From the NCBI RefSeq assembly GCF_014635705.1, contig NZ_BMDI01000001.1:1256008-1320007 (forward strand): a stretch of 64,000 bases of DNA. Direction: 5' to 3'. The notes below the pieces were generated by a model. The model was not told the origin of the DNA. It made no database searches and saw nothing but the letters and a program-made list of their open reading frames with translations. The DNA is from Oxalicibacterium faecigallinarum. Its GTDB lineage: Bacteria > Pseudomonadota > Gammaproteobacteria > Burkholderiales > Burkholderiaceae_D. This document shows positions 1-64,000 of the stretch, one piece after another (the stretch's first letter is position 1; the number at the start of each line of letters is the position of its first letter). A program made the translations under genes and the position numbers.

Positions 1-235
1 TCGACAAACCGGCGATGGTGGAAAACTGCTTTTCAAGCGGCAAGGCGACCGATGACGCCATCACCTCAGGACTGGCACCCGGCAGCACCCCGGTTACATT
101 AATGACAGGTGTGTCATAGCTCGGCAGTGCTGCAATCGGCAGCTTCACATAGGAGAACGCGCCGATCACGACAATCGCGATCGACAACAGCACGGTCATC
201 ACCGGCCGGCGTATACAGAGTTCCGAAATATTCAC
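1..235 (-). CDS. RND efflux inner-membrane transporter, N-terminal fragment
   Basis: Only the first ~78 residues are inside the window; the gene runs off the left edge. The predicted start is GTG at 235, giving MNISELCIRRPVMTVLLSIA, the typical N-terminus of an AcrB/MdtB-type proton-driven drug exporter: a short cytoplasmic helix, an RRPV motif, then the first membrane helix. The following stretch (LPIAALPSYDTPVINV and GASPEVMASSVALPLE) matches the periplasmic start of the porter domain in this family. It begins 21 nt after the stop of the adaptor gene on the same strand, so the two form an adaptor-pump operon. Substrate cannot be inferred. Confidence 0.85.
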   Translation of the reverse strand, partial: MNISELCIRRPVMTVLLSIAIVVIGAFSYVKLPIAALPSYDTPVINVTGVLPGASPEVMASSVALPLEKQFSTIAGLS

Positions 236-256
236 AAACGGATTCCGTAGGCAGGA

Positions 257-1399
257 TCAGGTGTTATCTTCAGGCATTGCGCTCGCAGGTGCCGGCTTGG
301 CAGTAGACTCCTTGACCTTGCTGCCCGGACGCAGGTTCTGCGCCCCTTCCACCACGACACGTACGCCCCCCGAGATACCCGTCACAACGGCCTGTCCGTT
401 TTCGATCGCCAGCACGGTCACCTTGACGTCCTTGACGGTCGCATCCTCCTGAATCACATAAACAAACTTGTCCGTCGGTCCCGTCACCACCGCCTGCGCA
501 GGCACCGTGACAGCATCGTCAACCTGACGCGTCACCATGCTGACATTCACAAACCCGCCCGGCCATAGTTTTTGCGCCTTGTTGTCGAAGCGCGCCTTCA
601 TGCGAATCGTGCCACTCTGACTATCCGACATATTGTCGATGAAGAACAATTTTCCCTGGATCGGCGGCTGGCCCGGCAATTGCACCGTCACCGGCGCATC
701 CGCATTCGGGTAAGTATTGACGACGTTGAGCAATTCGCGCTCTGGCAGCGCAAACGTGACGGCAATCGGATCAAGTTGGGTAATCGTTACCATCGGATCG
801 CCGGAAGGCTGTGCCAACGTGCCCGGAAACACATTGATAATACCCAGCCGACCGTCGATGCTGGCCTTGATCTGGTTGTCCCCCAACACAATTTCGCTGG
901 ACTGGGCCGCGGCCTGGTTCGCCTTGATCGCGTTGCGCAAGGATTCCACGCGCGCGCGCGAGGTATCGACAACCGCTTGCGAGACAAAATTCTGCTGCGC
1001 CAGATCCTGATTGCGTTTGAGTGTCAGCTCGGCATCGGCCAGATCGGATTGCGATGCCGCCAGCTCGGCACGTGTGCGCGCCACATTGGACTGATCGTTG
1101 CGCTCATCCAGTGTGAACAGAAGCTGCCCTGCCTTGACGAACTGCCCCTCTTTCACGTGTACCGTGCGCACAATGTTTTGTACCTTTGGACGCACTTCCA
1201 CCAAGGTGATCGATGACACATAGCCGTTCGCCTGTACGGTCAGCGGAATGCTTTTCTTCTCGGCCACGGCAGAATGAATGGTCTGCACATTGTCCGCACG
1301 ACGCGGGGCATCAGACTTGTGAAAGAACTGAAAATACAAAATCGCGCCAATCGCAAGGACGCCGATGCCAATAAGAATGTGTTTGCTTGTTCGTTGCAT
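257..1399 (-). CDS. RND efflux periplasmic adaptor (membrane fusion protein)
   Basis: A 380-residue HlyD/MdtA-type adaptor that bridges an inner-membrane RND pump and an outer-membrane channel. Residues ~8-25 form a hydrophobic signal-anchor. A lipoyl half-motif follows (VRPKVQNIVRTVHVKEGQFV), then an alpha-helical hairpin rich in Ala/Gln/Arg (residues ~105-170), the second lipoyl half (IKASIDGRLGIINVFPGTLA), a beta-barrel domain and a membrane-proximal domain. The tail is Pro/Ala/Lys-rich. There is no lipobox cysteine, so it is anchored by the N-terminal helix. The pump gene starts 21 nt downstream. No TolC-type channel gene is in view; it may lie beyond the left edge. Confidence 0.9.
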   Translation of the reverse strand: MQRTSKHILIGIGVLAIGAILYFQFFHKSDAPRRADNVQTIHSAVAEKKSIPLTVQANGYVSSITLVEVRPKVQNIVRTVHVKEGQFVKAGQLLFTLDERNDQSNVARTRAELAASQSDLADAELTLKRNQDLAQQNFVSQAVVDTSRARVESLRNAIKANQAAAQSSEIVLGDNQIKASIDGRLGIINVFPGTLAQPSGDPMVTITQLDPIAVTFALPERELLNVVNTYPNADAPVTVQLPGQPPIQGKLFFIDNMSDSQSGTIRMKARFDNKAQKLWPGGFVNVSMVTRQVDDAVTVPAQAVVTGPTDKFVYVIQEDATVKDVKVTVLAIENGQAVVTGISGGVRVVVEGAQNLRPGSKVKESTAKPAPASAMPEDNT

Positions 1400-1633
1400 G
1401 ATGCCGAATGAAATGCATTGCAGAAAAAGGACGACCGAAACAAGGTCATCGCTTCTCGAAAACCATGATCAATCCTAGCGGCGAAGCTTAGCATGGTCAC
1501 GATGATGGACTGCAACACGTGCCGGAAAAATCCGCATGCAACGCGTTTAAAAAGGAGGATACGGAGAAGAAATGATGCGGAAGAAGGAAAAATGCATTCC
1601 GCCAGAGAAACAAGCAAAGAAAAACAGATAAGA

Positions 1634-1729
1634 GGCGAGCCTTGTCTACGGCACTTGCAGTAAATGGCTGTGGCTGCTTCGTTCCCGACCTGACCAGGTT
1701 GACCATGCCACAATGCGCAGGGGCCCGCC
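1634..1729 (-). ncRNA. ffs: 4.5S RNA of the signal recognition particle
   Basis: The minus strand carries the bacterial small SRP RNA signature, GGTCAGGTCGGGAACGAAGC followed by AGCC, corresponding to the tetraloop and symmetric and asymmetric internal loops that bind Ffh. The ends pair as an 8-bp closing helix (GGCGGGCC at 1729-1722 with GGCTCGCC at 1641-1634). The predicted length is 96 nt, close to the usual ~100-115 nt. A -10-like TAAAAT (1742-1737 on the minus strand) sits 7 nt before the 5' end; no good -35 is evident. A T-rich tract lies just past the 3' end. The RNA guides ribosomes making membrane proteins to FtsY/SecYEG. Confidence 0.93.
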
Positions 1730-1838
1730 AGTCGCAATTTTAACAGCAATGCATGCGCTGTGCGACATGCGTGGCATGAAAATCATCCTGTGGCAGAAAC
1801 CTGCTTGCCATTTTGCGACAAGCCGGTTTGAGCCCGAC

Positions 1839-3323
1839 TTAGATTCCCAGTTCCTGCCAGATTTGATCCACACGCTTCTTGACCGCTTCATCCATCACAA
1901 TCGGCGTTCCCCATTCGCGACTGGTTTCACCCGGCCACTTGTTCGTCGCATCAATGCCCATCTTGGAACCCAGCCCACTGACTGGCGAAGCAAAATCCAG
2001 ATAATCGATTGGTGTGTTGTCGACCAGGGTCGTGTCACGTGTCGGATCGACACGGGTGGTAATCGCCCAGATGACTTCCTTCCAGTCGCGAATATTCACG
2101 TCCTCGTCAACCACCACGATGAACTTGGTATACATAAACTGGCGCAGGAAGCTCCAGACGCCGAACATCACGCGCTTGGCGTGACCGGCATAGGATTTTT
2201 TCATCTGCACCACCGCCATGCGGTAACTGCACCCTTCCGGCGGAAGGTAAAAATCGGTGATTTCCGAAAACTGCTTTTGCAGCAACGGAATGAAAACCTC
2301 GTTCAGCGCCACGCCGAGCACAGCCGGCTCATCCGGCGGCTTACCTGTATATGTAGAGTGATAAATCGGATCGCGCCGCATCGTGATGCGATCGATGGTA
2401 AAGACGGGGAAAGAATCCTGCTCGTTGTAATAACCGGTGTGATCGCCGTAAGGCCCTTCCACCGCATGCTCATAACCGGAAGGATGCGAGTCGTCCGGAT
2501 AGATATGTCCTTCCAGCACAATTTCGGCCGAAGCCGGCACCCGCAGTTCACTACCGATCGACTTGACCAGCTCGGTACGGCTGCCACGCAGCAAACCCGC
2601 AAACTGGTATTCGGACAGACTATCCGGTACCGGCGTGACGGCACCTAATATAGTAGCGGGATCGGCACCCAGCGCAACCGACACCGGGTACGGCTGGCCG
2701 CGATTGACGATGGTGTGTTCACGGAAATCCAGCGCGCCGCCGCGATGGGCCAGCCAACGCATGATGACCTTGTTGCGGCCGATGACCTGCTGGCGATAAA
2801 TCCCCAGATTCTGGCGCTTCTTGTGTGGCCCCTTGGTGATCACCAGGCCCCATGTAATCAGCGGCGCAATATCGCCCGGCCAGCAGTGCTGAATCGGCAG
2901 ACGCGACAAATCGACGTCATTACCTTCCCAGACAATCTCCTGACACGGCGCACTGCGCGACTCTTTCGGTGCCATATCCCACAGCGCCTTGACCATCGAA
3001 GTCATGCCCAGCACATCCTTGAACCCCTTGGGCGGCTCCGGCTCTTTCAGACTCGCCAGCACGTGACCGATCTTGCGCAGTTCGCTGATATCGTCGGCGC
3101 CCATCCCAAGGGCAACGCGCTTGGGCGTGCCAAAAAGATTGCCCAGCACGGGAATCTTTTGACCGGTCGGTTGCTCGAATAGCAGCGCCGGGCCTTGTGC
3201 TCGCAAAGTTCGGTCGCATATCTCTGTCATCTCCAAATGCGGCGAAACAGGTACGTTTATGCGTTTAAGTTCGCCCATTTGTTGCAATTGAGAAATGAAG
3301 TCGCGCAAGTCGGAATATTTCAT
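1839..3323 (-). CDS. ubiD: 4-hydroxy-3-polyprenylbenzoate decarboxylase
   Basis: A 494-residue UbiD-family decarboxylase, the usual length. It removes the ring carboxylate of the polyprenylated 4-hydroxybenzoate intermediate in ubiquinone synthesis, using prenylated FMN made by UbiX (not in this window). The N-terminus ([20 protein letters not shown]), the central [19 protein letters not shown] region and the [20 protein letters not shown] segment are characteristic. The EGP-GDHTGYY stretch contains conserved residues of the prFMN/substrate site. It is transcribed alone, divergently from the lytic transglycosylase gene. No Shine-Dalgarno sequence is obvious before the ATG at 3323, where the upstream DNA is very A-rich. 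Confidence 0.95.
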
Positions 3324-3454
3324 GTTTTTTTGCGTTTTTTGACACTAGACCTGACAAATGAATTGAAAAGTCTAAGTGATTGATTTCTATGAGTTTTATA
3401 AAAACTCATAAGAAAAATAAGATTTAAAAGTTATAGAAACACGTTTTTATAGTA

Positions 3455-3483
3455 TTGACTTGATATAAACGGGCTCCTACAAT
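3455..3483 (+). promoter_or_regulatory. Sigma-70-type promoter for the lytic transglycosylase
   Basis: TTGACT (3455-3460) and TACAAT (3478-3483) are separated by exactly 17 bp, with AT-rich DNA upstream (3400-3455). This is one of the best matches to the sigma-70 consensus in the window. Transcription would start near 3490, about 300 nt before the predicted start codon, so it implies a long 5' leader. Confidence 0.75.
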
Positions 3484-3489
3484 TCGCGC

Positions 3490-3792
3490 AACTCGAAGAG
3501 CAGACCCCGTATTTGAACATCAAAACGGATAGAAAAGAAACTCTCTTCTCTTCACCGGGGGATCGGGCCTCCAGCATGTTCTCAAGTTTTGCAAGGCGTT
3601 AGACCTTCCCGAACAAGTTGTTTGCACCGGATGGACCGCAAGAGCGACATCCCACAAAGCAGTCAACTCCGACGTTTGTTGTGTGTTACGACGTAACGAA
3701 ACAAACGATTTCTCTGATTCACGGCATGTTCAGGGTTCTACATCAGGAATTTGGTGGAGCCCTTCACCTGCCGCGTTAATCCTGGAGCCAGA
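3490..3792 (+). promoter_or_regulatory. Long structured 5' leader of the transglycosylase mRNA
   Basis: About 300 nt separate the promoter from the start codon, without a convincing gene. Hairpins readable in the sequence: CCGT-TTTGA pairing with TCAAA-ACGG (3507-3528); a long inverted repeat with CGTTTGTT/AACAAACG outside (3673-3680/3700-3707) and GTTACG/CGTAAC inside (3685-3690/3692-3697); AGGGTTC/GAGCCCT (3732-3738/3757-3763, one G-U pair); and GGTG/CACC (3753-3756/3765-3768). GG-C-CTCCAG at 3566-3574 is complementary, with one bulge, to CTGGAGCC at 3782-3789, which contains the ribosome-binding site. No known riboswitch family was recognised with confidence; the structure is inferred by eye. 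Confidence 0.5.
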
Positions 3793-4767
3793 ATGTTAGA
3801 TCGTATGAACAAGGCGATGCGTCAAGTCGCCAACCAATCAGCTCGACAGGTGATCGCGCGCTCGACAACCGTGCGCGCCTCCACCGGCAATATGCTCAGC
3901 ACGCTTCGCCACGCTGTCATGGTGCTAGGTCTGATGGCAATTGCCATCCTGACCATGATGTTTTTCAAACCGGAAGTCGCTGATAAACTGCAGGCGATTT
4001 CCCCATTCAGCGAAGCCGTTGCGTCAAATCCTCCTCAAGACATGCCGCCAATGGCAAATCTGATGGGTGATGCACCAGTAGCAGCCGAATTGGAAGACAA
4101 CGACAACGTCAAAACGCTGACCGCCGCCAATATCGCACCAAGCCCGTTGATCGGCAGCGAGATGCAGCAAAAGCGTGTGACCGAATGGATCTCCAAGCGT
4201 TACCGCGTTGCCAACGATGCTACCAATATGCTGGTTTCCGCGGCTTATCTGACGGCAGCTGAAATCAACCTTGATCCGCTGCTGATTCTGGCGGTGATGG
4301 CGATTGAATCGCGCTTCAATCCCTTTGCGGAAAGTCCGGTGGGTGCGCAAGGCCTGATGCAGGTCATGTCCAAGGTGCATCACGACAAATTCGCAGAAAT
4401 GGGCGGTACGCATGCAGCCCTGAATCCGGTTGCCAACATCCGTGTCGGTTCGCTGATTCTGAAAGAATACGTTGCACGTGGCGGTTCGGTTGAAGCCGGC
4501 CTGAAACGCTATGTCGGCGCAGCAGCCATGGCTGACGATGCCGGTTACGGTGCCAAGGTTTTGGGCGAGTATGACCGCCTGAAAGCCGTCGCCAGCGGCA
4601 AGCGCATTTCAGTTTATGCCGCGATGGCAAGCCGTGCGACGCCAAAAGCGCAATCCATCCCTGCGTCGGCTCAGTCCCAACAGCAGCCTGACATGGTCAG
4701 CACGGGTGGCAACGTCGAAGACATCGGCAAAAAAGAAAAGCTGTCGGAGAATCTGACCTCACTTTGA
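3793..4767 (+). CDS. Membrane-anchored lytic murein transglycosylase (SLT fold)
   Basis: A 324-residue protein that cleaves peptidoglycan glycan strands in the periplasm, forming 1,6-anhydro ends. The start is ATG at 3793, preceded by GGAG at 3784-3787; an in-frame upstream start lacks such a site. The N-terminus is basic (~35 residues), followed by one hydrophobic segment (HAVMVLGLMAIAILTMMFF). The SLT domain spans residues ~130-270: the catalytic Glu is about residue 172 in AVMAIESRFNP, followed by GAQGLMQVM, NPVANIRVG and the KRYVGAA segment. The C-terminal ~50 residues are Gln/Ser/Ala-rich and probably disordered. It is monocistronic, ending at a strong terminator. The unusually long leader suggests post-transcriptional control. 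Confidence 0.88.
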   Translation: MLDRMNKAMRQVANQSARQVIARSTTVRASTGNMLSTLRHAVMVLGLMAIAILTMMFFKPEVADKLQAISPFSEAVASNPPQDMPPMANLMGDAPVAAELEDNDNVKTLTAANIAPSPLIGSEMQQKRVTEWISKRYRVANDATNMLVSAAYLTAAEINLDPLLILAVMAIESRFNPFAESPVGAQGLMQVMSKVHHDKFAEMGGTHAALNPVANIRVGSLILKEYVARGGSVEAGLKRYVGAAAMADDAGYGAKVLGEYDRLKAVASGKRISVYAAMASRATPKAQSIPASAQSQQQPDMVSTGGNVEDIGKKEKLSENLTSL

Positions 4768-4785
4768 TCTGCCCAGATTGATTTC

Positions 4786-4813
4786 AAAAAAAGGAGCCTC
4801 CGGCTCCTTTTTT
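4786..4813. terminator. Bidirectional intrinsic terminator
   Basis: GGAGCC-TCC-GGCTCC stem-loop (4793-4807) flanked by A7 on the left and T6 on the right, so it can work on both strands. It lies between the convergent transglycosylase and aminotransferase genes. Confidence 0.9.
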
Positions 4814-4833
4814 GCTTTTAGAACATGCGTCTG

Positions 4834-6006
4834 TCAACGCGCGAAGAACCCGCGCAGCCGCCTGATGGCTTCCTCCAGATTCTCCATCGACGTCGCGTAG
4901 GAAATCCGCAAATAGCGGCGTGGCGCCGCCACGCCAAAGTCCAGCCCCGGCACCATGACTACGCCCGCCTCCTCCAGCATGGCGCGACTCAATTGATCGG
5001 CATCATCGCTGAGTGCCGAACAATCCGCATACACGTAAAAAGCGCCATCCGGCATTACAGGCACATGAAAACCCAGCGACTCCAGCGCCGGAACGATGTA
5101 GTCCCGACGACGACGCAGCTCCGCCTTACGGTCTTCATAGATAGCACGAGACTCTGGCGTAAAACAGGCCAGTCCGGCGTGCTGCGCAATACTCGAAGCG
5201 CAAATGAAAAGGTTTTGCGCCAGCTTTTCGATGGCGGGTCCCAGACTGTCCGGTACGACCAGCCAGCCCAGCCGCCAGCCGGTCATATTGAAGTACTTGG
5301 AAAAGCTGTTGATGACAATCACATCCTCCCCCAGGGAAACCGCAGAGAATGGCGTGCCGTCGTAGCGCAGATCATTGTAGATTTCATCAACGATCACAAA
5401 CCCGTTTCGCTTGCGCACGACGTCAGCAATCGACGCCAGTTCTGTCGGGGCGACAGAGGTTCCTGTCGGATTCGATGGCGAAGCCAGCAACACGCCCCGG
5501 GTTTTTGCCGACCAGTGTGCATCGACTTGCTGCGCCGACAACTGGAACCGCTGCGCCGCATCACAGGCGATCATGCGCGCCTGTCCGTCAAAAGCGGCAA
5601 CGAAATGGCGGTTGCACGGATACGATGGATCCGACATCAACACTTCCGTATTTTTTTCCACCAACGCGGCGCAAGCCAGCAACAATGCAGCCGACGCACC
5701 GGCGGTGACAACGATGCGCGAAGGCGCGACCTCGATACCGTAGACATGTCGATAATGTCCGGCAATCGCCTCGCGTAATTCGGGCAGACCAGTTGCCGCC
5801 GTATATTGCAGGCGACCATCCTGCATCGCACGGGCGGCGGCATCGATCACTGGTTGCGGCGCCGTAAAATCCGGCTCGCCGATTCCCATATGGATGATGT
5901 GACGGCCCTGGCGCTCCAGCGCGGCTGCATGCTTTGCCAGCTCCATCACGTGAAACGGCGCGATATGTTCCAGCCGGGCAGCCAGTTTCAACAAATCTGC
6001 GGACAC
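4834..6006 (-). CDS. PLP-dependent class I/II aminotransferase
   Basis: A 390-residue fold-type I aminotransferase acting in the cytosol. GIGEPDFTAP (~residue 42), the TAATGLPELREAIA segment, SPSNPTGT, DEIYNDL and the Schiff-base lysine in NSFSKYFNMTGWRLGW (about K237) are all present, as is a C-terminal RISYATSMENLEEAIRRL segment with the carboxylate-binding Arg. The family covers aspartate, alanine and N-succinyl-diaminopimelate aminotransferases; the exact amino acid cannot be read from the sequence. The start is GTG at 6006 with GGAA upstream. It follows nusB by ~110 nt on the same strand and could be the last gene of the rib-nusB transcript. Confidence 0.87.
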   Translation of the reverse strand: MSADLLKLAARLEHIAPFHVMELAKHAAALERQGRHIIHMGIGEPDFTAPQPVIDAAARAMQDGRLQYTAATGLPELREAIAGHYRHVYGIEVAPSRIVVTAGASAALLLACAALVEKNTEVLMSDPSYPCNRHFVAAFDGQARMIACDAAQRFQLSAQQVDAHWSAKTRGVLLASPSNPTGTSVAPTELASIADVVRKRNGFVIVDEIYNDLRYDGTPFSAVSLGEDVIVINSFSKYFNMTGWRLGWLVVPDSLGPAIEKLAQNLFICASSIAQHAGLACFTPESRAIYEDRKAELRRRRDYIVPALESLGFHVPVMPDGAFYVYADCSALSDDADQLSRAMLEEAGVVMVPGLDFGVAAPRRYLRISYATSMENLEEAIRRLRGFFAR

Positions 6007-6115
6007 GATGTCGATTCCTTAGTGAAAACGCCATCTGGCGGAGACTCCACGCAGATGGCGATCATGATGATTCTTTAGCGTCGCGGCCATGTTTCTCTGC
6101 CGCGCTTGCAACAAT

Positions 6116-6595
6116 TCAAGCCTTGCGACCGGCGTTGATTTCCACTTCGCGGACCGTCGCCGCAAACTTGTCGAGGACGCCATTGACGTACTTGTGTCCG
6201 TCGATACCGCCAAACGATTTGGTCAGTTCGACCGCCTCATTGATGACGACCTTGTAAGGGATCTCGATATGATTCTTGAGCTCAAACGCACCGATCAGCA
6301 ATGCGGCGTGCTCCACCGGCGACAAGGCGGCAATATCACGATCGATCAACGGCGCCAGCCCGGCGCGCAGCTCCGGTGCCTGCTTGACGGTGCCGTACAA
6401 CAGTACGTCGAAATGCTCGGCATCGGCCTTATCGAAACCATGTGCCTGACGAATGTGAGCTTCGATGGCGCGCACCTCTTCGTTATTCAGCAGCCACTGA
6501 TACAGACCCTGCAGGGCAAATTCACGCGCGCGATGGCGCGGCGTACGGTTCTTGTTGGGATTGGCGTGTTCTGATTTCTGGTTCATGGCTTGCAT
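6116..6595 (-). CDS. nusB: Transcription antitermination factor NusB
   Basis: About 159 residues of all-alpha RNA-binding protein, which with NusE (S10) binds boxA to prevent premature termination in rRNA operons. Diagnostic segments are [15 protein letters not shown] near the N-terminus, [20 protein letters not shown] in the middle, and [20 protein letters not shown] with [10 protein letters not shown] at the end. ATG at 6595 is chosen because AGAAGG lies 5 nt before it; GTG at 6601 and ATG at 6586 are alternatives. That Shine-Dalgarno is the right arm of a perfect palindrome (see 6601-6616). The neighbour is ribH, a classic ribH-nusB pairing. Confidence 0.95.
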
Positions 6596-6600
6596 CCACA

Positions 6601-6616
6601 CCTTCTATATAGAAGG
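6601..6616 (-). promoter_or_regulatory. Perfect palindrome containing the nusB ribosome-binding site
   Basis: CCTTCTATATAGAAGG is a perfect 16-nt palindrome between ribH and nusB. In RNA it would fold as a 6-bp stem with an ATAT loop, and the 3' arm AGAAGG is the Shine-Dalgarno of nusB. The hairpin could mask translation initiation. The control role is inferred. Confidence 0.5.
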
Positions 6617-6658
6617 CGCATGGTGACAGGTAATTAAAGTTGGACGACCAGCGGCAGC

Positions 6659-7153
6659 TTAGTCATCCTCGTCTTCTTCAGTGGCATCCGCCAAATCTTC
6701 GAGTGCGATCGTCAGATTGGCCATTTCGACGGCAACACGGGCAGCATCCGCGCCCTTTTCTTCCATACGTGCCTCTGCCTGCTCATCCGTATCGGTCGTC
6801 AGCACGGCATTGGCAACCGGAATACCGAAATCCAGACCAACACGCGTAATCCCCGCACCGGACTCGTTGGAAACCAGTTCGAAATGATAGGTTTCGCCAC
6901 GGATGACCGCGCCAATCGCTACCAGTGCATCAAACTGCATGGTTTCTGCCATCTTGCGCAATGCCAGCGGAATTTCCAGCGCGCCCGGTACCGTCACCAG
7001 CAGAATGTCTTCGTCCTCTACGCCCAGATGCTTCAGTTCAGCCAGACAGGATGCCAGCAGGCCATGACAGACGTCCTGATTAAAGCGCGCCTGAACGATG
7101 CCAATGCGCAGGCCTTCGCCAGCCAGATTGATGTCATAAGTACCAACGGTCAT
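6659..7153 (-). CDS. ribH: 6,7-dimethyl-8-ribityllumazine synthase
   Basis: A 164-residue lumazine synthase, the usual length. It condenses 5-amino-6-ribitylaminouracil with 3,4-dihydroxy-2-butanone 4-phosphate in riboflavin synthesis. Key segments are [53 protein letters not shown] (with the catalytic His in this segment) and the [17 protein letters not shown] phosphate site. The last residues form an unusually acidic tail (ATEEDEDD) after the core. A good AAAGGAAG ribosome-binding site precedes ATG 7153. It is downstream of ribBA and upstream of nusB on the same strand. Confidence 0.95.
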
Positions 7154-7250
7154 GATGCTTCCTTTATGCGCTTAGGCGCCTTACTCGTTTCAACAGTCGA
7201 ATCGCAAGTCAATAATTCAACATATATTTTTCAATGAATTGAATGAACGC

Positions 7251-8363
7251 TCAATTTTCCGGCGTTGCCTGATAACCCGTCACTTCCAGATTGAAGCCGG
7301 TCATCGACGGCATCTTGCGTGGCTTGGACAGCAGCTTCATACGCCCCACCGACAGATCGCGCAGAATCTGCGCGCCAATGCCGTAGGTACGCAAATCCAT
7401 GCGCGAGGCGCGCGGCTGCGGATTTTTTTCCGGATTGTTCAATGCATCGAATTCGCTGAACAGTTCGTCAGCCGATTCTTCGCAGTTGAGCAAAACCATC
7501 ACGCCGCGATCCGACTGCTTGATTGCCTGCATCGCAGACGCCATGTTCCATGAGTGGGTGGTTGCCTTGGTTTCCAGCAGATCAAGCACGGATACCGGCT
7601 GATGCACACGCACCAGTGTTTCCTGATCCGGCACGATATCGCCATGAACCAGCGCCAGATGCGCGCCGCCACTCGGTTTATCGCGATACAGCACAGCCTG
7701 AAAACTGCCATGTACGGTTTCCATCGTCCGTTCGCCAACGCGATCGACAAAACATTCATGCTGACTGCGGTAATGAATCAGATCGGCAATCGTGCCGATT
7801 TTCAAGCCATGTTCCTTGCCGAATTCAATCAGATCCGGCAGACGCGCCATGGTGCCATCGTCTTTCATGATCTCGCAGATCACCGATGCCGGCGTCAGAC
7901 CAGCCAGCTCGGCCAGATCGCAGCCCGCCTCGGTATGGCCTGCGCGCATCAGCACGCCGCCCTTTTGGGCTTTCAGCGGAAAAATATGACCAGGCTGCAC
8001 GATATCGGTCGGTTTGGCATCTTTTGCCACGGCAGCCTGCACGGTACGTGCACGATCCGCCGCCGAAATGCCCGTTGTGACACCTTCCGCTGCCTCGATC
8101 GAAACAGTAAATGCCGTGCCGTAGGACGTGCCGTTACGCGCCGTCATCATGGTCAGCGCCAACTGATCACAACGTTCTTCGGTCAGTGTCAGACAAATCA
8201 GCCCGCGGCCAAACCTGGCCATGAAGTTGATTGCTTCCGGCGTAACATAATCGGCCGCCAGCACCAGATCGCCTTCGTTTTCACGATCTTCTTCATCGAC
8301 CAGAATCACCATGCGCCCGGCACGGAGTTCTTCGACGATTTCCTGGGTAGTTGAAATGGACAT
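7251..8363 (-). CDS. ribBA: 3,4-DHBP synthase fused to a degenerate GTP cyclohydrolase II domain
   Basis: A 370-residue two-domain protein. Residues ~1-205 are 3,4-dihydroxy-2-butanone 4-phosphate synthase with DEEDRENEGDLVLAAD, NFMARFGRGLICL, RAGHTEAGCDL and the CEIMKDDGTMARLPDL segment, so RibB activity is expected. Residues ~206-370 align with GTP cyclohydrolase II, but after RVHQPVSVLDLLE the three zinc cysteines of the canonical RVHSECLTGD-x-CDCG region are missing; the LRTYGIGAQILRDLSV segment is retained. The second half is therefore probably inactive as a cyclohydrolase, as in described RibBX-type proteins, and a separate ribA is expected elsewhere. It heads the ribBA-ribH-nusB group. 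No FMN riboswitch is visible upstream. Confidence 0.9.
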   Translation of the reverse strand: MSISTTQEIVEELRAGRMVILVDEEDRENEGDLVLAADYVTPEAINFMARFGRGLICLTLTEERCDQLALTMMTARNGTSYGTAFTVSIEAAEGVTTGISAADRARTVQAAVAKDAKPTDIVQPGHIFPLKAQKGGVLMRAGHTEAGCDLAELAGLTPASVICEIMKDDGTMARLPDLIEFGKEHGLKIGTIADLIHYRSQHECFVDRVGERTMETVHGSFQAVLYRDKPSGGAHLALVHGDIVPDQETLVRVHQPVSVLDLLETKATTHSWNMASAMQAIKQSDRGVMVLLNCEESADELFSEFDALNNPEKNPQPRASRMDLRTYGIGAQILRDLSVGRMKLLSKPRKMPSMTGFNLEVTGYQATPEN

Positions 8364-8473
8364 GGGATATTCTCGGAACAGGCCGCTATTTTAAAGGATT
8401 TGCGCCCTCACCAGAATGTGAATCTGTCTAAAAGGCGATCCGAGAACATTTGCGTTGTAGAGCGTTCCTGCGT

Positions 8474-10489
8474 TCAGTACGGTTTCTGCGGCAGGCGAAT
8501 ACGGAAAATATTCCCCCCTTCCGGCGGGCAAATCAGTTGCAATTCGCCACCATGCTGTTCAACAAACCGTCGAGCCAGCGTTAATCCAATACCGGTTCCT
8601 ACCCGATTTGCACTGCCTCTCCCCCGAAAATACCGCTCAAACACCCGTGCACGCTCTTCTTCAGGAATGCTCGCACCATTGTCACAAACATCAATCTGCC
8701 AGTTTCTGTCGTTATCGTTGATCACCCGGAGAACAATACGACTGCCAGACTGACTGTATTTGACCGCGTTATCCACCAGCGTACGCAAAATCAGCCGCAA
8801 CCCATAAGGGTCAGCCCATACGAGGGCGGCTGGGTCACAATCAATCTCAAAACCATGCTGGTCTGACAAAGATTGCGTTGCTTCCACCGCATCTGCCAAT
8901 AACGGCCGAATGGCAGTTTCCTGCGGCGTTACTCCCTGAGAGAACAGTTCAAAACGCTCATCATTCAGGTAATCATCGAAGAGCAACGCAAGCCGTTTGG
9001 TCGCCTGACTAATCTTTTCCACGCGCGCCTTACTTCGTACGGCATCAGCAGGGGTTTCCCGATTCAGGTTTTGTGCAGTCGCATCAATGACAGCGAGGGG
9101 CGTACGGACTTCGTGAGAAACGGTGGCAATAAACTGTCGTTGCTCCTGTTGAATAGCCTGGGCATGTAGCAAAGCAGTTTCCAGACTTCTTTGAGTCTGC
9201 AGTAACTCATCCGTACGCGCATGCACCAGCCTTTCCAACTCCTGCCCCGAACGTTGCGTCATGCGCATCACCTCCCGTTGAGCTCGCTCAGCCTGCCGCC
9301 GCATTTCGTAATAATGTCGGCTGATCGCATAAAACACGATCAAGAAAAAGAGCAGCGAACTCAGGTACATGGCATTCTCTGCAAACCACGTTGCCGGTAA
9401 CCACTGATAGCGTACTAACGACGAATACAGGTAACAACCGAGAAGAAGCAGGCCACCGAAAACAAAGGTCCACCGAATTTCGCTGGTACTACGTAAAGCC
9501 GGCCGCCACAAAACGATTACCGATGCTGGAACAATTACCACAAAGACGAGTAACCAAAACGCAAACATTGCGTACCGCACGTTACCGGCAATCGAAATAG
9601 CACACATCAACGCGCAGAACGCCCAGACGCTTCCAAGAAAATATCTGGTCAACTTCGGACGTTGTCGATGCAATTGTACGAAGACGACGAAAAATTGCAC
9701 ACAGCATCCGATCATCAGCGTGACCGAAAGGCTATAAAATCCATTGAACCATTGCGGATGAGATGGCATCACGTATTGCTGCCACAGTCCCGTAGAAGTC
9801 AGTGTCGTGAAAATACAGCTTGCTACATATAAGGAAAAGCAAAGGTAAACACGATCACGCATCGCGCGTTCGAACCATAAGCCAGCCAAAACCAGCAATG
9901 CATACAAACCAATATAAACACCAAAAAGCAATTGTTCTTTACCAATTGCTGCAATAAAGGTCGTCGGTTGCCACAGTGTCAAACGCGCGGTTCGCCAGAT
10001 TCCGCTATCGATGCGCAGATAATAGGTTTGCTGTGTTCCTGCCGGAATGTTCAGTTTGAATACCGGATGTCGGTAGCCAACCGCACGCTCGGAAAAGAAT
10101 CTGCTGGAACCGTCTTGATACAACATGTGGTTGTCCGGGCCTTCTGGTACATATAAATCAACCTTTTCCAAAACGGCTGGCTGCACCTCGAGCCACCATT
10201 CCGTCTGCGCCTCATTGGGATTGGTGACCGAAAACTTGAGCCAGACTGCGGCATCGAGTTTTTCACGTTTGGGGTTTCCGGAAAGCGGGACAAAATCGCG
10301 ATACACATCTTGCGAGAGCACTTGCTCAAACGTTAAAGCCTTGGCGTCATCGACCAAAGCGTACAGGTGACCTTCCAATTCGTTGCGGGACTGGTCAAGC
10401 GACAGTACAGCATTGGCATGTACGGGTAGTACGGTGACAAGCAGGCAGGAAATAAGAAGAAAAAACAAGCGCGAAAAAATAGATGACAT
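8474..10489 (-). CDS. 7TMR-DISM sensor histidine kinase
   Basis: A 671-residue membrane sensor kinase. It has a signal peptide (residues ~1-25), a periplasmic 7TMR-DISM extracellular beta-sandwich (residues ~30-175, including AAVWLKFSVTNPN), and seven membrane helices (~185-385). A coiled linker leads to HisKA with the phosphoacceptor His at about 459 (ATVSHEVRTPLAVID), and an HATPase_c domain with an N box (LVDNAVKYS), DNGASIPEEERARVFERYFRG and GTGIGLTLARRFVEQHGG. The extracellular domain of this family often resembles carbohydrate-binding folds, so a sugar-like or envelope ligand is possible (inference). The cognate response regulator ends 85 nt upstream on the same strand. Both lie directly after the surface-protein operon. 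Confidence 0.92.
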   Translation of the reverse strand: MSSIFSRLFFLLISCLLVTVLPVHANAVLSLDQSRNELEGHLYALVDDAKALTFEQVLSQDVYRDFVPLSGNPKREKLDAAVWLKFSVTNPNEAQTEWWLEVQPAVLEKVDLYVPEGPDNHMLYQDGSSRFFSERAVGYRHPVFKLNIPAGTQQTYYLRIDSGIWRTARLTLWQPTTFIAAIGKEQLLFGVYIGLYALLVLAGLWFERAMRDRVYLCFSLYVASCIFTTLTSTGLWQQYVMPSHPQWFNGFYSLSVTLMIGCCVQFFVVFVQLHRQRPKLTRYFLGSVWAFCALMCAISIAGNVRYAMFAFWLLVFVVIVPASVIVLWRPALRSTSEIRWTFVFGGLLLLGCYLYSSLVRYQWLPATWFAENAMYLSSLLFFLIVFYAISRHYYEMRRQAERAQREVMRMTQRSGQELERLVHARTDELLQTQRSLETALLHAQAIQQEQRQFIATVSHEVRTPLAVIDATAQNLNRETPADAVRSKARVEKISQATKRLALLFDDYLNDERFELFSQGVTPQETAIRPLLADAVEATQSLSDQHGFEIDCDPAALVWADPYGLRLILRTLVDNAVKYSQSGSRIVLRVINDNDRNWQIDVCDNGASIPEEERARVFERYFRGRGSANRVGTGIGLTLARRFVEQHGGELQLICPPEGGNIFRIRLPQKPY

Positions 10490-10574
10490 CTGACTTGGCG
10501 CTTGAAAAAAGAAAATAAAGTCGTTATCTGTAAATGAATAGCCGAGCTTTGCAATACGACTCTGAACTAGAGAG

Positions 10575-11234
10575 TCAACTTACGTCAATCGTGGCAAGAA
10601 AGACAAAACCCTTACCGTGCTCCGTCCTGAAGGGCAATGGTTTCCCACTTTCTCTCAACCAGCGGCGACGTAACCTGCTTACGATCTGATCTAGCCGGCG
10701 CTCGTCAAACTGCAACCAGTCCACCCCAAATGCTGCCGCAATCATCTTTCTTGAAACAACTGTTCCAGGATGCGCGGCAATCAACTTAAGCAGGATCAAT
10801 TCATTTTCGCTGAGCGAACCAGAATACCCACTGGGAGAAATCAATTTTCTCTGGAGAATGCGCAGTTGCCAGTTCGATCCAAGTCGTCGCTCCAATGCAA
10901 CCAGATGCGCAGACAGTTCATCAAAACTCACTGGCTTAACAAGATAGAAATCCGCGCTTTCGCGCAAGCTGGCAATCTTATTTCGAAGGCCTCCCTGCGC
11001 CGTCAGCATCACAATCCCGCATTGTGGCCGAGCCGCACGTAATTTCGCAGCAACCTGAAGTCCATCACCGTCTGGGAGGCCGACATCAATGATCGCGATA
11101 TCGAATGCATCAATGAGCGGTTCAAATTGGACAACACTACCTGCCTCATGCACATCATATCCCTGACTTACAAGAAAGTCGGCAACCTCCTCCCTTAAGT
11201 CAGCTTCATCTTCCAACAGCAAGATGGTCGTCAT
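10575..11234 (-). CDS. OmpR/PhoB-type response regulator
   Basis: A 219-residue response regulator. The receiver has the acidic pair ED at residues 8-9 and D10, a phosphoacceptor at about D50 (AIIDVGLPDGDG), T78 in MLTAQ and K100 in YLVKPVSF. The C-terminal winged helix (residues ~125-215) includes LSENELILLKLIAAHPGTVV and RLDQIVSRLRRRW. AAGGAG precedes ATG 11234 by 7 nt. It is followed by the 7TMR-DISM kinase, making a two-component pair. It lies 123 nt downstream of the OmpA-type gene; no strong promoter is seen in that gap, so co-transcription with the surface genes is possible. Confidence 0.93.
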   Translation of the reverse strand: MTTILLLEDEADLREEVADFLVSQGYDVHEAGSVVQFEPLIDAFDIAIIDVGLPDGDGLQVAAKLRAARPQCGIVMLTAQGGLRNKIASLRESADFYLVKPVSFDELSAHLVALERRLGSNWQLRILQRKLISPSGYSGSLSENELILLKLIAAHPGTVVSRKMIAAAFGVDWLQFDERRLDQIVSRLRRRWLRESGKPLPFRTEHGKGFVFLATIDVS

Positions 11235-11357
11235 GCAACTGCTCCTTGCTTTTCCTGCGTGTCATCGCGCCATTGTAGGGTGAGATGAACATGGCATCAA
11301 TTTGTACACTGTTTTATTGTGCAACCAGCAACGCCATCGTTGAGATCAGCAAATACT

Positions 11358-12389
11358 TTATCGATCCTCATGTACGAGCACCTCGACCCGACGATTGGGT
11401 TGCAGGCAATCGATCAGTGCCTTTCTTGGAGTCACGCCTTCACAAGCAACAATCTGTTCGGTCAGGCCACGTCCTTCTGCCTTGATCGGAATCTGTACAC
11501 CGCGCTGCTGCAGATAAGCCTTGACCGTACTGGCACGTGATTCGCTGAGCTTCTGGTTGTAGTCATTGTTGCCCAGGCGATCCGTGTGGCCGATCACGGT
11601 CAGGCTCTTGACGTGCGCGTAACCATTCCGCAGTTTGTCTGCCATCTCATCGAGCTCTTCGCGCCCCTTGATCAGCAAATCGCCCTGCGTCGATTTATCA
11701 AAACGGAACAACGCATCGGCCGACAAGGTCAGTTTGATCGGCGCCGGCGGTGCAGGACGCGCGCACGCTTCCGCCGCCTGCTCGGCCCGGCCGGTCAAAT
11801 CTTCGGCGATCTGCACATAGGGCTTGGCATGGCGCCAGCCCGCATCGCGGATCTCGTTGCCGGCATGGACCAGCTCCACTTCCGCACAAGCGGTCTGCTG
11901 TGTCGCGCACTGAAAGCCGCTGTGCTGCTTGAGCGCGTCATAACGTGCCCACAGATCAGGCCGCAGCTTCTCGGCATCGTTGACCAGCGGCGTTTCCCAG
12001 CCGGCATCCTGCTTCTGTTCCAGTGCGGTCAGAATGCGCTGACTTTCTTCGAGTGCCGCTTGCGGGAAACCGCCACGATCATTTCGACTGTATTCGTGAA
12101 AAGACACGTCGAGCCAGCATTGCGCCTTCGACAAGTGGTAGTCGGCTACGCGGCGCCCGCCATCGTTGAGTGTCTTGATACGTTGCTGCGTCTCGCGATA
12201 GATGCCGTAATCACGATGGATTGCACGATCGGTAATGCGATCCTGCTGCGGTGTCAGCACGGGGTTGTTCGTCGATTGTGCCACCGCCACCGCAGAAACC
12301 AGCGACAGACCTGCTGCTGCAATCAGGATCAGACTCCATCCCGTACGCGACGGATAGAGCGAAGGTTTTTTGTTCGGACTCTTTTTCAT
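11358..12389 (-). CDS. OmpA-family peptidoglycan-binding envelope protein
   Basis: A 343-residue exported protein. ATG 12389 is preferred because AGGAAG precedes it; ATG 12413, overlapping the previous stop, would add 8 residues. A signal peptide or anchor covers residues ~15-38, ending at VAVAQ. A helical, Cys-containing region of ~190 residues follows, with no clear family. Residues ~215-340 are an OmpA C-terminal domain: LSADALFRFDKSTQ, LTVIGHTDRLGNNDYNQKLS and ESRASTVKAYL, with the conserved Asp and Arg that contact diaminopimelate. It follows the large outer-membrane protein gene with a 23-nt gap and probably tethers that system to peptidoglycan (inference). Confidence 0.85.
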   Translation of the reverse strand: MKKSPNKKPSLYPSRTGWSLILIAAAGLSLVSAVAVAQSTNNPVLTPQQDRITDRAIHRDYGIYRETQQRIKTLNDGGRRVADYHLSKAQCWLDVSFHEYSRNDRGGFPQAALEESQRILTALEQKQDAGWETPLVNDAEKLRPDLWARYDALKQHSGFQCATQQTACAEVELVHAGNEIRDAGWRHAKPYVQIAEDLTGRAEQAAEACARPAPPAPIKLTLSADALFRFDKSTQGDLLIKGREELDEMADKLRNGYAHVKSLTVIGHTDRLGNNDYNQKLSESRASTVKAYLQQRGVQIPIKAEGRGLTEQIVACEGVTPRKALIDCLQPNRRVEVLVHEDR

Positions 12390-12412
12390 GTCATCTTCCT
12401 TTTGTTCTTTCA

Positions 12413-15400
12413 TCAGCGATCAAGCGTCGGATTGCGAAGCTTGTCGTTACCGGCAAACAGGTTTTCATCAAACTTGAAGCGCACGCGAACGTAGAAACCC
12501 TGGTTCGTGTAATCGGAACCGGTCAGATCGCGATCGCGGAAGCCACGCCAGTTGTAACCAGCGGAAACCCACAGGTTGTCCTGCACCTGGTAACCGGCTT
12601 CAAAACCAAGCGCATGTTGTGTGGCGTGACCTTGCGGGCTGTAGTGCACCGATGCCAGACCGCTGATATCCCAGCGCTTGGTAATGTCGTAAGTCACACG
12701 ACCGCCAAGCAGATAAGCACGATAGGCATCGCTACGACCATCGAAATAATCGCGTTGCGATTTGGCCGCGGCACGACCACCGAACCACCAGGGACGCGAT
12801 GGGTGATACTCGGCATGCAGAGAGACAATGTGCTTGTCGAAGCCTTCGTTATTGCTGCTGTACGGATCGCCCGGGTAGTACGCCGGACCATCGCTGCCAT
12901 AGGTCGGCAAATAGGTGTTGAGACCGCTTCGATCTCGCTGCGTCCAGTATTCGTAACGCGCCAGTACATTCAGACGATTGGTATCCGTATCGCGATAAGC
13001 CACACCAAGCTGCAACTTGTCTTCATGCAGGTTGCCGGCATGACCACGGTTATCCGTCAGCAGCAGGTAGTTACGGCCGAGGAACGTCCAGTCACGATTG
13101 ATCTTGCGTGCAACGCTGATGATGGACAGCCAGGTATCGTTACCCGCCAGCGCCGGTGCCGCAGAACCTTCGCCCGGCCTGTCCTTCAGACGACGCCACT
13201 CCAAACGATTCGACAACAGCCATAAATCATTCGGACGCCATTCGATCGCACCGGTCAGCGCATACGCATCCTGCGCCTGACCACGATAGACGCGCAGATA
13301 TTCGGCAGACGTCGCAATCTTCACGGTTTCGCTGATATTCCAGCCATTACGCAATCCGCTGGCAGACTGCAATTGCTGACCGCCGACGGAATCACGCAAG
13401 CGATATTCAGAGAACACGCGCTGGTTCGGCAGATATTGCGTATCGGCACCGAACACGAATGCGTTGCTGTCATAGATGCCATTGGCAGCCTGCGGCGAGG
13501 ACAAGCCGCTCATCCATTCATACTTGCCGTACAAGCGGCCCACTTCGCTGAAGCGGTATGCCGCACCCAGCGCAGCACGCTGATAGCTGTCGCCATCGAT
13601 GCTGTGCTCGTACTCGCCAAACAGATCGATCTTGTCGGTGACACGATAGTTGCTGCGAATGCGCACACCCGTGGAGTTATAAGCCACGCCTGCCAAGCCG
13701 TAGTTCGTGCCGTTATAGCCGTAACCGGTTTGCGCATTGAGCATGCTCGATCCATAACCAAACCCGACGCTCGGCGATGGATTGACGACCAGCCCGGAGC
13801 CGGCACTGATCAGGGCATTGGCATACTGGCCTGGTTTTTCATCCGTATGCGTCAGTGCGACATCGACATTCAGTCGATCGGTCACATCATGCGAGGCACC
13901 CAATGCCAACGCGTCACGCGAGGCTCCTGCCGTTTGATGCGCGCTATGTGTTGCCTCCGCATACACAGCCCACTGATCGCCGAGACGTTTGGTGACGCGT
14001 AACGCCCCCTCCTCACGCCCCTGCGCCAGCGATGCCGATGGATTGTTGAAGTAAGGGTCACTGCGGCCATAGAAGAAGCGGGCCTGCACGGTGTCGTCGT
14101 TGTGCAATGCCTCGACGCGCCATGCGGTACCGTTGATTTCGTCCAACGCGCCTGCTGCCGGTGCCGGACCGAACTGCGGTTGCAGGCTGTACGGATTGCC
14201 TTGCAGTGACGTGCCCAGCCCGTTACCCAACACGCTTTGACTGCGCGCGACTTCTGCCACGATCGTGGTCTTGTCCGTCGGGTTGAAACTGACATTGGCG
14301 CTGGTCAGGGTGTACGGTGCATACGGATTCTTGTCCTTGACATAACTACCGCCCACTTCACTACGCTCGCCGAGTCTGACCTGGCCGTCCATGCCGTAGA
14401 CCCAGAATTTCTCGCCATCGGACTCGACTTCGTAGGTGACACGCAGCGATTTCGGATTGCCATTGGAATCAACGGATGGCAGAGGCTGGTTCAACAGGAT
14501 GCGACCCGAAAATGGTTCGAAGCTGTAATCGCCACCGCGCTGCAAGGTCTCGACAGAAAGAATGACCGCAGGCTGATAACGGTCGCGCGTGATGATCTCG
14601 ACCTTTTCCGTACCGGCCACCGCATTACGCTTGGAAACTGCAAACGGTCCCGAGATCCCCTGACCCGCAAATTCTTCGACCAGTTGCAGCAGACTATCCT
14701 TGGTCACAAAGCCATTGAGCAGCACACCATTTTCATCGTAATGGCCGCGCATGCCGTTCATCGTGCGGCTGTAGTTACCCAGATCACGCTTGCGCACCGA
14801 GGCCACATTGCCGCCGCCCGTTACCTGGCTGAAACCGGTGCCGGTATTGAAGTCACCAAACAGCAGATACGAACGATCCTTGTCGATACGCACATACAGT
14901 TTGGAAGTCGATTGCGCCTCGAAACCACGTATCGACGAATCGCCATAGACCGCGTAGTAATCATCCGGACGAATCGAACGGAACAGACGGTCGTACACAG
15001 CCTTGTCCGAGTCATAAGCCATGGTCAGCAAGGCATCGCCCTTGATCTTGCCCTTGAGGAAGAAGGCAGTACGCATGGCGCTGTAACGACGACCACCGTT
15101 ACTGCTGCTGGAAAAGCTGCGGATCTCGCGTTCAAAACCATCGTCGCGACGCGCATCGGTCAGTTGCAATGGCGATTTGCTATCGAACTTGATGATGCCT
15201 TCCACCAGACCGACTGCCAGCATCTCGCGCAGCTCCGGGACGAAGCTGATCACGCCTTGTGCCTGTGCGCGTCCCGCAGTCATGCGCACTGTCACGTCCT
15301 GCGGCTGGAACGGTGCCAGCAGTAATACGTCAGCCTGACCATCCACAACCTTGACTTGCGTGCCACGCGAGATCCGGTCCGCATCTCCACTGCCGGGGCC

Positions 15401-15928
15401 GGTTTCATCGGTTGGTGCGCCAGAAATCAGGAATCGACCTGCCGTCGCCTCCATCGTTACAAACGCTGTCCCCTTCACCGGCTGCCCATTGAAATCGAGT
15501 AACTGGATCGACAATCTTGCCGGCGTTTGCCCGTCAGCAGGCAGGCTGTTCTGTGCAACCGTGACACGAATCAGACCGACCTTCGCATTCTCGGCATAGT
15601 TGCTGTCACCGATCTGCGCATTCAGCACGCGCGATCCAGTCGGCGGCAAGTTGCTGTTGTTTGCGTTGAGCGGTTGCAAATCGAGGCCGTTGCCATGTAC
15701 GCCCAGACTGTTTTCAAATGCGACAGGTTGCGTATCGAAGCTGGTGCGTCCTTCGTTCAGCACACCTTGTGCCCATACCGGCATCGTACCGGCGACGGCG
15801 AGTGCGACCGCGGTCTGACGCATGACCCGTACACCATTTGCCGATGAACGACGTGCGCGATCACCTGCAGTTGCATGAAATACTGAATGCATGACAAGAC
15901 TCTTGAAGGTGGAAGACTTAGCGTGCAT
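12413..15928 (-). CDS. Large outer-membrane protein with N-terminal Ig-like domain and predicted beta-barrel
   Basis: 1,171 residues. A long signal sequence has its hydrophobic core at residues ~36-52 and probable cleavage after VWA. Residues ~105-235 look like an Ig/invasin-type domain (RVTVAQNSLPADGQTPARLS, QVKVVDGQADVLLLAP). From about residue 260 onward the protein is a succession of amphipathic strands with aromatic girdles (DRSYLLFGDFNTGTGF, VYGMDGQVRLGERSEVGGSY, NVLARYEYWTQRD), typical of a large outer-membrane barrel. The last strand, GFYVRVRFKFDE, is followed by a ~15-residue tail. No TonB plug was recognised. Start 15928 has GGGAGG 5 nt before it and overlaps the adhesin-like gene by 11 nt, indicating coupled translation. 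It may secrete, anchor or fold its partner; function unknown. Confidence 0.8.
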   Translation of the reverse strand: MHAKSSTFKSLVMHSVFHATAGDRARRSSANGVRVMRQTAVALAVAGTMPVWAQGVLNEGRTSFDTQPVAFENSLGVHGNGLDLQPLNANNSNLPPTGSRVLNAQIGDSNYAENAKVGLIRVTVAQNSLPADGQTPARLSIQLLDFNGQPVKGTAFVTMEATAGRFLISGAPTDETGPGSGDADRISRGTQVKVVDGQADVLLLAPFQPQDVTVRMTAGRAQAQGVISFVPELREMLAVGLVEGIIKFDSKSPLQLTDARRDDGFEREIRSFSSSSNGGRRYSAMRTAFFLKGKIKGDALLTMAYDSDKAVYDRLFRSIRPDDYYAVYGDSSIRGFEAQSTSKLYVRIDKDRSYLLFGDFNTGTGFSQVTGGGNVASVRKRDLGNYSRTMNGMRGHYDENGVLLNGFVTKDSLLQLVEEFAGQGISGPFAVSKRNAVAGTEKVEIITRDRYQPAVILSVETLQRGGDYSFEPFSGRILLNQPLPSVDSNGNPKSLRVTYEVESDGEKFWVYGMDGQVRLGERSEVGGSYVKDKNPYAPYTLTSANVSFNPTDKTTIVAEVARSQSVLGNGLGTSLQGNPYSLQPQFGPAPAAGALDEINGTAWRVEALHNDDTVQARFFYGRSDPYFNNPSASLAQGREEGALRVTKRLGDQWAVYAEATHSAHQTAGASRDALALGASHDVTDRLNVDVALTHTDEKPGQYANALISAGSGLVVNPSPSVGFGYGSSMLNAQTGYGYNGTNYGLAGVAYNSTGVRIRSNYRVTDKIDLFGEYEHSIDGDSYQRAALGAAYRFSEVGRLYGKYEWMSGLSSPQAANGIYDSNAFVFGADTQYLPNQRVFSEYRLRDSVGGQQLQSASGLRNGWNISETVKIATSAEYLRVYRGQAQDAYALTGAIEWRPNDLWLLSNRLEWRRLKDRPGEGSAAPALAGNDTWLSIISVARKINRDWTFLGRNYLLLTDNRGHAGNLHEDKLQLGVAYRDTDTNRLNVLARYEYWTQRDRSGLNTYLPTYGSDGPAYYPGDPYSSNNEGFDKHIVSLHAEYHPSRPWWFGGRAAAKSQRDYFDGRSDAYRAYLLGGRVTYDITKRWDISGLASVHYSPQGHATQHALGFEAGYQVQDNLWVSAGYNWRGFRDRDLTGSDYTNQGFYVRVRFKFDENLFAGNDKLRNPTLDR

Positions 15929-18900
15929 CGCGGCCTCCCTGATTGATTTCCAGCTGACGGACAGGAGTGTCGCGTTCGCTCAGCGTTTCACGCGGTACCG
16001 CTTTTTCGACGGACTCGCGATCATGCATACGCGGCTTGACGATCGTCTTATTGGCACTGTCCGTTCCCTGCTGCGGGTAATTCGGCGCCCTGCCTTCGAA
16101 GGTAAAGCCGACACCGCGCTTTTTCTCGACATGCGGTGCGGATACCTCGCCCTGCGTGCGGCGCGCCTTCACCTGCTCCAGCACCGTGTTGGAACACGAC
16201 CCTTCAATGAAGTCCGCGCGTTGCATTTCGCCATTCTTCAGATCGAGGAACAGGCTGTTGGCGTCGCCCACATTGCGGTTGCTGCTGCTGACCAGACGGC
16301 TGCCGCGTGGCAACGTGGTCTGATCGACTTTCAGCACATGTGTCTGTGGCGAGAAGCCGCAATAGCTGTACTTGCCTTCGCTATCGCTGATCAGGAACAA
16401 GCCATTCTGCGCATACAGGCGTACACCCGGAATGCCAAGTTCTTCGTGATCCTTGATCTGATTGCCGTTGCAATCGACATAGACCATGCCGACGATGCAG
16501 GCATCATTCGTGAACACGCCACCCGTGACCTTGACGCGATAGCGCGCTTCGTTCGAACACTTGGTATTCGGATTGAGCGGACATTCGGCACTGGCACGAT
16601 TGACACCATCGCCCTGCATCGAGCCCACACCCACCCTGACACGATAGGTAATGATGACCTTGGCACCCGGCGGAATCAGATCCAACGCATAGGTAATCAC
16701 CGGCCCCGGTGCACCCTGCATGCTCAGCAGCGTCGCACCCGTAACGCGCGAGGTGTTTTCGATCAAACGGAAGCCTTGCGGCAGACGATCGACGATGCGC
16801 GGCTGTACCACGTTGGCTTGCGAGAGATTGTTAATCTCGAGCGTGTACGTCACCATGTCGCCCAGTTCCGCATCACGCTTGTTGGCGGTCTTGGTAATCG
16901 ACAACAGGCCTGCACCTTCCACGTTCGCCGGCACGTTGGCGCAACGTCTCTCTGTACAACCACTGCCTGGTGTCGGCGGTCCACCATCCGTATCGCCACC
17001 GCCGCCGACCGACGCATAGTTGGTCGAGACACCTGTCGGCGTATCCACGCTGACCGTCACAGGCACCGTGATCGCAGCCGTGCCGTTCGTTGCTGGCAGT
17101 GGCGCAGTCGGATTGAAGTCAAAGTTCACGATCACACCGCTGACGATGTCACCCGTGCGTACGACGTTGGAGACGGTGCCTTGGTCGCTACGCAACGGCC
17201 TCGCCGGATCGATGTCCAACCCCGGAGGCAAGTGCTCGATCAAGCTCAGCGTACCAATGGTCGCCGCCTCACCACTGTTGGTGATAGTGAGCGTGTATTC
17301 AGCATCGGCGCTGCCAAGAACCAGTGTAGCTGGGCCAGTCTTAGCCAGCGACAACAGCGGTGGGCCATAAACCCTGACCTGGTCCTGAGCGCAATGCTGA
17401 TCGGTGCAGCCGGGACCAGGCGTACTTGGCGGTACATAGGGATCGCCGCCGCCCGTTACCGTTGCGTAGTTGATCACTGCACTGCCCTGAGCCAACGCAG
17501 CCACATCCACGTGTACCAGCACCACAACTGTGCCGTTGGTGATAGGAATCGGCGTCGTCGGCAAGAAATCAAAGCGCACCGTCTGGCCGCTGACCACCAC
17601 ATTGCTGACCGCCCCCATCGTACTGGTGATTGGATTGGTCGCAATCAGGCTCATACCCGGCGGCAGCGTATCGGCCAGTCGCAACACCCCAAAAGTCGGT
17701 GAATCACCCCTGTTCGTTATGGTCAGTTCATAGGTCGCCTGCTGGCCGACAATCACGTCACCGATATGACGTTTGGCCAAGGCGAGTTCAACACGGGTGC
17801 CGTTGGTCACAGCAAAGTTGGTCTGGGTTACATGACGCCCAGAAGTCAGAATGATGGTATTGACCACTTCAGCGCCGGAACGAGTACCACGCGTGGCGCT
17901 GGTTTCGTCAATTCCAGGAAAAGCGCCGTTCGGCTCGTTGATGACCGGATCGCCAGGACGCGATGGATTCGTCTTGGTGACGGTATAACCGCCCGGCCCG
18001 CTCGGACGAAGATTATCGAAATGGTAGCTGCCGTCCGTTTGCGTGGTAACCGTTACATTGACTGGGTTACCCAGATCATCGTTGCCTGTCAGTGTCACAG
18101 TGACACCCGAGAATGGCCAATCCGTACCGGGTTGGTAATTGGAACCTGCCGTACCTTTTTCGGTATAGACAAACCCGCTGATGCTGGCAGGCAGTACCTC
18201 GCCGAAATTGTTGTTGACCGATTGTGCGGTGCTGTCGCTGATCAGAATGTTGCTGATCGTGCTGGGTACGGAGCCACTGATTTCGTTCGGTACGGTCGTT
18301 GCCGTTCCCGGCGTACCACCATCGTTGACGCCCGCTGCGCTGCCCGTCTTGTCAACCGAACCGGATGTAGTTCTGCCACGCAGCGTTTCGACACCGCCAA
18401 CCACTGGCTGTGCCGTCTGCTGGATCACCGTGTAACGCCCCGGCTTTTCTAACGGGAAGTTGTAGAAACCGCTGCCGTCTGTGACAGTCGTAAAGGAAAC
18501 CGGCACGTCATCGCCTTGACAGATTGCAGGCTGAGCCGTACCGACCGACGGCGTATCAATCACATTATCAGGGCCGGCGGAACAGCCGATCAGCGTGACG
18601 GTTACGCCAGGTATCGGGGTTTCACCGCCCTCAAAAAGACCATTGTTATTGCTATCCAAATAAACGTGACCCGATACCTTCAAATTGGTCGACGTAGATG
18701 TCGTCAGTTCCGGGAAGTCGAATTGCACGCCGTTGCCACCACCATTGATGACGATACCGCTGATCACGCTGGAGTTTGCATCCGGGTTGTTGGCCGTACC
18801 TTTGCTGACCACACCCGTGCTGTCCACGCTACGTACGGAACGAATCGTGTTTGGCTGGGGTACGCCATTACCGAATCCCGATGGCTGAGTCTGCGTGATG

Positions 18901-21900
18901 GTGTAGCCAGTTGCATCGGAGGGTGGCAGATTGTCAAACAGGTAGTCACCTCGGACCGAACCGGTGCCGGCAGCGACATTACTAGTCGTTACGGTACGAC
19001 TGACCGAGTTGCCGTATTTGTCGACACCCGTCAGTGTCAGTGTTACACCACCGATACCTTGGTCGGCTGACGCGATCTCGCCATCTTGGTCACCGTTGTT
19101 GTTCAAATCGACAAAGACGCGACCACCGATGCGTGTGTTGTGCACCTGCACCGTGGTGGACTGCTGATTGTTGTTCGGGTTGTCGTCCACCGAGACTTCT
19201 TCACCATTGCTGTCCAGGCCAGGATAGATGCGCGCAAGATTGGTGCGATCCGCCAGGTAGGGAGTAGCAGCAGAACCATCGTACAGGCCTGACTTGGCAC
19301 GCGCATACAACTTCAGCGTGATGGTGTTGCCCGCACCCGCTGGAAAAAAGCCGCTGATATCACAGGTTATCGCTTGCTGCTGAGCCAGTGTCGTCACAGC
19401 GGCAACACCATTGGAGACGAAGCAGACGTTCTCCGTACCATTGCTCGGCACACTGCCGGACACGGCCAACGCACCACCTGCAGCCGTCACCGTTGCAGCG
19501 CTGCCGCCATTGACTGCCACACGCGGTGCGTAGGCACCACTGCTAATCCATTCAAAGCCGGTCGGCAGGGTATCCACCAGACGCATCTTCGTGGTGGACG
19601 AATTACCATTGTTACGCAGCACGATGTCGTACTCGACCGGCTGCGCGATATCCACGGGCGACGGTGTCACAGCCGTCTTGCTGACCACTTCCAGGTCCGC
19701 CCTCGGGAATACGACATTGTTGACCGCAGCCAGATTGTTACCGGCGATGCTGGCATCGTCCGAGCACTTGCCCGAGCTTTCGTAGACGTTGGTCTCGTCG
19801 GCGCACACATACACACGGTTGCCGAACGCAACCGGACCGCTGGCAGTACCGGTCATTTCCATCGCGATCTCGAAGTTGACTTCCTGGCCAGCATCCAAAT
19901 GGTCGATGCTGCAGACCACGTTGGCATCGGGAGCACTCTGGTTGCAGGACACGGTCTTGGGCACAAGCGTGTAACCGGCGCTGGCTGGCACGCCATTGAT
20001 GTTTGCCGGCATGCCGGTAACCATTGCAACATCGAAGCCGGGTGCCACTGCCAGGATGTCATTCATGACAATGTTTTCAGCACGTGACGGACCGAAGTTG
20101 CGCACGCTAAAGCGGTAGCGAAGCTGATCGCCGATCAGGAATCGCGTCTGCCCGTTCGGATAGACCGGGACCTTGCCCTGTTGCAGGTCGATCGAGGGCA
20201 CCTTGACGTTAAAGGTAGCGGTCTTCTGGTTGTTGGAGGTGGCAGCCGCGTCATTACAGCTTGCCGATACCGAATTATTGGTCGAGGTCTCGGTCTTGAA
20301 TTCACACATGCCGCCGCCCAGCGTCACGTACGCCGTATTCGTCACACTGGAGTACAGCGTACTGTCGGCGGCTCCGCTGATTCCCGTCGGCTTCTTGATC
20401 CGCGCGCGGATGGTGATGGTCTGCGTGTTGTAGCGATTGATGGTGACGCTGTTGGTACAAGAGATCGCTCCGGTTGCCAAATTACTTGCAGAGCAGTTCA
20501 TCTGCCCGGCATTGGCAGGCGTGACATCAATCACTTCATATGCCGGCGTAGAGAGGGTCGGCGTGCCAGTAAAGAGTGTGTCGGTGATAGTGAAGTTGCC
20601 GGCTGCAACATTGTCTTCACCCAGATTCTGCGCGGTGATCGCGAACTGCACGATCTGGCCAACCAATGGTGTAGCCGGCGTCACCGTCTTGGTAGTCAAT
20701 GCAACATCAGTACGTGGTGTCACTACCACCGCTGCCTGATCCTGCAACTGCCCACCTACCGCCGCGGTCAGAATGGCATTGGGGGATGTCAACGTTGCGG
20801 TATTAGTCAATGTGCCCGAGGTCAGCGGCCGCTGCACCGGCACCAGAACGGTAATCGTCGAACCAGCTGGGACGTCCGTAAAGCTACAAGTCAGCGCATT
20901 GTTGCCGCTTGTGATGTTCGGGCAAGTGCCCCAAGTACTCGGCGTGGTGGTAACGGTGATTGCCGGTGTACTGAAATCCGGTGCCGGAGACCCAGTGCTA
21001 GTGACATTCATGATGCCCGGAAGCGTGTCGGTCAATCTCAGCGTCGGGATCGTATCCTGGTTCGGATTCTGTCCGGCGCCAGCGCCCCTGGCAGGGGTCG
21101 TGATCGTCATGCGCCAGTACAATGTGTTGCCGTCCGCAACAAGAGTGGGCGCAGACGCAACCGGGTCATAGAAAGTCGCATTGTCGACCGACGACTCCTT
21201 GCTCATGCTGACCTGGGCGTTGCCGGAAACGACCGGCGTCGCCACCAGACCGCTGCCAGCGTCCGCACAGTCATTACCGGTGCGGCCACCATCAGGCGGT
21301 TGCGGACCATCAGCCTCGCCAATTCCAAGACCTGCCAATGCCTGTGAACCGGTACAAGCACGATCAGTCAACGTGACGGGTTCAGCGACGTTGGCGATAA
21401 CGGAGGTGAAGCTCACTGCCACCGTCGCGTTCGGCGCCAGCGTACCTGGCCCCGGATTCGAGCAGGCAATACGGGTCGTCTTGGTGGCATCGCCTACAAA
21501 TCCAGGTGGCGTGACGCCAGTAGAGACGTCACAGGTCCAGCCAGCAGTGATCGAAGCTGCCGACAGGGTCACCAAGCCGCCGTCAACTTCTTCCGGACGC
21601 GCATAGTCGACGATGCGTAGCGGATGCAATGCATCGTAGGTCGCGGCACTCGGGCTGGCGGGATCGTTGCGAATGGTGAGCGTGGTGGTGACGGCAGTAC
21701 CCGGCGCCTGTGGGCCGTTCACGTTCTTGCTCTTCGCGGCCCTTAAGTCGGCATATGGATTGACGATCTGGTACGGCAACAGCCTGCTGTTGTTGCTGGT
21801 ATTGGCATCGCCTCGTCCCGGTGGCGGCGTGACCACTACCGGGAAACTGCCATCCGTCGGTGTTGCCGGCAGCGTCAGTGGCAGGTTGAAACTCTGTTCT

Positions 21901-23045
21901 CCATTGACCGTCAAAGCGCCGACATTGCAACTAACCAGCGTACCGCTGTAACTGGTACTGCCGACGGTCACCGCACCCGGCGCAGCGGTGCAGCCTGAGG
22001 GCAACATACCGAGCGTGAAACCAGCTGGCACGACCGTCTGCACCAGGCCTCCGGCCGGATTGGCAAGCGGTCCGTTGTTTCTGTGGGTCAGGACCAACGT
22101 TTGCGTGGTGTTGACGATCTGCGCGGAAGGCGGAAAGTTGCCGAACGCTTCTGTATCCGTTCCAGGATCCACCGTGTAGTTGACAGTGGCTGTGTTGTTG
22201 GCCGGATCGGAATCGAAATAACCGACGCTACCGGATGCAATCGAAGCCGTATTGGTAAACGATCCATTGTTGCCCGCGGTGCCGGTCAGCGTTATCGTGC
22301 TGGCATTCAGCTCTGCACGCGTAAAAGGACCGTTGTAAGTGCACGTCAGCGTGCGCATGGAATTGGCGTTGACGGTGGTGTTGCAAGTCGGTGTTCTGCC
22401 AGCAAACGCCACATTGGACAAATTGAAGTCTGTCGCTGTACCAGGAAGGCTGTCGGTGACCACAATAGAGCCCTCAGGCGGGACGTCGTCGCCATTCGTG
22501 ATCTGCGGCGTCAGCGTAAATACCACGGTGCCGCCAGCTACGGGGCTGCCTACCGGCGAGGACTTGGCTTTGCCGACGATCATGTCACCGGTGCTGCGCA
22601 CCGTGCCGGAGAACGCGGCAGACTGTCCCGACGTGCCGGTCGCGGTCAGGTTGAAGCCGCCCAGCACAGCACCCTGCACCGGAAAGGTAACGGTACCGGT
22701 AGCACCCGTGCTCCCATCGGGCACGTCGCAAACCATATTCGGCGCGGTATATACGCAGCCGACCGGCGGCGCCGGCGGATTGACCGCCAGTTGCGGTGGA
22801 ATCACGACCGTGATCTTGTCGCCCGTTGCAGTTGCCGTTCTTTCCCACGCAACGACGACATCGACGATTTCACCGCGTCCCACGTCGGGTGCTGCCGTTA
22901 CCTGATTCGCCACCACCTGCGCCTGCACAGAAGATGCGGTTACGATTGCGAGTAGAAGTGCCGCCGTCGAACAGACATGTTGACGACGAAACAGGAAATG
23001 ATGGCGCAGTGCATGCAGCCTGCGGGAGAAAGAGATCACGTTCAT
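15918..23045 (-). CDS. Giant DUF11/SdrD-like repeat surface protein
   Basis: About 2,375 residues, starting at ATG 23045 (TTG at 23063 is an alternative). A signal peptide ends at SSVQA after a long basic N-region. About eight DUF11-like beta-sandwich repeats follow, with motifs such as YDIVLRNNGNSSTTKMRLVD. Then come three SdrD B-like, potentially Ca-binding domains near residues ~1305, ~1455 and ~1620 (VFVDLNNNGDQDG; VYLDSNNNGLFEGGE; third degenerate), three more DUF11 repeats (YELTITNRGDSP, YTLTITNSGEAA), and a fourth SdrD-like domain near ~2180 (VYVDCNGNQIKDHEELGIPG) with extra cysteines. The tail is charged. There is no LPXTG, autotransporter barrel or PEP-CTERM signal. It is the first gene of the operon and is probably a stalk, adhesin or S-layer-like protein displayed with the downstream outer-membrane protein (inference). 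Confidence 0.85.
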   Translation of the reverse strand: MNVISFSRRLHALRHHFLFRRQHVCSTAALLLAIVTASSVQAQVVANQVTAAPDVGRGEIVDVVVAWERTATATGDKITVVIPPQLAVNPPAPPVGCVYTAPNMVCDVPDGSTGATGTVTFPVQGAVLGGFNLTATGTSGQSAAFSGTVRSTGDMIVGKAKSSPVGSPVAGGTVVFTLTPQITNGDDVPPEGSIVVTDSLPGTATDFNLSNVAFAGRTPTCNTTVNANSMRTLTCTYNGPFTRAELNASTITLTGTAGNNGSFTNTASIASGSVGYFDSDPANNTATVNYTVDPGTDTEAFGNFPPSAQIVNTTQTLVLTHRNNGPLANPAGGLVQTVVPAGFTLGMLPSGCTAAPGAVTVGSTSYSGTLVSCNVGALTVNGEQSFNLPLTLPATPTDGSFPVVVTPPPGRGDANTSNNSRLLPYQIVNPYADLRAAKSKNVNGPQAPGTAVTTTLTIRNDPASPSAATYDALHPLRIVDYARPEEVDGGLVTLSAASITAGWTCDVSTGVTPPGFVGDATKTTRIACSNPGPGTLAPNATVAVSFTSVIANVAEPVTLTDRACTGSQALAGLGIGEADGPQPPDGGRTGNDCADAGSGLVATPVVSGNAQVSMSKESSVDNATFYDPVASAPTLVADGNTLYWRMTITTPARGAGAGQNPNQDTIPTLRLTDTLPGIMNVTSTGSPAPDFSTPAITVTTTPSTWGTCPNITSGNNALTCSFTDVPAGSTITVLVPVQRPLTSGTLTNTATLTSPNAILTAAVGGQLQDQAAVVVTPRTDVALTTKTVTPATPLVGQIVQFAITAQNLGEDNVAAGNFTITDTLFTGTPTLSTPAYEVIDVTPANAGQMNCSASNLATGAISCTNSVTINRYNTQTITIRARIKKPTGISGAADSTLYSSVTNTAYVTLGGGMCEFKTETSTNNSVSASCNDAAATSNNQKTATFNVKVPSIDLQQGKVPVYPNGQTRFLIGDQLRYRFSVRNFGPSRAENIVMNDILAVAPGFDVAMVTGMPANINGVPASAGYTLVPKTVSCNQSAPDANVVCSIDHLDAGQEVNFEIAMEMTGTASGPVAFGNRVYVCADETNVYESSGKCSDDASIAGNNLAAVNNVVFPRADLEVVSKTAVTPSPVDIAQPVEYDIVLRNNGNSSTTKMRLVDTLPTGFEWISSGAYAPRVAVNGGSAATVTAAGGALAVSGSVPSNGTENVCFVSNGVAAVTTLAQQQAITCDISGFFPAGAGNTITLKLYARAKSGLYDGSAATPYLADRTNLARIYPGLDSNGEEVSVDDNPNNNQQSTTVQVHNTRIGGRVFVDLNNNGDQDGEIASADQGIGGVTLTLTGVDKYGNSVSRTVTTSNVAAGTGSVRGDYLFDNLPPSDATGYTITQTQPSGFGNGVPQPNTIRSVRSVDSTGVVSKGTANNPDANSSVISGIVINGGGNGVQFDFPELTTSTSTNLKVSGHVYLDSNNNGLFEGGETPIPGVTVTLIGCSAGPDNVIDTPSVGTAQPAICQGDDVPVSFTTVTDGSGFYNFPLEKPGRYTVIQQTAQPVVGGVETLRGRTTSGSVDKTGSAAGVNDGGTPGTATTVPNEISGSVPSTISNILISDSTAQSVNNNFGEVLPASISGFVYTEKGTAGSNYQPGTDWPFSGVTVTLTGNDDLGNPVNVTVTTQTDGSYHFDNLRPSGPGGYTVTKTNPSRPGDPVINEPNGAFPGIDETSATRGTRSGAEVVNTIILTSGRHVTQTNFAVTNGTRVELALAKRHIGDVIVGQQATYELTITNRGDSPTFGVLRLADTLPPGMSLIATNPITSTMGAVSNVVVSGQTVRFDFLPTTPIPITNGTVVVLVHVDVAALAQGSAVINYATVTGGGDPYVPPSTPGPGCTDQHCAQDQVRVYGPPLLSLAKTGPATLVLGSADAEYTLTITNSGEAATIGTLSLIEHLPPGLDIDPARPLRSDQGTVSNVVRTGDIVSGVIVNFDFNPTAPLPATNGTAAITVPVTVSVDTPTGVSTNYASVGGGGDTDGGPPTPGSGCTERRCANVPANVEGAGLLSITKTANKRDAELGDMVTYTLEINNLSQANVVQPRIVDRLPQGFRLIENTSRVTGATLLSMQGAPGPVITYALDLIPPGAKVIITYRVRVGVGSMQGDGVNRASAECPLNPNTKCSNEARYRVKVTGGVFTNDACIVGMVYVDCNGNQIKDHEELGIPGVRLYAQNGLFLISDSEGKYSYCGFSPQTHVLKVDQTTLPRGSRLVSSSNRNVGDANSLFLDLKNGEMQRADFIEGSCSNTVLEQVKARRTQGEVSAPHVEKKRGVGFTFEGRAPNYPQQGTDSANKTIVKPRMHDRESVEKAVPRETLSERDTPVRQLEINQGGRDAR

Positions 23046-23616
23046 ACGGTCTGTCCAGCCCAAAGTAATTGCCTAAAATTTATGCACCTCATTGCCTCAA
23101 AACAATGAGAATGAATCGGCGAGAAGATATGCGATGCCTGCTGAATCACGAAGTCAACGTTTGTCAGCAAATGAAAATATTTGCTAACAACGAGTCAGCA
23201 TTGACACCTGACGTCACTGCTTAACAATTAGGCAGTGCGTTTTATTTCAGAGAAATTTTTCAGGCGAGATTCTGAGAGAAAAGCTCGGAGCGTTTCTGAC
23301 AAGTTCTGACAAGGTGGTGATGTCAAATTGGAATGAAAGAGGAGAAAAACGTAGATTCATTTTTCTCAAGAAAACGCGGAAACCTGCATCAAATATGGCG
23401 ATCAGGCACGGCAAGGTTATCCAGCACAATCTTATTTGGCGCTCTAAATCTCAAACCGAGCGGCGCAAACAATTGTTAACTGATAAAAATGAGCAAAAAA
23501 CTCAGGCCGACTGTATTGAAAAAACAGAAGAAAAGAATGGCGAAAATGCGATGTGCTCGAATGAGAGAATGACTACGTACACGCCCTTAGAGCAAGGGCG
23601 CTTGAAGAAAAACTGA
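23046..23616. other. Intergenic region upstream of the surface operon
   Basis: About 570 nt, AT-rich, without a convincing gene. It must hold the promoter of the giant surface protein, on the minus strand. Visible elements: a perfect 7-bp inverted repeat AGCAAAT/ATTTGCT (23166-23172/23179-23185, 6-nt spacer), and GTCAGCA twice, 31 bp apart (23163-23169 and 23194-23200). A weak promoter candidate, TTGTTT-17-TAAATT, lies near 23075-23103 on the minus strand. The half from ~23240 to 23580 shows nothing recognisable. Confidence 0.45.
23582..23600 (-). other. Stem-loop downstream of the TonB-dependent receptor
   Basis: CGCCCTT-AGAGC-AAGGGCG, a perfect 7-bp stem with a 5-nt loop, begins 16 nt after the receptor stop codon. 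No U-tract follows on the minus strand, so it is at best a weak terminator or an mRNA 3'-end stabiliser. Confidence 0.4.
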
Positions 23617-25737
23617 TTACCAGCGTTTTTCAATGCCGGCAAATATGGCTTTCACTTGGCCCGGACGAAACACCGCTGATGACGTACCGGCGACACGTGC
23701 ATCGACCATATGGTCTGCAGTCACGGCGTAGTGTTTGTCGCCCAGGTTACGTGCATCGATGAAGAAGCGATAACCGCCACGCGCGACATAGCCAGTTTGC
23801 AGATGCAAAACGCCATAACCGGGTGCCTTCAGCGAATTAGCCTGATCTGCATACCAGCTCGAACCAAGTTCGATGCGTGGTCCAATGTAGAAGCCGTTTG
23901 TATGGCGGTAGGTGAAACCAGCTTGCAGAACGTGATCCGGAATACCGGGCAACCTGTTATTGCCATAGTTGGGATGCCCATCGAATCGAAAATGATTCCA
24001 TGTATAAGCAAAATTCCAATCCATGCTGGCGGAAAGTAAAGGCAAGCTCTTCGTACCATGCAAACCGAGTTCGAGACCGCTGTGTTCCGTATCCGACGAC
24101 GAATTGACATTAATCGTCGGTAGCGTCGGCGCCAGTGTATTTGCAATGGCTAGCAACTCGTTATTGACGCGACTGCGGTAAACGGCTATATCCCAACCGA
24201 ACTGACGATCACCACCTCTTACGCCAATCTCAAAGGTTGTTGCACGCTGTTGTTCAAGGGTAGCCGTTCTTACCGAAGGTGGAAATCCAGCGACGGGATA
24301 GCCATTGAAGAAAGCAAGGCTGGCAGGCGCTTCGTGACTGCGCGTGAGATTGGCATATACCTGCGCCTCCATTCCCAAATCATAGATGGCACCAATCGAT
24401 GGGTTAAGGCTCGTATATGTTCGCGATGCAGAGCCATCCGGATATTGCGTAATGATGGGGCGAAGCGTGGCGGCCAGGCTGTTATCTGTCGAACGTCTCG
24501 CTTGCGCAAATTGCGCTCCGCCGATGAAAGATAAACGATCGTTCAGTTGATACGTATTTTGCGCAAAGACTTCAATGTTGCTGCGACGGTCGCGGATAGT
24601 TCCTGGTCCACCTGCGGTCACCCCCGGCATCGCCGGAACGACCAGACTGTTGTCACCATCGCCACGCCCTGCATTCACGCCCCACACGAATCGATTGGCA
24701 TGCCCATTTAACAAACGATTGATTTCATGGCGCAAAGAGAGGCCGTAATCCGTTGCGTCGTATCGAGCACGTGCTACTTGCGTGGGTGAATCGAACTTAG
24801 TCCCGGTATGGAAAACACCGGCAGTCAATCGATCTTCACCGATATCCCATTCTTGCTGATAAGCGAGATGCCAACGAGGAGAAGTATGAATATAGGCACC
24901 GGCAGCCCGATTTTGTGGATGCGCCATCCATGGTGTGTTTCGAATCTGTTCCAGAGTAAGCGTGCCCGGCAATTGCCCTGTGTAACGCTCCTCCGTGATG
25001 TGCAGTCGACCTCGCGAGGTCGCACTGAAGGCATAACCGATATTGGCGTAGAGGCGGGATGAACGCTCCGCTGCATTCTCCCTGAAACTATCCGTCTCGT
25101 AATGCGATGCAGAGACATAGACATCCAATCCACTTTCGAATACTTTGCCACCTTTCAGTTGAATACGACGAAAACCATCCGAACCGGCTTCCATACGAGC
25201 AGTTGCACCAGGATCGTTATAAGCTGTTGGCGAAATCAGATTGAGCGCACCGCCCAGCGTGGATGCCCCGTATTGCAAGGAACTTGCTCCGCGATACACA
25301 TCAATACGATGCGCCGACATGATGTCCGCATAAATTGCTTCGTTCATGTCATCAAGACGACCAAGGGGCAAGCCGTCCCGCAACAAACGTATGCCACGGA
25401 TACCAGTACTGGCAATGCCTGAACCGCGCATGGAAACGCGTGCAGCCTCTTGTCCCGACGGCCGTTGGACATACACGCCTGGCAAACTGGCTAACGCATC
25501 AGCCAATCCGATCGCTGCGTGCTCCTTCACATCTTCAGTAAAACGTATCGAAACATTGCCTAGAATGCTACGCGCATATTCACGTGCTGCCGCACGTTCT
25601 GCGGTTTCACCCTTCACGTCAATTGGCGACAAAGTCTGCGTTGCAGTAGGAGTTTGAGCAACGACGGGCAAAGCAGTCAGGGAGAGAAGGCTAGCCAGAA
25701 AAAGACGAGCATCGAAGGGAAGAAAGCACTGTGACAT
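23617..25737 (-). CDS. TonB-dependent outer-membrane receptor (FecA-like)
   Basis: 706 residues: a signal peptide (LASLLSLTALPVVAQ), then a TonB-box-like LSPIDVKGE and a plug domain (DALASLPGVYVQRPSGQEAA; VSMRGSGIASTGIRGIRLLR; RIDVYRGASSLQYGASTLGG; LNLISP), then a ~22-strand barrel ending in ...FAGIEKRW with a terminal aromatic residue. The family imports ferric siderophores, other metal chelates or vitamins using the proton motive force via TonB-ExbBD. It is a single gene, ~100 nt after the ribE terminator. No clear Fur box or riboswitch was recognised upstream, so the substrate is open; iron chelate is the default guess. Confidence 0.88.
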   Translation of the reverse strand: MSQCFLPFDARLFLASLLSLTALPVVAQTPTATQTLSPIDVKGETAERAAAREYARSILGNVSIRFTEDVKEHAAIGLADALASLPGVYVQRPSGQEAARVSMRGSGIASTGIRGIRLLRDGLPLGRLDDMNEAIYADIMSAHRIDVYRGASSLQYGASTLGGALNLISPTAYNDPGATARMEAGSDGFRRIQLKGGKVFESGLDVYVSASHYETDSFRENAAERSSRLYANIGYAFSATSRGRLHITEERYTGQLPGTLTLEQIRNTPWMAHPQNRAAGAYIHTSPRWHLAYQQEWDIGEDRLTAGVFHTGTKFDSPTQVARARYDATDYGLSLRHEINRLLNGHANRFVWGVNAGRGDGDNSLVVPAMPGVTAGGPGTIRDRRSNIEVFAQNTYQLNDRLSFIGGAQFAQARRSTDNSLAATLRPIITQYPDGSASRTYTSLNPSIGAIYDLGMEAQVYANLTRSHEAPASLAFFNGYPVAGFPPSVRTATLEQQRATTFEIGVRGGDRQFGWDIAVYRSRVNNELLAIANTLAPTLPTINVNSSSDTEHSGLELGLHGTKSLPLLSASMDWNFAYTWNHFRFDGHPNYGNNRLPGIPDHVLQAGFTYRHTNGFYIGPRIELGSSWYADQANSLKAPGYGVLHLQTGYVARGGYRFFIDARNLGDKHYAVTADHMVDARVAGTSSAVFRPGQVKAIFAGIEKRW

Positions 25738-25834
25738 AAAACGAGTTTTCAGTGAAATGTGCTAAAAAGCAGCGAAGCCCGAATTGTGCGTGAGTGAATA
25801 GTTGCTGACAACCAACCTTCAACCTGATTACAAC

Positions 25835-25862
25835 AAAAAAGCCGATGCACTGCACCGGCTTT
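25835..25862 (-). terminator. Intrinsic terminator after ribE
   Basis: On the minus strand, AAAGCCG and CGGCTTT pair around a GC-containing loop that can extend by GTGCA/TGCAT pairing, followed by T6. It ends the transcript running from ribD/ribE and separates it from the TonB-dependent receptor. Confidence 0.8.
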
Positions 25863-25892
25863 ATCTGCGTGGCAAGAGAACTTGCCGAATGT

Positions 25893-26519
25893 TCAAGAAG
25901 TGTGGTGTGCCGCCTGGTAACTGAGAATCCGCTCGCAATAGCGCGCAATCAAATCCACTTCCAGATTGACCTTGCTACCCGGCTTCAAATGTTTGAGTGT
26001 CGTGACCTGCACGGTATGCGGAATCAGATTGACCGAAAACTCGCAAGTCGTCGGCGTATCAACCACGGCATTCACGGTCAAGGACACACCATTGATCACG
26101 ATCGATCCTTTGAATGCCAGATAGCGCGCAAGATCCTTGGGCGCAGCTACTGTCAGCAACCAGGATTCGCCGACCGGCTCGAATCGTACAACCTCACCCA
26201 GCCCATCCACGTGCCCTGAAACAAGATGGCCACCGAGACGTTCCGACAAGGTCACGGCTTTTTCCAGGTTGACCTCACCAATCTGATCAAGACCGGCCGT
26301 GCAATTCAAACTCTCGCGCGAGACATCAACCTTGAAACTGCTGTCCGTCTTCTCGATCACCGTCATGCAGGCACCGTTGACTGTGATTGAGTCACCCAAT
26401 GCAACATCAGCCAGCGGCAAGCCGCCAGCATCGATCGCCAAGCGATGCCCTGCCTGCTGATCACCAAGGGGAGAAATGGAAGTAATTTTGCCAACGGCTG
26501 CAACAATTCCGGTAAACAT
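25893..26519 (-). CDS. ribE: Riboflavin synthase alpha subunit
   Basis: A 208-residue protein of two tandem lumazine-binding beta-barrels. It dismutates two 6,7-dimethyl-8-ribityllumazine molecules into riboflavin and 5-amino-6-ribitylaminouracil. The N-terminal MFTGIVAAVGKI is diagnostic. The first half carries DSITVNGACMTV and FKVDVSRESL; the second repeats this with SIVINGVSLTVNAV and FSVNLIPHTVQVTT. GGHLVSGHVDG marks the junction. It starts 17 nt after the stop of ribD and ends at a good terminator. Many betaproteobacteria call this gene ribC or ribE. Confidence 0.95.
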   Translation of the reverse strand: MFTGIVAAVGKITSISPLGDQQAGHRLAIDAGGLPLADVALGDSITVNGACMTVIEKTDSSFKVDVSRESLNCTAGLDQIGEVNLEKAVTLSERLGGHLVSGHVDGLGEVVRFEPVGESWLLTVAAPKDLARYLAFKGSIVINGVSLTVNAVVDTPTTCEFSVNLIPHTVQVTTLKHLKPGSKVNLEVDLIARYCERILSYQAAHHTS

Positions 26520-26536
26520 GATGAGGAAGAAAAGAG

Positions 26537-27640
26537 TTAGCTGAAACGAGCAAGGATACGCAAATCTGCGCCAATGCGCTTGATGTCATGGAATGACAGT
26601 TGGTGACGTTGCTCCAGATCTTCAAGAGGTGGCAAATCGAACATGCCCTGGGCATCACCAAGTAACGATGGCGCCAGATAGACCAGCAGCTCATCAACGC
26701 AACCTTCACGGATCAGCGAACCGTTGAGCTTGAAGCCAGCCTCCACATGCAATTCGTTGATCTGGCGGCGGCCAAGCTCCTCCATCAGTGCTGGCAGCGC
26801 CACCTTGCCTTGCGCGTTTGCCAGCACGATCACTTCGTTCCCTGAATCGCGCAGGACTGCCTCTTTCTCTGGATTGGCCTGCGCCGCCACGATCAGCGTG
26901 CCACCGCCTTCGAGTACACGCGCATGCGGACTGATCTGCAACCGACTATCGATGACGATACGCAACGGCTGGCGTGGCGTATCAATGGCACGCACCGTCA
27001 GTTGTGGATCGTCTTCCATCACGGTACCGATACCGGTCAGGATTGCACACGCGCGTGCACGCCACGCATGGCCATCGGCACGTGCCTCATCGCCTGTAAT
27101 CCATTGACTAATGCCATTGTGCAGCGCCGTCTTGCCATCCAGCGTGGCAGCAGCCTTCATGCGGACCCACGGCCTGCCATGCTGCATGCGCTGGAGAAAA
27201 CCGATGTTCATTTCTCGCGCTTCTTCTTCCAGCACACCTCGCGCAACCTGAATACCAGCAGCTTCCAGTCGCGCCATTCCTTGTCCTGCCACCAGCGGGT
27301 TGGGATCACCAATCGCAGCAACCACGCGCCCCACCCGCGCCTTGATCAATGCGTCGGCACAAGGTGGCGTACGGCCATGATGACTGCAGGGTTCGAGCGT
27401 CACATAAACCGTTGCACCTTCAACCTCAAAACCCTTGTCCGCAGCATCGTTCAATGCCTGCACTTCGGCATGTGCATGGCCGACAGGTTGGGTATGCCCC
27501 ATGCCGATGATGCGATTATCTTTGACGATGACGCAGCCAACACGAGGATTCGGTGCCGTCGTGTACATTCCTTTGGCTGCCATTTCCAGTGCCAGACGCA
27601 TGCCTTGCTGGTCGCTATGTATTTCCAAAATTGTTGTCAC
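26537..27640 (-). CDS. ribD: Bifunctional riboflavin-specific deaminase/reductase
   Basis: A 367-residue RibD. The N-terminal deaminase domain (residues ~12-155) has the zinc motif GHAHAEVQAL, with TLEPCSHHGRTPPCADALI, and deaminates the pyrimidine intermediate. The C-terminal reductase (residues ~155-365) reduces the ribosyl side chain with NADPH (RPWVRMKAAATLDGKTA, WITGDEARADGHAWRARACA, ELHVEAGFKLNGSLI). GTG 27640 is taken as the start; ATG 27601 is an alternative that would still keep the zinc site. It starts 14 nt after the fimT stop, so it may be read from the pilin operon, and is followed by ribE. Confidence 0.94.
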   Translation of the reverse strand: MTTILEIHSDQQGMRLALEMAAKGMYTTAPNPRVGCVIVKDNRIIGMGHTQPVGHAHAEVQALNDAADKGFEVEGATVYVTLEPCSHHGRTPPCADALIKARVGRVVAAIGDPNPLVAGQGMARLEAAGIQVARGVLEEEAREMNIGFLQRMQHGRPWVRMKAAATLDGKTALHNGISQWITGDEARADGHAWRARACAILTGIGTVMEDDPQLTVRAIDTPRQPLRIVIDSRLQISPHARVLEGGGTLIVAAQANPEKEAVLRDSGNEVIVLANAQGKVALPALMEELGRRQINELHVEAGFKLNGSLIREGCVDELLVYLAPSLLGDAQGMFDLPPLEDLEQRHQLSFHDIKRIGADLRILARFS

Positions 27641-27654
27641 TCAAGAATAAAAGG

Positions 27655-28203
27655 TCAGCAGGAGGAAACATCCGTTACCGGATTACAGACACGTGGCCGC
27701 CCCAGAAAATTGATGATCACTTTACGCGACTGCGTTCCATACTCAAGTAGCCAGCTTCCTGACTGTGCAGTCTGATTGCTGGCATTGGTGCGGGAACGTC
27801 CACTGCCGTTGAATGCGAGATATTGTACTTTTGAATCGGTGAAGCGCGCGGTGATCTGCAGATTCTGATGGACGGCCGCATGGCGATAAATCACGGTTTC
27901 CCCCTCATCCGGACGCTGATTATTATTCTCGTCGACAAAAACGATCCAGCCGGCGTTCCACGATTTGCCATCGCCGTCCGGGACCAGATCAACACGCGTA
28001 CCACGGTGAATCGCTTCCGAACGTGCCAGATTGCTTGCCATGAACAAGGCGTTCGCCGCCGTTGTCAGCCGTGAATTGGCAACCAGTTGATGGAACGATG
28101 GTGCAGCAACGACCAGCAAGACACTCAGAACGGACAAGACGATCATCATTTCGATCACGGAGAAGCCATGAGGGTTTCTCACGTCAAACTGATCGCAGTT
28201 CAC
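27655..28203 (-). CDS. fimT: Type IV pilus pseudopilin (GspH/FimT family)
   Basis: About 182 residues. A class III prepilin leader ends in the G-FSVIEMMIVLSVLSVLLVVA cleavage and helix signature, with Glu at +5, followed by a GspH-like globular domain (ANALFMASNLARSEAIHRGT) and a C-terminal Cys pair (VCNPVTDVSSC). GTG 28203 is chosen because it overlaps the pilE stop as GTGA and has GGAG 8 nt upstream. A start at TTG 28209 is possible. It is a minor pilin probably forming the pilus tip or priming complex with PilV, W, X, E and Y1. It is the last pilus gene, 14 nt before ribD. Confidence 0.85.
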   Translation of the reverse strand: MNCDQFDVRNPHGFSVIEMMIVLSVLSVLLVVAAPSFHQLVANSRLTTAANALFMASNLARSEAIHRGTRVDLVPDGDGKSWNAGWIVFVDENNNQRPDEGETVIYRHAAVHQNLQITARFTDSKVQYLAFNGSGRSRTNASNQTAQSGSWLLEYGTQSRKVIINFLGRPRVCNPVTDVSSC

Positions 28204-28676
28204 CAGCAAGACTCCATCGCCGCACGTCGACTGCCCTCGCTGGTCAGGATCAGATTATCACAACGGGGATCACGGTAACGGCGGTCTACCTTTTCCGTTC
28301 CCGGTCTGGCAACCAGTTGAACACAATCGCGAATCGAACGGCCATCGCATGCCTGCGCATGAATCTCGTAAGCGCTGGAAGCCGGCGTGTTACCGGAAAA
28401 CCATTTAAATCTGGACAACGTATCGGCAGGCGACTCCGCATTGAAAGCGATATAGCTTGCATGCAAAGTGTAATGGCGTTCCTGCTGTTGCATACCCTGC
28501 ATCAGCGCAGCCTTGCCTTCTGCACGCTTGGTTTTCAATACAGACTCGGTGTAGGCAGGAAAGGCAACCATCGCGAGAATGCCGACAATGATAACGGCCA
28601 CCATCAATTCCAGTAGTGTAAACCCCCACTGCTGTACAGGATAGAAACGGCGACGTCTTTGTCTTTTCATTGTCAT
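28200..28676 (-). CDS. pilE: Type IV minor pilin, PilE family
   Basis: 158 residues. A basic leader ending WG is followed by FTLLELMVAVIIVGILAMVA, the prepilin peptidase (PilD) cleavage site and N-terminal assembly helix. The globular domain has four Cys, including a C-terminal region with RDPRCDNLILTSEGSR typical of ComF/PilE-type minor pilins. ATG 28676 overlaps the pilY1 stop (ATGA). It is a subunit of the minor-pilin tip complex rather than the major pilin, judging from its place in the operon. Confidence 0.87.
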   Translation of the reverse strand: MTMKRQRRRRFYPVQQWGFTLLELMVAVIIVGILAMVAFPAYTESVLKTKRAEGKAALMQGMQQQERHYTLHASYIAFNAESPADTLSRFKWFSGNTPASSAYEIHAQACDGRSIRDCVQLVARPGTEKVDRRYRDPRCDNLILTSEGSRRAAMESCW

Positions 28677-30733
28677 GGTTGCCCTGATCCTGAGTGTTGC
28701 AAGTCACCCCAGTTGACCAGCTCGCGCCAGCTCAAACGTCCAAAGGTCGGTGCCACGTTACCTGGCAATTCCAGCTCAAGCACGGGCTGGTCGCCCGTCA
28801 AGATCTGAACACGACTTTTGACGCTTTGTCGCCCCGGGATATCGGATGTACTTGTTTTGTGATAACCGGCAGACCGCAACAGAATGCTGCCTGACATGCC
28901 GCCTGAAAGCGATGCGTTAGAAGGCCGAACATCCGCGGCTAATCCACTGAATGTATTCAACACATAAAGCGTAGCGATCGGCGCATCACATTGCTTCGGT
29001 GCGGGCGTCATAGAATGGAAAACAAGATCGGCACCACTGAGTATCGATGCAGAGAGGACACGTTCTCCGGTCGTTGCGGACTGAGGAAAATCAAAATACC
29101 AGCCTCTTTTCCCACTCCCCGACGTCCCGTAAACGAATCCGTCTCCCTCAAGCGCAAAGCTGTTACCTGCGTTTTTCTTGATGAGCTTGCGCGGAACAAG
29201 CGCGTCACGTTGCACCGTAGACGCGCCCGCACGATCAAGCACGGCATAAAACGATTGTGTGGAAAAACTGGCTAGATCCAGATCCTGCCGGGACAGATAA
29301 CGCCCCGTGCCAAACAGCACAATCATGCCGCCTCCCGGTGCGAAGGCAATCGCCGGCTTTTGCATAATCGGCTGACGCTGCCCTAACGCATCCTGCGCCA
29401 CAAGCAGCAAATCAGGGGTCTCGCCCTTCGCCTTGCCCCAGGGAAGGCCGGCAGAAAAATCGAATCGCCAGAGATTGCCTTGCAGGTCACCTGCGTATGC
29501 ATACTCCACTGCCCCATCTGCACCTGCAACACTCGTCAGTTCAAGCATGCCGTTGGCACGTGATTGTTCCCCGGCAGGTGTCACGAACTTGAAATAATTG
29601 ACGCCACCCTTCCACGCCTCCGATGGCTTTTTGTCCAGCGAAAGGAGAAACAAGGCATTCGAACCGCTGCCACGTTTATTATTCACGCCGCTTGCCAACA
29701 TCGCAAAGTAGGCGTACTGCGTCACGCCCCTGTCACTACCTGTACGAAATCGTGCGATAACCGGCATGCCGATCATATGCCCCATATCCGGATCGTCACG
29801 ATCAGTGAATTCCCATAACAGCTTGAATGGGTTGCCAAACTGTACCGGATCCGTGATATCCAATACTGCCGCGCCTCGTGCACTACGCCCCAATCCAGCC
29901 ACCAGAACAGTTCGCCATTCGCCGTTTGCCACAACATCCGCAGCAGCCATCCCACCATCCACGGCGACGACACCAAAACGTGGCCCCTGCGTCAGGGCGG
30001 GCAAGCTATCCACCACGGCATGCGGAATGTAGGCAAACAGCTCCTTACCGGATGCATCATCAAACGCATGCAACATGCCACCTGCGGTACCGACATACAC
30101 AACGGCGCGACGATCACGATGCACTTGAGAAAACGACCGATATGCTTCGGTCTGTACCCCACCCGTGGGTGGACCAACGCGTAGCGCGAGGCCATGGATG
30201 ACGGCACCCATGATGCTGTCGCGTCGCGGAAAGATGCCGCCAGGCTGTCCTGATTCGTCAACCCGCGCACCGTGCAGATAATGTACGCGTCGCTCCCCCA
30301 GTCCATCCGGCGGTAAAGTCGATGACGAGCGATCCAGTAAGGCGCGTTGCATCGCGTCGAGATCGCTCCACAAGAAAGGCACCAGGTTTCCCTGTGCATT
30401 TGCGGTAAATATCTGCCGAGGCTCTACTCTTTGGGACAGCAACGTTCCCGCATCCCATACGGTGGCCGCCCCTGCTCCTGCAGATTCCCGCTTGATCAGA
30501 CTGCCACTCAAACTGGCGCGATACACGCTCCCCTGATAGATGGCAGAGGCCAGATCATGCGAGGCGACAGTGCTCATTTCGCGAACAGATGCGGGCGGCG
30601 CAGGGCAACCTGCCAAGTGGAGAACGTCTTCTTCAAACGGAATGTCTATTGATGCCCGCGCGCCATGCGCGATGCAAATACCCGCACCTAACGACCACAA
30701 GAGAAAACAGAAATGAAGATGCGCCCTGTTCAT
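28673..30733 (-). CDS. pilY1: PilY1-type pilus tip protein, short form
   Basis: A 686-residue exported protein (signal peptide ending around HGARAS) matching the C-terminal beta-propeller part of PilC/PilY1: RDRRAVVYVGTAGGMLHAFD, ELFAYIPHAV, VDGGMAAADVV, WRTVLVAGLGRSARGAAVLD, LLWEFTDRDDPDMGHMIG (acidic cluster near the PilY1 calcium loop) and LVLFGTGRYLS-like IVLFGTGRYLS. Typical PilY1 proteins exceed 1,000 residues and carry an N-terminal von Willebrand-like region; here only ~150 residues precede the propeller. It is probably a tip adhesin or extension regulator. Start ATG 30733 overlaps the pilX stop. Confidence 0.88.
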   Translation of the reverse strand: MNRAHLHFCFLLWSLGAGICIAHGARASIDIPFEEDVLHLAGCPAPPASVREMSTVASHDLASAIYQGSVYRASLSGSLIKRESAGAGAATVWDAGTLLSQRVEPRQIFTANAQGNLVPFLWSDLDAMQRALLDRSSSTLPPDGLGERRVHYLHGARVDESGQPGGIFPRRDSIMGAVIHGLALRVGPPTGGVQTEAYRSFSQVHRDRRAVVYVGTAGGMLHAFDDASGKELFAYIPHAVVDSLPALTQGPRFGVVAVDGGMAAADVVANGEWRTVLVAGLGRSARGAAVLDITDPVQFGNPFKLLWEFTDRDDPDMGHMIGMPVIARFRTGSDRGVTQYAYFAMLASGVNNKRGSGSNALFLLSLDKKPSEAWKGGVNYFKFVTPAGEQSRANGMLELTSVAGADGAVEYAYAGDLQGNLWRFDFSAGLPWGKAKGETPDLLLVAQDALGQRQPIMQKPAIAFAPGGGMIVLFGTGRYLSRQDLDLASFSTQSFYAVLDRAGASTVQRDALVPRKLIKKNAGNSFALEGDGFVYGTSGSGKRGWYFDFPQSATTGERVLSASILSGADLVFHSMTPAPKQCDAPIATLYVLNTFSGLAADVRPSNASLSGGMSGSILLRSAGYHKTSTSDIPGRQSVKSRVQILTGDQPVLELELPGNVAPTFGRLSWRELVNWGDLQHSGSGQP

Positions 30734-31365
30734 AACGGCATCTTTCTGTAAAACGATTGCAGCGCCACTCTCGTCGTTTCGCGCACGCCAAAACCCACTG
30801 CGGTGATACGGTAAAGATATTCAACCTGTTCTGCAGATTGCCCAGGCCCGCGATAAGGCATGTATTCAATGATGTACCGTGGCAAAGCGGCAGGAAGCGT
30901 ACCGATCCCGGTTTGAAACGAACGACCTGTGAAATGTCCGTACGGTATCGCCGTCGTGGCATTGCCTGCGGCAAGAAAATCAATGCGTTTCCAGGCTGCC
31001 TCACTCTCCATGCGGAGTTGGCGACATACACCAAGCCAGGCGTTCTGCATTCCCGCTCCACACTCACCTTCCGCCAGTACGGCTTCGTCCTGCAGAATCT
31101 CTGCAACAAACAAATGGCTGCGTGAGCGCAATGGATCGGGAGACTGCTGAATATCCATCTCGGCATCGATCAGTGCCGCTTCTGCTGCCTGAAAGGCGAT
31201 CTGATGATCCCGATCATTACGGGATGATTTCTCACCTTGCAAGGCGAGTTGTGCGGAAGCCGTACCGAGCAGCAGAATGACCGTCAGCATCAGCAAGGTC
31301 GTGATGAGCGTGGTACCAGCCTGTTGCGCCGGCCTTGCGCTCGGAAAGCAAGCAGTCAAACTCAT
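30730..31365 (-). CDS. pilX: Type IV pilus minor pilin PilX
   Basis: About 211 residues. After a short leader, GTTLITTLLMLTVILLLGTA forms the N-terminal helix, followed by the PilX_N pattern (RNDRDHQIAFQAAEAALIDA). It lacks Glu+5, as is common for PilX/GspK-type tip subunits. ATG 31365 is preferred over ATG 31377 because it makes a 4-nt ATGA overlap with pilW, as at all other junctions of this operon. It probably supports pilus assembly together with PilV, PilW and PilY1. Confidence 0.85.
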   Translation of the reverse strand: MSLTACFPSARPAQQAGTTLITTLLMLTVILLLGTASAQLALQGEKSSRNDRDHQIAFQAAEAALIDAEMDIQQSPDPLRSRSHLFVAEILQDEAVLAEGECGAGMQNAWLGVCRQLRMESEAAWKRIDFLAAGNATTAIPYGHFTGRSFQTGIGTLPAALPRYIIEYMPYRGPGQSAEQVEYLYRITAVGFGVRETTRVALQSFYRKMPL

Positions 31366-32282
31366 ATTGCAGACCATGCTGATGCATTGCGCAGTTGAAT
31401 GGTTTGCGTAAATACGATCCGCACCCGATTGCGCGATGCGGCAGGCAAGCCACTATCGACAATGCGTACGCCGGGATCATGGGCACCATGCTGGTCCGAA
31501 TAGGCCGCACCAAACAAATCATGCTGTTGTATCAGCGCATCCTCACGCATTTTTTGTGCACCACTCACCAACAGGCTGACACGCACCACGCGCACTTTTT
31601 TCCAATGGCTGGCCTGCCCTTGACTCCCGGCATCCAGTTGATTGATCACGTCGGCATTCATGAACTGATTCGTACCGGTGCCCTTTATATCCAGCCCGTA
31701 CAACACCTGAAAGGACTCGATACCGCGCGCAATGGCATCCGCATTCCAGCCATTCTGTGTACGGTATTTGCACCGCAATTCCGGTTCGCCGGACGCATCA
31801 CGGGCAACGAAGAAAATACTCCAGCTGCGTTGATCTGCCTCGTTACCTGCTACCGGAGCGGCAGCGGCAAAACCGGCGCAATTCAGCATGGCACCATCGG
31901 GTTGAGCATTTGTTCCGAAAAATCTTAGAGCCAGAACATCACTACCGTTGACGACGCCTGCACTGACAGCTTCCAGCGCTGGCGTCGTCTTTCGCAAGGT
32001 TCTGGCGTCCATGCCGAGGATAGACGGCTCAGCATCATCGGCAAGCACGACCGGCGCATGCCACTCATTCCAGTTCACATAACCGGCTTGCCGTATGGAT
32101 TTGGAAAGCACATCGATGGCGTAACGCCCGGTTTCCTGAATTTGTGCACTTTGGTCCTGCAAACGGTAATTTGCCTTACTGCCCAACAGAAAAAATGTGA
32201 GGCTCAGTAACACGATCAGACTGAGCATCATGCCCAGCATGAGCTCGATCAGCGTCAGTCCGGCCTGTCTGCAGTACTTCAT
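31362..32282 (-). CDS. pilW: Type IV pilus minor pilin PilW
   Basis: 306 residues. A very short leader (MKYCRQAG) is cleaved before LTLIELMLGMMLSLIVLLSL, with Glu+5 present. The next segment, FLLGSKANYRLQDQSAQIQE-TGRYAIDVLSKSIRQAGY, is characteristic of PilW. The C-terminal domain contains VVRVSLLVSGAQ and a final strand with VRIVFTQTIQLRN. ATG 32282 overlaps the pilV stop by 4 nt. Confidence 0.9.
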   Translation of the reverse strand: MKYCRQAGLTLIELMLGMMLSLIVLLSLTFFLLGSKANYRLQDQSAQIQETGRYAIDVLSKSIRQAGYVNWNEWHAPVVLADDAEPSILGMDARTLRKTTPALEAVSAGVVNGSDVLALRFFGTNAQPDGAMLNCAGFAAAAPVAGNEADQRSWSIFFVARDASGEPELRCKYRTQNGWNADAIARGIESFQVLYGLDIKGTGTNQFMNADVINQLDAGSQGQASHWKKVRVVRVSLLVSGAQKMREDALIQQHDLFGAAYSDQHGAHDPGVRIVDSGLPAASRNRVRIVFTQTIQLRNASAWSAI

Positions 32283-32803
32283 GGTTGCGACGGCTGAACC
32301 GTGAGTGCCAGCTTTGGGGTTGCATGAGCACTGGCATGCTTGTCCATCTTGTCATGCCATCCGATTTTGATGACCCATGGGCCTTGCGTGGTGCTTTCCG
32401 CTGGGGCGCACTCCCAGCTCAGTTGCCCGCTGCCGGCATCCCATGGCGCGGCATCTTGACAGATGCGTGCCTGGCCTTCTGGCAATTCCAGTGACACGCG
32501 CTGCAACCAATGACTCATCTCATCCGATGACAACCTTTGTTCGACACAAGGCGTTGTGACGCGCTCGCAATCCTCATTGTTCTGTGCGGTGGTGGCTTGT
32601 TCGCTGATCGTAATCAGATTGGCACGCATGCTCTCGGCCAGCTCGACAGCCAGATGCATGGCTTTTGTTTGCATCGAGGATTGCTGCGTACTATGCAAAG
32701 CCGTGAGATGGAGGCTCATGGAGGTCATGACGCCAAGCATCAAGACAAACACGGAGACCAATACTTCAATGAGTGAAAAACCTTTGCTCGACAATGTGAT
32801 CAT
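32279..32803 (-). CDS. pilV: Type IV pilus minor pilin PilV
   Basis: 174 residues from ATG 32803, which has GGGGAAG 7 nt upstream. An upstream in-frame extension of 48 residues lacks a leader and is rejected. The leader MITLSSKG is cleaved before FSLIEVLVSVFVLMLGVMTS, with Glu+5, and the next ~130 residues contain paired Cys (NEDCERVTTPCVEQRL). It is the first gene of the pilV-W-X-Y1-E-fimT operon. No clear promoter or sigma-54 site was recognised in the ~150 nt upstream. Confidence 0.87.
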   Translation of the reverse strand: MITLSSKGFSLIEVLVSVFVLMLGVMTSMSLHLTALHSTQQSSMQTKAMHLAVELAESMRANLITISEQATTAQNNEDCERVTTPCVEQRLSSDEMSHWLQRVSLELPEGQARICQDAAPWDAGSGQLSWECAPAESTTQGPWVIKIGWHDKMDKHASAHATPKLALTVQPSQP

Positions 32804-32958
32804 GTAGCGACTTCCCCAGCACAGTTGAATCCGGATCCACTTACGCAAAGCATCAACAACATTTTTACGAGGGCGATTATTGCAAGAAGGTCTCACCTGC
32901 CAAATCCCATCAACATGGTAGAAATGGCAATAACCTTGATTTTTCAAGCGTTCAAAAC

Positions 32959-32985
32959 AAAAAAGCCACGCATTTGCGTGGCTTT
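32959..32985 (-). terminator. Intrinsic terminator after the zinc-ribbon gene
   Basis: GCCACGCA and TGCGTGGC pair around AA on the minus strand, followed by T6. It closes the gene at 33009-33725 and insulates the pilV operon downstream. Confidence 0.9.
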
Positions 32986-33008
32986 CATCAGTGACATGTC
33001 GGTTTTAT

Positions 33009-33725
33009 CTAGTCATAAGAAGGACAACCGTCCTTACCCCATTTGCCGTTACAAGCACGCCACAAGCAAGGCTGGCGAGCAAATACCGACATTTTTTCGC
33101 ATTGCGCGACCTCCTGCGCTGTCGTCAAACCGCGTACAGGCATCGCAGCCTTTCTTGCCGCATTCTCGCGCTCTTCCTGGGCCAATCTGGCTTCTTCATT
33201 TTTCTTGCGTTGTTCGCTATCACGAGCGGCTTTCGCTTTCACTTTTGCGTCATTCGTGCGCTTGACCTCGTTGGATGTATTCACTGCAGGAGCAGGTTCC
33301 AGCGGATTATCCGAAACCGCAGGTGGAACGGGAGTCACCGACGTCCCCATCTGCTCGGCAAGTGAAGGTGCTTTTAGCGGCCCTGTTTGTATCGAATCGG
33401 CTGCGGCAGGAACATCCTTGTCATCCGGTGCGGTTGTCCGATTGCCAATCACTGACCACAGTACCCCGGCCATCAGGATCAATAAAAGAATGATTAAAGC
33501 GAGTTTAAAACCTGGACCTTTGCTTGTTCCCGGCTCTTTCGCCATGGATTCCACAACATCATCAAGAAGGGATTCATGTACCGGATCGGGAGAAATGGCA
33601 GGAGAGATTGTCGTGCCTGTCGTCGCGGCCGCAACAGAACTGGAAGCAAGCGCAATTCGTGTTCCGCATTGCTCACAAAATCTGGCACCGTTGCGATTGT
33701 CAGCACCGCATTCAGCACATTTCAT
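33009..33725 (-). CDS. Zinc-ribbon single-span membrane protein of unknown function
   Basis: About 238 residues from ATG 33725 (GGGGAG upstream). The N-terminus MKCAECGADNRNGARFCEQC is a CxxC-x11-CxxC zinc ribbon on the cytoplasmic side. One membrane helix lies at residues ~72-95 (FKLALIILLLILMAGVLWSV), followed by a Pro/Ala-rich stretch and a charged coiled coil rich in Lys/Glu/Arg (~150-195). The end has four Cys (QCEKMSVFARQPCLWRACNG; DGCPSYD), which could form disulfides if outside the cytoplasm. The family of zinc-ribbon/coiled-coil proteins in betaproteobacteria is uncharacterised; no function is offered. It is a single gene with its own terminator, upstream of the pilin operon. Confidence 0.75.
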   Translation of the reverse strand: MKCAECGADNRNGARFCEQCGTRIALASSSVAAATTGTTISPAISPDPVHESLLDDVVESMAKEPGTSKGPGFKLALIILLLILMAGVLWSVIGNRTTAPDDKDVPAAADSIQTGPLKAPSLAEQMGTSVTPVPPAVSDNPLEPAPAVNTSNEVKRTNDAKVKAKAARDSEQRKKNEEARLAQEERENAARKAAMPVRGLTTAQEVAQCEKMSVFARQPCLWRACNGKWGKDGCPSYD

Positions 33726-33886
33726 CCCAACTCCCCTGATCATCACTTGCGCATCCTTGCGCTCTATTTTGACGCAATGTGAAATGAAGACAAACCGTAG
33801 AATGGATTTGGACTGGAACTTTCTCGATGCGTTCCGCCATACAAGCTTGTTTGCCTACATTTCCAGATACATCGACGTTACGGACG

Positions 33887-33917
33887 AAAAAAAACCACGC
33901 AATTGCGTGGTTTTTTT
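33887..33917 (-). terminator. Intrinsic terminator after the tRNA operon
   Basis: CCACGCAATTGCGTGG palindrome followed by T8 on the minus strand, 5 nt beyond the CCA end of tRNA-Glu. T7 on the other side could also let it work on the plus strand. Confidence 0.9.
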
Positions 33918-33921
33918 AACT

Positions 33922-33997
33922 TGGCGTCCCCAAGGGGATTCGAACCCCTGTACTCACCGTGAAAGGGTGATGTCCTAGGCCTCTAGACGATGGGGAC
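33922..33997 (-). tRNA. tRNA-Glu (anticodon TTC)
   Basis: 76 nt on the minus strand. The acceptor GTCCCCA pairs with TGGGGAC, followed by GCCA (the CCA end is encoded). The anticodon stem TCACC/GGTGA encloses the loop CTTTCAC, giving anticodon TTC. The T arm AGGGG-TTCGAAT-CCCCT is standard. It is second in a tRNA-Ala-tRNA-Glu pair located directly after gltX, the gene for the enzyme that charges it. Confidence 0.97.
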
Positions 33998-34052
33998 AGA
34001 AATCTGCCCGTGATACTGGCCTTACTACTTTACTGCCACTCCACACTTTGAA

Positions 34053-34128
<76 letters not shown>

Positions 34129-34145
34129 TCGAGTGCAGAAGCAAG

Positions 34146-34175
34146 ATTATAGCAACGTCTTTTTCGCTGTGTAAA
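34146..34175 (-). promoter_or_regulatory. Promoter of the tRNA-Ala/tRNA-Glu operon
   Basis: TTTACA (34175-34170) and a perfect TATAAT (34151-34146) are 18 bp apart on the minus strand, in the gap between the gltX stop and tRNA-Ala. Initiation would fall shortly upstream of the mature 5' end at 34128. The tRNAs are therefore not dependent on gltX transcription. Confidence 0.7.
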
Positions 34176-34193
34176 TACCTTTCTGCATTTTTC

Positions 34194-35597
34194 TTAAAGA
34201 TATTTTTTCAGGCGATCCAAAACCACTGCACGATCAAATAAAACAATCACGGCATCAATCGATGGCGTCTGCAATTGACCGGTAATCAACAAGCGCAAAG
34301 GCATGGCCAATTGCGGCATCTTCAGCTTGTGCGCAGCCAGTATTTCTTTCAGCGCTGCCGAAACCGTTTCCTTTTTCCACTCAACGCTTGAAAGCTGTTC
34401 GGCAAATTGCGCGAGCACAGGTTTGATCGCATCCGTCAGGTGCTGCTCCAGCAAGGCAGCATCCGGCGCGGGCTGGCGGTAGAACAGCATCGCGGCAACC
34501 GACAATTCATTTAGCGTATTGATACGATCCTTCATCAGCGCGATCACATTCTGCAAATCCGGAGCGCCATCAAACTGCGCGCCATTCTTGATCATTTGCG
34601 GACGTACCAATTCAGCCAGACGTGCATTGTCTGCCTGCTTGATGTAGTGGTTGTTGATCCAGTCGAGCTTTTCGTGATTAAACTGCGCTGGTGATTTGGT
34701 CAGGTGATCAAGATCGAACCACTGCGTGAACTGCTCCATCGAAAACACTTCATCATCGCCGTGGCTCCAGCCCAAGCGCGCCAGATAATTGAGCATGGCT
34801 TCAGGCAGATAACCTTGTGCCGGATAGTCCATCACGCTGACTGCACCGTGGCGCTTGGACAGTTTTTCACCATCGGAACCGAGAATCATCGGCAAGTGGC
34901 CATACAGCGGCAGCTCTGCCCCCAACGCATGCAGAATGTTGATCTGCCGCGGTGTGTTGTTGACGTGATCATCACCACGGATGACGTGCGTAATCTTCAT
35001 ATCCCAGTCATCGACCGCCACGCAGAAGTTATACGTCGGCGTGCCATCCGGACGCGCGATGACCAGATCATCGAGTTCGCGATTCGAAATCGTGATCGAA
35101 CCCTTGACCACATCATTCCACGTCACCTCGCCTTCAGTAGGATTACGGAAGCGCACGACCGGCTTGCGGCCTTCTGGAATGGCCGGCAAGGTTTTGCCAG
35201 CCTCCGGACGCCAGGTACCGTCGTAGCGTGGCTTTTCACCAGCAGCGCGTTGACGCTCGCGCATCGCTTCCACTTCTTCCGGCGACGAATAGCAATGGTA
35301 GGCCGAGCCATCGGCCAGCATCTTGCCGATCACTTCGCGATAGCGGTCCATGCGCTGCATCTGATAGAACGGACCTTCATCGTGATGCAAACCCAGCCAC
35401 TGCATCCCTTCAATGATGGCCTGCACCGCTTCCGGTGTGGAGCGCTCCAGGTCGGTATCCTCAATACGCAAGACAAAGGTGCCACCAAAATGGCGGGCAT
35501 AGGCCCACGAGAACAAGGCGGTACGTGCACCACCAACATGGAGATAGCCGGTGGGGCTTGGAGCGAAGCGGGTACGAATCTGGGTAGGAACGGTCAT
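34194..35597 (-). CDS. gltX: Glutamyl-tRNA synthetase
   Basis: 467 residues, the normal length for a class I GluRS. It attaches glutamate to tRNA-Glu in the cytosol. The HIGH-type motif is in [20 protein letters not shown], the KMSKS-type motif in [17 protein letters not shown], and [15 protein letters not shown] is also typical. The anticodon-binding helical domain follows from residue ~325. It is transcribed toward the tRNA-Ala and tRNA-Glu genes and divergently from metG. Confidence 0.96.
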
Positions 35598-35673
35598 GGC
35601 AAATTAAAAACGGCCTTGGTCACCAAAGCCGTGATTGAATACATTGGAAGGTCGCTATTTTAGCGTTTCGCTA

Positions 35674-35701
35674 GATTTTCCATGCATAAGTTTGGAAAAT
35701 C
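35674..35701. repeat. Perfect inverted repeat between gltX and metG
   Basis: GATTTTCCA (35674-35682) and TGGAAAATC (35693-35701) form a 9-bp perfect inverted repeat with a 10-nt spacer in the 219-nt divergent gltX/metG intergenic region. The centre-to-centre distance of 19 bp would place both half-sites roughly on one helix face, as for a dimeric operator. A role is not known. Confidence 0.45.
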
Positions 35702-35816
35702 CATCTCAAGCATCTGAAAAGTGCGTGCAAAGGCACATAGGGAATCGCCTTGCCACCATCATCGACCTCCCTTGCACTGCTAAAATACTGGTTTATTTCC
35801 CGCCAAGCATTACTTC

Positions 35817-37949
35817 ATGACTACCACGCCGCGCAAACTGTTCGTCACCACTGCTCTCCCCTACGCCAATGGCGCCTTCCATATCGGCCACATCATGGAA
35901 TACATCCAGGCTGATATCTGGGTGCGCTTTCAGCGCATGCAGGGCAATGACGTCAATTTTGTCGGCGCAGACGATGCGCACGGCGCACCGATCATGATTG
36001 CGGCTGAAAAAGCTGGTCTGTCGCCGCAGCAATTCGTCGCCAACATTGCGGCAGGCCGCAAACAATATCTGGATGGCTTTCATATCGTTTTCGATAACTG
36101 GCATTCGACTGATGCGCCGGAGAACCATGAAATGGCACAACAGATCTATCTGGATCTGAAAAAAGCCGGCCTGATCAAAGCGCGCACGATCGAGCAGTTT
36201 TTCGATCCGGAGAAGAACATGTTCTTGCCGGACCGCTACATCAAGGGCCAATGTCCGAAATGCGGTGCGCAGGATCAGTATGGCGACAACTGCGAAGTCT
36301 GTAGCGCCGTCTATGCGCCCACCGATCTGGTCAATCCGTATTCCGCACTGACCGGTGCGACGCCGGTACTGAAGAATTCCGAACATCTGTTCTTTGCCTT
36401 GTCCGATCCACGCAGTGTTACCTTCCTTGAGGAATGGATCGGCGGTAACGATGTCGATGGCAAACCGCATCTGCAGCCGGAAGTCGCCAACAAGGTCAAG
36501 GAATGGTTCTCCGTCCGCGATAATCCGGATGGCACCAAAAGCGAAGGCCTAAGCGACTGGGACATCTCGCGCGACGCGCCCTACTTCGGCATCGAAATCC
36601 CTGACATGCCGGGCAAGTACTTTTATGTCTGGCTGGATGCGCCAGTCGGTTACCTGGCATCACTCAAGAACTTGCTCGACAAACGTGGCGAGAATTTCGA
36701 CGCTTATATTGCTGACGACAAGCTGGAGCAGATTCACTTTATCGGCAAAGACATCGTCAATTTCCACACACTGTTCTGGCCGGCCATGCTGCATTTCAGC
36801 GGCCGCAAGACGCCGAACAAGGTATTCGTACACGGCTTCCTGACGGTGAACAACGGCGAGAAGATGAGCAAGAGTCGCGGCACCGGCCTTGATCCACTCA
36901 AGTATCTGAAACTCGGCATGAATCCGGAATGGCTGCGCTACTATCTGGCCAACAAACTCAATGCGCGCAACGAAGACATCGATTTCAATCGCGAAGACTT
37001 CCTCGCGCGCGTCAACAGCGATCTGATCGGCAAGTACGTCAATATCGCCAGCCGCGCTGCCGGCTTCATTACCAAGCGTTTCGACGGTCGCGTAACGACG
37101 GCATGGGCTACCGATAGCGATAGCTTCCTGTCCGGCTTGCGTGCTGTCGCACCGGAAATCCAGTCGTTCTACGACCAGCGCGAATATGGCAAAGCGCTGC
37201 GCGCGATCATGGAGCAAGCCGACATCATCAATGCTTACGTTGACGCCAACAAGCCTTGGGAACTGGCAAAGGATGCAGCCAACGATGCACGTTTGCAGGA
37301 AGTCTGCAGTCGCCTGCTGGAAGCCTTCCGCATCCTGACCATTTACCTGAAACCGGTCTTGCCGCACGTCGCGCAACAGGTTGAAGCACAGCTCAACATC
37401 GCGCCGCTGCAATGGGCCGATGTGACGCGCCCATTGCCGGATCAGCACCAGGTCAATGCGTATGCGCATTTGATGCAGCGCGTCGATCCGAAAATGCTGG
37501 AATCCTTGTTCGAAATGGTGCCAACCGTTGATGCAACTGTGTCTGCGCCGACCAATCCATCTTCGGGCGAAACTTCGGTAGAAGACAGCAATATCGAAGC
37601 ACTTGCACCAGAGATCAAGATCGACGACTTTGCCAGGATCGATCTGCGCATCGCCAAGATCGTCAATTGCGAACACGTCGAAGGTTCCGACAAATTGCTG
37701 CGTCTGACTCTGGATGTTGGCGAAGGTCGTACACGCAATGTGTTCTCGGGTATCAAGTCAGCCTACAAACCGGAAGACCTGATCGGCAAGCTGACCGTGA
37801 TGGTGGCGAATCTCGCGCCACGCAAGATGAAGTTCGGCATGTCGGAAGGCATGGTATTGGCCGCTTCGGCAGCGGATGAAAAGGCCAATCCGGGCATCTA
37901 CATCCTCAATCCCTGGCCTGGTGCCGAGCCGGGCATGCGTGTGCGATAG
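35817..37949 (+). CDS. metG: Methionyl-tRNA synthetase, dimeric form
   Basis: A 710-residue class I Met[22 protein letters not shown] holds the HIGH motif. The zinc knuckle [17 protein letters not shown] is around residue ~145. [15 protein letters not shown] and [18 protein letters not shown] (KMSKS) follow. The anticodon-binding domain precedes a C-terminal EMAP/Trbp tRNA-binding domain (residues ~605-710: [38 protein letters not shown]), which also mediates dimerisation. It attaches Met to initiator and elongator tRNA-Met. It is followed by a strong terminator. Confidence 0.97.
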
Positions 37950-37963
37950 ATACGCCCCTTATC

Positions 37964-38007
37964 AAAAAAAGCCGCCTGTACAAGCAATGTTCAGGCGGCT
38001 TTTTTTT
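37964..38007. terminator. Bidirectional terminator between metG and the lipoprotein gene
   Basis: GCCGCCTG (37971-37978) pairs with CAGGCGGC (37992-37999), flanked by A7 and T8, so it can serve both convergent genes. Confidence 0.92.
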
Positions 38008-38031
38008 GTCAATGATGAATCCGATGCCTGG

Positions 38032-38538
38032 CTACCCTTTCACCGGATCACTGCTCGACATGCGAACAACCTTGCCGCTGTCGCGATCGAAATGCACATG
38101 AAAGAAACGTTCGGTTACCGGGCCTGAAAAATATCGCCAATCCCAGACTTCCTCATTTTTCAATGGAAACGTTGCGGTACTGCCTGGCTTGCCGAGCAGG
38201 CGCCGTACGTCATCGCGGGTCATGCCGGCTTGCACCCGGGCGAAATTCTCATCTGTCAGCGTCTGGCGATAGTCGCGCATGATGCCGCTGACATCCAGTT
38301 CAACCATCCACGTACGATGCCCTTCGGGCCCTTTCGGATATTCAAACGTGCGTGCACCGCTCGGCTCGTTCCATACCATCTCCGGCTCGCCCATCGCCTG
38401 ACGGACATCGGCCTCGGTCGACACACCTTTTGTCAGCTTCTCGATACCGAAATCCTCGATGGGACGGCCATGCTGATTGCAACCGAACATGAGCAAGCTG
38501 CATAAAAAGCCGGATAAACCTGCAAGAAAACGTTTCAT
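38032..38538 (-). CDS. BamE/SmpA-like outer-membrane lipoprotein with two repeats
   Basis: About 168 residues from ATG 38538; the longer frame lacks a signal peptide. A lipoprotein signal peptide ends at the lipobox LLMFGC. Two BamE-like (SmpA/OmlA) half-domains follow: EKLTKGVSTEADVRQAMGEP and VQAGMTRDDVRRLLGKPGST, each with the typical 'G-xxD/E-VxxxxGxP' pattern, and each followed by a Trp/Tyr-rich strand. BamE itself assists beta-barrel assembly and carries one such domain in ~110 residues; this tandem form is a relative whose partner is unknown. It converges with metG. Confidence 0.8.
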   Translation of the reverse strand: MKRFLAGLSGFLCSLLMFGCNQHGRPIEDFGIEKLTKGVSTEADVRQAMGEPEMVWNEPSGARTFEYPKGPEGHRTWMVELDVSGIMRDYRQTLTDENFARVQAGMTRDDVRRLLGKPGSTATFPLKNEEVWDWRYFSGPVTERFFHVHFDRDSGKVVRMSSSDPVKG

Positions 38539-38652
38539 ATCAGTATTTTCAGAAGAAAACGCGTGGACTGTCACATTTGTACAAGACAGTCAGGAGTGTT
38601 GCAAAAGACAAGGTAGAATAATGCCTGTTTTCACCTCATTATCAGACAGACC

Positions 38653-38865
38653 ATGGTATTCAGCAAAAACCATTATCACTACCAGTCGGAAGCGACCAAG
38701 TTCATCGAAGAACTGAAAGCCAAGAATCCGCATATCGATGCAGGCCAGATTCAAGGCCGCGCCTTGCTATGGGACAAATCGCCTATCGATCTGGACCAGC
38801 TCGAGCGCACCAAGGAATCGCGCGTCAAGCAACAAGCCTACGTCTACCAGAACAAAGTCCGCTGA
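38653..38865 (+). CDS. DUF3460 family small protein
   Basis: 70 residues, highly charged: SEATKFIEELKAKNPHIDAG then GRALLWDKSPIDLDQLERTK and a basic tail. It resembles DUF3460, a short family of unknown function confined largely to Burkholderiales. The stop is 5 nt before the scpA start, so the two are probably co-transcribed. No signal peptide or membrane segment. Only a weak ribosome-binding site is visible. Confidence 0.8.
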   Translation: MVFSKNHYHYQSEATKFIEELKAKNPHIDAGQIQGRALLWDKSPIDLDQLERTKESRVKQQAYVYQNKVR

Positions 38866-38870
38866 CACGC

Positions 38871-39746
38871 ATGAGCGGTTCCAACCCGATGCTGGCGCAA
38901 ATGCCATCCAGCGCGCCGGATCTTGTCGTCGAAGGCCGACCAGATTCGACGCCGGATGTCATTGATGGCGTTGCATTCGCACGCCTGTACGGGGAACCGC
39001 TTTTCCGTCTGCCCAACGATCTCTACATCCCGCCGGATGCACTGGAGATTTTTCTCGAAGCATTTGAAGGTCCGCTGGATCTGTTGCTGTATCTGATCCG
39101 CAAGCAGAACTTCAATATCCTCGATATTCCGATGGCGCAGGTGACGCAACAGTATCTGCAGTATGTCGACCAGATCCGCGTCCACAATCTGGAACTGGCT
39201 GCCGAGTATCTGCTGATGGCGGCCATGCTGATCGAAATCAAGTCACGCATGCTGCTGCCGGTGCGCAAGGCCGATACCGGGGAAGAAGCGGCTGATCCAC
39301 GTGCGGAACTGGTTCGTCGTCTGCTGGAGTATGAGCAGATGAAACTGGCGTCACGCCAGATTGACGAGTTGCCGCAACTAGGTCGCGACTATGTGCGGAC
39401 GCAGGTCTATATCGAACAAAACACCGTCGTGCACTGGCCGGACGTCAACGTCGCCGATCTGCAATCAGCATGGGCCGATCTGCTGCGTCGCGCCAAGCTG
39501 ACGGCGCATCACACCATCAGTCGCGAAGAATTGTCTGTACGCGAGCACATGACCGCTATTTTGCGTCGTCTGCAAAGCAGCAAGTTTGTCGAATTTACCG
39601 ATCTGTTCGATCCGTCACGCGGTGTGCCCGTCATCGTCGTCAACTTTGTCGCGCTGCTCGAACTCGGCAAGGAAACCCTGATCGAGATCACGCAGGCCGA
39701 ACCGTTTGCACCGATCTACGTCAGGCTGGCTTACGCGCCAAGCTGA
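38871..39746 (+). CDS. scpA: Segregation and condensation protein A
   Basis: 291 residues from ATG 38871; an upstream in-frame extension overlaps DUF3460 and is rejected. ScpA is the kleisin that bridges SMC heads in the condensin-like complex with ScpB (not adjacent here). The core begins at residue ~60 with LEIFLEAFEGPLDLLLYLIR, then QNFNILDIPMAQVTQQYLQY, EYLLMAAMLIEIKSRMLLP and the C-terminal winged helix (HTISREELSVREHMTAILRR; FVALLELGKETLIEITQ). The N-terminal ~55 residues are Pro/Ser-rich. It lies between DUF3460 and panC. Confidence 0.93.
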   Translation: MSGSNPMLAQMPSSAPDLVVEGRPDSTPDVIDGVAFARLYGEPLFRLPNDLYIPPDALEIFLEAFEGPLDLLLYLIRKQNFNILDIPMAQVTQQYLQYVDQIRVHNLELAAEYLLMAAMLIEIKSRMLLPVRKADTGEEAADPRAELVRRLLEYEQMKLASRQIDELPQLGRDYVRTQVYIEQNTVVHWPDVNVADLQSAWADLLRRAKLTAHHTISREELSVREHMTAILRRLQSSKFVEFTDLFDPSRGVPVIVVNFVALLELGKETLIEITQAEPFAPIYVRLAYAPS

Positions 39747-40646
<900 letters not shown>

Positions 40647-40659
40647 TCAAGGACCTCAT

Positions 40660-40695
40660 AAAAAAATGCCGCATTCCTCCTTGCGGCATTTTTTT
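40660..40695. terminator. Bidirectional terminator between panC and the ParA gene
   Basis: TGCCGCA (40667-40673) and TGCGGCA (40682-40688) pair around an 8-nt loop, with A-tract to the left and T7 to the right. Confidence 0.92.
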
Positions 40696-40734
40696 CGTCT
40701 GCACGGGCAAACAATTCAGACAGACTTTTGCCAC

Positions 40735-41355
40735 TTACTTCTGCTCCAGCCATTTCACGAGATCCTCCCACTGCGCAAGATCCTTCTCGACCCGTGAAGC
40801 GGCAACATCCCACAAGGTCGCGCCATTGGCGGCAAGCTGCACATAGTTCTGTGTATCGCGCAAGAAACCCAGCACCGGCAAACCCAAACTTTCCACATAC
40901 TTTTGCAACTGGTCGGCAGCACGTGTACGCACATTGACGCGCATACCCAGCACACCAACCTCGACCTGCTCCTTCTTTTGGCGTTCGGCCAGCTTTTCCA
41001 GAAATTCCTGCGTGGCGAGAATATCGAACATGGAAGGCTGTAGCGGTACAACAATCCTGGTCGCGATCTGCATGACCTTGTCAAAACGCTTGCCGCTGAA
41101 GCCAGCGGGCGTGTCGAGGACGATATGGGTCGTGCCTTTGGGTGGCTTGGCAACGTGGCCATCTTCGATTTCCCAGGGTTTGATCTCGGGCAGCGATCCG
41201 GGGCGCAACGCCAGCCAGGCACGTGACGATTGCTGCACATCGATATCGCCCAGCATGACCTTGTGTCCTTGCGCGGCAAAGTAACCGGCGATATTGGTCG
41301 CCAAGGTACTCTTGCCAACACCGCCTTTCGGATTGGCAACGACGATTACAGGCAT
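40735..41355 (-). CDS. Orphan ParA/MinD-family ATPase
   Basis: 206 residues. The deviant Walker A is in ANPKGGVGKSTLATNIA, with the signature Lys. Switch I is near DIDVQQSSRAW and Walker B near HIVLDTPAGFSG. Shorter than chromosomal ParA (~260), it belongs with the compact ParA proteins that position cargo such as plasmids, carboxysomes or chemotaxis arrays on the nucleoid. No ParB-like partner or centromere-type repeats lie next to it; it is a single gene between two terminator/intergenic regions. Its cargo cannot be told from this window. Confidence 0.87.
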   Translation of the reverse strand: MPVIVVANPKGGVGKSTLATNIAGYFAAQGHKVMLGDIDVQQSSRAWLALRPGSLPEIKPWEIEDGHVAKPPKGTTHIVLDTPAGFSGKRFDKVMQIATRIVVPLQPSMFDILATQEFLEKLAERQKKEQVEVGVLGMRVNVRTRAADQLQKYVESLGLPVLGFLRDTQNYVQLAANGATLWDVAASRVEKDLAQWEDLVKWLEQK

Positions 41356-41495
41356 GATTTTCCCCTTCGTATGCAGTGATCGGATCGAAGATCAGAAACG
41401 GAAATGTAACTTTCTGGCAAGAATAACATGGCAGACAACCCGTCACCATGCCCTGAGCTGCAGGGAAAAGACTGGCTAAGAATCAGGTTGCCAGA

Positions 41496-42941
41496 TCAGT
41501 TCCTCAATGTGCGCAAGGCATGCAGTAACGGCTGTGCCGCATCGGCCAGACGATCCAGACTTTGCTCGCGTAACAGATTGGTGTCCACTACATGCGCACT
41601 GTTTAAACCGGCCCAGCGCAGTAACGCGGTACACGCCGATGGCGCATCGAACAGGCCGTGCAAATACGTGCCCATGATCTGATCGTCTTGCGAACGTGCT
41701 CCCTCGGGACGTCCATCGATCGAGAAAACCGGTCGCTGACGCGCCGCCCCCTCCGACACACCCATGTGAATCTCGTAACCGACAACCGTCCCTTCATCAA
41801 ACAGGCAATTGCCCGCCACCTGCTTCAGCCGCTTTTCCGACGTCAGTTCGGTATCGATCTCCAGCAGACCAAGCCCCACGGAAGTACCACCTGCGCCCTC
41901 GATGCCATCCGGATCGGCGATCGTTTTTCCCAGCATCTGATAACCACCGCAGATGCCGATGATTTTGCCGCCATAACGCGCATGGCGTATCAGCGCATCA
42001 CGCCAGCCATTGGCAATCAACCACTCCAGATCGGCGCGCGTATTTTTGCTACCGGGAAGAATAATCAGGTCCGCCGAAGGAATTGGTTGACCCGGTCCGA
42101 TCAATTGCAGATCGATATCCGGATGCGCACGTAGAGCATCGAAATCCGTGTGATTACTGATACGCGGTGGCACGGGCACTATGACCTTAAAGGCACCACG
42201 CTCGCTCTGCACCGATGCCACGGCATCTTCCGCATCCAGAAACAGGCCGTGCAGATAAGGCAAAACGGCCAGCACCGGTTTGCCCGTCTGTTCCTCCAGC
42301 CAGCGCAATCCCGGCTCCAGCAAACGGATGTCACCACGGAAGCGATTGATGACAAAGCCAACGATACGATTCCGCTCACTCTCGGAAAGACATGCCAGCG
42401 TTCCGATCAGATGTGCAAACACGCCACCACGATCGATGTCGGCCACCAGAATAACCGGACAATCGACGGCTTCTGCAAATCCCATGTTCGCAATGTCGCG
42501 ATCACGCAGATTGACTTCGGCGGGACTGCCCGCGCCTTCCACCAGCACCACGTCGTACTGTGCCGACAGACGACGATACGACTCCAGCACGGCCTGCATC
42601 GCCAGCGGTTTATATGCATGGTAGTCGCGAGCGTTCATATCGCTACGCACCTTGCCGTGAATAATGACTTGCGCGCCGGTATCGCTCGATGGCTTGAGCA
42701 GAATCGGATTCATGTCGGTATGGGGAGAAATACCTGCAGCGACTGCCTGCAACGCCTGCGCACGCCCGATCTCACCACCATCCGACGTCACCGCACTGTT
42801 GAGCGCCATATTCTGCGGCTTGAATGGCACCACACGATGCTGCTCACGCATCAACAGACGGCATAAGGCTGCAACCAGCGTGGTCTTGCCGGCATCAGAC
42901 GTCGTGCCCTGCACCATCAGGGTTGAAAAGGGAAAGGTCAT
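41496..42941 (-). CDS. cobQ: Cobyric acid synthase
   Basis: 481 residues (CbiP in Salmonella). It amidates positions b, d, e and g of adenosylcobyrinic acid a,c-diamide using glutamine and ATP. The N-terminal P-loop-like synthetase domain has [35 protein letters not shown] and [10 protein letters not shown] follow. The C-terminal class I glutaminase-like domain carries [11 protein letters not shown], the nucleophile Cys in [14 protein letters not shown], and GTYLHGLFD near the end. ATG 42941 overlaps the btuF stop (ATGA). It is the last gene of the cobalamin operon. Confidence 0.95.
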
Positions 42942-43843
42942 TTTACAGATGGCAAATCGCTTACCGGACGGCGACTACGTGCCAGTTCCAGCTTTTCGCA
43001 GATTGCCTGCGTGCCCTGAATCAGACGCGGGCCGGCACGATTGAGCAAATCGCCGTCGATGGCAAACAGATTGCCCCGACGCACCGCTGTCAGATTCTTG
43101 TAGGGTTCCCATATTTCCAGCTCGGAGGTTTTCTTTTCCTTGCGCGCACCCACAATCATCGCCTCCGGATCCGCCAGCAGGACGGCCTCCGTAGAAACGG
43201 TGGGCGCTGTCGTATTCAGTTCGGCAAAGATGTTTTGCCCGCCACACACGCGCAGTACATCACTCATGATGTGCTTGCCGTTCAGGGTATAGATCGGCTT
43301 GCCCCAGACCTGATAAAACGTACGCACGGGCGGACGTTGTGCGTAACGTGCCGTCAGATTGCCCAGCAACTCACGCTGGCGCATGATTTCTGGTGCTGCA
43401 GCCTTTTCGGTGCCTGCCAGCTTCGCCATGCGTGCAATGCCTTCCGGAATATCGGACAGCCTCTTCGGCTCACTATAGAAGAATGGAATACCAAGCTTGC
43501 GCAAATGCTCAATCTGTCTTTCCGAACTGCCATGCAGCCACACGACAAGCACATCGGGGCGTGCCGCAATCACGCGTTCGACATCGATTTGCTGGTGATT
43601 GCCCACACGCGGAATCTGCAAAGCGGCCGCAGGATAATCGCTGTATTCCACCGTCCCGACAATGCGATCGCCTGCACCTGCTGCAAACAACATCTCGGTC
43701 GCATGGGGAGCCAGCGAAACGATGCGCTCTGCCGGCTTCTGCAAGGTAACGGTATTGCCTGCATCATCCTGCAAGGTCACCACAGCATGTGCCTGTATGG
43801 CGACCAGGCATCCCAGCACAATCAACAAACGGTTCATTTTCAT
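42938..43843 (-). CDS. btuF: Periplasmic cobalamin-binding protein
   Basis: 301 residues from ATG 43843, which overlaps the preceding stop as ATGA. A signal peptide ([15 protein letters not shown]) is followed by a two-lobed class III binding protein: [53 protein letters not shown] and a C-terminal [20 protein letters not shown]. No lipobox, so it is a soluble periplasmic protein. It should hand B12 or cobinamide to BtuCD, encoded upstream in the same operon. Confidence 0.9.
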
Positions 43844-44850
43844 CTCTGTTCTTTTTTCCATGAGGCCAATGCCGATTCCAGGCGCTGCCAGCCTTTTTCA
43901 TCTGACGGCAAGCCCAGCCTTACTCCGTGGGAAAACAGCCTGATCCAGATGCCCTGACGTGCAAGAAAATCTGCCAGCACTGCCGCTTGCGGTTCCGGCC
44001 AGTAACGGAACAAGGCACAACCCTGCGACGGAAAACCATGCTGCGCAAGCAGTTGCGTCAAGCGCTGGCCTTCATCTTGCAAGGTCACCTGCATGGCACG
44101 CTGCCATGTTCGATCCGTCAACACCTGCGTACCAATCTGCTGCGCCGGACCACTCACACTCCATGGCCCGATCTCTTCCGCCAAGGCGTCGATCATTGCA
44201 GTTTGTCCCAATACAAAACCAAGACGCAAACCCGCCAGACCAAAAAATTTTCCAATCGATCTTAGGACAATGAGGCCCGGTGCGCCGACATATCCCGCCA
44301 CGCTCAATTTGGGCAATACGTCACCAAACGCCTCGTCCACAATCAGCCAGCCACCACGCTGCGCGAGCCTTTCTGCCCATTGCAGCAATTGATCCGGCGA
44401 CGTACTTTCGCCGGTCGGGTTGTTCGGATTGCAAACCACCATCACATCGCATGCATCAATGGCGGCAGGCAGATCCCCATAGGGCACGGCAGTAATCATA
44501 TGACCAGCGCGCTGCCATTGATACGCATGCTCGGCATAGGTTGTGTTCGCTACCACCACGCGAGAAGTGCCATGCTGACGAACACGCAACTGCGGCAACC
44601 CCTGAATCGCTGCTTGCGAACCGGCTACGGGCAATACTGCAGACGCGGCGCTCCGGGCAACGCCGTAGTAGGCATGCGCAGCCTGTATCAAGTCTTTATC
44701 CGGCTCAGGCAAGCGATGCCAGACATCGGGCAACAAGGCAGAAACAGGATAAGGATGCGGATTGATCCCGGTGGACAGATCGATCCACTGCTGCTTGGGT
44801 ATGCCAAACCGCTCGATCGCGCTGTGCAGATTGCCGCCATGATCAAGCAT
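43840..44850 (-). CDS. cobD: Threonine-phosphate decarboxylase
   Basis: 336 residues of a class I aminotransferase fold (CobD in Salmonella; CobC in Pseudomonas nomenclature). It decarboxylates L-threonine phosphate to (R)-1-aminopropan-2-ol phosphate, the linker of the lower ligand. GNLHSAIERFGIPKQQWIDL-STGINPHPYP is diagnostic of this subfamily. NPNNPTGE, VDEAFGDV and the PLP lysine in LRSIGKFFGLAGLRLGF follow. It starts within the last 8 nt of cbiB. Confidence 0.93.
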   Translation of the reverse strand: MLDHGGNLHSAIERFGIPKQQWIDLSTGINPHPYPVSALLPDVWHRLPEPDKDLIQAAHAYYGVARSAASAVLPVAGSQAAIQGLPQLRVRQHGTSRVVVANTTYAEHAYQWQRAGHMITAVPYGDLPAAIDACDVMVVCNPNNPTGESTSPDQLLQWAERLAQRGGWLIVDEAFGDVLPKLSVAGYVGAPGLIVLRSIGKFFGLAGLRLGFVLGQTAMIDALAEEIGPWSVSGPAQQIGTQVLTDRTWQRAMQVTLQDEGQRLTQLLAQHGFPSQGCALFRYWPEPQAAVLADFLARQGIWIRLFSHGVRLGLPSDEKGWQRLESALASWKKEQR

Positions 44851-45784
44851 GCGTCATTCCGATCAAGGCAATCACCAGCATCCATAAAGCCGTCGTACGC
44901 GAAACCAGTTTCCATGCGCGTGCGATATCCGTTCCGACTGCAAGCGGCCCGCTGCCAAGTGCAGGACGATGTTCAATCTCGCCGTCATAGATTGCATCAC
45001 CACCAAGCGAAATATTCAAAGCGCCTGCACCAGCTGCCATCACCGGTCCGGCATTCGGACTCGACCAGTGCCGTGCCTGCTGATGCCAGCAACGGCCGGC
45101 CAGACGCGTATTGCCTAACACCGCATAAGAAAAGGCGGTCAGGCGGGCCGGTATCAGATTCAAACCATCATCGATACGCGCCGCAGCCCATCCGAAATGC
45201 AGAAATCGTTGATTGCGGTAGCCCCACATGGCATCGAGCGTATTGGCAAGACGAAACAGCACGGCGCCCGGACCACCGGCAACGAGAAACCAGAACAAGG
45301 TGCCAAACACGGCATCGTTGCCATTTTCCAGCAGTGATTCGACTCCTGCCTTGGCAATCTCCATTTCCGAAAGTGACGTGGTATCGCGACTGACAATACG
45401 CCCCGTCAAGTGGCGCGCCAACGGCAAATCGCCTTCCTGCAAAGCCTGTGCAATCGGCAAAAGATGATCACGCAGGCTGCGCAGACCCACACAAAAATAG
45501 AGCAGGATGACGTGCGTCATCAGCGCCAGCAGAATATGCAACTGAGCCAGCCAGGCGGTCACCAGCCAGCTCACGGCAACAATAGGCAGCACAACGAGCA
45601 GCCATGCTGCGATGCCACGTACACGGCCCACATGATTGCGATTCAGGCGCTTCTCTGCGCAGCCAGCAAGATTGCCAAAGCCCGACAAGGGATGCCAGCG
45701 TCGTACTTCGCCGAACAGACAGTCGAGCACGATGCCCGACATGATCAGACATGCCATCACCATCCACGACAAGCCCAGCAGCAT
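44843..45784 (-). CDS. cbiB: Adenosylcobinamide-phosphate synthase
   Basis: A 313-residue integral membrane protein (CbiB in Salmonella; CobD in Pseudomonas nomenclature). It joins adenosylcobyric acid to aminopropanol phosphate. GIVLDCLFGEVRRWHPLSGF near the N-terminus is the family hallmark, followed by several hydrophobic helices, SLSEMEIAKAGVESLLENGNDAV and ALNISLGGDAIYDGE. ATG 45784 abuts the cobU stop with no gap. Confidence 0.93.
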   Translation of the reverse strand: MLLGLSWMVMACLIMSGIVLDCLFGEVRRWHPLSGFGNLAGCAEKRLNRNHVGRVRGIAAWLLVVLPIVAVSWLVTAWLAQLHILLALMTHVILLYFCVGLRSLRDHLLPIAQALQEGDLPLARHLTGRIVSRDTTSLSEMEIAKAGVESLLENGNDAVFGTLFWFLVAGGPGAVLFRLANTLDAMWGYRNQRFLHFGWAAARIDDGLNLIPARLTAFSYAVLGNTRLAGRCWHQQARHWSSPNAGPVMAAGAGALNISLGGDAIYDGEIEHRPALGSGPLAVGTDIARAWKLVSRTTALWMLVIALIGMTHA

Positions 45785-46333
45785 TTATCCGCCTTTCAGA
45801 GTCAGCGGCAATCCGGCTGTCACCAGCACGACACGGTCGCACAGCGCGGCGACTGCCTGATTCATTCGGCCGGACTCGTCGACAAACCAGCGCGAGATGG
45901 CGCCTGTCGGCACAACGCCTTGCCCGACCTCGTTGGTTACCAACACGATGTCGCCCCGCGCACTGGCCAGCGCCTGGAAAAAAGCATTTGACTGCGTGTG
46001 AAAGATAGCTGGCGGCTCAATGATGCCAATTTCCGGGAAAGCCATCGCCTCCGAAAACAGCAGATTGGACAGCCAAACCGTCAGGCAATCGATCAGCAAC
46101 ACGCTGTCAGGCGTACTGTGCTGCTCGATGATGGCAGCCAGTGCGATCGGCTCTTCCAATGTCACCCACGCTGCATCACGACGTGCGCGATGATGCACAA
46201 TACGATGCATCATTTCATCATCGCCAGCTTCCGATGTTGCGACATATATCAACTGCTTGCCGGATGCCTTGGCCAAGCTTTCCGCATACGTGCTTTTTCC
46301 CGATCGCGTACCGCCAATCACCATCGTGCGCAT
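45785..46333 (-). CDS. cobU: Adenosylcobinamide kinase/guanylyltransferase
   Basis: 182 residues from ATG 46333, overlapping the cobB stop as TGATG (CobP in Pseudomonas nomenclature). It phosphorylates adenosylcobinamide and transfers GMP to it. The P-loop is in MVIGGTRSGKSTYAESLA. YVATSEAGDDEMMHRIVHHR-ARRDAAWVTLEEP holds the guanylylated His region, and VLLIDCLTVWLSNLL and VTNEVGQGVVPTGAISRWF are typical. Normal family length. Confidence 0.94.
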   Translation of the reverse strand: MRTMVIGGTRSGKSTYAESLAKASGKQLIYVATSEAGDDEMMHRIVHHRARRDAAWVTLEEPIALAAIIEQHSTPDSVLLIDCLTVWLSNLLFSEAMAFPEIGIIEPPAIFHTQSNAFFQALASARGDIVLVTNEVGQGVVPTGAISRWFVDESGRMNQAVAALCDRVVLVTAGLPLTLKGG

Positions 46334-47652
46334 CAGGATTGCTCTCCATACGAAAACAGACGCGCCGTCGCTGCAGGGCATGAAGCAAAGTAGGCATGGA
46401 AATAGGTCGCTGTCAGCGAACCGTGCCGATAGACATATTCACCAACAGCACCATTGGAGCGACGAATCGTTTCGCCAACGGATGCCAATGGCGTTTCCAA
46501 AGTCGAGTAGTGAAATGCATGCCCACGCAACTCGCCTTGCGCCGTCGCCAGCGACTGCATGCCCAACCCCGCGATCCTGGGCTGCATGGCAACCTGACCG
46601 GGTAACAGACCTGCCATTGGCCAGACCTTGCCCTCTGCATCGGTAATCGATTCGGTCACAGCCATCATGCCGCCGCATTCCGCCAGAATCGGCACATGAC
46701 GCGCATGCGCTTCGCGTAACGATGTTTGCCAGCGCTGGGCAGACGATAGCGTCGCACAATGGAGTTCCGGATAGCCACCGGGAATGTAGACACCATCTGC
46801 ATCGGCAGGAATGGGCTCATCCTGTAGTGGCGCAAAGAAAGCCAGCTCTGCGCCCAGTGCACGCAAACAGGCGAGATTGGCGTGATAAGCAAATGCGAAT
46901 GCGGCATCGCGCGCCACCGCAATCTTGCGGCCCGCCAGCAGCGGCTGCACTTGCGTCATTGATCCATCCAGCGGGAGTTCAACGGGTTGCATCGCTTCCC
47001 ATGCAACCTCATCCAGCACAATCGATTCGGCCAGTTGATCAAGCAAGGCATCCACTTGCGCGATCTCGTCTGGTTGAACCAGGCCGAGATGCCGCTCCGG
47101 CAATGAGGTACTTAATTTTGGCAAGGTCGCCAGTACCGGTACGTCACGCAAACCTTGCACGATCTGATTCTTGTGATTGTCGCTGGCGATCCGGTTGAGG
47201 ACGACGCCAGCCAGATTGACCGGCCCATACTGCTGCAAGCCCATGACAATTGCGCCTGCGGTACGTGCCATCTTGCCGGCATCCAGCACGGCAATGACCG
47301 GCACACCAAATGCCTGCGCCAGATCGGCCGAGGATGGATCGCCATCGTACAAACCCATGACGCCTTCGATCAGCACGACGTCGGCTTCGGCCGCAGCTTC
47401 TGCCAACAGACGTTTGCAGGCATCCAGACCAACCATCCACAGATCCAGCGCGTAGACCTCACTGCCGCATGCGCGCTGCAGAATCATCGGATCCAGATAA
47501 TCGGGGCCAGTCTTGAAGACACGCACACGTTTTCCCTGCTGCTGTAACTTGCGTGCAATTGCTGCCGTCACGGTGGTCTTGCCCTGCCCTGAAGCGATCC
47601 CTGCCAGCAGAACGATGCGTGCAGTCGAAGTTTCCCTTTCGCGATGACTCAT
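46333..47652 (-). CDS. cobB: Cobyrinic acid a,c-diamide synthase
   Basis: 439 residues from ATG 47652, which has GGAG 5 nt upstream; a 24-residue upstream extension is rejected. It amidates the a and c acetate side chains of cobyrinic acid with glutamine and ATP. The N-terminal domain has LLAGIASGQGKTTVTAAIAR and GVMGLYDGDPSSADLAQAFG. The C-terminal glutaminase domain has GVYIPGGYPELH, the nucleophile in ILAECGGMMAVTE, and HAFHYSTLE near the end (CbiA in Salmonella). It lies 25 nt after cobO. Confidence 0.94.
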   Translation of the reverse strand: MSHRERETSTARIVLLAGIASGQGKTTVTAAIARKLQQQGKRVRVFKTGPDYLDPMILQRACGSEVYALDLWMVGLDACKRLLAEAAAEADVVLIEGVMGLYDGDPSSADLAQAFGVPVIAVLDAGKMARTAGAIVMGLQQYGPVNLAGVVLNRIASDNHKNQIVQGLRDVPVLATLPKLSTSLPERHLGLVQPDEIAQVDALLDQLAESIVLDEVAWEAMQPVELPLDGSMTQVQPLLAGRKIAVARDAAFAFAYHANLACLRALGAELAFFAPLQDEPIPADADGVYIPGGYPELHCATLSSAQRWQTSLREAHARHVPILAECGGMMAVTESITDAEGKVWPMAGLLPGQVAMQPRIAGLGMQSLATAQGELRGHAFHYSTLETPLASVGETIRRSNGAVGEYVYRHGSLTATYFHAYFASCPAATARLFSYGEQS

Positions 47653-47677
47653 TCGCTCTCCCGAATCCGTTGCGGCT

Positions 47678-48310
47678 TTACCATTCCACACCCGGTTGCG
47701 CGGCGATACCCGCAGCAAATGCATGTTTGGTCAGTTGCATCTCGGTCACGGTATCGGCAACGTCGATCAATTCCGGCGGCGCGCCGCGTCCCGTCACAAT
47801 CACGTGCTGCATGGCAGGTCTTGCCTGCAGATCGGCAATGACCTTCTGAACATCCAGATACTTGTATTTCAACGCAATATTGAGCTCATCCAGCACGACC
47901 ATCTTGATGGATGCATCTGTCAGCAGTTCTTTTGCCCGCTCCCAGGCGATCTGTGCTTTTTCTACATCACGCTCACGGTTCTGGGTTTCCCATGTGTAGC
48001 CTTCGCCCATGACATGGAAGCTGACTTCGCTGGGAAAGCGGCGAAAGAATTTTTCTTCACCAGTAGGAATCGCTCCCTTGATGAATTGCACAATGCCAAC
48101 CTTCATGCCATGTCCGAGCGCACGGGCAACCATGCCAAAGGCACTGGAACTCTTGCCTTTGCCGTTACCGCAGGTAATCACCAAGACACCCGCATCCCGC
48201 TTGGCGGCTGCGATCTTTTGATCGACGACTTCCTTCTTGCGTGCCATACGTGCGTTGTGACGCGCTGTCACACCCGCATCGTCTTTGGCGCTCTTTACTT
48301 CATGCGTCAT
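47678..48310 (-). CDS. cobO: Cob(I)yrinic acid a,c-diamide adenosyltransferase
   Basis: A 210-residue CobA/CobO/BtuR-type adenosyltransferase. It adds the upper 5'-deoxyadenosyl ligand to cob(I)alamin or corrinoid precursors using ATP. The P-loop is in VITCGNGKGKSSSAFGMVAR. GIVQFIKGAIPTGEEKFF, the GEGYTWETQNRERD segment, VLDELNIALKYKYLD and VTGRGAPPELIDVADTVTEM are all typical. ATG 48310 overlaps the btuD stop by 4 nt. Confidence 0.95.
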   Translation of the reverse strand: MTHEVKSAKDDAGVTARHNARMARKKEVVDQKIAAAKRDAGVLVITCGNGKGKSSSAFGMVARALGHGMKVGIVQFIKGAIPTGEEKFFRRFPSEVSFHVMGEGYTWETQNRERDVEKAQIAWERAKELLTDASIKMVVLDELNIALKYKYLDVQKVIADLQARPAMQHVIVTGRGAPPELIDVADTVTEMQLTKHAFAAGIAAQPGVEW

Positions 48311-49074
48311 TTTTCTTCCTCAACAGCCATATAAATGGCACGACTGCCATGTCGCACGATCTCGATCGGGTGACCAAGGCATTCACTTAACAGCGGAGCC
48401 TGCATGACATCCTCCATTTTTCCCGCATGCCAGCGACCATCCCCCATCAGCAACAAGGCATGCGTGGCAACACCATGTGCCAGATTCAGGTCATGACTTA
48501 CCATGACGATGCTCTTGCTCCTTTCCTTGCACAATCGCGCCAGCAACTTCATCACACTGACCTGATGTGCCATGTCCAGCGCGCTAGTCGGCTCGTCCAG
48601 AAAAAGCAGCGGCGTATCCTGGGCCACGGCAGCGGCAATCGCCACGCGTTGGCGTTCCCCACCGGACAGACTGCGGATATCACGCTCGGCAAACGCGGCG
48701 ACATCCAGTGTCTCCAATGCCCTATATGCAGCAGCATGATCGTCCTCGGATTCCCAATAGGCATTGTGATAAGGATGACGTGCAGTCAGCACCGTTTCGA
48801 TCACGCGATAACCAAATGCATCGTTACGCCCTTGAGGCAAAAAGGCGCGTTCACGTGCAAGGGCCTGCAAAGGCCAATCGGCCAGTGTCTTTTCCTGCAG
48901 AAAAACGTTACCGGCATCAACCGGGCGCAAGCCAACCAGTGTACGCAACAAAGTGCTTTTGCCAGCGCCATTGCGACCAATGACACACCAGCATTCACCA
49001 GCACCAACTTCCCAATCAAGCGCATCGATCAACAAGCGCTCGCCGATCCGAATCTGCAAGGCGCTCGTCTTCAT
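48307..49074 (-). CDS. btuD: Cobalamin ABC transporter ATP-binding protein
   Basis: 255 residues. Walker A GRNGAGKSTLLRTLVGL, Q-loop region FLPQGRNDAFGYRVIETVL, signature LSGGERQRVAIAAAVAQ, Walker B PLLFLDEPTSALD and H-loop VSHDLNLAHG are complete. It belongs to the FecCD-type importers. Coupled by a 4-nt overlap with btuC, it powers B12 import with BtuC and BtuF. Confidence 0.93.
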   Translation of the reverse strand: MKTSALQIRIGERLLIDALDWEVGAGECWCVIGRNGAGKSTLLRTLVGLRPVDAGNVFLQEKTLADWPLQALARERAFLPQGRNDAFGYRVIETVLTARHPYHNAYWESEDDHAAAYRALETLDVAAFAERDIRSLSGGERQRVAIAAAVAQDTPLLFLDEPTSALDMAHQVSVMKLLARLCKERSKSIVMVSHDLNLAHGVATHALLLMGDGRWHAGKMEDVMQAPLLSECLGHPIEIVRHGSRAIYMAVEEEK

Positions 49075-50120
49075 CCACGCCTCCTGATTTGATGCAACTG
49101 CAACAGAAAGACCGGTACGCCAATCATTGCGGTAATCACGCCAACGGGCAATTGCAGCGGCGCGACGACCGTGCGTGCCAGTGTGTCTGCCAGAACAAGG
49201 AACGAACCGCCCACCAAGGTCACAGCCGGTAACAACAGCCTGTGATCCGGGCCAAGCATGAAACGGCAGGCATGCGGAATGATCAGACCAACAAAGCTGA
49301 TGCTGCCGGCATTGCTCACCGCGCTGGCGGTCAACAACGCTGCAAACACAAACAATCCGAGACGAAACCGCGCAACATCGATACCCAGTGTCACAGCGGC
49401 TTCTGCGTGCATGGCAATGACGTTAATCGCACGCGCGGCACGCGTAGAGAAAAGAAGCGCAGCAATCAATACAATCCAGGGCAACCAGCGGAATTGCGTC
49501 CCGGACAGATCACCGATGAGCCAGAACACCATGCCACGCAAACGGTTATCCGGCGCAATTGACAAGATCAGGCTCACCACGGCGCTACATCCTGCCGCCA
49601 GAATGACACCCGTCAGCAACAATAGCGGCGCACTGCCTTCCGCCTGTACGGCACCCCGTAAATCGCGTCTTGCGAGTGCATACAATAAAAAAGAAATCGC
49701 CATGGCGCCGCAAAAGGCCGCCACATCGATCATCCAAGACAAAGAGAACAGCAACATCGCGCCCAGCGCACCTACCGCCGCACCGCCAGAGACGCCCAGT
49801 ACATAAGGATCGGCCAGCGGATTACGCAGCAATGCCTGCATCATCACGCCAGCCAGTGCCAGCGTGGCACCAGTGACAAAAGCCGAAAGACCGCGACTAA
49901 AACGCAATTCAACCAGCGTCGACGCCATCGTTGACGACGAGCCCTGTATCAACTCACTCAAGGCATCTGCAATTTCGGACAGGGACAACGTCACCGAGCC
50001 GAACATACAGGTGATCACCATGCTCATCACGGCCGCCACCGACAACGCACACAACACCAAGCCAGCGCGGTTGGCATGTCGTGCTGGCGCAGATTGGATA
50101 GCGTAGATGTCAGCGGGCAT
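49071..50120 (-). CDS. btuC: Cobalamin ABC transporter permease
   Basis: 349 residues with ~10 membrane helices, FecCD/BtuC family. Signature segments: LRFSRGLSAFVTGATLALAG, LLRNPLADPYVLGVSGGAAV, GDLSGTQFRWLPW, ISFVGLIIPHACRF and the C-terminal LPVGVITAMIGVPVFLLQL. It forms the inner-membrane channel with BtuD. A hairpin-plus-T5 element lies between it and the upstream btuB. Confidence 0.93.
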   Translation of the reverse strand: MPADIYAIQSAPARHANRAGLVLCALSVAAVMSMVITCMFGSVTLSLSEIADALSELIQGSSSTMASTLVELRFSRGLSAFVTGATLALAGVMMQALLRNPLADPYVLGVSGGAAVGALGAMLLFSLSWMIDVAAFCGAMAISFLLYALARRDLRGAVQAEGSAPLLLLTGVILAAGCSAVVSLILSIAPDNRLRGMVFWLIGDLSGTQFRWLPWIVLIAALLFSTRAARAINVIAMHAEAAVTLGIDVARFRLGLFVFAALLTASAVSNAGSISFVGLIIPHACRFMLGPDHRLLLPAVTLVGGSFLVLADTLARTVVAPLQLPVGVITAMIGVPVFLLQLHQIRRRG

Positions 50121-50143
50121 GAATCAGGTAAAAGATTTATTCA

Positions 50144-50192
50144 AGAAAAATCGCGCATGGATTGTCGACCTTGGTCTTCACAATGCATGCGC
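50144..50192 (-). terminator. Intergenic stem-loop between btuB and btuC, possible partial terminator
   Basis: GCGCATGCATTG (50192-50181) and CAATCCATGCGC (50164-50153) form a 12-bp arm pair with one mismatch and a 16-nt loop. GATTTTTC follows on the minus strand, giving a short U-tract. It could end part of the btuB transcripts or stabilise the btuB message. Confidence 0.55.
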
Positions 50193-50229
50193 GCTAATAC
50201 AACAAGCACTATTCTAAATTTTTACGGCT

Positions 50230-52146
50230 TCATTTAAAACCATAACGAACACCGACGAACACATTAGAACCTTGTGTCTGGAATGCACGGGCAAACTCAT
50301 ATTGCTTATCCAAAGCATTATTCCATCGTCCAAATATTTGCCAATCACTATTCAGATCATAAGATGCATGCAGGTTCAGCAAAGCATACCCTCCCAAACG
50401 GTTGACATGCTCCGGTTCGTCATAACGATACCCAGAAAACACCACATCGAAACCTGATTTCAATGCGCCGGCAGTGTGTTTTAGGCCGATTGTGCCGTGA
50501 TACTTTGCACGTCGCTGAATAAGCGTATTCGTCGTCTTGTCACGAGGGTCCTGAAGATCGAGAGATCCATATAACCGATAGTTGCCGAATTTGCTGCCTG
50601 CCTCCATCGAAACGCCTGTCAACAACGCTTTATCGACGTTATAAGTACAACTACCTGGAGCGCCGCCCGTACAAGGCTTTGCACTCAACATGTCCGTTAT
50701 TTCGTTGTGATAATAAACAGCGCTGAAGTTTGATCGGCCATCATCATAATGAACACCGATCTCGGCATTTTTGCCCTTTTCTGGCTTCGCATCAGGATTC
50801 CCATAAGTTGGGTTACCTGCATAAGCGTAGTAAAGATCGTTGTATGTTGGCGCCCTGAAACTGGTTGCTACACTACCGTTCACACGCCATTCTTTGGTCA
50901 GTCGATAGCCATATCCCAAACCACCAGTCAAATTCGACCCATAAACAGAGCTATCATCATTACGTACGCTACTACTGATTTGATGGTCACCACGGTTAGC
51001 CTGATAAGCGAGCGCAAATGAATTGTTGTCGCGACTGCGATTCTGTAATGTCTGAGCAGTGTTGAAGACGCTTTCCTCACGTCTTTCCAGCAATACCTGC
51101 AATAGATCACGCCCAATCACAATGTCGTTTTGCCAGCTAAGCTGGTCTTGCGTCGAATTATTGACGGATGGCGTAAGGGAGCGGAAATTTTGCTGTCTCG
51201 TGTAAGAACGTGACACCTGCAACAAGCTGCTCCAATTAGTCGTAATCTGATTACGGCTATGCACGGAGTAGACATCCACTTCACTAACAATATACGGTTT
51301 AAAGACCTGCACACCAGAACCTTCATCCGTATCTGCATTGTTGTAACTATTCATAAAAGTGGCGCCAAGCTCATGTCCCTTCGCGATCTCCCAAGAGAAC
51401 TGTCCACTTAGGCTTCGCTTGGAATAGCCATCCTTGTCAGGATCGTAGTTACTTACGGTACCGGTTGAAGGATTACGAGCACGGGCAGGACGAGCCGAAA
51501 AACCCTCCGACTCTTCTTGTGATGCATTTAATGCGTAACGAATACGATGCTCACCTTCGATCGAACCAGAAATGCCAGCGGTGTAAACTCGCTCCCGATC
51601 AGTACCTGCCCCTGCAGAGAAAGTCAAACGTGGTTCGCCGCTTCCTTTTTTGGTAAAAATCTGAATCACACCACCCACTGCATCAGCACCATATAAGCTA
51701 CTCAGTGGCCCCATCACGATTTCAACTCGCTCGATCTGAGACAGAGGAATCGCCGACCACATAGCCGTTCCCGACGTAGATGACACACTACGTACACCGT
51801 CAATCAGAAGCAGCGTCTGCTTTCCATTGCCGCCACGGATATAGACCTCGGTATCGTTTCCAGCGCCACCGTTACGTTTGATTTCGATGCTGCGCTTGGT
51901 TTGCATAAGATCGGCCAAGGAAGTTTGCCCCGACTCTTGAATCTCTTCTTCTGTGATCACGAGGTGATCCGCAAGAACATCGCCCGCCTTTTGTGCCGAG
52001 CGAGAGGCAGTAACCACCACTGCATCAAGAGACTCTGATTGCATCGTTTGGGCAAAAGAGGATGAAGAAAAAACGGAAGAAACTGCCAATGCAATGGCGA
52101 GCGGCGCCAACGCCGAACCGGCGGGCCGTGAAACGGAAAAAGACAT
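50230..52146 (-). CDS. btuB: TonB-dependent vitamin B12 receptor
   Basis: 638 residues. The signal peptide ends at SSFAQ. The TonB-box region DAVVVTASRS is typical of BtuB, followed by the plug (ADLMQTKRSIEIKRNGGAGN, EVYIRGGNGKQTLLLIDGVR, IERVEIVMGPLSSLYGADAV-GGVIQIFTK) and a ~22-strand barrel with PEKGKNAEIGVHYDDGRSNF near the end. The barrel ends FVGVRYGFK. A cobalamin riboswitch in the 5' region and downstream btuCD support vitamin B12 as the ligand. No strong ribosome-binding site precedes ATG 52146. Confidence 0.92.
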   Translation of the reverse strand: MSFSVSRPAGSALAPLAIALAVSSVFSSSSFAQTMQSESLDAVVVTASRSAQKAGDVLADHLVITEEEIQESGQTSLADLMQTKRSIEIKRNGGAGNDTEVYIRGGNGKQTLLLIDGVRSVSSTSGTAMWSAIPLSQIERVEIVMGPLSSLYGADAVGGVIQIFTKKGSGEPRLTFSAGAGTDRERVYTAGISGSIEGEHRIRYALNASQEESEGFSARPARARNPSTGTVSNYDPDKDGYSKRSLSGQFSWEIAKGHELGATFMNSYNNADTDEGSGVQVFKPYIVSEVDVYSVHSRNQITTNWSSLLQVSRSYTRQQNFRSLTPSVNNSTQDQLSWQNDIVIGRDLLQVLLERREESVFNTAQTLQNRSRDNNSFALAYQANRGDHQISSSVRNDDSSVYGSNLTGGLGYGYRLTKEWRVNGSVATSFRAPTYNDLYYAYAGNPTYGNPDAKPEKGKNAEIGVHYDDGRSNFSAVYYHNEITDMLSAKPCTGGAPGSCTYNVDKALLTGVSMEAGSKFGNYRLYGSLDLQDPRDKTTNTLIQRRAKYHGTIGLKHTAGALKSGFDVVFSGYRYDEPEHVNRLGGYALLNLHASYDLNSDWQIFGRWNNALDKQYEFARAFQTQGSNVFVGVRYGFK

Positions 52147-52274
52147 GATAATTTTCTGAATAACGCATCTTCAGCCCACTTCCCCGCAGGCTGAATTTAA
52201 AAGAGATGCGCAAACAGATCAAACGAACGCAAACAGCAGCAATGGCCAAACCAGAACGTGCAAGAATCGCGTCA

Positions 52275-52493
52275 CGAACATCCCCGTTCGCAGCATCTCC
52301 ACCTGTTCTGGCCGGTATCCGGGCTGAACAAGCAGATCACCTTGCCTTCCCATACAAAATGCACAGTGGCTTGAAAAGATGATTTGTCATCGACCGATGA
52401 CACTTGTTGACCGTTGCGGGGGCAGCACACGCTCGCTGTCAAGCTACGTGTTTCCCGTTTAACTGCAGCCATGAACAGGCTGCGGGCACCAAA
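52275..52493 (-). promoter_or_regulatory. Cobalamin (AdoCbl-type) riboswitch upstream of btuB
   Basis: Conserved parts on the minus strand, in order: GGTGCCCGC at the 5' end, TTAAACGGGAA, CCCGCAACGG (52420-52411), AAGCCACTG (ending at 52364), TGGGAAGGC and the B12 box AGCCCGGATACCGGCCAG (52325-52308). A following hairpin, CGAAC/GTTCG (52290-52275), presents CGGGG, complementary to CCCCG in the GCTGCCCCCGC loop; this is the kissing loop that controls expression. B12 binding is expected to shut off btuB and genes downstream. Confidence 0.96.
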
Positions 52494-52597
52494 ACTAGCG
52501 TAATTCTAATGACCATATCTATCGGTAGCAATCACTCTACATTTCTGTATCAACCTTGTTTCATCAACACAACAACTCAACCAGTTTTTTAATATTT

Positions 52598-52624
52598 AAA
52601 AAGGGGCTAACAAGCCCCTTTTTA
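52598..52624 (-). terminator. Intrinsic terminator after the second B12-regulated receptor
   Basis: AAAAAGGGGCT and AGCCCCTTTTT pair around a short loop on the minus strand, with the T-run at the end of the 3' arm. It separates the receptor at 52637-54655 from the btuB riboswitch. Confidence 0.9.
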
Positions 52625-52636
52625 AATTACATTCAC

Positions 52637-54655
52637 TCAAAAATTTATGCGAGCAGTAAACTTTAAAGCCCGACCAGCATTTGGATAAATTCCATCTTTG
52701 CAGCTACCGCCATTGGTATCTCCAAACGCCTGACCAAAATAATTTTTGTCAGTCAAATTGGAGCCCGATAACGCAAATTCCCAAGTACCCAACTTTATGG
52801 AATAACGAGCATCCAACGTCGCATACGCTGGTATGCGGACACCACAGGTATTCGTAAAATCCCCACCATAAAGTTGAGAATCAACCCATTGAGCACCGAC
52901 ATACGCTGTTTGACCATTTCCTGGCAACCAATTTAATCGCAACGTAGCAGTATTTTTTGGCACGAGAACCATGTCATTCCCATCGTTTGGGCCAGAAACC
53001 AACTTCGCCGAGACATGTTGCAAGAACGCTGATAAAGAAAACGTCTCACTTAGACCAGTAGTAGCATCAATCTCTACACCTTGACGACGAGTTTTATCCA
53101 AATTTACGTTAACACCTGTACCAAGAGATCCCGGCAAAGTCGGATTAAAGAAAATTTCGTCCTTTAGATTATGACGAAATACTTTAGCTACCAACTTTGT
53201 TTTATTCAGTTCTATTGACGAGCCGAATTCAAAATCGTTAGAACGTTGAGGACGAAGACGTTCGTTGTTGAAGGAGTATGAGTTTTCATCCGCATTTGCA
53301 ACGCGATAACTTCTACCGATCTTCGAAAATACTTTAATCAAATTAGATATTTGGTAAGAACCTTGCAAGTCAAACGCATTTAGCGAAAATGACTCATCAT
53401 AATTTTTCGTAGCATCTATCTTGTTTCTAAAATCTTGATCAAATTTCTCATGTCGAAAACCAAACGAGATTTGAGTTTTTTCAAACCTCAAATCATTACG
53501 TGCATAGATAGCTTTTGATTGTTGTGAAGTTTCAGAAGCAGAAGGAAAGTCACCAAAGCCATTGGACTGATAAACGCCATCCCTCATATTTTTGGATTCA
53601 GCAAAATCCACCCCTACGACAAACTCGTTGCTGTACTGAGCAGACTTAGATATGTATCTTACCCTTGGTGAAAACTGAGTCACATTGCTTTTGAAATCCG
53701 ACAGAGTTTTCCCATCAAAAGAGTCAATGCCAAAAGAGTTTCCTTTCTTATCTCGGCGTGATAACTCCGCCGCCAATTGAATATCTTTTAAATTTATCTC
53801 TCCAAACAAAGTGTACCGATCTGAATCCGTTGAGCCATAATCAAACGGATTCATTGTTTGTCTTGGATTTTGAAGATATTGAGCCTCTGTCAATGAACCT
53901 GGGAAACGAGCATCTTGACGTAATGAGTCAACTCTGAGGCCGATTCGACTTATTTTTGAGGCCCATTGCAAGCCGCCACTAAAATTGTCTTGTTTCAACT
54001 CGCTATTTTTTCTGTAATTATCGGTACGCAAGCTTCCTAGATTTGCATTAAGAGCAAAGCTGTCCCATCCTTTCGACAAAGATGCCCGCATATCTTGATA
54101 TCCAAAATTTCCAACCTCAGCAACGACAGAACCGCTTGTAGTATTAGCTAATCCACGTTTCGTGATAATTTGGATCGTCCCACCAGTTGAACCTTCTCCG
54201 TACAACACGCTGCTTCCACCACGTACAATCTCAATTCGTTCCACTGTTTCAATTGCAATTGCGGACATCATTGCTGGCTGCAATTCGTTTTCCGATATGC
54301 GAATCCCGTCGACAAACACTGCGACATTCTGATCACTATTTGCACCGAAACCTCGCAAGTCCAACGAGGAATCCGAAGTCCCACTTAAATTTTGTCGACC
54401 AAAAACACCGGCAATTTTTCGTATCGCTTCATTCACATTGCTAGAACCTGATTCTCGGATCTGCTCAGCAGTAATTACAATCGCACCAATTGGAGCAATA
54501 CTGCTTTCAAATCTTGAACCGGAAACCGTCACAGGTATAAGTTGCTGCCCTGTTTCAACCTGTGCTGCAACAGGAAAGCTCACGGTTGCGAGTGCAGAAA
54601 CCAGTGCGAGCGGTTTGAACGCAGCGATGCTGCGATGGGATAGTACGGATGTCAT
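52637..54655 (-). CDS. Second TonB-dependent receptor under cobalamin control
   Basis: 672 residues from ATG 54655; the longer open frame would translate through the riboswitch and is rejected. The signal peptide ends at FPVAAQ. The TonB-box region is LIPVTVSGSRF, followed by the plug (IAPIGAIVITAEQIRESGSS; LDLRGFGANSDQNVAVFVDG; IERIEIVRGGSSVLYGEGST; GGTIQIITKRG), and a barrel ending ALKFTARINF with a terminal Phe. The B12 riboswitch ~135 nt upstream implies a corrinoid substrate (cobalamin, cobinamide or an analogue). It differs clearly from the neighbouring BtuB, and its DNA is visibly AT-richer, suggesting separate ancestry. Confidence 0.88.
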   Translation of the reverse strand: MTSVLSHRSIAAFKPLALVSALATVSFPVAAQVETGQQLIPVTVSGSRFESSIAPIGAIVITAEQIRESGSSNVNEAIRKIAGVFGRQNLSGTSDSSLDLRGFGANSDQNVAVFVDGIRISENELQPAMMSAIAIETVERIEIVRGGSSVLYGEGSTGGTIQIITKRGLANTTSGSVVAEVGNFGYQDMRASLSKGWDSFALNANLGSLRTDNYRKNSELKQDNFSGGLQWASKISRIGLRVDSLRQDARFPGSLTEAQYLQNPRQTMNPFDYGSTDSDRYTLFGEINLKDIQLAAELSRRDKKGNSFGIDSFDGKTLSDFKSNVTQFSPRVRYISKSAQYSNEFVVGVDFAESKNMRDGVYQSNGFGDFPSASETSQQSKAIYARNDLRFEKTQISFGFRHEKFDQDFRNKIDATKNYDESFSLNAFDLQGSYQISNLIKVFSKIGRSYRVANADENSYSFNNERLRPQRSNDFEFGSSIELNKTKLVAKVFRHNLKDEIFFNPTLPGSLGTGVNVNLDKTRRQGVEIDATTGLSETFSLSAFLQHVSAKLVSGPNDGNDMVLVPKNTATLRLNWLPGNGQTAYVGAQWVDSQLYGGDFTNTCGVRIPAYATLDARYSIKLGTWEFALSGSNLTDKNYFGQAFGDTNGGSCKDGIYPNAGRALKFTARINF

Positions 54656-54761
54656 GTTGATGTCTTCAAAAAGGAGTACGCGACCTGCCTCCCCGCGGGT
54701 CGTGTCAACGGAAGACTGCAAACGGAAATGGCAAACGATGAGCACAGCAAGCTCAAAACGT

Positions 54762-54982
54762 TGCGCATCCCCGTCGCATTGCTTCCACCTTTCTGGCCGG
54801 TATCCGGGCTGACAAGCATAATCACCCTGCCTTCCCATGCAAGACTGCACAGTGGCTTGAGAAGATGATTTGTCGCAATGGATGCGACGCTTGCTTACCG
54901 TTGCGGGGGCAGCACACGTTGGCCTTGCGGTATCGTGTTTCCCGTTTAACTGCGACCATGAACAGGTCGCGGGCACCAGAAC
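54762..54982 (-). promoter_or_regulatory. Second cobalamin riboswitch
   Basis: The order of elements is the same as at 52275-52493: GGTGCCCGC, TTAAACGGGAA, CCCGCAACGG (54907-54898), AAGCCACTG (ending at 54850), TGGGAAGGC and the B12 box AGCCCGGATACCGGCCAG (54810-54793). A downstream hairpin near 54762-54778 again presents CGGGG for the kissing loop. It controls the receptor starting at 54655. Confidence 0.96.
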
Positions 54983-55148
54983 GGCGCCATTTTACGTGCG
55001 CGGCCAAATCATCGGCAATGATTTATCGCAACCGCTGCTGTTTTGTTCTCATTGAGCGACATCGTGCCGGCTAATGGAATAGCGACATTGCCACGTCCAG
55101 CAGACGCCTCTGTTCTATAATTCGTGCTTGCCTGCCATCAATGTCCCC

Positions 55149-55946
55149 ATGTTTACTCCCGAACAGCAGCGAATTGTCGAAGCAAAGTTAGCCGGTCACG
55201 CCAGCCGTACGCAAAAGCTGGACATCGACGGCATACCCGTCATCATCAAGCAACTCGAACCTGCATTGAAACACTGGGGTTATCCGGTACTCGACACATT
55301 GGCAGCAGTATTACGACAACCCATGTTGCGTGCCGTACCTGCGCCGGGAGGCACCGATGCGCAGAAAATCGAAGTCATGCGCCTGCAGAATCTGAAGACG
55401 GCAGGCGTTTCCGTTCCCGATGTTTTACATGTCACGCCGGACTGGTTTGCCATGTCTTTTCTCGGCGCGCATTCGCTGGACCACATGCTGCGCGAGCATG
55501 CGGATGTCGGTCAACGCTATTGGGAAAACGGTCTGAACGCGATCCTTGCGCTGCACCGTCTGGGACAAACCGCCAGCCAGTGCTTTGCCCGCAACATGAT
55601 CTGGCATGACGGCAAGGTAAGCTTCATCGATTTTGAGGATGATCCGACCAAAAGCATGCCGCTGGCATCGGCACAGGCACGCGACTGGGTACTCTTTCTG
55701 CATTCGACTGCTTTCATCCTGAATATGCCGCATGAGCACATAGCGTCGGTTCTGCTGCGTTATCTGCGCAAGGATGACCTGAGTGTGCAGCATCAGGTCT
55801 TGCGTGCTGCGCGCACTTTTGGCTGGTTGCGTATCTTGCCCCACAAACGCAAGCCTTGGGGACGCGACGTAGTGGCGGCGCAAGCGGCGGCCAATGTCCT
55901 GCACCTGATCGTTGAGGAAGACAAGCGCGAACGCGCAATGTTCTGA
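55149..55946 (+). CDS. Kinase-like protein (BUD32/lipopolysaccharide-kinase type)
   Basis: 265 residues from ATG 55149; TTG 55128 is an alternative. A small protein-kinase-like fold is suggested by IDGIPVIIKQLEP (ATP-site Lys), the hinge-like WFAMSFLGAHSLDHML, and FARNMIWHDGKVSFIDFEDD, which resembles the catalytic loop Asn and DFD-type metal site. The position of the catalytic loop Asp (five before the Asn) is Gln here, so phosphotransfer is uncertain. The last ~50 residues are basic. It stands alone on the plus strand inside the B12 region, converging with cobC; no role in B12 metabolism can be claimed. Confidence 0.7.
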   Translation: MFTPEQQRIVEAKLAGHASRTQKLDIDGIPVIIKQLEPALKHWGYPVLDTLAAVLRQPMLRAVPAPGGTDAQKIEVMRLQNLKTAGVSVPDVLHVTPDWFAMSFLGAHSLDHMLREHADVGQRYWENGLNAILALHRLGQTASQCFARNMIWHDGKVSFIDFEDDPTKSMPLASAQARDWVLFLHSTAFILNMPHEHIASVLLRYLRKDDLSVQHQVLRAARTFGWLRILPHKRKPWGRDVVAAQAAANVLHLIVEEDKRERAMF

Positions 55947-55977
55947 TTGTTGCTGATCACGGGATCAACGAAGACTG

Positions 55978-56532
55978 TCAGCAATCGACAATCAGTAATT
56001 CACCATATCGTATTTGGTGCGGCTTCTGTGCCGCATACAAAGCCATCTCTGGCACAGATAGTCCGTGCTCACATGCTGCCAGCAGACGAATCGTGCCGGC
56101 ATGGCAAATCACGATGGCATGCTCGATCTCCATGCCGGATAAGTCATCACGAAAATCCCGAACGCGTTGCGCGACTTCCAGTACGCTCTCGCCACCACCT
56201 GGCCGGTAGCCAGTCATATCGCTGGTCCAGGCGTCAATATCCGCACGTGGAATGGCATCCCACGCCTGCATTTCCCATGTGCCGAAATGCATTTCGCGCA
56301 GGCGTTCATCGTAGGTAGTGGAAATACAGTCGAGTTCTTCCGCAATACTGTCTGACAGCACACGGCAACGCTGTAGCGGACTCGAAAAAAGTCGTGCGTT
56401 GCGCGGCAATAGAGGAAGCAATGAGGAACGTGCCGAAGCCAGCGCCTCATCATCCACCGTCAAATCCGTATGGCCATAACAAATATTGGCTGCCACACTT
56501 GGTCGTGGATGACGGATCAGATAAAGATGCAT
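55978..56532 (-). CDS. cobC: Alpha-ribazole phosphatase (histidine phosphatase superfamily)
   Basis: 184 residues. The phosphoacceptor motif is LYLIRHPRPSV (RHP in place of the more common RHG), then SSPLQRCRVLSDSIAEEL, LREMHFGTWEMQAWDAIPRA and the second catalytic His in VICHAGTIRLLAA. It removes phosphate from alpha-ribazole phosphate or adenosylcobalamin phosphate in the last step of nucleotide-loop assembly. The context, directly before cobS and cobT on the same strand, supports this over a generic phosphoglycerate mutase-like phosphatase. Confidence 0.88.
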   Translation of the reverse strand: MHLYLIRHPRPSVAANICYGHTDLTVDDEALASARSSLLPLLPRNARLFSSPLQRCRVLSDSIAEELDCISTTYDERLREMHFGTWEMQAWDAIPRADIDAWTSDMTGYRPGGGESVLEVAQRVRDFRDDLSGMEIEHAIVICHAGTIRLLAACEHGLSVPEMALYAAQKPHQIRYGELLIVDC

Positions 56533-56553
56533 GGCGAACCTCGCTTGGTTCTC

Positions 56554-57366
56554 TTAGTAGGAGACGGCGCTCAACACCCCAAGATAGAAAGCCACTTCGG
56601 CAAGCTGCTGCACGGTGCCGAGGCAATCGCCAGTATAGCCACCAATACGGCGCTTGAACAATCTTGCCAGCCAGAACGAGACCGAGACAGCAAGCACGAT
56701 GCCAAAGATCATGCCATCAAGCGGCATCCAGCCAGAGATCATGCCAATCAACATCACCACACCGACAACAATCGCGGCAATCCCGAATTCACTGCCCGAC
56801 ATCTGGTCCGCGATCGGTTTGGCTTTGCCATTTTCTTTGGCGTATTCCATCCGCCAGATCAGGCTGACAGCGCACAGTCGTGACAAGGGATGGCCGATCA
56901 ACAAGGCGGCAACCACCGTTGCCGGCGGCAAGGCAATCAAGGCCGTGACCTTCAATGCCAGCATCAGCATGATGCCGATGGCACCATATGCGCCAATGCG
57001 CGAATCCTTCATGATGTCCAGCACGCGTTCGGGTGTGGTGCCGCCACCAAAACCATCGCAGGTATCGGCAAAGCCATCTTCATGAAACGCACCGGTCAGC
57101 CAGATCCCCACCACGACCGACAACAAGACGGCGACCGGCTGCGGCCATAGCAATGTCGCCAGAATGTAACTCACGCCGGTAATCAAGGCGATAACCAGCC
57201 CTACCGCCGGAAAGTAGCGTGCCGCCTGTGCTAGCCAGCGTGCATCGAATCCGACCCAGCGCGGAATGGGCAGTCGTGTAAAAAACTGCAATGCGATGAA
57301 GAACAAACGCACTTCATGCATCATGCGTTTTCCCATGTCTTCCTCTTCGAACAGATCCGGTTCCAT
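56554..57366 (-). CDS. cobS: Adenosylcobinamide-GDP ribazoletransferase
   Basis: A 270-residue membrane protein. It joins adenosylcobinamide-GDP to alpha-ribazole (or its phosphate) to make cobalamin. LFFIALQFFTRLPIPRW near the start and GAFHEDGFADTCDGFGGGTT (conserved acidic residues) are diagnostic; several hydrophobic helices follow, with PLSRLCAVSLIW. ATG 57366 is used because AGAGG lies 6 nt upstream; ATG 57336, 57324 and 57321 are alternatives. It sits between cobT and cobC on one strand. Confidence 0.93.
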   Translation of the reverse strand: MEPDLFEEEDMGKRMMHEVRLFFIALQFFTRLPIPRWVGFDARWLAQAARYFPAVGLVIALITGVSYILATLLWPQPVAVLLSVVVGIWLTGAFHEDGFADTCDGFGGGTTPERVLDIMKDSRIGAYGAIGIMLMLALKVTALIALPPATVVAALLIGHPLSRLCAVSLIWRMEYAKENGKAKPIADQMSGSEFGIAAIVVGVVMLIGMISGWMPLDGMIFGIVLAVSVSFWLARLFKRRIGGYTGDCLGTVQQLAEVAFYLGVLSAVSY

Positions 57367-57408
57367 CCCGTGCCTCTAGCGCATTCCGCTCAGAACAATG
57401 TTTTCGAT

Positions 57409-58446
57409 TTAATCCGCTGACTTGTTACTGACGGCAGCCGATTCGAAGGTTGCCATCTCGCACAAGAAATGTACCGCCGCCTGCAGCATCGGCAAGACCA
57501 GCACCGCACCTGTACCTTCACCAAGGCGCAATCCCATATGCAACACCGGCTCGCCATGCAGCTCTGCCAGCAACTTGGCATGACCGTGCTCGTCGGAGCA
57601 ATGTGCGAACACGCAGTAATCCAGAATAGCAGGCTGTAAACGCGCCGCAACCAATAGTGCACTCGTGATGATGAAACCATCAATCACCAGAACCATTCTG
57701 CGTTCGGCAGCAGCCAGCATGGCACCAACGATCATGGCGATTTCAAAGCCACCAAATGTCATCAACACCTCCAGTGGCGAACGCATGGAAGCGTGGTAAG
57801 CCACGGCATTTGCAACGACTTGCTGCTTGTGCAAAATACCCTCTCGTGAAAGCCCTGTTCCTGCCCCCACACAATCCGCCGCAGGCAGACCTGTCAAAGC
57901 GTGCATGATGGCTGCGGCAGAAGTGGTATTCCCGATCCCCATCTCGCCAAAGCCCAGCACGTTACCGGGAATCGCCTGAATCAACTCTGCGCCATGCTGC
58001 ATGGCTTGCGTACATTGTTCTGCCGTCATGGCAGGCATCGTCGCGAAATTTCGTGTGCCCGCTGCCACCTTGCGATTGAGCAGCCCGGCGCGGTCACCAA
58101 AGTCATGATTGACGCCCGCATCCACGATATGCAGCGCACAGGCATTTTGTCTGGCAAAGACATTGATGGCCGCGCCACCAGCCAGAAAGTTCTCGACCAT
58201 TTGCCACGTCACGCTTTGCGGATAGGCCGATATCTTTTCTTCCACAATGCCATGGTCGCCGGCAAATACGATCAGTGCGGGCGATACGATTGCCGGTCTG
58301 ACGGTTTGCTGCACCATGCCAATCTGATGCGCCAGTTTTTCCAGCATGCCCAGACTGCCAGGCGGCTTGGTTTTGCCATCAATGGCGCTGCGCAAGGCCT
58401 GCGCCATGACAGGATTATCGGTTGCTTGAATCGAGGGAATGAACAT
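57409..58446 (-). CDS. cobT: Nicotinate-nucleotide-dimethylbenzimidazole phosphoribosyltransferase
   Basis: 345 residues from ATG 58446; the frame is open 66 codons further upstream but those residues do not resemble the family. It activates the lower base, making alpha-ribazole phosphate. TKPPGSLGMLEKLAHQIGMV at the N-terminus, VFAGDHGIVEEKISAYPQSV, GGAAINVFARQ, LGFGEMGIGNTTSAAAIMHA and LRLGEGTGAVLVLPML (with the catalytic Glu) are conserved. It is the first of cobT-cobS-cobC, which together finish cobalamin. No riboswitch is visible upstream. Confidence 0.95.
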   Translation of the reverse strand: MFIPSIQATDNPVMAQALRSAIDGKTKPPGSLGMLEKLAHQIGMVQQTVRPAIVSPALIVFAGDHGIVEEKISAYPQSVTWQMVENFLAGGAAINVFARQNACALHIVDAGVNHDFGDRAGLLNRKVAAGTRNFATMPAMTAEQCTQAMQHGAELIQAIPGNVLGFGEMGIGNTTSAAAIMHALTGLPAADCVGAGTGLSREGILHKQQVVANAVAYHASMRSPLEVLMTFGGFEIAMIVGAMLAAAERRMVLVIDGFIITSALLVAARLQPAILDYCVFAHCSDEHGHAKLLAELHGEPVLHMGLRLGEGTGAVLVLPMLQAAVHFLCEMATFESAAVSNKSAD

Positions 58447-58726
58447 GCTTGTCGCGCACAGAAGAGACGCGATCCTTGAGAAGAAATCAATACTTTCGGA
58501 AAATGGCCATCCGCCGACGATGCACAACATGCGTTGTGCGTTCCATATGCAGGATGAAAGATCAGCAGTGTATGCGGCGCCCAGAGGCGCGTCAATTCGG
58601 TGAAGAGACGCTGTCTGCAACCCGCAACCACAGAACATGTGCATACCAAAATGGCAATAGTGTCCGTTTTGATTTCACCAAATTTTACAAGTGTTGCCGC
58701 GCGTCGGCATCTTGCTTTCAATTACT

Positions 58727-58754
58727 TTGCTGGGATTTTAAATCTCGGTATGAT
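58727..58754 (+). promoter_or_regulatory. Candidate promoter for cheZ-cheA
   Basis: TTGCTG (58727-58732), 16 bp, TATGAT (58749-58754) with GG just before the -10. It lies ~125 nt upstream of cheZ in the ~430-nt divergent region between cobT and cheZ. No flagellar sigma-28 pattern was recognised. Nothing else is seen in this gap. Confidence 0.4.
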
Positions 58755-58877
58755 TGATTCATGGTAACAACATGTTCGCAGGCAGCCTCTGCGAGTCATG
58801 TTATAGCAGCCAGCGTCATTACCGTATGCTAAAACCATAAAGCGCGCGCAGGCACGGACAACACTGAAGGGTAGAAA

Positions 58878-59657
58878 ATGAGCGGAGATACAGACGATTT
58901 TGAAGCATTGTTCGAAGAGATCTCGGCACAACGACTGAATCAGGCACCAGCATCAGCACCATCACCCGCTACCGCTTCACCCGCCGTCACGCCTGCCGCT
59001 GCCACGGCGTCCGCAACGGTAACGGCAGTGAGCCAAACGGTCGATCTTTCGGACAAGCCCATGTATGAACGCCTGGGCGGCATCGTACGTACACTGCACG
59101 ACTCACTGCGCGAGCTGGGCTATGACCGCTCCCTTTCGGATGTCGCTTCACAGATTTCAGATGCACAAGGGCGACTGGAGTATGTCGCCACCCTCACAGA
59201 ACAGGCTGCCAATAAAGTGCTGAACGCCATTGATGTTGGCATGCCGGAACAGGATGCCTTGTCCAAGAGTGCCAAAGATATGGATACACGCTGGACGCAA
59301 CTGTTTGAAGGCAAGCTCAGCATTGATGAATTCAAGGTGCTGGCCGGTGACTCCAGAAACTTTTCGGCCAAAGTGGCTGAAGCAACGGAGGCCGAAAAGG
59401 CACGTCTGCTCGATATCATGATGGCGCAGGACTTTCAGGACATTACCGGACAATTGATCAAAAAAATTGTCACGATCACCAACCGTGTCGAGAACGAACT
59501 TGCCCAACTTCTGCTCGACAATGCTCCGCCGGAAGTCAAGGCTGCAGCAGAACAGAAAGCCGATGCACCGGTTGAGCTGTTGAATGGTCCAGCCGTACCG
59601 GCTGTCGCCATGGCACAGGACGATGTAGACAGCCTTCTCGCCGATCTGGGATTCTAA
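58878..59657 (+). CDS. cheZ: CheY-phosphate phosphatase CheZ
   Basis: 259 residues. GAAGGG lies 6 nt before ATG 58878. An Ala/Pro/Thr-rich segment (residues ~25-55) precedes the long helical hairpin. The catalytic stretch MMAQDFQDITGQLIKKIV holds the Asp and Gln that dephosphorylate CheY-P. The C-terminus DDVDSLLADLGF is the CheY-binding amphipathic peptide. It resets the chemotaxis signal in the cytoplasm. The stop codon is directly followed by the cheA start. No cheY is in view, although the CheY-binding tail is intact. Confidence 0.93.
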   Translation: MSGDTDDFEALFEEISAQRLNQAPASAPSPATASPAVTPAAATASATVTAVSQTVDLSDKPMYERLGGIVRTLHDSLRELGYDRSLSDVASQISDAQGRLEYVATLTEQAANKVLNAIDVGMPEQDALSKSAKDMDTRWTQLFEGKLSIDEFKVLAGDSRNFSAKVAEATEAEKARLLDIMMAQDFQDITGQLIKKIVTITNRVENELAQLLLDNAPPEVKAAAEQKADAPVELLNGPAVPAVAMAQDDVDSLLADLGF

Positions 59658-61493
59658 ATGGATGACATGCTCAAGGAATTCGTCGTTGAGGCGCTCGACC
59701 TTGCGACGAACGTGGAAGAACATCTGCTTGCGCTCGAGCGCAACCCGGATGATCTGAACACGATCAATGCCGTGTTCCGTTCCTTCCATACGATCAAGGG
59801 CGGCGCCGGTTTCATGAATCTGCCCGCGATGGTATCGGCCTGCCACCTGACCGAAAATCTTTTCGATGCCCTGCGTAACGGACAAGTCGCCGTCACGCCC
59901 ATGGCCATCGAAGCGGCGCTGCAAGCCAGCGGCTTTGTCGCCGATCAGCTGGAAGAACTGGCCAACGGCGCCCCACCCGAGTCCCTGCCCGCGATGCCGC
60001 AGTCCCTGGAAGTCATCCTCACCAGCGCAATCGAAGGCGGCGCGGCACCCCAAGCCGCTGCTACAAATGCACCACCGCCCGCCACCCAGACTGCAGCAAC
60101 CGCAGATGGCCTCGACTGGCATGCCCTGTATCTGGCGGTCGTGCCGGCAGGCACTGCCGTGGCGGCACCAGCCAATGATGCAGTTGCCGCAGCAGCGCCA
60201 ACGGAACAAACGACCGCGCCACCTGCAGCAAAAACCGGTAACTGGGACGGCGTCGAACGCCGCACTGGTGCCGCAGAAAAATCCACTGCCGCAGTCAAGG
60301 AAGAAAGCATCCGTATCGATGCCGGCAAACTGGACGCCTTGCTGGAAGTGGCGGGTGAATCCGTACAGGCCGCCAATCAGGCTGCTGTGCTGCTGGAAAA
60401 ACTCGCGCAGTTTCCGATGGAGGGTCAGGCTGCAACCCTGATGTCTGCATTGGCCGAAACCCTGAACCGTGCATCACGCTACTCCACCGAATTGCAGCGC
60501 GCCACCTTATCGACCCGGATGCAGCCGGTGGGCAAACTGTTCCAGCGCTTTCCACGACTGGTACGCGAACTCGCCAAGGAACTGGGCAAGGATGTCGATC
60601 TGCAGATCGAAGGCGCAGAAACAGAAGTGGATCGTGTCGTCGTCGACAGCCTGTACGATCCTCTGGTACACATGCTGCGCAATTCGCTGGATCACGGTAT
60701 TGAAGACAACGCGACACGTGCGGCGAGCGGCAAGCCGGCAAAATCCGTCATCCTGCTGAAAGCATGGCAGGAAGCAAGCAGCGTCATGATTGAAATTTCA
60801 GACGATGGCAAAGGCATGGATGCGCAAGCCTTGCGCGCCAAAGCACTCGCCAAGGGCCTGATTTCGGACACAGCAGCACAGACGCAGGAAGAAATGCTGC
60901 AACTGGTTTTCCTGCCTGGTTTCTCGACCAAGGAAGTGGCGAATAGCGTGTCCGGTCGTGGTGTCGGCATGGACGTCGTCAAGACAGCCGTAGAAAAACA
61001 CCGCGGCGCTATCAGCATCGATTCCCGCCTTGGTGTTGGCACACGCTTCTCGATCCGCCTGCCGATCGAACTCTCGATCGTGCCGACCATGCTGGTTCGC
61101 AGTTCGGACGCCGCCCTGGCCTTGCCTATGGCCGTCGTCGAACGTGTCGTGGAACTGCCTGAAGAGTTCGAAAAAGTAGGTGGTGCCCCCGTTCTGCGTG
61201 ATCAGGGTCGCCCGCTTCCCGTCCGTTCTCTGGCGGGTGCGCTGGGCTATGAATTACAGACAGAACGTGTCGGCATCGTGATTGCTGCACCACAGCCATA
61301 CATTCTCTCGGTTGGTATTGTGGAAGGTACGGCCGATCTGGTGATCAAACCAATGACAGCCATGCATGTTGATGGCATTGCCGGTACCGCACGCTCGGCC
61401 GAAGGAGAACTGGTACTGGTGGTGGGCCTTTCCTTCCTGCTGGAAGGCAGCAAGCAGACTTACAAGAGCAATACGGTACGTCTTGCGGCTTGA
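59658..61493 (+). CDS. cheA: Chemotaxis histidine kinase CheA, apparently without P2
   Basis: 611 residues. The P1 Hpt domain (~1-105) has the phosphorylated His44 in AVFRSFHTIKGGAGF. Residues ~110-215 are Ala/Pro/Thr-rich linker with no recognisable CheY-binding P2 domain. P3 (~215-290) begins ESIRIDAGKLDALLEVAGE and includes LSTRMQPVGKLFQRFPRLVR. The P4 ATPase has LVHMLRNSLDHGIED, DDGKGM, LVFLPGFSTKEV and SGRGVGMDVVKTAVEKHRG. P5 (from ~460) is CheW-like. It would phosphorylate a CheY/CheB-type regulator in response to receptors. It abuts cheZ with no gap and ends at a terminator. Confidence 0.92.
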   Translation: MDDMLKEFVVEALDLATNVEEHLLALERNPDDLNTINAVFRSFHTIKGGAGFMNLPAMVSACHLTENLFDALRNGQVAVTPMAIEAALQASGFVADQLEELANGAPPESLPAMPQSLEVILTSAIEGGAAPQAAATNAPPPATQTAATADGLDWHALYLAVVPAGTAVAAPANDAVAAAAPTEQTTAPPAAKTGNWDGVERRTGAAEKSTAAVKEESIRIDAGKLDALLEVAGESVQAANQAAVLLEKLAQFPMEGQAATLMSALAETLNRASRYSTELQRATLSTRMQPVGKLFQRFPRLVRELAKELGKDVDLQIEGAETEVDRVVVDSLYDPLVHMLRNSLDHGIEDNATRAASGKPAKSVILLKAWQEASSVMIEISDDGKGMDAQALRAKALAKGLISDTAAQTQEEMLQLVFLPGFSTKEVANSVSGRGVGMDVVKTAVEKHRGAISIDSRLGVGTRFSIRLPIELSIVPTMLVRSSDAALALPMAVVERVVELPEEFEKVGGAPVLRDQGRPLPVRSLAGALGYELQTERVGIVIAAPQPYILSVGIVEGTADLVIKPMTAMHVDGIAGTARSAEGELVLVVGLSFLLEGSKQTYKSNTVRLAA

Positions 61494-61529
61494 GCCTGAA
61501 GCCTCGCCAGTTCCCATGCTGTTGAAACA

Positions 61530-61559
61530 AAAACGCCCTGAATCATCAGGGCGTTTTTC
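61530..61559. terminator. Bidirectional terminator between cheA and ntrC
   Basis: AACGCCCTGA and TCAGGGCGTT pair around a 4-nt loop, with an A-tract on the left and T5 on the right. It serves the convergent cheA and ntrC genes. Confidence 0.9.
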
Positions 61560-61583
61560 TATGGTGCGCGAAGCGGACTGATT

Positions 61584-63119
61584 TCAATCGTCCTTCGCAC
61601 CATCAATATTCAACTCGTGAATCTTGCGGGTGATCGTGTTACGGCCGATCCCCAAACGCACTGCCGCATCGTTCTTGCGGCCATGCGTATGCTTGAGTGC
61701 GGTTTTGATCAGCGCCGATTCAAACTGACGTCCCAGCACATCCATGACCTCCGGTTGTCCTGCTGCCAGCAGCGATGCCGCTTCTGCCTCAAGCAAAGCG
61801 ATCCAGTTGGATGGTTCCTGCATGACGGGCGCACTGAACGACATGGGCGCGGCAGAACTCGCCGATGCCGATACAAATCCGTCACTGCTTTCCATGGCCG
61901 GATACGTTGCTGCTGGCAAGGACGATGGCGTACTGGCTGGCATGCCACCAACTGCCGCAAAGCCCTGCCCTTCGGTCAACTCCTGCGGCAGGTCCTTGGC
62001 TTCGACCGTCTGGCCTGGTGCCATCACGGTGATCCAGTTACACAGATTTTCAAGCTGACGCACGTTGCCCGGCAACTCCAGACTGCTGAGAAACTGCATG
62101 GCACCATCGGACATACGCTTGACTTCAACACCCAACTGCTTGGCACTTTGCGCGAGGAAGTGACGCGTCAGGATCGGAATATCCTCCTTGCGCTCACGCA
62201 GGCTAGGCAGGCGCAAACGAATCACGTTGAGGCGGTGATACAAATCCTCACGGAACAAACCTTCGCGTACACGGTGTTCCAGATTTTGATGGGTTGCCGC
62301 AATCACGCGCACATTCGCCTTGAGCGGCTGGTGACCGCCAACACGGTAGAAATGTCCGTCTGACAGCACGCGCAACAAGCGTGTTTGCAAATCAAATGGC
62401 ATGTCCCCGATTTCGTCGAGGAACAGAGTGCCACCTTCTGCCTGTTCAAAACGGCCGCGACGCGTGGCCTGTGCGCCGGTAAAGGCACCACGCTCATGAC
62501 CAAAGAGTTCAGACTCCAGCAAGTCTTTTGGAATCGCAGCCGTGTTCAATGCAATGAAAGGCTGCGAGGCACGCGGGCTGTGTTTATGCAGCGCCCGTGC
62601 CACCAGTTCCTTTCCCGAGCCGGATTCCCCTGTAATCAGAACAGTGACGTTCGATTGAGAGAGGCGACCGATCGCGCGAAAGACATCCTGCATCGCCGGT
62701 GCCTGACCGAGAATTTCCGGCGTATCGGCAGAGACATGTTCGACGCTGGTTTCGCGCAGACTTTCTTCCAGCGCGCGACGGATCAGTTCCACTGCCTTGT
62801 CGATATCGAAAGGCTTGGCCAGATATTCAAAGGCACCGCCCTGAAACGCAGCCACTGCTGAATCGAGATCGGAAAAGGCGGTGATGATGATGACCGGCAG
62901 ACCTGGATGCTTGGCCTTGACTGCCTGCAGCAGTTCAAGACCGGACTCGCCCGGCATGCGGATATCGGAGACCAGTACTTGCGGTGCGCCATCCTTCAAG
63001 GCCTCCATGGCATCGCGCGCATTGGAAAAACTCTTGGTGGCGAGATTTTCACGTGCCAGTGCTTTTTCAAGCACCCAGCGAATCGATTCGTCGTCGTCAA
63101 CAATCCAGATTGGTTTCAT
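61584..63119 (-). CDS. ntrC: Nitrogen regulation response regulator NtrC
   Basis: 511 residues from ATG 63119; an upstream 41-codon extension is rejected because the receiver begins exactly at [20 protein letters not shown]. The phosphoacceptor Asp is in [13 protein letters not shown]. The AAA+ domain has Walker [17 protein letters not shown], the sigma-54 contact loop ERGAFTGAQ, Walker [14 protein letters not shown] and [21 protein letters not shown] Ser/Ala/Pro-rich linker precedes the Fis-type helix-turn-helix ([31 protein letters not shown]). It activates sigma-54 promoters, such as glnA, when nitrogen is limiting. It is downstream of ntrB. Confidence 0.95.
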
Positions 63120-63189
63120 AATTCTTTTAATGTTCCGCGTGATGCGGCAATGTCGGCGACACTGCCAGTTTGTTGTTATTCCATCTCGA

Positions 63190-64000
63190 TCAAGGCAAAG
63201 GTATGAGGATTCTGAAATCCGTATACCCCGGGCGACTTTCACATTCGATCACGCCCATGTGTTGCTGAACGAATGTTTGCGCTAAGGTCAAACCCAACCC
63301 GCTGCCACCGTCCCTGCCGGATACCAACGGGTAGAAAATACGATCACGAATGTCCGGTGGAATACCCGGACCGTTATCGATGATATGCAAGTCTAATGCC
63401 AGCCGATAACGCACTTTGGCGAGCGTAACCTGCCGTGCGATGCGCGTCCGCAAGATCAATTCGGCATCGCCACTTTTCATGCGGGTTGCCAGTACTTGTG
63501 CTGCGTTATGTGCAATATTGAGTACAGCCTGGATCAATTGTTCCTTGTCACCGCGAAACTCGGGAATCGACAAGTCATAATCACGACGAATCTTCAATCC
63601 GTTCGGAAACTCAGAAGTAATCAGGCTGCGTACGCGCTCACACACCTCATGGATATTGACGTCCCCCACAATATGCGGACGGCGATGTGGTGCCAGCAGA
63701 CGATCCACCAGCGTCTGCAAACGATCGGCTTCCTTGATGATGACCTGCGTGTATTCCCCAAGCTCCTTCAAATGCCGTTCCGGCAATTCCAGTTCCAGCA
63801 ACTGTGCGGCACCACGAATACCGCCGAGCGGGTTTTTGATCTCATGCGCAAGATTACGGATGAGCTCCTTATTGGCCTGACTTTGATCCAGCAAACGCTC
63901 TTCCCGATCCAGCTTGAGCTGTTGCAGGTTTTCACGCAACTCGATCAGCACTGGCGCGTCGGGATTGTCCAGTGCCGTCACGACAACATGCACCTGCAAT
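63190..64000 (-). CDS. ntrB: Nitrogen regulation sensor kinase NtrB, 3' part
   Basis: The last ~270 residues; the N-terminal PAS part lies beyond the right edge. The phosphoacceptor region is NLAHEIKNPLGGIRGAAQLL, followed by QAVLNIAHNAAQV (N box), DNGPGIPPDIRDRIFYPLVS and GSGLGLTLAQTFVQQHMGVI. The cytosolic kinase/phosphatase receives nitrogen status from PII and controls NtrC phosphorylation. The stop is 70 nt before the ntrC start. Confidence 0.93.
   Translation of the reverse strand, partial: LQVHVVVTALDNPDAPVLIELRENLQQLKLDREERLLDQSQANKELIRNLAHEIKNPLGGIRGAAQLLELELPERHLKELGEYTQVIIKEADRLQTLVDRLLAPHRRPHIVGDVNIHEVCERVRSLITSEFPNGLKIRRDYDLSIPEFRGDKEQLIQAVLNIAHNAAQVLATRMKSGDAELILRTRIARQVTLAKVRYRLALDLHIIDNGPGIPPDIRDRIFYPLVSGRDGGSGLGLTLAQTFVQQHMGVIECESRPGYTDFRILIPLP

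Follow-up and report, generated by a model that had tools for sequence, protein, structure and literature searches.

A DUF11 string, an outer-membrane barrel and an OmpA-type protein as conserved partners and candidate parts of a cell-envelope fibre in Oxalicibacterium faecigallinarum and its relatives

DUF11 domains are widespread, and their Pfam name still marks them as a domain of unknown function. DUF11 (PF01345) and SdrD_B (PF17210) occur in Gram-positive surface proteins, and the same domains make up P0001, the largest protein of the Oxalicibacterium faecigallinarum locus described here. In contrast to the Gram-positive proteins, P0001 is encoded in a genome without a sortase and has an outer-membrane barrel and an OmpA domain as linked partners. 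Chlamydial OmcB, a cysteine-rich envelope protein of Gram-negatives, also contains DUF11 repeats; the resemblance to P0001 is by description only, and we know of no barrel partner for OmcB. In the proteobacterial dedicated sortase system (Pds), an OmpA-like protein, a regulator and a kinase are found beside a surface protein. The layout of our locus is similar but lacks the sortase, and the Pds models (TIGR03785/03787/03789) stayed far below their cut-offs (PdsO, 32.8 against 152.2 bits; regulator, 63.4 against 335.7; kinase, 79.1 against 612.2), which places the locus outside this family. Deinococcus SlpA/SDBC likewise combines a large barrel with a cell-wall tether. For two-partner or autotransporter secretion, the chain order of the family described below would fit, the string preceding the barrel, and export by the barrel is putative. 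Relatives of our proteins resemble, at the level of sequence, donor-strand fibres such as chaperone-usher pili, TasA and the archaeal bundling pili: some subunits finish with an incomplete Ig-like domain, and others have the missing strands at the N-terminus. These relatives differ in that they appear to exchange two strands rather than one, in that the domain is DUF11, and in that the base subunit is the barrel itself; the proteins of our locus are without the signature, and none of the 19 neighbouring ORFs scanned has a chaperone or usher Pfam match. One preprint (PMC11952670) locates DUF11 in an anchor of Clostridia spore fibres and places the fibre F-ENA-2a outside the strand-exchanged class. 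Our search of the open-access literature found neither a description of the present family, which is weak evidence as subscription papers are mostly missing there, nor an account of how Gram-negatives place DUF11 at the surface. Strand exchange is known as a principle; the barrel as base subunit and DUF11 as the exchanged unit appear to be new.

The window, by which we mean the whole stretch of 64,000 nucleotides analysed, contains five consecutive minus-strand genes that a sequence-only reading had proposed to form one functional unit (Table 1). ORF and Pfam checks confirmed all five, including the length of the barrel protein and an overlap of its gene with that of P0001, which amounts to 11 nt. 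P0001, described as a DUF11/SdrD protein of about 2,375 residues, has 2375 residues when translated from the ATG at 23045 and 2381 residues from a TTG. The 23-nt gap claimed between the barrel and OmpA genes exists if a later candidate ATG, preceded by the purine-rich AAGGAAG, is the start of the OmpA ORF, and does not exist if translation begins at the ATG that overlaps the barrel stop codon (TGATG). Pfam matches bear out the identities of the response regulator (Response_reg, 6e-18) and of the sensor kinase (7TMR-DISMED2, 2e-27; 7TM, 3e-20), the latter also containing HisKA and ATPase domains. The sortase that a sortase-anchored surface protein would call for was correctly reported as missing: a search of the host genome gave 0 matches and was positive in 3 of 14 control genomes.

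Table 1. Features of the locus, numbered by their position in the window
Feature	Position	Strand	Remarks
P0001, DUF11/SdrD_B string	15918..23063	-	2381 aa, exported, 34 mature Cys
P0001 C-terminal DUF11-SdrD_B module, residues 2051-2285	16209..16913	-	homologous to the pre-barrel module of fused chains
P0001 C-terminal tail, residues 2286-2381	15921..16208	-	starts with the VKARR segment
P0002, large outer-membrane beta-barrel protein, without Cys	12413..15928	-	1171 aa
P0002 Ig-like stretch (Big_1/invasin D3), residues 121-177	15398..15568	-	below Pfam cut-off; N-terminal of the barrel
P0002 predicted barrel region, about residues 237-1154	12467..15220	-	structure model
P0003, OmpA-type; N-terminal region without Pfam assignment	11358..12413	-	351 aa
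P0003 OmpA C-terminal domain, residues 245-324, Asp/Arg pair kept	11442..11681	-	
P0004, OmpR-family response regulator; genus-level partner	10575..11234	-	219 aa
P0005, 7TMR-DISM histidine kinase; genus-level partner	8474..10489	-	671 aa
P0006, TonB-dependent receptor upstream; unit membership unproven	23617..25737	-	within the ribE-ribBA block

Both domains that had been read from the sequence of P0001 score above their Pfam cut-offs, DUF11 with E=1e-41 and 142 bits (cut-off 24.6) and SdrD_B with 9e-24 and 84.3 bits (cut-off 29.7). The protein also matches the isopeptide-domain model TIGR04226, and all seven DUF11 matches in the genome fall within this single ORF. Tandem Repeats Finder reported no DNA repeats within the window, indicating that the repeats of P0001 are diverged protein domains. 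The mature cysteines allow a division into 17 pairs of neighbours, with a spacing of 5-29 residues in 16 of the pairs, a pattern consistent with intra-domain disulfides. A sequence search of P0001 against solved structures gave no match at E<=0.01.

For P0002 we found no Pfam family above cut-off and no NCBIfam match, and its one recognizable stretch is the weak Big_1/invasin-D3 similarity; Big_1 was detected in 16 of 40 members of the barrel family. The structure model of P0002 has middling confidence (pLDDT 70.2, pTM 0.66) and contains roughly 40 predicted strands of at least 7 residues, a count that does not fix the true strand number. The top three Foldseek matches of this model are Deinococcus SlpA/SDBC structures (best E 7e-10), titled as outer membrane protein and S-layer complex, with the SlpA match reaching a TM-score of at most 0.29 and spanning a generic barrel. 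Searched by sequence against solved structures, P0002 gave no match at E<=1, and a profile of 40 barrels found only the porin OmpT, with an E value of 2e-6 and an alignment of about 110 positions, which we read as generic barrel likeness. P0002 resembles solved structures only as a generic barrel. Membership of the barrel among the ushers or with SlpA was considered and set aside as unproven, the best fold matches being generic barrels. The closest named relatives of the window barrel come from Oxalicibacterium (L027 and L031, 84% barrel identity). In a wider sample of 299 genomes from across the phylum, the family profile detected barrels in 44, of which 24 come from one family; among the 239 genomes of high quality the number was 28.

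The third protein, P0003, contains an OmpA domain by Pfam (E=8e-14). The Asp/Arg pair of this domain is its peptidoglycan-binding pair, and we found it kept in 41 of 41 aligned OmpA domains, a set that includes two OmpA genes of L103 outside the unit. With domain and pair both present, P0003 belongs to the OmpA family and is predicted to bind peptidoglycan.

We compared the gene neighbourhoods of 50 loci encoding a P0002 relative, using models seeded with proteins of the window to scan the ORFs. At 27 loci, a DUF11-SdrD_B module and the barrel form one chain. The barrel is separate at the other 23, where the DUF11 protein and the OmpA domain are both adjacent or fused in 19 cases; the four exceptions (L035, L046, L059 and L071) are all cut by contig ends. 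Nine of the 27 fused chains also contain the OmpA domain, located between the module and the barrel, and in fused chains the DUF11/SdrD_B module and, where fused, the OmpA domain always lie ahead of the barrel. Of five fused chains scanned with Pfam, that of L054 carries the OmpA domain. Further combinations are OmpA fused to the barrel without DUF11 (L102, L103, L104, L108 and L118) and DUF11 fused to OmpA (L061). The core co-occurs in Oxalobacteraceae, Sphaerotilus and Variovorax, with the gene order DUF11-barrel-OmpA, and in Lysobacteraceae, with the order barrel-OmpA-DUF11. Co-occurrence and fusions together support the proposal that the DUF11 protein, the barrel and the OmpA protein are one unit. 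No OmpA domain was found by the family model in or beside the chain at 17 of the 27 fused loci, although locus ends truncate four of the 27 fused anchors and a neighbour at L050 gave a weak OmpA match of 34 bits; peptidoglycan anchoring is thus common but not universal. The Sphaerotilus DUF11 giant (L040, 2508-9842) contains 70 cysteines. Sphaerotilus makes a cysteine-rich sheath, and a link between the two could be tested. A TIG-domain protein that also matches Peptidase M66 weakly is encoded upstream of the fibre genes at L066 (569-3334).

The C-terminal end of P0001 is a complete module plus a tail. The module matches those of P0010, P0011 and P0012 with E values of 7e-24, 2e-22 and 5e-32; in P0010 and P0011 it lies ahead of the barrel in one chain, and in P0012 the barrel is the next gene. 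It scores 281 bits against the family model, which was itself seeded with this stretch. The homology with fused chains indicates that P0001 and P0002 are the split version of a protein that elsewhere is a single chain, and by sequence the split point would lie after the SdrD_B domain and a tail. A VKARR segment is common to 18 of 23 distinct C-terminal tails, and the five without it are exactly those from loci where OmpA is fused to the barrel. The type of tail thus follows the type of anchor, and the tail of P0001 is a candidate docking peptide. The window's form accordingly looks like a fibre made of one chain that docks on a barrel encoded separately.

A different arrangement was found in relatives with fused barrels. 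Here, DUF11 subunits encoded beside the barrel stop short of the last two strands of the domain, and longer subunits and the barrel anchors start with these two missing strands as an N-terminal hairpin. Among controls the signature occurred in 2 of 520 proteins of a first set and in 0 of 141 of a second. The hairpin model alone, at 5 bits, gave a weaker result in the second set (7 of 31 shafts, 5 of 18 anchors). A looser hairpin motif, which was devised after the first set had been seen and matches 12 of 520 first-set controls, was present in 26 of 31 shafts and 7 of 18 anchors of the second set. In a further count, 10 of 45 anchors have no hairpin by either measure, and one 164-aa tip (L054) is classed with the shafts as its hairpin score passes. 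In a structure model of a shaft (pLDDT 93.3), residues 9-36 form a confident hairpin and residues 286-308 a last strand, the output being without contacts. Proteins with an acceptor end only are either about 160 aa long or giants of up to 2473 aa, and the giants look like tips. The pattern predicts fibres in which the tips are acceptors only, the shafts are both donor and acceptor, and the barrel base is a donor only. We considered a circular permutation, in which each subunit would be completed by its own N-terminal hairpin alone; against this, the short tips have the incomplete domain without a hairpin, and the anchors show the reverse. The features of a donor-strand-complemented fibre are thus present in relatives at the level of sequence, and they are absent from the window, where P0001 and P0002 have hairpin scores of -15.4 and -1.1 bits. 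We tentatively propose, at somewhat less than even odds, that relatives assemble a split-DUF11 fibre by two-strand hairpin exchange, with the barrel serving as base subunit, peptidoglycan-tethered anchor and exit pore, and that the window encodes a one-chain derivative. If true, such a fibre of strand-exchanged DUF11 subunits would be an undescribed kind of surface fibre.

In our main reading, P0001, P0002 and P0003 together make up one cell-envelope fibre, as docked string, barrel base and OmpA tether, respectively; we consider this slightly more probable than its negation (roughly 0.55). The P0002 barrel would be the base of the fibre in the outer membrane, tethered to peptidoglycan by the OmpA domain. 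Where the fused forms have a covalent link, the C-terminal module and tail of P0001 may instead bind P0002/P0003 non-covalently. The remainder of P0001, a dozen or more domains that are probably stiffened by disulfides, would project outward through or beside the barrel. In fused-barrel relatives, separate subunits would be joined as the C-terminally incomplete DUF11 domain of one receives the N-terminal beta-hairpin of another; the string of the window would be a single covalent chain. Surface display, secretion, the barrel as an exit pore and a fibre function are putative throughout. With the barrel-anchored family, DUF11 proteins gain a location and a role that can be tested. As the split-domain pattern predicts binding pairs and their order, assembly could be tested with purified proteins, and the one-chain form of the window offers a natural comparison of covalent with assembled fibres.

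Several of the findings above do not sit easily with a fibre: the proteins of the window have neither donor nor acceptor signatures, the export route of P0001 is putative, the barrel model is middling and its fold matches are generic. A further difficulty is one of topology. With OmpA located between string and barrel, the simplest arrangement puts the string in the periplasm too, and a segment N-terminal to a barrel is periplasmic by default. The DUF11 string could then be a scaffold that tethers or girdles the outer membrane to peptidoglycan, with the barrel as its membrane foot and nothing displayed, for which chlamydial OmcB or Deinococcus SlpA would be models. The best argument for such a scaffold is the OmpA domain with its Asp/Arg pair between module and barrel in nine of the 27 fused chains, and the three best Foldseek matches also point to it, although the low TM-score of the SlpA match to a generic barrel weakens the latter. 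Extended P0001 would be tens of nanometres long, by an estimate from domain size, exceeding the usual periplasmic depth, and the acceptor-only giants of relatives have the appearance of tips. We prefer outward projection on account of the length of P0001 and regard a purely periplasmic string as unlikely. Much less probable still is that P0002 functions as an ordinary solute receptor or porin, that P0001 is an adhesin exported on its own, and that their neighbourhood reflects co-regulation only. Such a role is suggested by some database names (plasmid relatives are annotated, among others, as DUF11 domain-containing protein, hypothetical protein, TonB-dependent receptor and SdrD B-like domain-containing protein) and by P0006, a real TonB receptor adjoining the unit. 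The Plug and TonB_dep_Rec families that Pfam detected in P0006 were, however, not matched in P0002, which thus lacks the hallmarks of a TonB-dependent receptor, and a Plug or TonB barrel is not among the 8 families listed for 40 barrel family members. The fusion of the DUF11 module to 27 of 50 related barrels likewise disfavours a solute receptor or porin.

The two-component pair fared differently from the three core genes, and its inclusion in the proposed unit was not upheld. Across 60 genomes, counting that of the window, matches to P0004 at E<=1e-40 occur in 7, each from the window's genus, and none was found in 47 relatives outside the genus, 10 of which have the barrel; a 7TMR-DISM kinase is present at 2 of the 50 barrel loci. 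The sequence-only reading had itself named unlinking of this pair in relatives as grounds for abandoning the unit, and this is what we observed in part: the first three genes co-occur, and P0004 was matched at this threshold within the genus only. Within the genus, five genomes have P0004 at 55% identity or more (G000, G002, G005, G008 and G012), and in 5 of 5 a copy adjoins the barrel cluster; the barrels of G002 and G005 are only 29-30% identical, and a small barrel gene separates regulator and barrel cluster there. The kinase adjoins the regulator in G000 and G008, lies elsewhere in G002 and G005, apart from the barrel cluster, and is found in G012 on another contig (L107), with a second regulator and beside a TonB receptor. 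The genus-only distribution and the consistent adjacency together indicate a lineage-specific regulator outside the conserved core. The pair is probably a local, real regulator, and the 7TMR-DISM kinase and regulator may be a control added in the window's genus. We also considered a single functional cassette of the five genes, or six with the TonB receptor, with the kinase as a sensor of envelope state or of fibre assembly. The adjacency in 5 of 5 genomes speaks for this, as does a locus of another family (L108; G059), where a different, diverged regulator and 7TMR-DISM kinase pair flanks DUF11-barrel genes; the dispersed kinases and the barrel-positive relatives without a regulator match at E<=1e-40 make a single cassette doubtful. 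A second type of kinase near such genes is found in a Moraxellaceae assembly (L074, 658-3312): a 7TMR-DISM hybrid kinase whose gene lies about 300 bp upstream of the first gene for the fibre.

The genomic site provides one further argument for a cassette. The block from TonB receptor to kinase (8474-25737) sits between ribE/ribD and ribBA/ribH (window 6659-8363 and 25893-27640), and in L146, a relative without the barrel, about 140 bp separate ribE from ribBA. Other genes lie between ribE and ribBA in L141, and ribE was not found within the fetched stretch of eight other genus-relative loci (L142-L145, L147-L150). The difference between L146 and L141 indicates that the site is variable, so the riboflavin operon only mildly favours insertion of the block as a unit. 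In a close relative, the TonB receptor gene upstream of the DUF11 gene is split over several frames (L027, 2268-4379; L151, 7204-9315), possibly an artefact of metagenome assembly. Elsewhere in the window, positions 49071-54976 encode a FecCD permease and two TonB receptors in a region of lower GC content (0.425 at 52-54 kb).
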